Below, piece after piece: positions 1 to 37,804 of a stretch of 37,804 nt of DNA. The stretch spans positions 1 through 37,804 of IMG/VR virus record IMGVR_UViG_3300033995_001005. One strand, 5' to 3'. Numbering within the stretch: the stretch's first letter is position 1; each line of letters starts with the position of its first letter. Made by a program: the position numbers and the translations under genes. This DNA is from a virus. The notes beneath the pieces were generated by a model. That model saw only the letters and a program-made list of their open reading frames with translations, ran no database searches and had not been told where the DNA came from.

Positions 1-2
1 TT

Positions 3-2432
3 TTTAATGAAGGGGATTTTAATAGAAATGTGACGGAATTTTTTAATAAGGTCGTTATAGATAATTTTAACACAATTGCTGGTGGTACAAGTAATTTTAT
101 AATTGATGCTTATAATATTTTAAAAGAAAAAAAAGGTAAAATAACAATTAATATGGTTGGTTCGGCGTCAGCTCTTGCTAAACCGGCATATAATACTAAT
201 TTATCTTTAAGAAGAAACGATTCAGTTGTTCAGTTTTTAACGAATTTTACTGTAGGGGAAGCCTGTTTAGGTCCTTTTATTAAAGATAAAACATTTATAA
301 TTAACCCACCACAAGGTGCGGGTGAAACAACTCCAGTACCAAAAACTTCATTGGGTTTGGGAAAACAAGTAAATTGTTCTGATAATATTAAGGATAAAAA
401 TGGTAAGGTAGTAGACCAAACCTCTGAAATTTTTGCTGCAACAGCGATGGCGTGTAGAAGAGTAAAAATTGGTGAGATTAATGTAACTCCTTCACCAACT
501 CCGGTACCAGCAGAACCAGAAAAAGTGACTCCATCAGAGACTGAAAATATAAAACCTGTTAAACCTGAGTTAAATGTTAGAATTGAAGAAAATATTAAAA
601 AAGGTATTAGTAAACAAATTATTAGACAATTATTATCAGAATGTGATTATTTTGAGGTGATTGCGGAAAATTCTCCAATGGTGTATGACTCAATAAAAGA
701 GAAAATTAAGTATTTTAACCCAGCATTTCACTCTATGACACCTGAAGGATTAAATTCTCGTTTAACCTTCTTAAATCAATGTGTTAGACCTGGTGAGACT
801 ATACCAGTTATTGGAACAGATAACAAACCAAGATATAATGATGCGGTTAACACTTCTTTTGGAGCACCTCCGGTTTTAGTTTTAAGAATTGGTGATTTTT
901 ACAATAGTAAAATAATCCCAAATAGTGTTGCCTTTACTTATGAACCATTACTTTATGATTTAAATCCTGAAGGTATTGGTGTACAACCAATGTTAGCGAA
1001 TGTTACTATGAGTTTTGATTTTATTGGAGGACAAGGGTTGGCTAGACCGGTGGAACAATTACAAAACGCATTATCGTTTAATTATTATGCTAATACTGAA
1101 ATATATGATGAAAGAGCTACGGCTACTGAAGATACGTCAGCTTTAGATGCAAGAGTTGTACAAGCAATATTGGATTCTCAACCTGTTGCAACAGTAAATA
1201 ATATTGATAATAGTCTTTTAAATAATGGTGGAAATACTATTGGAAATATATTAACTAATATTCCGGTAACTGATGGACAGACAGGTCAAACTGAATATTC
1301 TGTCATTATGGATAAAGTTTTGGATGCAACAAAAGAGTATTATACTAATATTCCAAATCAATGTGAATCTATAATAAAATCTTACAATTATGGAATATGG
1401 CAATTGATGACTCAAGATAGATTATATAGTTCAGGTCATTTTACTACTAAAACAGGTAGACAAATAGTTCCAATATATGGTAAACCAGGTGGAGATGGAA
1501 ATGTAAGTGTTGAGAATAAAATTAACTTATTATTTTCAACATTATTATCTGATATAAATGCTGATAACCCATCTAATAAAAACTTTATAATAAGTCGATT
1601 AGTTAAATATACATTTACAGATTCAATAATACAAAAAGTTAAAACAAATTTAAATAACTATATTAATAGTTATCAAGGAGAATTTAGTAATGGTATTTTT
1701 ACCAAAATACAAGAGATTACAACTCAAGAAGAAAGCATGGTTCAATTTTTTAGAAAAATTAATTTATTAATGACTAAAACTGATGGTAAAATACTTGAAA
1801 GTGGTAAACCTAGAGTATATAACATTAAAGGTACTACAGAAGTTAATTCGGCTAGTCAAGGCGCTCCACAAGACACATATATTGAATTAGCCAAAGATTA
1901 TGATGAGATTGCGACTCAGTTACAATCTTTTGATATATTCTTAAAAAGACAATCAAATGTTAATGTAATAACATCAAATTATACTCAACCTGGTGGTTTT
2001 GAATTTATTTCATCCAAAATATCAACAATAGAAGATAAGAGACAATTTATGGTGTTAGCTCAAATTTTTAATAATAAAAATAAATTTAATGATTTTATTA
2101 ATAAAATTATTATTGGTGAATTATTAACCATTAAAACACCCTCTAATTTAAAAAATAAGTTTGAAAAAATTTGTGAAGACTTTAAAAAAATTGTTGATAA
2201 AGAATTGTTGGATGAAATTAAATATATTACAGATGTTAAAAAATTTCCAGAATATACTAAATATGTTAATGAGTTTGTATATCCAAAAGGTAAATTAAGA
2301 AAATTTGAATATACAACAATTCCGGACACGGCAACAGATGCTCAACAACAAAAAGATATTATGGAATTATATAGTGGTGTAAATTCTAATAGTGATAATA
2401 AATCCTATGATGGTAAAATCAAATTTAAATAA
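3..2432 (+). CDS. Tail/baseplate structural protein with OmpA-like N-terminal domain (5' partial)
   Basis: The reading frame is open to the left edge of the window. Nine sense codons precede the GTG at position 30, so that GTG is not a convincing start and the gene is probably truncated here. The visible N-terminus resembles an OmpA-type peptidoglycan-binding domain: a beta strand ending in MVGSASA, then YNTNLSLRRNDSVVQFL, matching the family pattern of a glycine turn followed by YN..LS..RA..V..YL. The family's turn aspartate is replaced by serine, so diaminopimelate binding is doubtful. A Pro/Glu-rich linker follows near nt 480-570. The central part (about nt 760-1130: APPVLVLRIGDFY, then SFDFIGG and LQNALSFNYYAN) looks like a tail-tube or baseplate-tube protein. 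The C-terminal half (about 430 residues) is unrecognised. Position just before gp53 and a hub-like gene supports a baseplate role. The exact function is unknown. Confidence 0.6.
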   Translation, partial: FNEGDFNRNVTEFFNKVVIDNFNTIAGGTSNFIIDAYNILKEKKGKITINMVGSASALAKPAYNTNLSLRRNDSVVQFLTNFTVGEACLGPFIKDKTFIINPPQGAGETTPVPKTSLGLGKQVNCSDNIKDKNGKVVDQTSEIFAATAMACRRVKIGEINVTPSPTPVPAEPEKVTPSETENIKPVKPELNVRIEENIKKGISKQIIRQLLSECDYFEVIAENSPMVYDSIKEKIKYFNPAFHSMTPEGLNSRLTFLNQCVRPGETIPVIGTDNKPRYNDAVNTSFGAPPVLVLRIGDFYNSKIIPNSVAFTYEPLLYDLNPEGIGVQPMLANVTMSFDFIGGQGLARPVEQLQNALSFNYYANTEIYDERATATEDTSALDARVVQAILDSQPVATVNNIDNSLLNNGGNTIGNILTNIPVTDGQTGQTEYSVIMDKVLDATKEYYTNIPNQCESIIKSYNYGIWQLMTQDRLYSSGHFTTKTGRQIVPIYGKPGGDGNVSVENKINLLFSTLLSDINADNPSNKNFIISRLVKYTFTDSIIQKVKTNLNNYINSYQGEFSNGIFTKIQEITTQEESMVQFFRKINLLMTKTDGKILESGKPRVYNIKGTTEVNSASQGAPQDTYIELAKDYDEIATQLQSFDIFLKRQSNVNVITSNYTQPGGFEFISSKISTIEDKRQFMVLAQIFNNKNKFNDFINKIIIGELLTIKTPSNLKNKFEKICEDFKKIVDKELLDEIKYITDVKKFPEYTKYVNEFVYPKGKLRKFEYTTIPDTATDAQQQKDIMELYSGVNSNSDNKSYDGKIKFK

Positions 2433-2434
2433 AA

Positions 2435-2761
2435 ATGGTAAATAAACAGTATTATAATAGATATAATGGGTTTTTAAACAATGGAGAACAAAGTGTTGTT
2501 CCCTATGTTACTTTGCCATCAAAAACAACAGATAAAAGATATATCTATAAAGTTGGACAGTCTAGATTAGATAAGTTATCCCAACAATATTATGGTGCGG
2601 CGAGTTTTGGTTGGTTGATTTTACAAGCAAATCCAATCTTCGGTGGTCAAGAATGGAATATTAGTGATGGTTCTATCTTGACAATTCCATTTCCTTTGAT
2701 AGCTTCTCTACAAGATTATAAAAACGAGTTAGAAAATTATTTCTTTTATTATGGTAGATAG
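2435..2761 (+). CDS. gp53: Baseplate wedge protein, gp53/LysM-like
   Basis: This is a 108-residue protein. Residues about 37-90 form a LysM-like fold: YIYKVGQSRLDKLSQQYYG, then WLILQANPIFG and ILTIPFPL. That matches the compact LysM-like T4 gp53 family, which bridges wedges in the contractile baseplate. The protein is shorter than T4 gp53 but keeps the core. It starts two bases after the preceding stop and overlaps the next gene by 11 bases, so translation is probably coupled. No Shine-Dalgarno sequence precedes the ATG. It could also be a generic LysM tail protein of the gpX type, but a baseplate role fits both readings. Confidence 0.7.
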   Translation: MVNKQYYNRYNGFLNNGEQSVVPYVTLPSKTTDKRYIYKVGQSRLDKLSQQYYGAASFGWLILQANPIFGGQEWNISDGSILTIPFPLIASLQDYKNELENYFFYYGR

Positions 2762-5700
2762 TGGTGAAAATATATTAGTAGAGTTTGATTACAATAACAT
2801 TAGTATTATTGACCCAAATAAGGTTATTGACTCTAATGGTAAAGTTAGTGAAAGGTTAGTTAAACAAGAGGATTTGGTTGTTTATGCCAATTTAGAATGT
2901 AAAGTGATTCCAAGAACTAAATTAGCTGTTGGGGTTGCAAATAATGACCAAATACAAACAATATCTGTTGCTGCGATTAATTTTTTAAACCCTGGTAATA
3001 AAGGGTTTTTAGATAATAGTTATACCGACGAATTAACTGGTAAAGATAGTACAAAAGGTGAAGGTCAAAATCAAGTAAAATTAGAATCAGTAAAAAACCC
3101 TAATAAAAGTGATGATACCTATATTCGACAAACTTTAAAAGGTACTACTGATAATGGAATGTTAGGTATTACTCAAATAACTATCAGACAAGGGTTAGAT
3201 TTCTTACCACAAATCAATGTTAAATTAGAAGATGTTAAAGGTCGTTCCTTATTTGAAGGGGGTGATAACTCACCTTATGCGGCGTTTTTTAATCTACCAT
3301 ATCCAATGTTTAGTTTGACAATTAAAGGATATTACGGTAAAGCGGTTAAATTATCTTTAATGTTACAGAACTTTACATCAAGATACGACACATATTCAGG
3401 TAATTTTGTTGTTGATTTAGTGTTTTATACTTATAAATACACAATATTGAGTGAAATAACTATGGGTGCGTTATTGGCTGTCCCCCATATGTATAAATCT
3501 AGAGTTAGTGTTCAAAACAAAGTGGTAACACCTTCAACGGGGACAGATAGTAAAACAACTAAAACAACAGATAGTGTTGTAGAAAGAGGTTTTCAGAAAG
3601 TAAAAGAAATGTATAGTGAATATAAGTCAAAAGGTATGATATCTGATGATTTCCCGGAAATTAGTTTAATGGAATTACAAAATAGACTTGAAAATTTTGT
3701 TAAAAATGTTTTAGATTCATTTACTAAACAAAATTTAGACCCATTAACAGATTTAAACGAATATTCAAAAATTTTAGGTGAATACGACAAAGATGTTTTC
3801 GCTATGAATGGTGAGTCTTGGAGGTCTAAATATTTAGACACTGATAACTTTCTTGTAATGGACAATCCTGAAAAAACTAAAGTATATACCTTTAAAAAAG
3901 AATATATACCAGCTAAAAAGAAAGATGAGGCGATTAATAAATTAAAAGAATATATTACAAGTTATACCGAAAAATTATCAAATAATAAAACTCTTGGGAT
4001 ACTTGGGAAGTATAAAATTAATAATACGGAAAAATCAATTCAAATACCAAATAGTATTAAATACGAGATTTTCCCAAAAACATTACAAGCCGGTGATATA
4101 AATCTTAAGGAAACTTATAGACAAAGAAAAAAATTAGATGTTGAACCGTCAAAACAACAATTAGAAGATTTCCAAGCTGAATTAACTAAAGACAGTGTTT
4201 TGAATAGTTTAGTTATTAAAAATGATGCGGGAAAACAAACACCTATTACTAATTATTTTGTTTTTGAGGGTAATGGTACTTTTGAATTTTTTATAGATAA
4301 AATGGGTAAGGATTTAAAAACTTACCGAGAACAAATTGAAAATGAATTAACTGAGGCTCTATCGGAATTATTACAAAATAAAGATAATGGTATTGGGTTT
4401 GTTCCTAGTATTAGGAATGTTCTTGCTGTTATATTTGCAAATGGTGAAGCCTTTTTACGATTAATGGATGATGTTCATACTCAAGCGTGGAGTGTTAGAG
4501 ACGATAAAGATAGAAAAAAAGCAATATTAACAGGTGTTAGTTCTGATAATTTAACATCCGGAAATAACTCTACGGAACCAGTATATCCTTGGCCTCAAAT
4601 GATTGTTGAAACAATGACACCCGATAAAGAGGAACAATTTATTATTACTTATCCGGGTGATAGGGCAGTTATTAATCAGACTAAAGCATATTTACCTGAA
4701 TTATGGCCTGAAGTGGAATTTGTTGAGGAATTTATTAAAGGGTATGTCCAAAGAAGTGAAAACCCACTACCATCGACACCAAACTCAAATGAATTGAGTG
4801 ATGTGAAAAGAATATCATTATCGGCAATTGAGTTTCCGGTTAGTAATGTTGTTTTTGGTAATAAAGAAGAAATTAAATATATGTACGAAATTTATGAAAG
4901 GATATTTTTAACATCTTATTATTCAAAATTAAGTAGATGTAATAATTTTATTTCAGAATCTAATCAAATTTCAGATATTATTTCTGAAGGTGAAAGTATA
5001 AATATTATTAATAGTTTATCAACAGATAATCCTTTTATCACTAAAAAATTAGTTGAATATGGGATTAACGCGTCTAATTTTGAGATACTTTTAAAACATA
5101 TTTCAAATGGTGGTGTTGGTGAAAGTTGGCAAAATTATATACGAGGAATTTTCAACACATCTTATATCAAAAATATAGTTAATAATTCAAGTTTTGAATT
5201 TATTAATTCTGGTATACTGAGTGATTCAAGTTCACAACCATTAGTTTCGTTGTCAAATGAAAAGGCATTGGTTGATTATATTTCGGATTCAACAACCACT
5301 AATTCTTTTGATTTTGGTGATATATATCCGTTTACCGATTTAACTTGGTGTAATAGTAAATTAGCGGATGGTGGAACTCTTATAGATGCAAAATCGTCTT
5401 TTGATACTCGAAAAGTGTTAACATATAATTTAAATAAAAAAGTAATATCTAATTTTTTAGATACGACAAATGACGATACTAAAAGACCGTTTACTAATTT
5501 TTCTTATAAAAATATTCAACAGCCAATATTAGATAAGCCTGATTTAAAAACTTTTTATAATGATAGAGATTTTACTTCTCAATTATTAACTGAAGGTAAT
5601 TTGAATTATATTAACTATAGTGGATTGGTAACATCTTATCAAACAGTTTCAATGTTTAACACACCATATTTCGTTAATTCTATACAAGAAGGTGTACAAA

Positions 5701-8700
5701 ATTTTAGAAATGATAGTATAACCCCATATGTGAGTTCGGCGTATCTTTTTATCAATAGTTTACCCCTATCTACTTTAAAAGAAAAATATAAAACTTATGA
5801 AAATAAAAGTGAAAAACCTTTAGATTATATTTTCGCATCATTAAAGAAATTTGGTGCCATCCATAAAATGCCTTATGCTTGGATTTTAAAATTTGGTTCT
5901 GTTTATCATAGATATAAAAATTATGTGGAAAATGGTGTTGATATTATTAACACATCTTGGTCTGATTTTAAATATGTCGATAATTATGACCCAACAACCA
6001 ACAACCCAACAAAAACATATAGTTTAACCATAAATAATTCAAACATTGATATTGTATTAGAGAAAAATAGTACATTAGGGTTAGAAACCTCAACATTAAT
6101 TAATACTGGTTTTTACCCTAAATTAATTAACGATTTTAATGTTTTTTACCAAGGTTTTGAAATTTATTCGGCGTATACAAGTACCGATATTCAAAAGGGT
6201 TTTAGTTCAGGGGTGACTCTTAACTATGTTAAAGATGCAATTATTGATATGGGTAAAGGTTTTGATGAAAAAAATCTTAATAGAAATTTAAGGGTGATTC
6301 CTTGGTCGGTTGCTATTGATACTTTTGATGGTAAGTTTACATATCTATTACCATCGCAAGGGTCTTTGATTAATCAAACCAAAGATGAATGTATTACTTC
6401 TAATAATAAATTAAAATATGAGATTAGTGGTAATACTGCTATGTATAATGGTTCTACTAGATTATTTTGGACAGCTCCTAATTATGGGTATTTTGATAAT
6501 AGTAAGGTGGTAAAACCAAGTCCTCTCCAATATTTGAAACAAGTCTTTTCAGGTCAAAGTGGTCAACAAAATTTTTCAATAAATGGAACATCAAATGATT
6601 ATACTAGTATTGACGAGATATTTTCAGTTTTTGAAAAAAATATATTAGATGGGTTTGAATCTGAGTTTTTAAAATTTTCAAAATCAATGTATGATTTTGA
6701 AGATAATTCATCATCAACATTATCAAACATTTCTATTAGTGAATTTGAAACTGATAGTGAAAAATCGTTTAAGAATTTTCAGATGTTGATGATTAGTTTA
6801 ATGAAAACAACAAAACTTGTTGGAACAACACCGACAGACACAATTATTAAACAACAACAAGAACAACTAACAACGATATCTAATACTTTAACTAAATTTA
6901 TTAATACGGATGTTGTTTTTAAATATGGTAACCCGTCTAATTTTGATAAAAAACTATTTTATAGTTTTTCGACATATCAAATTTCTGACCCTTATACTTG
7001 GGAAAAATATAGTTTTGCCACACCAAACTCTTTACCGTATAGTGGTGGGTCAATCACTTTAAGTAATTCTAAAGCAACTTATCCCCAACAATGGAAAACT
7101 TTAGAGACTTATGTTGGATTTTCTGATGTTGATAAATTAATGTATAGTAATAATGGTTCATACATAACTGACTTTTTCATTGATTTAAATATTGCCTTTA
7201 ATGTTGATAACATTAAGAATTTAGCACCTATTATAAAAATTTATACAACTCAAAAATTAAATGACCCCACTTTAAATATTTCAAAATTTACTATGTTGAT
7301 GGATGAATATATCACATCTAATGAAACATTTAAAGGTAAAGTTATTAATAATTTAATGCCTAAATTACAGACAAAATTACCAAAAATTGTGACATCGTCT
7401 CAACAAACAATTAATTCGGTTTTAGAAGGACCGGCAACCAAAGTTGAACTATGGGAATCGTTTAAGGCAATAAATGATAAGTGGATATCAGGAAATGATT
7501 TTAAAACAAAAACATTATTTGAAGATATTATGTTAATTGATAGAGCAAGTCGTGATGTAGGTGATAAAATATTGGTGGATGTTATAAAATTAAAGGATTA
7601 TTTGGCAACTATTAAGCCAACAATGCCAATGTTGGTGTTTGTTCAATCAATATTGGTCGACAACAATTTTGTAGTAATGAATTTACCATCATATGTTAAT
7701 TTTTATAATGTACAAGACGCTGTTAAAAATCCTAAACCAAGAGCGGAAGGTTCATTAGAATTTGCCAACACAATGTTTGGAACATTTTTAAATGTTGATT
7801 ATAGAAACTCTTCACCAAAATTAGTTTGTTTTTATGGTGGTAAGCCAAGTGAACAATTAGATTTAAAAGATAATATTGATTATAGGTTTAGAAGTGATGC
7901 TTTTGATTTAAGACGAGCAAGTGATAATCCATTAGTTGAAAGTCAGATAGGTAAAAAGGATTGGGGTATGTCAAATAAGGTTGTTGGTTTTAATGTTGAT
8001 ATTGGAACTCAAAATCAATCAATATTCCACGGATTTCAAGTTGACCAAAGAGGAAGTACAGCAACTGCTGAATCATTAGAACTTTTAAATCAAATGGCTA
8101 ATCAATCCGGAAATAGAAAAGCGTCAACACAAAATGTGTCTTTATTTAATTTATATAAAACCAGAAGTTATAATTGTACGGTGAATATGATGGGTAATGC
8201 AATGATTCAACCCACAATGTATTTTAATTTACGATATGTTCCAATGTTTAGTGGTCCTTATATGATTACAAGTGTTAATCATATAATAAGTCCGGGCTCG
8301 TTTGAAACCATTGTAGAGGGGGTTAGACAACCTATTGCGTCATTACCTAAAATAAGTGCTTACATACAATCATTAAAAACTACTTTATTAACAACGATAG
8401 TAAACAAAATTAAAGAGGATAAAGTTCCTAAAAAGTCTGATAGTAATGTTAAAAAAGGTGATATTATTAGTCAACGAAATGAGGCGTTAGATAAAGGTTT
8501 AGATAATGACGCTACCGTTGCGTCGGCACAACAGACTTGTTCGGCGTCAACAAAATATAATACATATAAAGCGGGTACCCCGAATAAAACAGTTATAAAC
8601 TATAAAAATATTATTCAGATAATAAACGCAAATACTAACGATATTAAATTAAGGTATATTATATTTGCAATAATGTATTTACAATCAAGTAAAACTCAAG

Positions 8701-9071
8701 GATTAGAATCTTATGAACATAATTACGCAGGTATTGATATTAGTGAATTTTGGGGTGATGGTAGTTCAGGGTTTTTTAGTAGTTCAAAATACTATTATTG
8801 TTCACCTAAACAAATACCCTATGTTTATTTTGATAGTGCTAATAATCATGTTAAAATGTTAATTGCTAGGTTTGAAGGTAAATCCAGTGCTTTTGGGGAA
8901 ACAACACCTGTTGATATAGCTAAATTCTATATTTTATACTTTAATGCTAAGAGTAATAATCAAAATGTTTATGATTCTATAAAATCAACTGATTCTGTAC
9001 GATTAAAAAATATTGAATCTGAGATAGGCGAATCTATTTCACTTTATAATGCGATTACTAATAAAAGTTAA
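2751..9071 (+). CDS. Giant baseplate hub-like protein (2106 aa)
   Basis: This is the largest gene in the window. The N-terminal region (about residues 130-250) has a beta-rich tail segment with ITQITIRQGLDFLPQINVKL, PYPMFSLTIKGYYGK and a long FVVDLVFYTYKY strand. Residues about 1640-1865 resemble the hub/gpD fold: after a conserved VVGFNVDIG and FHGFQVDQRG comes MMGNAMIQPTMYFNL, then GPYMITSVNHIISPGSFET, the typical end of tail-tip hub proteins. The last ~150 residues form a separate domain containing QGLESYEHNYAGID, suggestive of a lysozyme or glucosaminidase-like fold. The middle thousand residues are unrecognised and low in cysteine. It overlaps gp53 by 11 bases. I infer a tail-tip hub, possibly with a cell-wall-cleaving tail. 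T4 splits these jobs among gp27, gp5 and gp29. The hub call is moderate and the enzyme call tentative. Confidence 0.55.
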   Translation: MVDSGENILVEFDYNNISIIDPNKVIDSNGKVSERLVKQEDLVVYANLECKVIPRTKLAVGVANNDQIQTISVAAINFLNPGNKGFLDNSYTDELTGKDSTKGEGQNQVKLESVKNPNKSDDTYIRQTLKGTTDNGMLGITQITIRQGLDFLPQINVKLEDVKGRSLFEGGDNSPYAAFFNLPYPMFSLTIKGYYGKAVKLSLMLQNFTSRYDTYSGNFVVDLVFYTYKYTILSEITMGALLAVPHMYKSRVSVQNKVVTPSTGTDSKTTKTTDSVVERGFQKVKEMYSEYKSKGMISDDFPEISLMELQNRLENFVKNVLDSFTKQNLDPLTDLNEYSKILGEYDKDVFAMNGESWRSKYLDTDNFLVMDNPEKTKVYTFKKEYIPAKKKDEAINKLKEYITSYTEKLSNNKTLGILGKYKINNTEKSIQIPNSIKYEIFPKTLQAGDINLKETYRQRKKLDVEPSKQQLEDFQAELTKDSVLNSLVIKNDAGKQTPITNYFVFEGNGTFEFFIDKMGKDLKTYREQIENELTEALSELLQNKDNGIGFVPSIRNVLAVIFANGEAFLRLMDDVHTQAWSVRDDKDRKKAILTGVSSDNLTSGNNSTEPVYPWPQMIVETMTPDKEEQFIITYPGDRAVINQTKAYLPELWPEVEFVEEFIKGYVQRSENPLPSTPNSNELSDVKRISLSAIEFPVSNVVFGNKEEIKYMYEIYERIFLTSYYSKLSRCNNFISESNQISDIISEGESINIINSLSTDNPFITKKLVEYGINASNFEILLKHISNGGVGESWQNYIRGIFNTSYIKNIVNNSSFEFINSGILSDSSSQPLVSLSNEKALVDYISDSTTTNSFDFGDIYPFTDLTWCNSKLADGGTLIDAKSSFDTRKVLTYNLNKKVISNFLDTTNDDTKRPFTNFSYKNIQQPILDKPDLKTFYNDRDFTSQLLTEGNLNYINYSGLVTSYQTVSMFNTPYFVNSIQEGVQNFRNDSITPYVSSAYLFINSLPLSTLKEKYKTYENKSEKPLDYIFASLKKFGAIHKMPYAWILKFGSVYHRYKNYVENGVDIINTSWSDFKYVDNYDPTTNNPTKTYSLTINNSNIDIVLEKNSTLGLETSTLINTGFYPKLINDFNVFYQGFEIYSAYTSTDIQKGFSSGVTLNYVKDAIIDMGKGFDEKNLNRNLRVIPWSVAIDTFDGKFTYLLPSQGSLINQTKDECITSNNKLKYEISGNTAMYNGSTRLFWTAPNYGYFDNSKVVKPSPLQYLKQVFSGQSGQQNFSINGTSNDYTSIDEIFSVFEKNILDGFESEFLKFSKSMYDFEDNSSSTLSNISISEFETDSEKSFKNFQMLMISLMKTTKLVGTTPTDTIIKQQQEQLTTISNTLTKFINTDVVFKYGNPSNFDKKLFYSFSTYQISDPYTWEKYSFATPNSLPYSGGSITLSNSKATYPQQWKTLETYVGFSDVDKLMYSNNGSYITDFFIDLNIAFNVDNIKNLAPIIKIYTTQKLNDPTLNISKFTMLMDEYITSNETFKGKVINNLMPKLQTKLPKIVTSSQQTINSVLEGPATKVELWESFKAINDKWISGNDFKTKTLFEDIMLIDRASRDVGDKILVDVIKLKDYLATIKPTMPMLVFVQSILVDNNFVVMNLPSYVNFYNVQDAVKNPKPRAEGSLEFANTMFGTFLNVDYRNSSPKLVCFYGGKPSEQLDLKDNIDYRFRSDAFDLRRASDNPLVESQIGKKDWGMSNKVVGFNVDIGTQNQSIFHGFQVDQRGSTATAESLELLNQMANQSGNRKASTQNVSLFNLYKTRSYNCTVNMMGNAMIQPTMYFNLRYVPMFSGPYMITSVNHIISPGSFETIVEGVRQPIASLPKISAYIQSLKTTLLTTIVNKIKEDKVPKKSDSNVKKGDIISQRNEALDKGLDNDATVASAQQTCSASTKYNTYKAGTPNKTVINYKNIIQIINANTNDIKLRYIIFAIMYLQSSKTQGLESYEHNYAGIDISEFWGDGSSGFFSSSKYYYCSPKQIPYVYFDSANNHVKMLIARFEGKSSAFGETTPVDIAKFYILYFNAKSNNQNVYDSIKSTDSVRLKNIESEIGESISLYNAITNKS

Positions 9072-9102
9072 AAGATTAAATTTTTCACAATTAAACGATA
9101 TT

Positions 9103-9110
9103 TATAAATA
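9103..9110 (+). promoter_or_regulatory. T4-late-promoter-like TATAAATA
   Basis: The octamer TATAAATA, identical to the T4 late promoter core, lies 8 bases upstream of the ATG at 9118, in the 46-base gap after the hub-like gene. It overlaps TATTTAT (9099-9105), which recurs in other gaps of this window. AT-richness makes chance matches possible. With this spacing the transcript would start very near or at the start codon. Confidence 0.25.
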
Positions 9111-9117
9111 AAAGATT

Positions 9118-9342
9118 ATGGACACAAAATTAATATTAGACAACTATTTAGGTAAAAAAGCTAGAAGTACCGAAAAAGATTTGGGAAATGGTTCTAAACA
9201 AGTTTGTGATTTAGACACAGGTGATTGTTATACAATTAGAATGAAAGATGGTCTAATCGAAAGAGTAGATAATACAATGACAACAAATAAAAAAATTCAG
9301 GTTGAAACATTGACCGGTGTAAAACAATTATTAAACGGATAA
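9118..9342 (+). CDS. Hypothetical small protein (74 aa)
   Basis: I do not recognise this family. The 74-residue protein is soluble, with no signal or membrane segment. The central part has two cysteines eight residues apart in a Gly/Asp-rich turn (KQVCDLDTGDCYTIRMKDG), which looks like a small beta hairpin. The C-terminus (VETLTGVKQLLNG) is probably helical. It is the first gene after a short gap following the giant hub-like gene and ends 4 bases before the next gene, so the two are likely co-transcribed. Position suggests a small virion or assembly factor, but nothing in the sequence proves this. Confidence 0.6.
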   Translation: MDTKLILDNYLGKKARSTEKDLGNGSKQVCDLDTGDCYTIRMKDGLIERVDNTMTTNKKIQVETLTGVKQLLNG

Positions 9343-9346
9343 TAAA

Positions 9347-10006
9347 ATGAAAAAAATAGATAATCAAATATTAGAGGAATTGGCTAGATATAACTCAATT
9401 AATAATTATATCACTGAACAAGAGGCTGTTTTACCTCCACCACCAGGAACAGACCCAAATGCTCTTCCTCCGGTTGAAGACCCAAATGCTTTACCACCTA
9501 TTGACCCAAATATGCCACCGGCACCTGAAGCACCAGTTGAACCACAACCTGTTGATGTTGCTGCTGACCCTGATGTTGAAAAAGTGGGTGAAGAACAAAG
9601 TAGTACAAAAGAAATCGATATTACAGATTTAGTGAAATCTCAAAAAAATACTGAACAAAAACAAGAAGAGTATTTTAATAATTTATTCAGTCATTTAACA
9701 GATTTAGAAAGTAAACTTGGTGAAATGGATGGTATTATGAATAAATTAAATGACTTGGAAGCTAAAGTTGAAAAATACAGAGAAAAAACTCCACAAGAAA
9801 AATTAGAATTAAGAAGCCTAGACTCGGGTCCTTTTAATCAGAAATTAACAGATTTTTTTGTTGATAAAGAAGAAGAAATGGACAAATCGGGAAAAAATGA
9901 ATATATTTTAACTCAAGACGAGGTAGAAGACTATTCACCAAATGAAATTAAAAAAACATTTAGAAATTTTGAGGACGAAGCTACCTCATTTAAAGAGATT
10001 AGATAA
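9347..10006 (+). CDS. Proline-rich, coiled-coil protein (219 aa), probable virion or assembly protein
   Basis: No family is recognised. Residues 1-28 are a likely helix. Residues 29-68 are a Pro/Ala-rich linker with the unit DPNALPP occurring twice (residues 36-42 and 45-51). Residues 105-148 carry a heptad-like coiled coil (LTDLESKLGEMDGI, LNDLEAKVEKY). The C-terminal 70 residues are acidic and mixed charge. The protein is rich in Asp, Glu and Pro and has no cysteine. The layout of a flexible linker plus coiled coil fits an elongated oligomeric component such as a scaffold, core or neck/tail accessory protein. It is the last gene before a strong terminator, so it ends the left structural transcript. 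Confidence 0.6.
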   Translation: MKKIDNQILEELARYNSINNYITEQEAVLPPPPGTDPNALPPVEDPNALPPIDPNMPPAPEAPVEPQPVDVAADPDVEKVGEEQSSTKEIDITDLVKSQKNTEQKQEEYFNNLFSHLTDLESKLGEMDGIMNKLNDLEAKVEKYREKTPQEKLELRSLDSGPFNQKLTDFFVDKEEEMDKSGKNEYILTQDEVEDYSPNEIKKTFRNFEDEATSFKEIR

Positions 10007-10008
10007 TT

Positions 10009-10035
10009 AAAATGGTCTTCGGACCATTTTTTTTT
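10009..10035 (+). terminator. Rho-independent terminator with UUCG tetraloop
   Basis: A perfect 9-bp stem (AAAATGGTC paired with GACCATTTT) is closed by the extra-stable tetraloop TTCG and followed by a run of nine T residues that begins inside the stem. It lies 2 bases after the proline-rich gene and marks the left boundary of the DNA metabolism cassette. Confidence 0.93.
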
Positions 10036-10045
10036 ACAAAACAAT

Positions 10046-10074
10046 TTGACAAACCACTCGTAGACACTTATACT
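10046..10074 (+). promoter_or_regulatory. Near-consensus sigma70-type promoter for the replication cassette
   Basis: TTGACA at 10046-10051 and TATACT at 10069-10074 are separated by exactly 17 bases, an almost perfect housekeeping promoter in the Escherichia sense. The same stretch also gives a Bacteroidota-like TTTG (10045-10048) and TACTTTTA (10071-10078), close to TAnnTTTG but with a slightly long spacer of 22. It lies between the terminator at 10009-10035 and the gp32-like start, leaving a leader of roughly 20 bases. This implies early transcription of gp32 and downstream genes by the host polymerase. Confidence 0.7.
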
Positions 10075-10103
10075 TTTATAAACTTTAAAACATTTTAAAC
10101 ACT

Positions 10104-10967
10104 ATGGCGACAAACAACAATTCATTAGACGCAGTTTTGGCTCAATACGAGCAATCAAAACAAGGAGGTTCTTCTTCTACCTCAAAATTCACACAAGAAG
10201 AAAGAATGAAAAAATACTTCGCGGCAATCCTTCAAGATAAGGAGACTCAAGGGCAACGAAGATTAAGGATTTTACCAACAAAAGATGGTTCTTCACCATT
10301 TAAAGTTGTTTGGTATCACGAAATCCAAGTTGATGGAAAATTCCAAAAATTTTATGACCCGGGAAAAAACGATAATGAGCGTTCACCTTTAAATGAGGTT
10401 TACGAAGAATTACGTTCAACAGGTAGAGATTCTGATAAAGAATTAGCTAAACAATACTTATCTCGTAAATTTTACATTGTAAAAGTTATTGATAGAGATA
10501 ATGAGGATGATGGTGTTAAATTTTGGAGATTTAAAGACAACTACAAAAACGAAGGTATTTTAGATAAAATTATACCTATCTACAGAAACAAAGGTGATAT
10601 TGCTGACCCTGAAAAAGGTAGAGATATTATTTTGGAATTAACTAAAGCAAAAACACCAAAAGGAGCTTTTTACACTGTAATCCAAACTGTTATGTATGAC
10701 GACCCATCTGCAATTCATGAGAATAAAGCTATTGGTGATGAATGGGTTAATGATGAATTAACTTGGGAAGATGTTTATTCTAAAAAACCTGTTGAGTATT
10801 TAGAAGCTCTTGCAAGAGGAGAAAGTCCTAAATGGAGTACTGAAAAAGGTGGTTATGTATATGGAAACGCTGAAGATAGTGAGTCTTCATTTGGTGGTAG
10901 TGGTAAAACATCCGCACCAATTGACCCACAAGCTGGAGTTGAACCGGAAGACGATATGCCTTTTTAG
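10104..10967 (+). CDS. gp32: Single-stranded DNA-binding protein, gp32-like
   Basis: This 287-residue protein binds single-stranded DNA during replication, recombination and repair. The N-terminal tail (residues 1-30) is Gly/Ser-rich. An OB-fold-like core spans about 50-215, with RRLRILPTKDG, FKVVWYHEIQ, KFYIVKVIDRD, GVKFWRFKD and a long helix region, as in T4 gene 32 proteins. The C-terminus is flexible and acidic and ends EPEDDMPF, very close to the DDDIPF tip of bacterial SSB. T4 gp32 binds zinc through three cysteines and a histidine, but this protein has no cysteine at all, so the zinc finger is missing. It follows a strong promoter and precedes uvsX, a classical partner. T4 gp32 regulates its own translation; a structured element follows this gene rather than preceding it. 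Confidence 0.85.
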   Translation: MATNNNSLDAVLAQYEQSKQGGSSSTSKFTQEERMKKYFAAILQDKETQGQRRLRILPTKDGSSPFKVVWYHEIQVDGKFQKFYDPGKNDNERSPLNEVYEELRSTGRDSDKELAKQYLSRKFYIVKVIDRDNEDDGVKFWRFKDNYKNEGILDKIIPIYRNKGDIADPEKGRDIILELTKAKTPKGAFYTVIQTVMYDDPSAIHENKAIGDEWVNDELTWEDVYSKKPVEYLEALARGESPKWSTEKGGYVYGNAEDSESSFGGSGKTSAPIDPQAGVEPEDDMPF

Positions 10968-10989
10968 ACAATCAAAACTTATATTATTT

Positions 10990-11024
10990 AACATAGACAC
11001 GAACATAGACATCGTGTCTATGTT
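10990..11024 (+). promoter_or_regulatory. 13-bp perfect hairpin with repeated AACATAGACA units between gp32-like gene and uvsX
   Basis: AACATAGACACGA (10990-11002) pairs perfectly with TCGTGTCTATGTT (11012-11024) around a 9-base loop. The decamer AACATAGACA occurs directly at 10990 and 11002 and inverted at 11015-11024. A near copy (AACATAGATA) sits at 11053-11062, touching the uvsX start. No T run follows, so it is not a standard terminator. It may be an attenuator, a processing or stability element, or a protein-binding site. Confidence 0.55.
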
Positions 11025-11063
11025 ATCTAATAAAACTACTAAAAATTAAATTAACATAGATAT

Positions 11064-12062
11064 ATGGCAATTAAAAAACACGATTTTAAGTCCATTAAGG
11101 ACAAATTCTCAACATCGGCAAAATATAAGCCACAAAGTTTTTTTGACTTAGGTCCTGACTTTTTGGATGCTGTTGGATTACCTGGTCCGGCTATAGGACA
11201 CTTAAATATGTTCTTGGGTCATTCAGATACCGGAAAAACAACCGCATTGGTTAAAACAGCAGTTGATGCTCAGAAAAAAGGTATTTTACCGGTTTTTATT
11301 ATTACAGAACAGAAATGGTCGTTCGAACATGCCAAGTTAATGGGTTTTGAATGTGAAGAAGTTGTTGATGAAGAAACCGGAGAATTAGACTGGGATGGAT
11401 TCTTTATCTTTAACAATAACTTTGAGTATATTGAACAAATTACTGATTATATTAATTCATTACTTGATGCTCAAGAAAAGGGGGAATTAGATTATAGTTT
11501 ATGTATAATGTGGGATAGTGTGGGTAGTGTACCTTGTAAAATGACTTTTGATGGTAAGGGTGGGAAGCAACACACCGCCGGGGCATTATCTGATAAAATT
11601 GGGATGGGGATTAATCAAAGAATATCAGGTAGTAGAAGGTCAGATTCAAAATATGAAAATACTTTAATTATTGTCAACCAACCATGGGTGGAATTACCGG
11701 ATAATCCGTTTGGTCAACCCAAAATCATGGCAAAGGGTGGAAATGCTATTTGGTTAAACTCTTCTTTAGTTTTCTTATTTGGAAATCAAAAAGGTGCTGG
11801 AACAAATAAGATAACAGCTACTAAAGATAAAAGAAGTATAAAATTTGCAATTAGAAGTAAAATTTCTGTATTAAAAAACCATATAAATGGTCTTGGTTAT
11901 GAAGATGGTAAAATTATCGTAACACCTCACGGATTTTTGGCGGGTAAAGATTCTACGGAAGAAAAATCAAATATTGAAAAATACAAAAAAGAATATGCCG
12001 ACTATTGGAAAGAAATCATTGGGACTGATGGAGATTTTGATTTGAAAGAAGAAAAAGAATAA
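11064..12062 (+). CDS. uvsX: UvsX/RecA-like recombinase
   Basis: This 332-residue ATP-dependent strand-exchange protein belongs to the RecA superfamily, phage UvsX branch. Walker A is GHSDTGKT at residues 52-59. Walker B is LCIMWD at 146-151, followed by SVGS. A RecA-type L2-like region is near 165-195, and a strand ending in NQPW at 205-208 matches the sensor position. TEQKW near 81-85 lies in the segment that carries the catalytic glutamate. The length is slightly below T4 UvsX (about 390). It starts at ATG in TATATGGC context directly after the hairpin region and is followed 3 bases later by an HNH gene. With the gp32-like protein it forms the recombination-dependent replication core. No intein is present. 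Confidence 0.9.
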   Translation: MAIKKHDFKSIKDKFSTSAKYKPQSFFDLGPDFLDAVGLPGPAIGHLNMFLGHSDTGKTTALVKTAVDAQKKGILPVFIITEQKWSFEHAKLMGFECEEVVDEETGELDWDGFFIFNNNFEYIEQITDYINSLLDAQEKGELDYSLCIMWDSVGSVPCKMTFDGKGGKQHTAGALSDKIGMGINQRISGSRRSDSKYENTLIIVNQPWVELPDNPFGQPKIMAKGGNAIWLNSSLVFLFGNQKGAGTNKITATKDKRSIKFAIRSKISVLKNHINGLGYEDGKIIVTPHGFLAGKDSTEEKSNIEKYKKEYADYWKEIIGTDGDFDLKEEKE

Positions 12063-12065
12063 AAA

Positions 12066-12725
12066 ATGGAAACTAAAGTTTGTTCTAAATGTAAGGAAGA
12101 AAAAAAAGTTTGTGAATTCGGTAATTCAAAATCATCGAAAGATGGGTTATTATATTCTTGTAAAGAATGTAATAATAAAAGAAGTGTTGATTACCGTAAA
12201 AATAATCCTGAAAAAGTTTTAGAATTAACTAGAAATTGGACTAAAAAAAATCCTGAATGGGTTTATAATCGTCACAAGAAATGGAGAGAAGAAAATCCGG
12301 AAAAAGTTAAAGAAATAAAGGGAAATTGGTTAGATAAAAATCCGGAAAAAAGAAAAGAATACCGTGAAAATTATAAACCAAGAAAACAAGAACGAAGAAA
12401 AGAGAGAAGAGATAGTGACCCTGTTTTTAATTTAACCAATAGACTGAGATGTAGATTGTGGAAGTATTTGAAAATTCTTAACATAACCAAAACTAACAAA
12501 ACTTTTGATATTGTAGGTTGTTCCCCCCAATTTCTTAAAGAACATTTAGAAACCCAATTTATTGATGGTATGAGTTGGGATAACCGGAGTGAGTGGCACA
12601 TTGACCACATCATTCCATTATCATCGGCAAAAACAGAAGACGAACTTTATAAGTTATGTCATTATGAAAATCTCCAACCATTGTGGGCTGAAGATAATTT
12701 AAAAAAGAGTAACAAAATAGTATAG
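12066..12725 (+). CDS. Free-standing HNH endonuclease with zinc ribbon and 15-residue repeats
   Basis: This 219-residue protein is probably a homing-type nuclease. The N-terminus has a Cys4 zinc ribbon: CSKC at residues 6-9 and CKEC at 32-35. Residues 45-95 hold four copies of an N-P-E unit whose Asn-Pro pairs fall at 47, 62, 77 and 92, an exact 15-residue period, in a Lys/Arg-rich helical region likely to bind DNA. The C-terminus carries the HNH motif: EWHIDHIIPL (His178, Asp180, His181), then ENLQPLW (Asn202) and a final Asn-Lys-Ser-Asn. It is wedged between uvsX and the RNase H gene, whose start is GTG. Phage homing genes commonly sit beside conserved replication genes, so it is probably a mobile intruder. 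Its target is unknown. Confidence 0.88.
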   Translation: METKVCSKCKEEKKVCEFGNSKSSKDGLLYSCKECNNKRSVDYRKNNPEKVLELTRNWTKKNPEWVYNRHKKWREENPEKVKEIKGNWLDKNPEKRKEYRENYKPRKQERRKERRDSDPVFNLTNRLRCRLWKYLKILNITKTNKTFDIVGCSPQFLKEHLETQFIDGMSWDNRSEWHIDHIIPLSSAKTEDELYKLCHYENLQPLWAEDNLKKSNKIV

Positions 12726-12746
12726 TAACGAATACAAACAAAACCA

Positions 12747-13751
12747 GTGGTTAAAACCCTATTAGTGGATGGTAACAATTTAACAAAAATTGGATTCCAC
12801 GGAGTAAAAGATTATTATCATAACGGAAAACATATAGGCGCCCTATGGCACTTCATTAATACCGTTAGGCGTTTCATAGACGAACAAAACTTTGATAAGG
12901 TTGTTGTTATGTGGGATGGTGATGATAATTCATCTGCTCGAAAACTTATTTATCCCCAATATAAAGAAAATCGTAGAGACAGAGAAAACGAGTATAAGTT
13001 AGATTCTTTCACTGAGCAGAAAGAAAGAATCAAACAATACTTGGAGGACTGTTATATAAGACAAATCAACATCGATAATAACGAAGCGGATGATTTGATT
13101 GCTTATTACTGCCAAATCTCGGAAAACGAACAAAAGACCATCTATTCGGGGGATAAAGACCTTACCCAACTTATATCGGACAAGGTATCAGTGTTTTATC
13201 CGAGAACCAAACAAACTTATCATTTAGGATGTAAAATCAAATGTGATTTTTACGAATTTCCCCACGAAAACATTAAAACTTATAAAATATTGTCGGGGGA
13301 TAAATCGGACAACATTGATGGTATTTCAGGATTGGGAGAAAAAACTCTTATAAAATTTTTTCCTGAGCTACTTGAAAAACCGGTTTCAATTACCGATATT
13401 TTAGAAAAGGCTGATAATCTATTAAAGGAGAACAAAGGAAACAAGACATTACAAAATCTTTTGTCCGGTAAAACAAAAAGTGGAATTTATGGTGAAGAAT
13501 TTTTTGTTATTAACGAAAAAATCATAAATTTGTCCTCTCCATTAATAACTGATGATGCTAAAGAGCTTGTTGAGTTATATTATAAGGAAACTTTAGACCC
13601 TGATGGTAGGGGTTATAAGGGATTAATTAAAATGATGATGGAAGACGGGTTTTTTAAGTATCTACCAAAAGGTGATGATGCATGGGTGAATTTTGTTAGG
13701 CCCTTTATGAAATTAACAAGAAAAGAAAAACGAAATTATAAAAACAATTAA
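12747..13751 (+). CDS. rnh: RNase H / 5'-3' exonuclease, FEN superfamily (T4 Rnh-like)
   Basis: This 334-residue metal-dependent 5' nuclease removes RNA primers and flaps on the lagging strand. Acidic active-site residues are visible: Asp8 in LLVDGNN, Asp57 in MWDGDD, Glu113/Asp115/Asp116 in NNEADDLIAYY, Asp136/Asp138 in SGDKDLTQL and Asp185/Asp188 in SGDKSDNIDG. A helix-hairpin-helix-like DNA-binding element follows (GISGLGEKTLIKFF, 192-205). The arginine/lysine-rich arch (QYKENRRDRENEYK) fits substrate threading. The start is GTG at 12747; no in-frame ATG lies between it and the stop at 12726. Length is near T4 Rnh (305). The gene appears less AT-rich than its neighbours. Confidence 0.9.
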   Translation: MVKTLLVDGNNLTKIGFHGVKDYYHNGKHIGALWHFINTVRRFIDEQNFDKVVVMWDGDDNSSARKLIYPQYKENRRDRENEYKLDSFTEQKERIKQYLEDCYIRQINIDNNEADDLIAYYCQISENEQKTIYSGDKDLTQLISDKVSVFYPRTKQTYHLGCKIKCDFYEFPHENIKTYKILSGDKSDNIDGISGLGEKTLIKFFPELLEKPVSITDILEKADNLLKENKGNKTLQNLLSGKTKSGIYGEEFFVINEKIINLSSPLITDDAKELVELYYKETLDPDGRGYKGLIKMMMEDGFFKYLPKGDDAWVNFVRPFMKLTRKEKRNYKNN

Positions 13752-13759
13752 TTAAAATT

Positions 13760-14212
13760 ATGAAAGACCAAGAATCGGTAAAATTAGAATTCTTAATGAT
13801 GGTAAATGATAACATCATTGTACAGAGATTTTTTAACGTTAGAGAATTTAACGAAAAGGCGAAGTATTCGTTAGAGTTATACGAATTAATTCGTGACTTT
13901 AAGGATGATATCCAAACTCAATTATCATTGAAAACGGTGACGTATATGACGGACAATATGTACGAAATTATTAACAACCCGGCTATTTTAGAAACATCAT
14001 TTATTGATGGTCCGGAGTACTTTAATATTTTTATCAAACAAAATGATGTGACAATTTGTCATAGACAGGTGGACGCTAAAATATACCCTCCGAAGGTAAG
14101 ATACACTGTGGATGTACGCCCACACCTAAAAAATTTACTTATGTCATTGACTGACATTTTTTCTGACGAAAATTTAACATACGACTACATGGAAGTTAGT
14201 CTAAGTGTATAG
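13760..14212 (+). CDS. Hypothetical protein in replication cassette (150 aa)
   Basis: No family is recognised. The 150-residue soluble protein appears mixed alpha/beta: a beta strand (VKLEFLMMVND), a helix (NEKAKYSLELYELIRDF), a middle segment with TVTYMTDNMYEII, and a C-terminal basic/hydrophobic part (YPPKVRYTVDVRPHLKNLL). There is one cysteine and no membrane segment. It begins 9 bases after the RNase H gene, and a 29-base gap separates it from the helicase gene. That location makes a replication accessory role plausible, but the sequence does not show a helicase loader (T4 gp59-like) or any catalytic motif, and it is too short for gp59. Confidence 0.6.
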   Translation: MKDQESVKLEFLMMVNDNIIVQRFFNVREFNEKAKYSLELYELIRDFKDDIQTQLSLKTVTYMTDNMYEIINNPAILETSFIDGPEYFNIFIKQNDVTICHRQVDAKIYPPKVRYTVDVRPHLKNLLMSLTDIFSDENLTYDYMEVSLSV

Positions 14213-14241
14213 TATTTATCTAATACACTAAAAGAAAATAT

Positions 14242-15624
14242 ATGGCTTCAAACAAAAATTTTGATTACTTAGGTAGCACATTTCAGCTACAATTATTAAA
14301 CCAAATCGTCATCGATAAAGACTTCTCTAGGTCAATTATTGATGTGATTGAAACAAGTTATTTTGAGAATAAATATTTCAAAATCATCATTCAAATGATT
14401 AAGGAGTATTACTCAAAATACGAACATACACCAACATTTGATACTTTAGAACAAATCACCAAATCTGAGCTACAACAGGCTACAGCGTCAAAAATAGTTA
14501 TTGACACACTTAATAAAGTGAAAGAAGCCCCAACTGAAGGGGAAGAGTTTGTACAGGAAAAATCTATGAAATTCTGTAAACAACAAGAGTTGCAAAAAGT
14601 TATGGTTAAAGCTCAAAAAATCATCGATGGTGGTGAATTTGAGAATTACGACACTTTAGAACAATTGGTTAGTAAAGCCCTTCAAGTGGGTGAGTTAGAC
14701 AAGGGTACTGAAGATGTTTTTCACAACTTGGACGATGTTTTAAATGAAGATTATCGTCATCCGATACCAATGGGTATTCCGGGTATAGATAGACTCTTAA
14801 AAGGGGGTTTAGCTAAAGGAGAAATTGGGGTTATTTTGGCACCAACAGGTGTTGGGAAATCTACATTATTAACCAAAGTTGCTAATCACGCATTTAACTT
14901 GGGATACAATGTATTACAAATATTTTTCGAGGATAATCCAAAAATTATTCAAAGAAAACACATTACATTATGGACTAAAATTCATCCGGATGAATTATCC
15001 ACTAGAAAAGATGAGGTTATTCTTAAAGTAAATGAGGTTAAAGACTCGATGAGTAATAAACTTATCTTGAAAAAACTCCCATCTGACACAATGACAATGA
15101 TGCAAATTAAAAACCAAATTAGAAAAATGGTTTCCGAGGGAGTTAAAATTGATATGGTTTTATTAGATTATATTGATTGTGTTGTTCCTGATAGAAATTT
15201 AGGTGATGAATGGAAATCAGAAGGTTCTGTAATGAGAGCGTTTGAATCTATGTGTCACGAATTGGATATGGTTGGGTGGACAGCAACACAAGGTAATAGA
15301 AGTTCAATTTCATCAGATGTTGTAACTACTGACCAAATGGGTGGGTCTATCAAGAAAGCTCAGGTTGGACACGTAATTATTTCGGTGGCAAAATCACTAC
15401 AACAGAAAGAAATGAAACTAGCAACAATTGCGATTACTAAATCACGAATTGGTGATGATGGTGTTGTATTTGAAAATTGTAAGTTTGATAATGGTATGTT
15501 AGAGATTGATACAGAAAGTTCTGTAACCTTTTTAGGGTTGGAAGAACAAACGGAAGAAAGAAACAGACAACGAATTAAAGATTTGTTAGATAAGAGAAAA
15601 CAAAAAGAACAACAAAAAAATTAA
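14242..15624 (+). CDS. gp41: Replicative DNA helicase, DnaB/gp41-like
   Basis: This 460-residue hexameric 5'-3' helicase unwinds DNA at the replication fork. The N-terminal domain (about 1-150) is helical, as in DnaB/gp41. The RecA-like motor begins near 177 ([20 protein letters not shown]). Walker A is APTGVGKS at 200-207. FFEDNP near 228-233 matches the glutamate-containing H1a position, and Walker B is MVLLDYID at 305-312. ATQGNR is the glutamine/arginine-containing H3/H4-like segment, followed by a Gly-Gly-Ser loop (MGGSIKKA). The basic coiled C-terminus ([15 protein letters not shown]) may bind partners. Length matches T4 gp41 (475). The gap in front contains TATTTAT at 14213-14219. Confidence 0.9.
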
Positions 15625-15629
15625 ATAAA

Positions 15630-16577
15630 ATGGAAAAAATATTAAAACCAAATAATGACAGATTTGTCATATTCCCAATTGAACATGATGATATTTGGGA
15701 ATACTATAAACAACATCAAGCTGCGTTTTGGACGGCAGAAGAAGTAGATTTATCAAATGATATTAGAGATTGGGAAAATTTATCTGATAATGAAAGATAT
15801 TTCATTAAAAATGTATTGGCGTTTTTCGCAGCGTCAGATGGGATTGTGAATGAAAATTTGGCGGAAAACTTTTTAAAAGAAGTTCAGTATGCTGAAGCAA
15901 AGTTTTTCTACGGATTCCAAATTATGATGGAGAATATCCATTCATTAATGTATTCATTATTGATTGATACCTATGTGTCCGACCCTGATGAAAAAGATGA
16001 ATGTTTTCACGCTATTGATAGATTACCGGCTGTTCAGAAAAAGGCTAGTTGGGCGTTGAAATGGATAGAAAGTAGTTCTTTCCAAGAGAGATTAATTGCG
16101 TTTGCTGCGGTTGAAGGGATATTCTTTTCAGGGTCGTTCTGTTCTATTTTTTGGTTAAAATCAAGAGGTATTATGCAAGGATTATGTAATGCTAATACTC
16201 TTATTTTTAAAGATGAAAATTTACATTGTGATTTTGCTATTCATTTGATAAACAATCATATTGAGAGTAAACCAAGTGAAAAAAGAATTAAAGAAATATT
16301 ATTATCAGCTTTAGAGATTGAAAAAGAGTTTATTACTGAATCATTACCTGTATCTTTAATTGGTATGAATTCAAACCTAATGAAACAATACCTTGAATTT
16401 GTTACCGATGGTTTATTGGTTAAATTTGGTTGTAAAAAACATTTTAATGTAGAACAACCATTTAAATTTATGGAACAAATTGCTATTGAGACTAAAGGAA
16501 ACTTTTTTGAAAGTAGAACAATGGAATATCAAAAAGCTAAGTTAGGTGAATCATTAACATTTACCGAAGATTTCTAA
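15630..16577 (+). CDS. nrdB: Ribonucleotide reductase class I small subunit (NrdB)
   Basis: This 315-residue radical-generating R2 subunit works with NrdA to convert ribonucleoside diphosphates to deoxy forms. The di-metal ligands are all visible in family order: Asp70 (AASDGI), Glu101 and His104 (MENIH), Glu162 (AVEGIFFSG), Glu196 and His199 (KDENLHCDF). The radical tyrosine is Tyr108 (HSLMYSLL), so this should be a tyrosyl-radical enzyme of class Ia/eukaryote-like type. The C-terminus ends TFTEDF, like the R1-docking tail of other R2 proteins. It sits 5 bases after the helicase gene and 11 before nrdA, so the order is B then A, the reverse of the common bacterial order. Confidence 0.95.
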
Positions 16578-16588
16578 TTAAATAAAAT

Positions 16589-19006
16589 ATGATGTCATTA
16601 AAGATTAAAAAAAGAGGGGGAGAAGAGGTTTCCTTTAATCCCCAAAAAATATACAATAGAGTTAAACGAGCGGCTAAAGGTTTAAATGTTAATTCTGATG
16701 AGATATTCATTAAAGTAATAACCTCTGTACCAACAGAGGGTTTTATTACAACTAAAGAACTTGATAAACTAGTTTATGAGATTGCTGCGGCTTACACCGG
16801 TAGTCATCACGATTATTCTCGTTTAGCATCTTCTGTGGCGATTTCTTCTTACCATAAAGAGACTGATGAAAGTTTTTGTAATACAATGAGTGTATTACAC
16901 ACTGATGGTGTGATAAATGATAAATTAATGGAGACTATTGAAAAATATGGTTCAGAAAATATTGATTCTGTTATTAATCACGAGAATGATTACAATTTTG
17001 ACTATTTTGCTTGGAGGTCATTACAAGAAATGTATTTGTTAAAAACACCTCAAGGTAAAGTAATAGAAAGACCACAACATATGTATATGAGGGTGGCTTT
17101 ATGGGTGACAAAATCATTTGAAGAGGCTGTATCATATTACGAATCATTATCAAATCAGATAATATCACCAGCGACACCTATTATGATTAATGCGGGTACA
17201 AAAACACCTCAATTGGCGTCTTGTGTATTACATTATAACAATGGTGATTCTAGACAGGGATTGTTGGAAACATTAAACGACATTTCAACATATTCTTCAG
17301 ATGCCGCGGGAATTGGATTGTGTATGTCTAATATTCGTAGTAAAGAGAGTCGTATTAATTCTTCAGGTGGATTTGCGGGTGGATTGTTAAAATATCTTAA
17401 AATTGTTAATGAATCTCTTCGTTTCTTTAATCAACAAGGTAGAAGACCTGGAAGCGCTGCGATATATATAGAACCTTGGCATAAAGACATTATTGATTTA
17501 CTTGAAATTAAGAAAAACACTGGGTCCGAAGAATTAAGAGCTAAAGATTTATTCACATCAATATGGTTACCGGATAATTTTATGAATGCTGTTAAAAACA
17601 ATTCTGATTGGTATTTGTTTTGTCCTAATGACATTGTTAAGGCGGGTATTAAACCATTACAAGAATGTTATGGTGATGAATATGAAGATAACTATGGTAG
17701 AGCGGTTGAGTTAGGTCTCGGTAAAAAAGTAAAAGCTCAAAATATTTGGAATAAAATCATTGAATCTCAAGTTGAGACTGGTGTTCCTTATTTATGTTCT
17801 AAAGATAGTGCGAATAGAAAAACTAACCATCAAAATATTGGGGTGATTAAACAATCTAACCTATGTAATGAAATTTACCAATATACGGATGAGAGTACGA
17901 CAGCAATTTGTACCTTATCATCAATGGTATTAAAGAATTTTATTGTTAATGGTAAATTTGATTTTAATTGGTTGTATAGTGAAGTTAAAAAAGTGGTGAG
18001 AGCCCTTAACAAGGTTATTGACATTAATAGTTATTCTACTGAACAAGGTAGAAAAGGTGGGTTAGAACAAAGAGCGATAGCTATTGGAACACAAGGACTT
18101 GCGGATGTATTCTTCTTAATGGATTATATTTTCACATCTGAAGAATCAAAAAAGTTAAATAAAGATATATTTGAAACTATCTATTTTGCGGCGATTACTT
18201 CTAGTATGGAGTTATGTAAATCAGGTGAATATAAACCTTACCAATTTTTTGAAGGTTCTCCAATGTCCAAAAGTGTCTTCCAATTTGATATGTGGGGGTT
18301 AGATTATGAAGGTTTAGGAAAAATGTGGGATTGGGATTCACTTAAATTAGAAGTGTCTAAATATGGTGTTTGTAATTCGTTATTTACCGCTCAGATGCCT
18401 GTCGCATCTTCAGCTAAAATTACCGGTTCATTTGAAATGACAGAACCAGCTCATTCAGCATTATTTAATCGTAGAGTTGTTGGTGGTGAAATTTTAATAG
18501 TTAATAAATACTTAATCAACGATTTTGAGAAATTAGGTATTTGGGGAGAAGACTTAAAAAATGAAATTATTATGAACGAAGGCTCAATTCAAAATATTAA
18601 TTTTAATAACTATCTTGACCCTGAAGATAAAAATTATAAAAAGAAAGTTAAGAGAGTAGAACATTTAATTCCAAAGTATAAAACAATTTGGGAGATATCT
18701 CAAAGAGAATTAATTGATATGGCAGCTGATAGAGCACCGTTCATTGACCAATCACAATCAATGAATATCTATATGTCTGAACCAACATTATCAAAGATTT
18801 CATCGTCTCACTTCCATTCTTGGGGTAAAGGATTAAAGACTCTTTGTTATTATGTTAGAACAAAAGCGATATCAACCGGAGCTAAACATTTGGCGATGGA
18901 TATATCAAAAATACAACAACCAAAAATAACTGTTGAAAAACCAACAGTTGAATTAGTTAAAAAACCGGAGGATTCAGACTTTGAATGTTTTGGATGTGGT
19001 TCTTAA
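16589..19006 (+). CDS. nrdA: Ribonucleotide reductase class I large subunit (NrdA)
   Basis: This 805-residue catalytic R1 subunit has an N-terminal ATP-cone (about 1-90, LKIKKRGGEEVSFNPQKI), so dATP/ATP activity control is likely. The active site shows Cys212 (LASCVL), the NLCNE motif at 424-428 with Cys426 (radical thiyl) and Glu428, and Cys441 (AICTLSS), the partner of Cys212. The radical-transfer tyrosine pair is in LCYYVR near the C-terminus. The last residues, CFGCGS, carry the Cys800/Cys803 pair used for re-reduction by a thioredoxin or glutaredoxin. The full set indicates a functional enzyme with no intein. It starts with two tandem ATG codons; the first is given here. It ends the DNA metabolism cassette ahead of a terminator. 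Confidence 0.96.
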   Translation: MMSLKIKKRGGEEVSFNPQKIYNRVKRAAKGLNVNSDEIFIKVITSVPTEGFITTKELDKLVYEIAAAYTGSHHDYSRLASSVAISSYHKETDESFCNTMSVLHTDGVINDKLMETIEKYGSENIDSVINHENDYNFDYFAWRSLQEMYLLKTPQGKVIERPQHMYMRVALWVTKSFEEAVSYYESLSNQIISPATPIMINAGTKTPQLASCVLHYNNGDSRQGLLETLNDISTYSSDAAGIGLCMSNIRSKESRINSSGGFAGGLLKYLKIVNESLRFFNQQGRRPGSAAIYIEPWHKDIIDLLEIKKNTGSEELRAKDLFTSIWLPDNFMNAVKNNSDWYLFCPNDIVKAGIKPLQECYGDEYEDNYGRAVELGLGKKVKAQNIWNKIIESQVETGVPYLCSKDSANRKTNHQNIGVIKQSNLCNEIYQYTDESTTAICTLSSMVLKNFIVNGKFDFNWLYSEVKKVVRALNKVIDINSYSTEQGRKGGLEQRAIAIGTQGLADVFFLMDYIFTSEESKKLNKDIFETIYFAAITSSMELCKSGEYKPYQFFEGSPMSKSVFQFDMWGLDYEGLGKMWDWDSLKLEVSKYGVCNSLFTAQMPVASSAKITGSFEMTEPAHSALFNRRVVGGEILIVNKYLINDFEKLGIWGEDLKNEIIMNEGSIQNINFNNYLDPEDKNYKKKVKRVEHLIPKYKTIWEISQRELIDMAADRAPFIDQSQSMNIYMSEPTLSKISSSHFHSWGKGLKTLCYYVRTKAISTGAKHLAMDISKIQQPKITVEKPTVELVKKPEDSDFECFGCGS

Positions 19007-19025
19007 TTAAAATAAATTATGATAT

Positions 19026-19052
19026 AAATCACGACATATGTCGTGATTTTTT
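19026..19052 (+). terminator. Rho-independent terminator closing the DNA metabolism cassette
   Basis: AAATCACGACAT (19026-19037) is followed directly by its exact reverse complement ATGTCGTGATTT (19038-19049). This gives a 9-10 bp stem with a 4-6 base loop, followed by T residues to 19052. It lies 20 bases after nrdA and 48 before the gp25 start. Confidence 0.9.
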
Positions 19053-19099
19053 ATTTTGGGGTATTTATTAGAAATAATTGTGGCATTATATTTATAGTT

Positions 19100-19558
19100 A
19101 TGAGTGATGGTAAAACATATGGGATTAATTTTCCTTTTAGAGATTCGTATGATGGTAAGTATTTAGACCTTTCTGATTATAATGACCAAGAGATTAGAAG
19201 TAGTTTAGTTCATTTATTATTGACAAGAAAGGGAACTAGATATTATTTACCTGATTTTGGAACTAGATTATATGAGTTTATTTTTGAACCTTTAGATGGT
19301 CCAACATTTTCGGATATAGATGCTGAAATAAGGTCTTCAGTTGAAGATTACATACCTAATATCACAATAACCAATATTAGTATTACCGCTGCATCAGAAG
19401 GTGAGGAGGATAAAGGTTCTTATATTGATGGTAATGATGATAGAGTATATAGGGTTCCTGGTATAGGAACTAAAGAACATACCGCTAAAGTTAGAATTGA
19501 TTATAGACTTAACAATGATGTGTTTAATCAAAAAGATTTTGTAATTATTAATATTTAA
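19100..19558 (+). CDS. gp25: Baseplate wedge protein gp25
   Basis: This 152-residue protein is the conserved inner wedge component (P2 gpW / T4 gp25, GPW_gp25 family). The signature is the LTRKGTRYYLPDFGTRLYE segment at residues 41-59, then FIFEPLD. The usual basic-Gly-x-Arg, Pro-x-Phe-Gly and acidic-Pro features are all present. C-terminal beta strands (TAKVRIDYRLN) complete the fold. I chose the ATG at 19100, which gives MSDGKTYGIN. The frame extends upstream to a GTG at 19043, but that codon lies inside the terminator stem. gp25 nucleates the wedge and contacts the sheath start. It is followed 6 bases later by gp6, its structural partner. Confidence 0.9.
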   Translation: MSDGKTYGINFPFRDSYDGKYLDLSDYNDQEIRSSLVHLLLTRKGTRYYLPDFGTRLYEFIFEPLDGPTFSDIDAEIRSSVEDYIPNITITNISITAASEGEEDKGSYIDGNDDRVYRVPGIGTKEHTAKVRIDYRLNNDVFNQKDFVIINI

Positions 19559-19564
19559 TGTTAT

Positions 19565-21403
19565 ATGGCAAATAAGAAAATTTCATACACAACAAGAGAC
19601 TTCCAATCAATCAGAACGGAATTAATAAATTTTACAAAAACTTATTATCCGGATACTATTGAAAATTTTAACGATGCTTCCGTATTTTCGGTATTAATTG
19701 ATTTAAATGCTGCGGTAACAGATAACTTACAATTTAATATTGATAGAAGTATCCAAGAGACAGTATTACAATATGCTCAACAAAGGTCATCAATTTATAA
19801 TATTGCAAGAACTTATGGGTTAAAAGTTCCGGGTCAACGACCATCAGTTGCTTTAGTTGATTTCTCAATTACTGTTCCTGCATATGGGGATAAAGAAGAT
19901 TTAAGATATTGTGGTATATTAAGAAGAGGTTCACAAGTTATTGGTGCGGGACAAGTTTTTGAAACTGTGTACGATATTGATTTTTCATCACCATTAAATG
20001 CCGATGGGTACCCTAATAGATTAAAAATACCAAATTTTGATTCAAATAATAAATTATTGAACTATACAATAACTAAAAGAGAAACAATAGTTAATGGTAT
20101 TACAAAAGTATTTAAAAGAGTCGTAACATCAAATGATGTTAAACCATTTTTTGAGATGTTCTTACCTGAAAAAAATGTTTTGGGGGTAACAAGTGTTTTA
20201 TTAAAAGATGGTACTCAATACGCAAACATCCCGTCCGCTCAAGAATTTTTAGGATTAGACGATAGATGGTATGAAGTACAAGCGTTGGCTCAAGATAGAG
20301 TTTTTATAGAAGACCCAACTAAAGTGTCGGACCAACCGGGAATAAAAGTTGGTAAGTATATGTCAACTAATGATAAGTTCATAACAGAATATACACCAGA
20401 AGGTTTTTTTAAAATCACATTTGGTGGAGGTAGTCAATCTGCTGACGAACAATTAAGAGAGTTTGCTAGAAATGGGTACGAAATGAACTTAAATAAATAT
20501 TCCAATAATTTAGGGTTAGGTAGTATTCTTAAATCTAATAGTACAATTTTTATCCAATATAGAATTGGTGGTGGGACAGGTTCTAATTTAGGTGTTAATG
20601 TTATTACTCAAATTGGTAATGTTTCGTTTAGTGTTAATGGACCATCAGATTCTATTAATACTAGTGTTGTTAATTCGTTGAGATGTACGAATGTTACTGC
20701 AGCAATCGGAGGAGGTAATTACCCAACAACAGAAGAAGTTAGAAATTTAGTTACATATAATTTTGCTGCTCAAAATAGAGCGGTAACAGTAAATGATTAT
20801 GAATCATTAATTAGGTTAATGCCGTCACAATTCGGGGCTCCGGCAAAAGTCTCAATAACTGAAGAAAATAATAAGATAAAAATCCAAATGTTGTCTTATG
20901 ATGAAAATGGTAGTCTTACAGAAATTGTTTCAGATACTTTAAAAAATAATGTTGCAAACTATTTGTCAAACTATAGAATGATTAATGATTATATATCAAT
21001 TGAAGTTGCCAATGTAATTGATTTAGGGGTTAATGTTGATATTGTATTAGATAATACACAAAATCAGGGAGCAATTATTTCTAAAGTGATAAACATTGTA
21101 TCGGATTACTTCGCACCAACTAATAGACAAATGGGTGAAAATGTTAATGTTTCAGAATTAAGAAGATTAATTCAAAGTGAGAATGGGGTAATATCGTTGT
21201 CAGATATACTTTTCTTTAATAAAGTGGGAGGACAATATTCTTCATCTCAAACATCTCAAAGGTATTCTGATTCAGAAACAAAACAAATTGAATTGGTTGA
21301 TGACACCATTTTTGCGGAACCAAAACAAACTTATCAGGTTAGATATCCTAGTAAAGATATTAACATTAGAGTTAAAAATCTTAAAACCGTTAATTTTTCG
21401 TAG
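19565..21403 (+). CDS. gp6: Baseplate wedge protein gp6 (gpJ-like)
   Basis: This 612-residue protein is the dimer-forming core wedge subunit. The N-terminus (KISYTTRDFQSIRTELINF, then DASVFSVLIDLNAAVTDNLQF) is the typical start of T4 gp6 and P2 gpJ family proteins. Residues about 300-430 (GFFKITFGGG, YRIGGGTGSNLG, YNFAAQNRAVTVNDYESLI) match the central baseplate-J region, and the C-terminal third (VDLGVNVDIVLD-like strand, then VSELRRLIQSENGVISL) is also typical. Length is near T4 gp6 (660). It lies directly after gp25, the canonical order. The ring of gp6 dimers joins the six wedges. Confidence 0.88.
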   Translation: MANKKISYTTRDFQSIRTELINFTKTYYPDTIENFNDASVFSVLIDLNAAVTDNLQFNIDRSIQETVLQYAQQRSSIYNIARTYGLKVPGQRPSVALVDFSITVPAYGDKEDLRYCGILRRGSQVIGAGQVFETVYDIDFSSPLNADGYPNRLKIPNFDSNNKLLNYTITKRETIVNGITKVFKRVVTSNDVKPFFEMFLPEKNVLGVTSVLLKDGTQYANIPSAQEFLGLDDRWYEVQALAQDRVFIEDPTKVSDQPGIKVGKYMSTNDKFITEYTPEGFFKITFGGGSQSADEQLREFARNGYEMNLNKYSNNLGLGSILKSNSTIFIQYRIGGGTGSNLGVNVITQIGNVSFSVNGPSDSINTSVVNSLRCTNVTAAIGGGNYPTTEEVRNLVTYNFAAQNRAVTVNDYESLIRLMPSQFGAPAKVSITEENNKIKIQMLSYDENGSLTEIVSDTLKNNVANYLSNYRMINDYISIEVANVIDLGVNVDIVLDNTQNQGAIISKVINIVSDYFAPTNRQMGENVNVSELRRLIQSENGVISLSDILFFNKVGGQYSSSQTSQRYSDSETKQIELVDDTIFAEPKQTYQVRYPSKDINIRVKNLKTVNFS

Positions 21404-21438
21404 AGATTTATTTTAAAATATTATGGACTATCTTTTGA

Positions 21439-21458
21439 AAATAGTATATAAACTATTT
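21439..21458 (+). promoter_or_regulatory. Small AT-rich hairpin and TATTTAT motif upstream of the 1915-residue gene
   Basis: AAATAGT (21439-21445) pairs with ACTATTT (21452-21458) around a 6-base loop, 17 bases before the start at 21475. TATTTAT lies at 21454-21460. The stem is weak and purely AT-rich apart from one G-C pair, and no clear T run follows. It may be a promoter or regulatory region in the 71-base gap after gp6. Confidence 0.25.
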
Positions 21459-21474
21459 ATTAAAAAAGAATATT

Positions 21475-24400
21475 ATGTCCAATTCATTTAGAATAAGAAC
21501 CAAACCCGGTGTTGATACCTCAATTAAAGTTTTAATAGACCAAGAATTTGAGTATTTGGAAATACTTTCTTTGAAAGTACTACAAAGTCAAATTTATACT
21601 AGACAATGCTCCGATTATGGGGTAATTGTTGGTCGTGTAAGTGTTAACAATGGATTTGGTATTCCAAATGCTAAAGTATCCGTATTTATTCCGTTAGATA
21701 GTGCGGATGAATCTAATCCTGTTATATCTGATTTATACCCTTACAAATCATTAATTGATTTAAACGAAGATGGGTATAGATATAATTTATTACCATATAC
21801 CAAATCACATAGTGGTCATAACCCGACTGGAACTTTTTTCACTAGACAAGATGTATTAACTGACCCAACACTAATTGAGGTTTTTGATAAGTATTATAAG
21901 TATACAACAACAACTAACAATAGTGGTGATTATATGATTTTTGGAGTTCCACCTGGTTCTCAAACAATAGTTTTAGATGTTGATTTATCTGATATAGGTG
22001 AATTTTCATTATCACCACAAGATTTAGTTAGAATGGGTATTGCAACACCAAATCAAGTTGCGGGAGTCGATTTTAAATCATCAACTAATTTACGGGAATT
22101 ACCTCAAATTATATCTATTAATAAGGTAATAACGGTTGAACCATTATGGGGACAACCTGAAATATGTAATTTGGGTATAACTAGAACGGATTTTGACTTA
22201 TCATCTGAGGCTAGTGTTGATATTAGACCAACGTCTATTTTTATGGGTTCAATTGTGTCGTCAATTAATGATGATGTTGTAAAACGAAATTGTAAACCAA
22301 GAGTTAAATCAGGGGCTCAATGTTCTTTAGTTGCTGGTCCGGGAGAAATATTAGCAATACGGCAAACCATATTTAAAGATACTGACGGATATCCAACTCT
22401 TGAAACTATTGATTTAGAAGAAGGCGGTCAAGTTATTGATGAGAATGGTACTTGGTTATTGGATGTTCCAATGAATTTGGATTATTTAATAACCAATGAA
22501 TTTGGTGAACAAGTAATATCGGACGACCCGAAAAAAGGAATACCAACTAAAGCCAAATATAGGTTTAAAGTAAAATGGAATCAATCGCCATCATTATCTG
22601 AAACAGTTAGACGAGGATATTTTTTAGTACCTAATATTAGAGAATATGGTTGGGATGATAGTTCTCGAGACCCATTATCAAGGTCAAGTAATACTAATTA
22701 TAAAGAAGCGTTGAAATCTTATTCATTTAGTTTAGATTGGAATGATTATGCGGATATACAATCAGCAATTAATTGTGAGGACACATTTTATTTAATGCAG
22801 TATAATAAAGTTTACACTGTGTCGCAATTAATTGACCAATATAGGAATGGTAGTTTTCCTAATCAGATTATTAGTATAAAAAATATTTTAGATGATGCGT
22901 GTGAGAGTGATAATAATAAATTTCCTACTAACGATTCGGTATTTAGGTTTGATTTAATTTATTTTATCTTTTGGATAATGTTATTTTTATTTAGACCAAT
23001 TTTTATTGTTTTAATTCCTGTTGTACATATTTTATGGTTTGTTTTAAAAGTGTTAGCATTTGTTGTCACTATAGTTCTTGTTCCTGTATTGTTTATAGTA
23101 GCGTTCATTTGTAATCTTATTAAAGCTATATTAGGTGCGTTAGCTCGTTTACCTAGATGGGCTGGTGGTAAATGGTTTCGTCGAAAGTATGATTCATTGA
23201 AATGTCAGTCAGCTAAGGATATAATAGAACTTGGGCAACAAATTATTTCTTTTCCTGATAAGTTAAAAAATATTAAAGTACCTAATTTGTCTTATCCTGA
23301 TTGTTCTTTTTGTGATTGCGGTGACCCAGATAGTTTACCAAAAGACGATAAAGATGGTGTGTTAGCAGAAGGTGAGGGAGCAGAAGAGCCGGTCGAAGGT
23401 GCTGGAACATCAATTTTAACTCAATATCAAATACAGAGTAATTATTATAACCGAAAAAAAAGTGATGTGGGTGTTTATACTCAAGACGCAGTGTATCAGA
23501 GTATGTTTGCTGGTCGTCCTTTAGGTAGTGCTGAGGATGAAACATTAGTCGCGGACACTAGAGTTCCGGAAATGATACCTACGACATCAGATGACACCAA
23601 CCCAGATGCGGAAACATCCTTAGAAGCACCTGAATATAATTATTTTACATCTAGCTTAACAGTGTCGGAAAGATTAAATCTTTTTAATACTAAAGGAAAA
23701 TATTTTAACAATTCGCCTGGTAATCCTGGAGGGGGGGTTAATAGGATAAAAGTGACTTTTCAACCGGAACTAAATCCTGGTAAATTTCATTACGATAATG
23801 TTATAGCAATTGTTGCTGATGCAACATCAAAAAGTATGGTCCCGGGGGGTATAATTAGTTTTCAAGATTTTGAATTATCAAAGGATATAAATATTGCCGG
23901 AGATGGTACATCATTAAATGAATATGGAACATATTCAATAACAGGAGAGACAATTAATAATAGAAGTAAAATAAATGTTGTATATGCTGACCCGTCTCTT
24001 ATTATTCCTTCTGGAATTACGACGGTGTATGATATAATTCAATTCTCCGGAGATGCTACTTACGCTAAATTTCCAATGGATGTTGAATATTTCCAAGTTA
24101 TAACAGGAATGACTTATACTGAATATACGGGTATGTGTAATACAACAACAGTATCAGTACCTAATGATTGGAGTAATATTAATTCGTTTAATAATAGATT
24201 TTTAAGTAACTCAATGTTGTTTTATCGTATAGACCCAGTGCCTAATTCAAGTATTGAATTTAACGGTACCAATAGACTTTTTTCACCAATAGTTAAGTAT
24301 AAAAAACAAGAGAAACAAAGGGTTATTTTCTTGGTTAGGGGGGTTGACCCCAATTCATCTAGAGTTAATGTGTCTTATGATTTAAGTCGTTTATTTGGTT

Positions 24401-27222
24401 ATGATTTTGGTAATAACCAAACAATTGTAACGAGTAATAAGATAGGTGGATTTAAATTAAATCATCCTATAAAGGGGGGGTTAAAATGTACCACACATAA
24501 TTTGAGTAATAACACATTAGTAGATGGTTTAACCAATCAGAACTTATATTACGATTCATTTCATTTTAAACCTGCAACGAGTGGTGTGTTTAGTTTTAGT
24601 GGATTCTCAACAAATTTACATACTCATTATTCTCGATTGGATAAACAAAATTTATCGTTTACCCCTAGTAGTTCATCCCAAAACCTTGCTAGTACAACTA
24701 GCCCTCTGTTATCTGGTGATTATTTTAGAATTAGTAATACTTGGTCAAACAATAGTAGTAACGACTTACCACCACAATTCGGTATTTTTGTTGCGGGATT
24801 TAGTACGCCATCTTTAGTTCCAAATTTAACTTCAACACAATTGGGTACAGTGGCAACAATTAAGATTTATGCAAATAGTAAAAAAACGGGAAGATTCTCT
24901 CAGACATACCTATATGTTAGTATATATAAATTTAATCCAGTTACTCGTGAGGAAGTTTTTTTGGGGCGTAGTTCAAGAAAACGAATTCCTTATACATCCG
25001 TAGGAACAACCCCTATTCCTGACGACTATACATTTATAGCTCCAATAATGGGTACAACATATAATAGTTTAGATAGAATTGTTGTAAAAATATTTGCAGA
25101 TGTTGAATACAATAGTACTGTTACAGTGTTTTTTCAAAATGCGTATGCTGGATATATAACAATACCATATACATCATCATTAACCTATTACTTTAATGTT
25201 AATAATTATAACACCAATACTTATTCACAGTCATCTTTAAACAATAATTATTTATTATTAAATAATTTAGGTGGTAATAAAGTTTCCAGAACGAAAGGTT
25301 CAGGTGGTGGAATTGGTACCCAAGGGCAGAATGGATTCATAGTTGAGTGGGTGGATGGGTATACAGTTTACGTATACAGTGTATTCAGTTTTAATCCAAT
25401 TACTTATAATGTTAGTTATACTCTAAATAGACGATATGGTGTTTATAATTCGGGGTCAAATAATAGAGGGTATTTTCCTGGTGAAAACGTGGATGGAGGT
25501 AGTTTATTTTATCAAGTTGTTGATATTGCTAAACAAGCTGGTGTCCAATCACCTGTGGAAACTAGGAATCTTTATTACGCTCCAAAATACTTAAGTAGTT
25601 TAACAATGAATATTGGATTAGGTACATCTGGAACTCAAATAGTTATGAGGTCGGATAGATTACCGACATCAACTACTCTCCAAGATAATATTGATAATAG
25701 TTTCGCATTACATGCAAATACTAATTTTAGTATTTTTCTCATATCGGACGATGGTACGTCTACAAGTCAATCGCTTGCGTCAACAGGGTCAGGAAATCTT
25801 ACGGATGGTTCGTTTGATACAGCAAATGAACCGGCTGTTTTTAGCTCTGTAATTGATTCATTTAGTTGTAATAATATGGCTCCATTAAATTGTTATTATA
25901 ATAGTAATAACGAAATTAAGATTCAACAAACCTCAGATACATGTTGGAAAGGTGGTGGAGGTAAACAAGATTTTAGAAACGGGTGTTATATTTTAATGAC
26001 AAAACCAATTCTAAGTTTAATTAGTGACATTGAGCGTATTGTTGAATGGACGGGTAGAATCCAAACAATTTTTGCGGCTTGTAGAAACGTGTTTTCACAT
26101 TTATTTACCAATAATTGGATTAATGGTACTCTATATGCATTTACTTTTAAGAATGATGTTATATATACCGGTCCTACCTCAACACCACCAAATTCACCAA
26201 TAAATAGGTATTGTAGAGATGTAATTGTGTTTAATCCAAATAATAATAATTTTTTCTATAGAAGTAGTCCATATAGTTTAGATTATGGTTTTATTGGTCA
26301 TGAAAATAAAAACGGAGGCAATTCGTATAATTTAAAGACACCAACGACTATGTTAGATTTAGGTCCTAGAAGTAATTATTTACAAGAAATCATAATGTCT
26401 GATGACTTTGATGGGTATGTTGTAAAAGATTTAAATTCAACAACATTTGGGGATGTATCAGAATTATTAAATATGTTAATTGTTACTAGGCTGGCGAACA
26501 CTTCTTTTCTACAAAATATAACTGGACTTGGCATTCTTTCTTTTTTTAGTAGAGATAAAAAAATGATTGATGGAGATTATTCGCAAATGATATCAATTAA
26601 TTCTGAATTAGGTGTGTCTCCTTTTGAGGGGATAAATTATCCGGATAACCCCAATAGTCAAGACCCAATTTATTATGATGGTAATAATCAAGGGAATGTT
26701 ATTTTTGGTGTTTTCTTTTCTTCAGACACTATAGTTAGAGATTTTATTTCACCAAAAAGAACAATAATTAATAATCGGATTCCTATTGGGTCCAAATGTG
26801 GGTTTAGTAATTTTAATGTTTTTAGTCAATTAGTACCATTTTACCAATGGAGGATTGATGAGAGCTCAAATATTTTTGGAACACAAAAAAATGAATGGGA
26901 AACTGTGCCTTTTGGTAGTAATTATGATTTTTTTAGTTCTAAGTACCAAGATTTGGATAGATTAAATAAAGCGTCAAGATATTTTAGGACTTATGATGGA
27001 AATCAAACACAATTTTTTAAATCACATATTTATTCAGTAAGTAGTACGGGTAATTATGATTATGTTTTGAACGCTTCAGTAAATTCGTGGGAGAAAAACG
27101 ATTTAGAATCTAATTGTATTACTGTTGGTGCACCTTTTTATTTTTATTTTGGGTTAAAAACGGGTAAATCGTCTTTTGACAGATTTACTAAAAAATGGAT
27201 TAATACTAATACAACAATATAA
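21475..27222 (+). CDS. Giant tail protein with carboxypeptidase-regulatory-like and membrane-type segments (1915 aa)
   Basis: The family function is unknown. Residues about 45-170 form a carboxypeptidase-regulatory/transthyretin-like beta domain (YGVIVGRVSVNNG, then NAKVSVFIPLD and SGDYMIFGVPPGSQ). Residues 494-557 are almost entirely hydrophobic and predict two or three transmembrane helices, followed by basic residues (RLPRWAGGKWFRRKY). A Cys cluster (Cys610, 613, 615 in CSFCDCGD) and an acidic linker follow. The C-terminal ~1300 residues are beta-rich and rich in Ser, Asn and Tyr, typical of tail fibre or baseplate-peripheral proteins. It follows gp6 and precedes a run of unknown tail genes. 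I infer a host-facing tail protein, perhaps one that meets or enters the cell membrane. It has no N-terminal signal peptide. Confidence 0.55.
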   Translation: MSNSFRIRTKPGVDTSIKVLIDQEFEYLEILSLKVLQSQIYTRQCSDYGVIVGRVSVNNGFGIPNAKVSVFIPLDSADESNPVISDLYPYKSLIDLNEDGYRYNLLPYTKSHSGHNPTGTFFTRQDVLTDPTLIEVFDKYYKYTTTTNNSGDYMIFGVPPGSQTIVLDVDLSDIGEFSLSPQDLVRMGIATPNQVAGVDFKSSTNLRELPQIISINKVITVEPLWGQPEICNLGITRTDFDLSSEASVDIRPTSIFMGSIVSSINDDVVKRNCKPRVKSGAQCSLVAGPGEILAIRQTIFKDTDGYPTLETIDLEEGGQVIDENGTWLLDVPMNLDYLITNEFGEQVISDDPKKGIPTKAKYRFKVKWNQSPSLSETVRRGYFLVPNIREYGWDDSSRDPLSRSSNTNYKEALKSYSFSLDWNDYADIQSAINCEDTFYLMQYNKVYTVSQLIDQYRNGSFPNQIISIKNILDDACESDNNKFPTNDSVFRFDLIYFIFWIMLFLFRPIFIVLIPVVHILWFVLKVLAFVVTIVLVPVLFIVAFICNLIKAILGALARLPRWAGGKWFRRKYDSLKCQSAKDIIELGQQIISFPDKLKNIKVPNLSYPDCSFCDCGDPDSLPKDDKDGVLAEGEGAEEPVEGAGTSILTQYQIQSNYYNRKKSDVGVYTQDAVYQSMFAGRPLGSAEDETLVADTRVPEMIPTTSDDTNPDAETSLEAPEYNYFTSSLTVSERLNLFNTKGKYFNNSPGNPGGGVNRIKVTFQPELNPGKFHYDNVIAIVADATSKSMVPGGIISFQDFELSKDINIAGDGTSLNEYGTYSITGETINNRSKINVVYADPSLIIPSGITTVYDIIQFSGDATYAKFPMDVEYFQVITGMTYTEYTGMCNTTTVSVPNDWSNINSFNNRFLSNSMLFYRIDPVPNSSIEFNGTNRLFSPIVKYKKQEKQRVIFLVRGVDPNSSRVNVSYDLSRLFGYDFGNNQTIVTSNKIGGFKLNHPIKGGLKCTTHNLSNNTLVDGLTNQNLYYDSFHFKPATSGVFSFSGFSTNLHTHYSRLDKQNLSFTPSSSSQNLASTTSPLLSGDYFRISNTWSNNSSNDLPPQFGIFVAGFSTPSLVPNLTSTQLGTVATIKIYANSKKTGRFSQTYLYVSIYKFNPVTREEVFLGRSSRKRIPYTSVGTTPIPDDYTFIAPIMGTTYNSLDRIVVKIFADVEYNSTVTVFFQNAYAGYITIPYTSSLTYYFNVNNYNTNTYSQSSLNNNYLLLNNLGGNKVSRTKGSGGGIGTQGQNGFIVEWVDGYTVYVYSVFSFNPITYNVSYTLNRRYGVYNSGSNNRGYFPGENVDGGSLFYQVVDIAKQAGVQSPVETRNLYYAPKYLSSLTMNIGLGTSGTQIVMRSDRLPTSTTLQDNIDNSFALHANTNFSIFLISDDGTSTSQSLASTGSGNLTDGSFDTANEPAVFSSVIDSFSCNNMAPLNCYYNSNNEIKIQQTSDTCWKGGGGKQDFRNGCYILMTKPILSLISDIERIVEWTGRIQTIFAACRNVFSHLFTNNWINGTLYAFTFKNDVIYTGPTSTPPNSPINRYCRDVIVFNPNNNNFFYRSSPYSLDYGFIGHENKNGGNSYNLKTPTTMLDLGPRSNYLQEIIMSDDFDGYVVKDLNSTTFGDVSELLNMLIVTRLANTSFLQNITGLGILSFFSRDKKMIDGDYSQMISINSELGVSPFEGINYPDNPNSQDPIYYDGNNQGNVIFGVFFSSDTIVRDFISPKRTIINNRIPIGSKCGFSNFNVFSQLVPFYQWRIDESSNIFGTQKNEWETVPFGSNYDFFSSKYQDLDRLNKASRYFRTYDGNQTQFFKSHIYSVSSTGNYDYVLNASVNSWEKNDLESNCITVGAPFYFYFGLKTGKSSFDRFTKKWINTNTTI

Positions 27223-27223
27223 T

Positions 27224-29050
27224 ATGGGTAATAGAACGGATACTAGGGTTGTTTTAGGGTCGTTAAGATATAAAACAGCGTCAAATACTAATTTGATGTT
27301 TAACGTTCCTTTAGTTCAAACGAGTAAAGAAAATGTTGAATTTGATAGGAATATTGATATTTCTTTATCCCAAGTGTTTGACGATGAGAGGCAAAAATCT
27401 AGTATATTCAGACCTTCTTGTAAATTCTCTATTTTATTTAAAAATTCTTACACAGGGTCAACAAATTATGTGCCATTAGAAAATAATCTATATTATATTA
27501 ATGAAAATAATTCAGCTATAAAACAATGTAATCTTAGCCCTGATGCGGTTTCTTGGGAGGGATTTCCCCAATATCACGAATTTGATTTTATTCGTAGTGA
27601 TTATAATGTTAGTGGGTATACTCAACCACCTAACAATCATTTAACTTTTATTAATAAAAGTGCGTCAACTTATAATTGGAATTTTTTTGTTAGTTATCCA
27701 TTTGAGAATGATTATAATAAACAACTTCAGGCTATTGAGAGTAAATCAAACCAAACTTTAAGTTGGTCGGCATCAACCGGTATTCCCTTTATAATTGAAA
27801 ATACAACATATAATGGTTTAGACATCATTTCTTTTAGGTGTCCTATTAAACATGGGTTATCTGTTGGTGAATCGGTTAAGTTATCATCAGGATTTATCTA
27901 TAATGGTGTGGACACATTTGAGGTTTATTCTTTAGGTGATGGGGCGTATGGTAGTGGTGAATATATTTTTAATTTATTTAATGTAGGGTTTACCGGTACC
28001 ACTTTTAATAATGATAAAGAAGGAACATTTAGAAGAGTAATAAATAGTTTGATACCCAACGAAACCATTTCAAAATATTATGTGAGAAGACATAAATTAT
28101 TGACAAGTCCTGATGATGCTGTATTGGTAAATTCGGGTTTTGACCAAAATATTTTTGGTATTAATAAAAAATTTGAAAGTAGTGGGTCTACACCAAATAG
28201 ATTGTCTAGAGTCTCAATTAAAGAAGGTTCGCAGTCATATACTTTATCATTTAATTCCGATATTGATATTAATCCAATTAGAGACAATCAAAAACGACCA
28301 ATAACTGAATTATTTTTTACAACAATTTGGAAGGGGTATTTCGGTTTAATGTTTGGTAGGACAAAAGGTCCTGGGTTAGGTGTTTATGGTATGAAACAAG
28401 GTTATGGTTTTAACTTACCGTTAAACCCCACAACTAAATTACCTACTGATTGGTGGAAAGATAGTAATGGATTATCTGACACGAATTTCCCAATGAGTAC
28501 ATATACAACACCTTTGGGGGTTCAATTAAATGGAAGTAAAATAATTTTTTCATATGTAAATTCCTTAAAGAAGGGTGATGTGTTAGATGGTGATTTTTGT
28601 GAGTGGAATGATTATGAACAGAAAGAACGAGTTATATCAAATTTATACCACAAATTAACTTATAATCCACCGGTGTTTAATGTTGGGAGACCTAAGAGTT
28701 CAACAACTCCTCCAGCTGTAATGGTAACCTCAAACCCTTATGGTTATTATTATCAACCCCACAATAGTATTACGATAAGTGAATATTCTGATTACGTTGA
28801 GGAAGGTGATAAAATAAATGTTGCGGATGTTCCGTACTACTCTTATTACTCGGAAAGTAAGGGTAAATTTATATGGAGAGACAAATATACTTATGGTTAT
28901 ATTGACCCTAAAGGAAATGGGGTTGATTATCCTTTCTTAAATGGTGTTCATTACCCATATAAGAATATAATTTTTAGAATAATACCAGAGGGGACTAATT
29001 ATAATGAACAGACCATAATAGCTGAACCAATAATAGATAATTGTGAGTAA
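27224..29050 (+). CDS. Tail/baseplate-associated protein, unknown family (608 aa)
   Basis: No family is recognised. I chose the ATG at 27224 (MGNRTDTRVVLG), one base after the previous stop. The frame is open upstream to a TTG at 27176, inside the previous gene, which is a poor start. The protein is beta-rich, with many Tyr, Asn, Ser and aromatic-Gly patterns (YGSGEYIFNLFNVGFTGTT, FGRTKGPGLGVYGMKQGYGF, NPYGYYYQPHNSITISEYSDY) common in adhesive phage proteins. There is no membrane segment, no coiled coil and few cysteines. It overlaps the next gene by 8 bases. Its place between the 1915-residue protein and the gp7/gpI-like gene suggests a peripheral baseplate or receptor-contact part. Confidence 0.5.
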   Translation: MGNRTDTRVVLGSLRYKTASNTNLMFNVPLVQTSKENVEFDRNIDISLSQVFDDERQKSSIFRPSCKFSILFKNSYTGSTNYVPLENNLYYINENNSAIKQCNLSPDAVSWEGFPQYHEFDFIRSDYNVSGYTQPPNNHLTFINKSASTYNWNFFVSYPFENDYNKQLQAIESKSNQTLSWSASTGIPFIIENTTYNGLDIISFRCPIKHGLSVGESVKLSSGFIYNGVDTFEVYSLGDGAYGSGEYIFNLFNVGFTGTTFNNDKEGTFRRVINSLIPNETISKYYVRRHKLLTSPDDAVLVNSGFDQNIFGINKKFESSGSTPNRLSRVSIKEGSQSYTLSFNSDIDINPIRDNQKRPITELFFTTIWKGYFGLMFGRTKGPGLGVYGMKQGYGFNLPLNPTTKLPTDWWKDSNGLSDTNFPMSTYTTPLGVQLNGSKIIFSYVNSLKKGDVLDGDFCEWNDYEQKERVISNLYHKLTYNPPVFNVGRPKSSTTPPAVMVTSNPYGYYYQPHNSITISEYSDYVEEGDKINVADVPYYSYYSESKGKFIWRDKYTYGYIDPKGNGVDYPFLNGVHYPYKNIIFRIIPEGTNYNEQTIIAEPIIDNCE

Positions 29051-29873
29051 TAAATTTAAATTTGTTTTACCGGCAACCGACAAGTATATTGATTTACCAA
29101 TAGAGTTAAAATGGGACTTTTATGGTAGAGACGATAGTATTGAGATATATGAGCATGAGGTTATTGAGGAAATTATTGGAACCGCTTATGATTTTGAGGT
29201 GTTTAGGTTTAGTCACGAACCATATAATGACAATACAAAAACGGATATTAAATATGATTTTCATTTTTTTAGTGTTGATGGAGGTGTTCCGGATAACCCT
29301 TCAACACAAGTAATATCTTCAACAACTAATGATTGGATTACTAGTTATATACCCGAAGGATTTACAAAATCGGAAGTGTATTATTATGAAAAACCATTTA
29401 CCAAATCATTTTTTAAATTGGATTTTTACGATACAACCGAAGGAAAATCTCAAACAAATTATTTTACAATAATTATTCCTGTTCAGCAGGGAGCGACTGA
29501 ATCAGTTAGTATTTCAGAATATATTCCAAATGTTAATATAAAAATACCATCATATACATTAGATTTTGTTGGTGATAAAGAAGGGTTTTTTATATATTGG
29601 TTAAGAAAAAAGGATTTTATAGATATAGACACTTTTTATATGAGTGCAAAATTCTTTGATGCTAGACTGGGAGTGTATGTTAAAATGAGTAAAACTCCTC
29701 AAATATTGTTAAAACCTACATTGTTCCAATTTAACGATTTAAATTTTTATTACAAAGTAAAATTAGATTACAATAAAAAAACATATCAAGTTTTTGATAA
29801 AGATATTAACAATAATGATGTTAGAGTGGGAACAACTAGTTCCATAAAATGGTATGAATATGTTAATCCTTAA
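29043..29873 (+). CDS. Tail-associated protein, unknown family (276 aa)
   Basis: No family is recognised. It starts at GTG 29043, overlapping the previous stop by 8 bases, so reinitiation or coupling is likely; no ATG gives a similar length. The N-terminus (KFKFVLPATDKYIDLPIELKW) and several strands (YDFEVFRFSHEPY, KYDFHFFSVDGG) suggest an all-beta fold. The C-terminus ends in SSIKWYEYVNP. There is no cysteine, signal peptide or membrane segment. It is two bases upstream of the PKD-like gene, in an uninterrupted tail operon. The likely role is a small structural piece of the distal tail. Confidence 0.5.
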   Translation: MSNKFKFVLPATDKYIDLPIELKWDFYGRDDSIEIYEHEVIEEIIGTAYDFEVFRFSHEPYNDNTKTDIKYDFHFFSVDGGVPDNPSTQVISSTTNDWITSYIPEGFTKSEVYYYEKPFTKSFFKLDFYDTTEGKSQTNYFTIIIPVQQGATESVSISEYIPNVNIKIPSYTLDFVGDKEGFFIYWLRKKDFIDIDTFYMSAKFFDARLGVYVKMSKTPQILLKPTLFQFNDLNFYYKVKLDYNKKTYQVFDKDINNNDVRVGTTSSIKWYEYVNP

Positions 29874-29875
29874 TT

Positions 29876-31003
29876 ATGGAAGAAAGAAATCGTTATATTA
29901 AAATTTCTCCGGAAGTTATTAAGGGTGATATTTTTAAAGTTATGTATCAAAACACCGATGTTTATGTGTATTCATCTATGACACAGATTTTATCTGGTGG
30001 TACATATAATTCGGAGACAACTCAATATGATTCCTTATTAACCGGATTAACAATCCCTATTTTATTTACTGAAAATACTGTGGATATTGGGTATTATTCA
30101 GTGTTTGATGGTATGGTTTTACAAAAAGAAACTATGACCAATTTTTTATTTTCGGCAAATACATCAGAACCTTATAAATATAATTTTTATAATACTTCAG
30201 ATACTGAATTTAAAAAATATTTGGAGTTTTCTAGTTATAAGATAGATTGGGGGGATAATACTTCTCAACAAATCATAACACAAAATTCCCCCAATTTTTA
30301 TTCCCACCCATATCCGTTTACAACTACGCCAAAAGATTATACAATAACTATGTCAGGGATGAGTCCTTGGGGTTCTAATGTGGTAGTTAAAACCGTGACG
30401 GTACCTTTTACTAATAATGTAATTACAAACCCAAAAGGAACGGCATATTTTATTCCTGCTGGTGGTAATTGGTCGGGAACACCTTTAATGTATGATTATA
30501 TTTTTAATGGTGATGAGACTTGTGATGTTTATCCAGGTGAAACAGACCCGTTTTCATCATCTCCATTAATTATTAGTGGATATACAAAATCATCTGTTAA
30601 AGATTTACAAGTTTATGGTAAAAAATCTGATTTAGTTGATGGGGGTTATAAATTAGGTATCCAAGTTACTGGAACATCGGGAGTTGTTGGAATATATTCA
30701 GGAATATCAAGAGATGGTTTAAATATTGGTTATAGTATTAATAATATTGATTATTACGACTATGAAGATGGTACAACTATATTTGTGGTTAGTAACGTCG
30801 CGCCAATTGAGACGGATTGCTCGATAATTACAAAAAATGAGGTATTATTAAATGTAATTGATGAAGCAGAAGTGCAATCTAATGTATTTATTGATAGAGG
30901 AAAACAGTCAGGTTTGGAAAGACTTGAAAGAATGGGTGAAATTGATAATATAGGTGACCTTGAAAAATATGGTTACGGATTTTTTAATATAATAACAATA
31001 TAA
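29876..31003 (+). CDS. PKD-like domain tail protein (375 aa)
   Basis: Residues about 118-177 look like a PKD-type beta sandwich: YKIDWGDNTSQQ with the WGD core (125-127), a HPYPFTTTPKDYTITMSG middle and a terminal VVVKTVTVPF strand. PKD domains are common in surface adhesins of Bacteroidota and mediate protein or sugar contacts. The C-terminal ~50 residues (VQSNVFIDRGKQSGLERL, then EIDNIGDLEKYGYGFFNI) read like a conserved docking module rather than a flexible end. Three cysteines are scattered through the protein. It lies two bases after the preceding gene and one base before the next. I infer a tail or baseplate decoration that contributes to host contact. Confidence 0.55.
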   Translation: MEERNRYIKISPEVIKGDIFKVMYQNTDVYVYSSMTQILSGGTYNSETTQYDSLLTGLTIPILFTENTVDIGYYSVFDGMVLQKETMTNFLFSANTSEPYKYNFYNTSDTEFKKYLEFSSYKIDWGDNTSQQIITQNSPNFYSHPYPFTTTPKDYTITMSGMSPWGSNVVVKTVTVPFTNNVITNPKGTAYFIPAGGNWSGTPLMYDYIFNGDETCDVYPGETDPFSSSPLIISGYTKSSVKDLQVYGKKSDLVDGGYKLGIQVTGTSGVVGIYSGISRDGLNIGYSINNIDYYDYEDGTTIFVVSNVAPIETDCSIITKNEVLLNVIDEAEVQSNVFIDRGKQSGLERLERMGEIDNIGDLEKYGYGFFNIITI

Positions 31004-31004
31004 T

Positions 31005-31913
31005 ATGGCAACAGGAACATACGGAACGATAAGACCAGCAGATGTATCTCCAGCGGATGTGGAGATAATTTTAAATTACACACCATCAAGAGATGAAACA
31101 GATAATTTTGTTTTAACAAAATTAAACTCGGCGGACATATTAAGACCTTATTTTAACAGTCAAACCACTGGTGGTGTTGCGGATGTTGAAATATTGGGTG
31201 GATTATACAATTTAAGACTCCCTGCTGACCAATTTAACAAAATAGGTATCTATACCTTATTTATTAGACCAGCTCAAATAAGAACCACTATATTGGATTG
31301 TGGGGTGTTGTCGGCATTACCTAATGTTAAAGGTATTATAATTGATTTGAATAGTGTTCCTCCCGAATTTAAAAACAAATTTGTTAATCAAGGATTGGTA
31401 GGTTTTAGGGTCGAGTATTTAAATTCTGATAACACTAAAATACCTAATTTTTTTAGATTAATTACATCTTCTTTCTTTTGTGAACCGGTTGTTCAAAACT
31501 TGGTTAATACATCTCAAAAGGCTATAAGATATAGATATACGGATAATAGTACTAATTTGATATTTTGTACTATGTCCCCATCATCGGCACCAACTAATAA
31601 ACCAAATGCGACACCATATATTGGTCAGCCAAATCAAAATATTATTATTAGTAATACTTTCTTTAATCCAATAACATTAGATGTTGAAATAGCTGAACAT
31701 GATTTCTCAACTCTTGCAATTGCGTTGTTTGGTAATCAAACTAAATCAATGGATGATGGAATTTACACTCTATATGACACAGCTAATAACATATACAAAC
31801 AATATAACTTATACGAAATTAGAGACCAATTTAATAACTTGTTATATGAAGTTAGACAAGATAGAGGTAGTAATATTGATTATAGTAAAAACTTTACAAA
31901 TATAACAGAATAA
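31005..31913 (+). CDS. Tail-associated protein, unknown family (302 aa)
   Basis: No family is recognised. The N-terminus (MATGTYGTIRPADVSPADVEI) is typical of small virion proteins without signal peptides. The first half is alpha/beta with NLRLPADQFNKIGIYTLFIRPAQ and VKGIIIDLNSVPPEF. The second half holds NPITLDVEIAEHDFSTLA and a terminal charged stretch. There is no membrane segment. The stop overlaps the next start in TAATG, so translation is probably coupled to the gp7/gpI-like wedge gene. That coupling is the only functional hint and suggests a partner of the outer wedge. Confidence 0.5.
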   Translation: MATGTYGTIRPADVSPADVEIILNYTPSRDETDNFVLTKLNSADILRPYFNSQTTGGVADVEILGGLYNLRLPADQFNKIGIYTLFIRPAQIRTTILDCGVLSALPNVKGIIIDLNSVPPEFKNKFVNQGLVGFRVEYLNSDNTKIPNFFRLITSSFFCEPVVQNLVNTSQKAIRYRYTDNSTNLIFCTMSPSSAPTNKPNATPYIGQPNQNIIISNTFFNPITLDVEIAEHDFSTLAIALFGNQTKSMDDGIYTLYDTANNIYKQYNLYEIRDQFNNLLYEVRQDRGSNIDYSKNFTNITE

Positions 31914-34900
31914 TGGCGTTAATAAAATATACTTGTCCCCCGCAATCGGCAACAGGAGCTGGTACATTTTCCGATGATTTAGTTGGTTTCCAATTAGTCC
32001 AAGGAGGAGGTTTAACGCAAGGGAATTTTGAATTTACAACATCAATTACTGAAAAGAGTAATAGGACTTTTAACACTGGTAATTTTTCAGAACCAATTAA
32101 TTTGGATGGTTTAGGGGTTAGTAGTGTTGCTCAATCTAAAATCATATTTGAAAATAATTTTAAGGTATATCCAAATTTTGACCTAACCCAAGTAACTAAT
32201 TTTACTCAATATGGGTCAATGGTTAAGAGAATTTCTACTTCTGTTGAGACTATTATTGGTAAATTCCCTGCGGCGTTAGAGGTGACTTTAATGGATGAAA
32301 ATTATGTAACTGGTGAGACGGCATCAAATATTGTTTATCTTGGTTCTGATGATGAAACTAGTTTTGAACTAAATGTTTCTAGAATTAGAAATCCTTTTGA
32401 TGTTGATTTTACGGTTAATTCCACAAGAAATTTACAATTAAGGGAAGTACAAGTGTCTGTGTTGAGAGATATGACAATACAGTATGCGAAGTATTCGTTA
32501 TATTATAAGAATAATGGGTTTGATGTGACGGCAATAATTCCAACAACATCATTATCTTCGGGGACATTAAAAATATATGTTAAAGGTAATCCATTTTCGG
32601 GGCAATCTATTACTTATGATGATTTAGTTATTAGACCTAATGATTCTGAAGTTAATCAAGTGTTTAATGAAAGTTTAGATGAGGTTCAAAGATTTTTATT
32701 AAATAGAAATGTTGTACCAAAGTACACAGCAACATTTCAAGTACCGGCAGATGCTGATGATGGCACGTATTATGTTTTAAATCAAAATGTTACTTGGCCT
32801 TTATATGGTAGTTGGAATCTTGATATTATAACGCCAGCCTTCACCAACTATTTAACAACATTAAATGGTTTGAGTGAATCATTTGATTTGTATAAAACAA
32901 ATTTAATATCAAGATTTTTAACGACAGGTGCGTTTAAAGACTTTGATACCGTGGGTCAAAAGATGGAATCCGTTCTACAAATATATGGTAGAAGTTTTGA
33001 TGAAACAAAAAAATTCATAGACGCTTTGGCTTATATGAATTCGGTTAATTATAATGTGGGTAATGATATCCCATCTCAATTATTAAAAAATTTAGCACAA
33101 ACTTTAGGGTGGAACACTAATATATCACCAATAACAAATGATGAATTTTTAACATCAGTTTTTGGTGAAAAAAACAAAAATGTGCCGGAATTTGAGGGGA
33201 CTAGCGACCAACAAACACCAGATGAATTAAATTATCAATATTATAGGAATTTAATTCTTAATTCAGCTTATTTGTTTAAATCTAAAGGAACAAGAAAATC
33301 TGTTGAGATATTATTAAGATTGATTGGTGCTCCGGATGCTTTGGTTGATTTTAACGAATACATATACTTGGCAGACCAAAGAATTAGTGTAAGTGATTTT
33401 AATTCTAGTTATGCTGCAATATCTGGGGGGACATATGTTAAAAATGTCCCAACAATCGAGGCTGGTAACACATATAGTTTTCAGGGTGAAGTATTTACAG
33501 GATTTACCTCAACAACAATAATTAAAGATGTTAATGTTTCATTAAGTGAATATCCTATTGATAGTGAAGGGTACCCATCAGCACCACCAAATACGGAAGA
33601 GTATTATTATGAAAAAGGTAGTGGTTGGTTTGAATCGACACCTCAACATAGAGCTCCGGAAGAAGTTAATCTTACCAATAGTGTTTTTACAGGGTCAAAT
33701 CCTGATTATCAAACAACATTAAGTCCATATACTTATGGTGCGGAATATTTGGATAGATATGTTAAATTTCCGTTTATGTCATTAGGGTATAACATTACCC
33801 AAACAATTGATAATAATAAAAGTTGGGTTGATAATGAAATTGGTTTACGACAAAATTTGGACGGTAATTATAATGCGAGATATTATACAGAAAGCGACAA
33901 ATTAGTTTTAAATGCTAAAAACACTGATTTATTCTTAAATCCTGGTCAAGGATTATCATACGATGTTTGGGCTATGTCAAGAAAATATAATTTCCCGATA
34001 CCAAATGAGGGGTTAAATTATGTTGCTCCGACTTATTGTAATCCAACTCCTGTGTCAAATTATCCGGATAGGGGTGGTATTGATAATACAGTTATTAATC
34101 CACAACCAAAGAATAAAACATTTTTTGAGTTTGCTCAAACTTTTTGGTTAAATACAATTAATGTTAGAAATAGACAATATATTAGTGACGGTAAAACAAT
34201 GGGATATCCAACATTAGAGTCTATTTATTGGAAATATTTGGAATCTGAAAAACTTGTTGGATTGGAGAACGATAATTTTAATTATCAAACGATGATTCAG
34301 TATGTTAATGGTCTTGGTGATTATTGGGTTAGATTAGTTGAACAAATGATACCGGCAACAACCATATGGAATACGGGTGTTAAATATGAAAATTCTATTT
34401 TTCATAGACAAAAGTTTGTATGGAGAAGACAAGGAGGTAGTAGTTTCATTCCTGTTCTTTGTAGACCTTGTTCTCTAACGTCAAATATTTTTACATATGA
34501 TTGTCCGATTCAATCGGTGTCTTGTGATGCGTATCCGGATGAAACTTTTGGTGGAGTTTTAAGTAATGCATTAAATACTTATTTAGCTGGTACAACTTAT
34601 GTTTTAAATGACTGTTTGTATGAAAATTTAAAAAGTGTTTGGTATGTTGAAATGAATCTTAATGGTAATGATATTGTAAAAGACCCATTTTTTGTAGGGT
34701 CAGGCCTTACCACAAATATAAGTGTACCTACTGATAATGAATGGACGGTGGCTTTAGTAAATAGTTTAAAAAGTTTACTAAATTATGGTTATGCTTATTA
34801 TTTTAGTAGAAATAATATTATCGTAGAAGAGGGTGACCCATTTAACCAAATAGTGGTTTATAATACGATATGTTCTGTAAACTCGACTGGCACTAATTTT

Positions 34901-34942
34901 GAATTAAATGTCGGAATAAATTTTGAAATTTTATGTAATTAA
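31913..34942 (+). CDS. Baseplate wedge protein, gp7/gpI-like (1009 aa)
   Basis: Residues about 335-490 resemble the tail protein I core found in P2 gpI and the corresponding part of T4 gp7. There is a helix-rich stretch ([21 protein letters not shown]), then [15 protein letters not shown], and then the diagnostic [18 protein letters not shown] (457-474), which matches the kGT..ai..ll...G pattern of that family. The N-terminal 300 residues are beta-rich. The C-terminal half is Tyr/Asn-rich and ends in a Cys-containing region (CRPCSL near 860). Length is close to T4 gp7 (about 1030). gp25, gp6 and gp7 form the wedge core of contractile tails, and this window encodes matches to all three. It is coupled on both sides by TAATG overlaps. 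Confidence 0.65.
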
Positions 34943-37602
34943 TGGCTTGTGATTTATATTATATATCTAGTATAACTGGAGATTGTTCTAATCTCTCATT
35001 AGGAGGTTTTTCAATAGAAATTCGGGGGTATGCTCCTGATTATGCAATAGAATGGATATCACCTGATTATGGGACAATAGCGTTAGGTGAAGGAGTGACG
35101 GAGTATACCATTAATGGTTTATTGGAGGGAACATACACGTTTAATATTCTTGATTCATGTAATGACCCAGGTGTGACAGTACTTCCGGTAAATATTAATA
35201 TATCGAACGGTACTTGTGTTAGTATAATAAACCAACAAAACACTACTTGTAATTTTAATAATGGAGCAATAACAGCAGCAACCTCATATAACTATGGTAA
35301 TGCGAGTTACTATTTATATGAAAGTAATAGTGGATATTTATCTTCAGGGTCAACAGAAAATCTCGACTTTTCTTTTTATTCTTTATCGGCCGGAACTTAT
35401 TATGTTATTGCCGACGATGGTGGTGGATGTTCAGGTAAATCAGAAACTTGTATAATTAAATCGTCAACCAATTTAGATTATGATTTTTATGTTGTTAATG
35501 ATGCTGGTTGTAATGTTAGTTCAGGTAAGATATTTATAACAGGATTAACAGGAACCCCCCCATATACTTATCTATGGTCTAATGGTGGTACATTATCATC
35601 TATTACAGGATTAACAAATGGGTCTTACAGTGTTGCCGTAACAGATAGTACAGGGTGTGTAATACCTAAAAGTGCTAGTGTTGTTAAAGTACCTCAAATA
35701 GGGTTAGGGGGGTTCCAATCGATTAGTCCAAGTTGTGCGGAAAACAATGGTGAGTTAACGGTTTTTGTAACAGGAGGTACAGCACCGTATTATTATTCAG
35801 GTTCGACTGGAGAATCAAATATTTCGTTTGATTCTGAATACAAATTCACTAATATCCCTGGTGGAACTTTTTCAGTATATGTCCAAGATACTGGTTTATG
35901 TAGTTTTGTTGCGTCAACAACAATACAAACACCTTCAGGGTTTAATGTGACAAGGATTACTCTAACTAATTCAAAATGTTCGAATGATGATGGAAATATA
36001 TCCATAGAGTTACTTGGTACTAATGGTAACATTATTTATAAATTGACAAATTTGGACACATTTAATTTTGATGAAAATACTACTCCTAGTTTAAATCACC
36101 AATTTGCTGGTTTAAAATCTGGTACATATCTTTTAACCATTACAAATCGTACGTGTGTTTATAATAGAACAATCACAGTAATAAATGAGTCTTTATATAC
36201 AATTAATGTTTTAACTACAGGAACTACTTGTAATGGTCTTAATGGTTCTGTTAATATTGAGGTAGTGGGGGGTCAACCTCCATACACAATTGATATAGGG
36301 TCTCAATCAATAATAAATACACCATTAAGTTCCGTAACTTTTACTAATTTAGTTTCCGATTCATATACTGTTTCGGTAAAAGATTCTAGCCTAACTCCGT
36401 GTCAACAAACTAAAGATTTTGAGATAGACTCATCCGAGGGTGTTGGGTTTATATTAGTTAAAACTGATTCAACAGATGGTTCTGATGGAACAATTAATGT
36501 ATTAATAACGGGAGGTACACCAACATTTGATTTACAATGGAGCCCTAATGTGAATGGACAAACCGGTTATAGTATAACTAATTTAGATGCTGGGACATAT
36601 ACATTAACTGTGACTGATTCAAATAATTGTGTTAAAGAAAGTTCAATAACAATTTATGGGTATGATAAATTATCGTCTTATGAATCTTATACTATTTGTG
36701 ATAGTGATTTTGAGAATATTGGGGTAGGTGAATATGGGATATATCAAATGTATTCTGATGGGTATTATACTTTAGTGTCGGGGTTTACTAATTGTGTTTT
36801 AGATATGGCTATTTTTAGCTTAATTGTTACAATTGGTGATGAGGAAAAATTTAACGATTTTTATACTAGTTATTTATTAAATGATTATCCATATGATGAT
36901 TATTTTTATAGCGAATTAAAGGGGATGGTGGATAGTTTTGACCAAATTGGGCAAACAATAATCGACCCTATTGATAATCAAATTAAAATTATAACTAAAT
37001 GTGATGAGGAATCTTTAGTTCCAAATCATGTTGTTATTGAGCTACGTATTAGTTATACTATTTCGTGTCAATATTGTGGTTTGTTGGCAACACAAACACC
37101 TACACCAACACCTACACTAACTAAAACATCTAGTCCAACTAGAACACCAACAAAAACACCAACTAACACACCAACACCAACTAACACACTAACACCTGGA
37201 TTATCACCAAGCTTAACACCAACTAAAACACCAACACCAACTAAAACACCAACTAAAACACCAACTAAAACACCAACTAACACGCCAACTAAAACACAAA
37301 CACCAACTAAAACACCAACACCAACTGTTACTCCATCATCACCAAAAAAATACTATGTATATAGAAATTGTTCTAACACTAATCAATACGTTGTTCAAGA
37401 ATTACCGGGATTTACAATTGTCCCTGGTCAAATTTTAAGAAAAACTGATAATAATACTTGTTGGGAATTTATGTATATATCAAATGGTTATCCATTATTA
37501 AACCCATTATTTAGTGTAATAACAAATTCTGGAAATTATTTCACACCAGTTTTAAATCAGATATTCGTGGTTTGTATTGATTGTATAAACTATAGACCAT
37601 AG
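34942..37602 (+). CDS. SprB-like repeat adhesin / tail fibre with Thr-Pro stalk (886 aa)
   Basis: Residues about 95-573 contain five or six repeats of about 75-100 residues. Each has the SprB-repeat pattern: a glycine-proline turn ([46 protein letters not shown]), then a strand such as [13 protein letters not shown] or [13 protein letters not shown] ending in cysteine. SprB repeats occur in flavobacterial gliding adhesins. Residues 574-716 are a separate acidic, aromatic domain. Residues 718-800 are a Thr-Pro-rich stalk (TPTKTP units). Residues 802-886 form a small Cys-containing terminal domain (YYVYRNC, then CIDC), a likely receptor-binding tip. There is no signal peptide, which suits a virion protein. 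It is the last gene of the tail operon and is coupled to the gp7/gpI-like gene. I infer the fibre or receptor-binding protein. Confidence 0.75.
37093..37341 (+). repeat. In-frame Thr-Pro minisatellite
   Basis: The stalk of the fibre gene is built from imperfect 6-, 12- and 18-base units, mainly CCAACTAAAACA with CCAACACCAACT variants, encoding T-K-T-P and T-P-T-P. All unit lengths are multiples of three, so gain or loss of units changes stalk length without breaking the frame. The minus strand shows a long open frame of Val/Gly/Leu that is only an echo of the repeat. Confidence 0.9.
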
Positions 37603-37675
37603 TGTTGTGGTGTTTGTTATCTTGATGGAACGATAACTAACCAAGTGGAAGACACTACATATATAAGATAATAAA

Positions 37676-37712
37676 ATAAAAAAAAACCCACCATAAAGGT
37701 GGGTTAATTTTT
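37676..37712 (-). terminator. Bidirectional terminator between convergent genes
   Basis: AACCCACC (37685-37692) pairs with GGTGGGTT (37698-37705) around ATAAA. On the minus strand the stem is followed by nine U residues (plus-strand A run 37678-37686), a strong terminator placed directly after the stop of the minus-strand gene. On the plus strand it is followed by AATTTTTA and could also stop the tail operon transcript. Confidence 0.88.
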
Positions 37713-37804
37713 ACCAAATATTTTCTTGATTCATATGACCTAAAACACAAGCGTAAGCGTCGGTTTGGTCAAAATTCTCTTTTTTAAGTGTGTTGTTTTT
37801 GGTG
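37711..37804 (-). CDS. C-terminal end of a RuvC-like Holliday junction resolvase (partial)
   Basis: Only the last 30 codons are inside the window. The minus-strand frame is open from the right edge to a TAA at 37711-37713. The visible end contains ENFDQTDAYACVLGHM. The spacing D-x-x-D-A-x-A-x-x-x-x-H matches the last catalytic-aspartate helix of RuvC-type resolvases. The frame stops a few bases before a strong minus-strand terminator, which supports it as a real gene end. A resolvase would fit the UvsX-based recombination system nearby. With so few residues, another nuclease of the RNase H fold remains possible. Confidence 0.45.
   Translation of the reverse strand, partial: TKNNTLKKENFDQTDAYACVLGHMNQENIW

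Follow-up and report, generated by a model that had tools for sequence, protein, structure and literature searches.

The window, that is, the whole stretch of DNA analysed, is a virus record of 37,804 bases (IMG/VR IMGVR_UViG_3300033995_001005), in which all 22 genes called by script lie on the + strand. A gene for a gp32-like single-strand DNA-binding protein is followed, after an intergenic gap, by a gene for a uvsX-like recombinase, and downstream of uvsX are endonuclease VII-like, exonuclease, DnaB helicase and nrdB/nrdA genes. The features of the region are as follows.

10009-10030, + strand: intrinsic terminator (hairpin, then T-run), directly 5' of gp32
10045-10075, + strand: promoter-like TTTGACA-N17-TATACTT of gp32, kept in many relatives with varied upstream sequence
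10104-10967, + strand: gp32-like single-strand DNA-binding protein gene (287 aa; phrog_1192, E 8.4e-10)
10982-10986, + strand: lower helix, 5' side, 5 bp, paired with 11028-11032
10989-11002, + strand: upper helix, 5' arm, 14 bp, paired with 11012-11025; contains direct copy 1 (10990-10999)
11003-11011, + strand: 9-nt loop ACATAGACA, covering the larger part of direct copy 2 (11002-11011)
11012-11025, + strand: upper helix, 3' arm; contains the inverted copy (11015-11024)
11028-11032, + strand: lower helix, 3' side
11033-11052, + strand: A-rich spacer, where many relatives have a terminator T-run
11053-11062, + strand: start-proximal near copy AACATAGATA; WTRGACA kept here in 23 of 45 rows of the window's clade
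11064-12062, + strand: uvsX-like recombinase gene (332 aa; phrog_97, E 5.9e-13)
19026-19049, + strand: terminator-like site 3' of nrdA, where the transcription unit possibly ends

The long pattern of the promoter-like site of gp32 had a single match in the window. Its spacer is partly kept in many relatives (GACAC before TTATACTT), the sequence upstream being variable, which suggests that an extra factor or an extended element may be involved. In a scan of positions 9000-22000 the next terminator-like sites on the + strand were at 16722-16739, inside nrdA, and at 19026-19049, and gp32, uvsX, the replication genes and the nrd genes are presumed to form one transcription unit. The endonuclease VII-like gene directly 3' of uvsX (12066-12725, phrog_1035), the product of which scored 20.4 bits with HNH family PF01844, slightly below the cut-off, is possibly a mobile endonuclease.

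Two direct copies of the decamer AACATAGACA (10990-10999 and 11002-11011, + strand) and one inverted copy (11015-11024, - strand) were confirmed in the gp32-uvsX gap, as was a perfect 13-bp stem formed by 10990-11002 and 11012-11024. A near copy had been described as touching the start codon of uvsX; it exists with one mismatch and ends one base short of the ATG at 11064. The hairpin itself was likewise real but larger than the sequence-only reading had it, starting at 10982 and comprising 19 bp in all. The predicted fold of 10982-11032 consists of a 14-bp helix (the pair 10989/11025 being added), a 2x2 internal loop and a 5-bp lower helix, with an energy of -21.2 kcal/mol (z -7.4; 0 of 200 shuffles equally stable; nested folds only were computed). 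The stable stem-loop of an intrinsic terminator is thus present, while the U-rich tract directly 3' is absent: positions 11033-11042, 3' of the stem, read AAACTACTAA, and the claimed lack of a T run held. A search of 9900-11200 against Rfam identified no family, the best score being 25.9 bits against a gathering score of 100, among chance-like miRNA matches.

Copy 1 and the inverted copy pair with an ensemble probability of 0.999, and copy 2 and the start-proximal copy have practically no pairing with the inverted copy in the ensemble. Over the whole window the decamer is not in excess (six matches compared with 4.6 expected; at least six in 34 of 100 shuffles), and the other two matches with one mismatch lie about 20 kb away from the gap. 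The unusual feature of the decamer is its clustering within one 100-nt gap.

The slot between gp32 and uvsX in relatives

Relatives were taken as UvsX and gp32 matches in IMG/VR confirmed by tblastn, with the best 80 listed in each search. In a first set, a gp32-uvsX gap was found in 156 of 161 records (99 distinct gaps among the matches listed); four of the remaining records had no gp32 match and one had no uvsX match. This set includes the window twice, once under the identifier L081, and some contigs are entered under two locus identifiers. A further set gave a gap in 78 of 80 records, the best 80 listed (63 distinct). Combined, the matches listed contained 160 distinct gaps, of which 121 were shorter than 150 nt with uvsX directly after gp32; in the longer gaps there is an extra gene. 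The gp32 query also matched 48 Synechococcus phage records; the junction comparison covers the IMG/VR relatives and one immuto record.

All 121 direct gaps listed contain a hairpin of -7.6 kcal/mol or better, as judged by energy without shuffles (114 at -8 kcal/mol or better and seven from -7.6 to -7.9), and in the short gaps of the first set the hairpin had z values of -2.4 to -9.8 among the matches listed. When the relatives were checked for unrelated sequence without a stem, the sequence was often unrelated and the stem was nearly always present. Exceptions are the relatives with an inserted gene, such as L083, and Flavobacterium phage immuto, to which the named phage records obtained with the UvsX query belong (four records, 41 % identity); in the one immuto record read, that of a cultured relative, the gp32-uvsX gap is 2 nt long and the element is absent. 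In L083, L141 and L146 the gap is approximately 600 nt and contains an inserted gene in place of the hairpin. Because the hairpin is replaced in these three and the immuto record read is without the element, it is not essential in general.

An inserted gene was also seen in this gap in L042, L075 and L304. An 'HNH' or endonuclease label for the inserted genes of the L083 type was rejected, since the L083 gene, the one gene searched, had no Pfam match at E 0.01. By eye, the start codon of the L083-type gene lies in a possible pairing of AACATTTTCC with GGAAAATGTT. Gaps of approximately 280-350 nt (L006, L012, L021, L028 and others) have a small extra gene between gp32 and uvsX; in these the hairpin is still found next to gp32, and uvsX is not preceded by the start-proximal motif. 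In L082 (3884-3925) an ATG opens a 13-codon frame across the hairpin, MTWAPGLLGAQLV, which was discarded as a feature of the clade, the ATG being seen by eye in three rows only (L082, L084 and L086).

A run of at least four T near the end of the stem was present in 62 of the 121 direct gaps listed and absent in 59, which comprise 45 of the window's clade and 14 outside it. The distance from the stem to the uvsX ATG in the relatives with a T-run had a median of 18 nt (9-39) among the matches listed. In 43 of the 45 gaps of the window's clade there were at most two T in the 8 nt after the stem. The stem measured 18-22 bp, again in 43 of 45, when a 6-nt internal loop was bridged, and a stricter count bridging 5 nt gave mostly 12-15 bp. 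In a quick gp32 tree of 99 rows, built without bootstrap or an inferred root and with rows labelled by simple patterns, the window was placed in a 48-row branch (99*) consisting of the 45 T-less rows and three with an inserted gene. Neighbouring branches with a similar hairpin carry the T-run, which suggests that the stem was present before the T-run was lost. The T-run has probably been weakened more than once, since T-less or weak-T hairpins also occur outside the window's branch, for example in L290 and its kin.

A 21-bp hairpin ending AAAGACAAT lies directly before an ATG in L174 (4760-4835, corresponding to 264760-264835 of the 272-kb record); it is T-less and has a GACA start-proximal motif, another such case in a relative. 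A T-less intergenic hairpin, ATTATGACCCATTGTAATAGTGGGTCATAAT, is common to L165 (16134-16191, 272-kb record) and L176 (19596-19652, 99-kb record), and further T-less intergenic hairpins were found in both large records in a rough survey.

Covariation and sharing of hairpin alleles

Compensatory changes, which the sequence-only reading had proposed to look for in relatives, were found, with two-sided changes at 10 of 18 stem pairs. In the 45 distinct gaps of the clade, 96.4 % of the cells of the 18-pair structure were paired. Two-sided cells numbered 47 compared with 10.8 after shuffling (0 of 500 shuffles), a comparison that overstates independence, as the rows are related, and that is offset only partly by the slid controls and the count of G-U and A-C cells. 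When the structure was slid by 1 to 3 columns, pairing fell to 27-45 %. Of the ten two-sided pairs, nine belong to the upper helix. Pairing in the lower helix was 93 %, with two-sided change in one of seven pairs, and three window-type rows break the lower-helix register of the clade and re-form it four columns away, as read by eye in the alignment.

The 32 distinct stems contained 500 Watson-Crick, 58 G-U, 2 A-C and 16 other cells. A G-U pair becomes A-C when the opposite strand is read, so an imbalance of this kind is expected under selection as sense RNA, and the hairpin is, by this pattern of change, selected as sense-strand RNA. An antisense terminator was considered, there being at least six A in the 8 nt before the stem in 32 of 45 gaps, but was rejected as the imbalance is that of the sense strand. 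A covariance model gave 71.5-103 bits on the + strand and at most 24.1 bits on the - strand. The window, itself a training row, scored 71.5 bits; the 272-kb record scored 103 bits and the 99-kb record 93.4 bits, both with sequences identical to training rows. In these three records the gp32-uvsX hairpin was the sole strong match, the next reaching 24.1 bits. The best score in 41 sources outside the training set was 43.3 bits (L017, E 1.8e-5), and the terminators of other branches were mostly weak or unmatched.

Viral contigs were also scanned for the sequence pattern without conditioning on genes, some contigs overlapping with the UvsX/gp32 relative set. The exact 33-nt allele of the window was found in 10 contigs, all 10 with gp32 before it and uvsX after it; the 9-nt loop is identical in 10 IMG/VR contigs. 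A degenerate pattern of the clade was found in 52 contigs, in 51 of which it is flanked within 120 nt by gp32 on one side and uvsX on the other. The remaining contig, L226, likewise has gp32 and uvsX, with an insert of approximately 150-200 nt before uvsX. A frame for a 41-residue hydrophobic peptide (MKNVIIKYKKPIIIT...) was seen between hairpin and uvsX in L226 (approximately 890-1126), and on the far side of the insert the terminal part of the element (ACTTGTCTAAA ... TTAACWTRGAYATAT) occurs again, which gives the impression of a partial duplication of the element around the insert.

The exact 33-mer of the window, loop included, is present in L181, L183 and L185, the gp32 of which is 50-57 % identical (L185 partial) and the UvsX 70-71 % identical to those of the window, with the DNA of the region about 69 % alike. 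These three are identical over 1,300 bases and therefore represent one phage and one independent case. Relatives of this phage have other hairpins, among the matches listed. L082, the nearest row to the window in the tree (gp32 99 %), has a different hairpin allele, and L189, with proteins 100 % identical to those of the window, has the window's allele. The CATGTATGGTA hairpins of L288 and L290 are a second case of allele sharing: they differ at 1 of 36 letters, and the respective UvsX proteins are 68.5 and 88 % identical to that of the window. At a loose similarity cut the 121 distinct hairpins listed formed 29 clusters, a count that depends on the cut, includes extra-gene gaps and leaves out six gaps labelled endonuclease insertions. 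The distribution of alleles points to replacement of the hairpin as a unit between phages, an alternative for the shared alleles being tight sequence constraint on the loop.

Direct repeats and the motif at the uvsX start

The decamers had been read as repeated binding sites for a protein, which the relatives did not bear out: the mean longest direct repeat per hairpin in the 29 clusters was 4.55 nt compared with 4.38 nt expected from a structure-preserving null. Two exceptions stood out, the window allele, with L010 as its representative (p 0.007), and that of L018 (p 0.017), values uncorrected for 29 tests.

The start-proximal ACATAGACA is invariant in six rows of neighbouring branches, and the exact start-proximal 9-mer was found in 18 of 121 short distinct gaps among the matches listed. 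With the ATGGC context and up to two mismatches, ACATAGACA had nine matches in 10 large records, five at uvsX starts, two in the 5' arm of the hairpin and two elsewhere without an ATG. The core [AT]RGACA occurred at most 14 nt from the start in 5 of 294, 2 of 66 and 1 of 22 called genes, with uvsX included in the first two; as it is also near the starts of other called genes, the core alone is not unique. Compared with the outer 5' arm, the start-proximal copy was identical at 8.36 of 11 positions against 8.16 when shuffled (69 of 2000 shuffles), and for the inner arm the figure was 1236 of 2000 shuffles. The idea that this copy changes in concert with the stem was dropped, the signal being weak and confounded by descent.

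The motif may be a translation-initiation context. Bacteroidetes are described in PMC6847099 as naturally without Shine-Dalgarno sequences, and a Bacteroidota host was inferred for the window solely from the immuto relatives.

Possible functions and known systems

The sequence-only reading had proposed a regulatory element, either a protein-binding site or an element of RNA stability or processing. The selected RNA structure fits the latter part of that proposal, its position being one from which the levels of gp32 and uvsX could be made to differ, and the binding-site part, with the decamers as repeated sites, was not upheld. The reading we favour, in which belief and doubt are about evenly balanced, is that the hairpin is an intercistronic RNA element that would derive from an attenuating terminator and would now act as a 3'-end stabiliser or processing site keeping gp32 above uvsX. 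It would lie at the 3' end of gp32 inside the presumed gp32-uvsX-replication-nrd transcription unit. In the relatives with a T-run, about half of those sampled, the slot would be an intrinsic terminator acting as a leaky attenuator, leaky because uvsX begins a median of 18 nt after the stem and little room is left for a promoter; uvsX is probably transcribed there by read-through, unless gp32 itself contains a promoter. In the window's clade the T-run would have been lost and replaced by the A-rich spacer, the two-storey stem of approximately 18-22 bp being kept, and RNA polymerase most likely now reads through. We infer a shift from stopping polymerase to acting on the RNA from the absence of the T-run, the A-rich spacer and the retained stem. 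The stem would block 3' decay of the gp32 message, perhaps after a cut of the RNase III type, and gp32 would accumulate above uvsX as a result of the protected message. In T4, the ratio of single-strand binding protein to UvsX recombinase matters for phage recombination and replication.

Several observations stand against this reading. A stem acting purely as a stabiliser would not need a loop that is exactly identical at 70 % UvsX identity, in three near relatives the hairpin has given way to an inserted gene, and the immuto record read is without the element. The lower helix, with its register broken in window-type rows, has little true covariation, the stem length depends on bridging the 6-nt internal loop, and 14 of the 59 T-less gaps listed fall outside the window's clade. 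Within one phage group, this slot is occupied by plain terminators in some members and, in others, by a U-less structured RNA that compensatory change has maintained, and these natural alleles could be used to study how terminators turn into stability or processing elements. No mention of the element was seen in open-licence PMC literature on T4, RNase III and Flavobacterium translation, and it may have been described elsewhere.

That the hairpin is still a transcription attenuator, which pauses or partly terminates RNA polymerase without a U-run, appears unlikely. It occupies the same slot and gene pair as the hairpin-plus-T terminators of the relatives, but 43 of 45 members of the clade have at most two T in the 8 nt after the stem, and the same genomes have T-run terminators elsewhere (in the 272-kb record 36 T-rich compared with 25 other hairpin gaps, a rough count, since the 25 include the gp32-uvsX hairpin itself and some whose fold contains a T-run). 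A translational operator of uvsX, where a protein, perhaps gp32, would bind the structure and spread over the A/U-rich tract and the start codon, is rather improbable. The layout resembles the T4 operator, in which a structure is followed by a less structured UUAAA/UAAA tract reaching the AUG (PMC535899, PMC3014915), and the loop is identical across divergent phages. The uvsX leader has three TAAA and two TTAA; 140 intergenic leaders taken from a relative average 1.05 and 0.71, yet at least three TAAA were found in 12 of those 140, and the count discriminates little because three of eight window leaders have three TAAA, uvsX and gp32 being expected among them. Against an operator are also the bases of the inner arm, which vary freely when the pair is kept, the lack of general enrichment of direct repeats, and the start-proximal motif, kept in just 23 of 45 rows. 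The exchange of alleles gave rise to a further proposal, in our view quite improbable: the slot would receive ready-made hairpin alleles swapped between phages, the U-less ones being read by an allele-specific trans factor, a host nuclease or a phage RNA-binding protein, that would set the ratio of single-strand binding protein to recombinase. Hairpin exchange would then retune recombination for a host.

A decaying terminator relic with no present role would agree with the absent T-run and the inserted genes that replace the hairpin in three relatives, and is made very unlikely by the two-sided changes that keep the stem at 10 of 18 pairs. The several copies of a short motif within 100 bp, at a single place in the window, recall a DNA element composed of inverted and direct repeats, whether an operator, a set of iterons or an origin; the 58 to 2 ratio of G-U to A-C cells in distinct stems is not predicted for palindromes acting at the DNA level, and such an element is highly unlikely. 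A conformational switch, in which the 3' arm would alternate between two partners, the 5' arm and the start-proximal copy, the latter pairing hiding the uvsX start, was largely refuted and is regarded as extremely unlikely. In the window a pairing of 9-10 nt is possible between the 3' arm and the start-proximal copy, and the covariation score of the first such pairing was reached by 4 of 500 shuffles, a figure that relatedness alone can give, but pairing across relatives was at shuffle level (68.6 % compared with 68.2 %, and 83.4 % compared with 83.3 %) and the ensemble probability in the window was about 2e-8.

The double-stranded stem of a T7-type RNase III site is about two helical turns long, a length to which the 19 bp of the window and, with the internal loop bridged, the 18-22 bp of 43 of the 45 clade members correspond. 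T7 R1.1, which PMC6121014 describes as a 60-nt model substrate of RNase III that is located between genes 1.0 and 1.1 and has an asymmetric internal loop, is likewise a structured part of a phage transcript that sits between genes and contains an internal loop. The element of the window differs from it in phage and host group and in its two-part stem of about 19 bp. An intrinsic terminator inside a transcription unit, in the manner of an attenuator, is represented by the weak terminator in T4 mobE (PMC2988022). The likeness is that of a hairpin able to divide the expression of neighbouring genes, with T-run versions at the same slot in relatives, whereas the window's clade has no T-run, a longer two-storey stem and an A-rich tail. 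The gene 32 operator of T4 and RB69, a structured RNA followed by an A/U-rich tract of the UUAAA type up to the AUG (PMC535899), has a layout that the window resembles, with TAAA and TTAA copies between hairpin and AUG in numbers that discriminate little, and gp32 is concerned in both. Unlike that operator, which is nucleated by an RNA pseudoknot, the window's element lies before uvsX rather than gp32 and appears, in the nested folds computed, as a plain hairpin.
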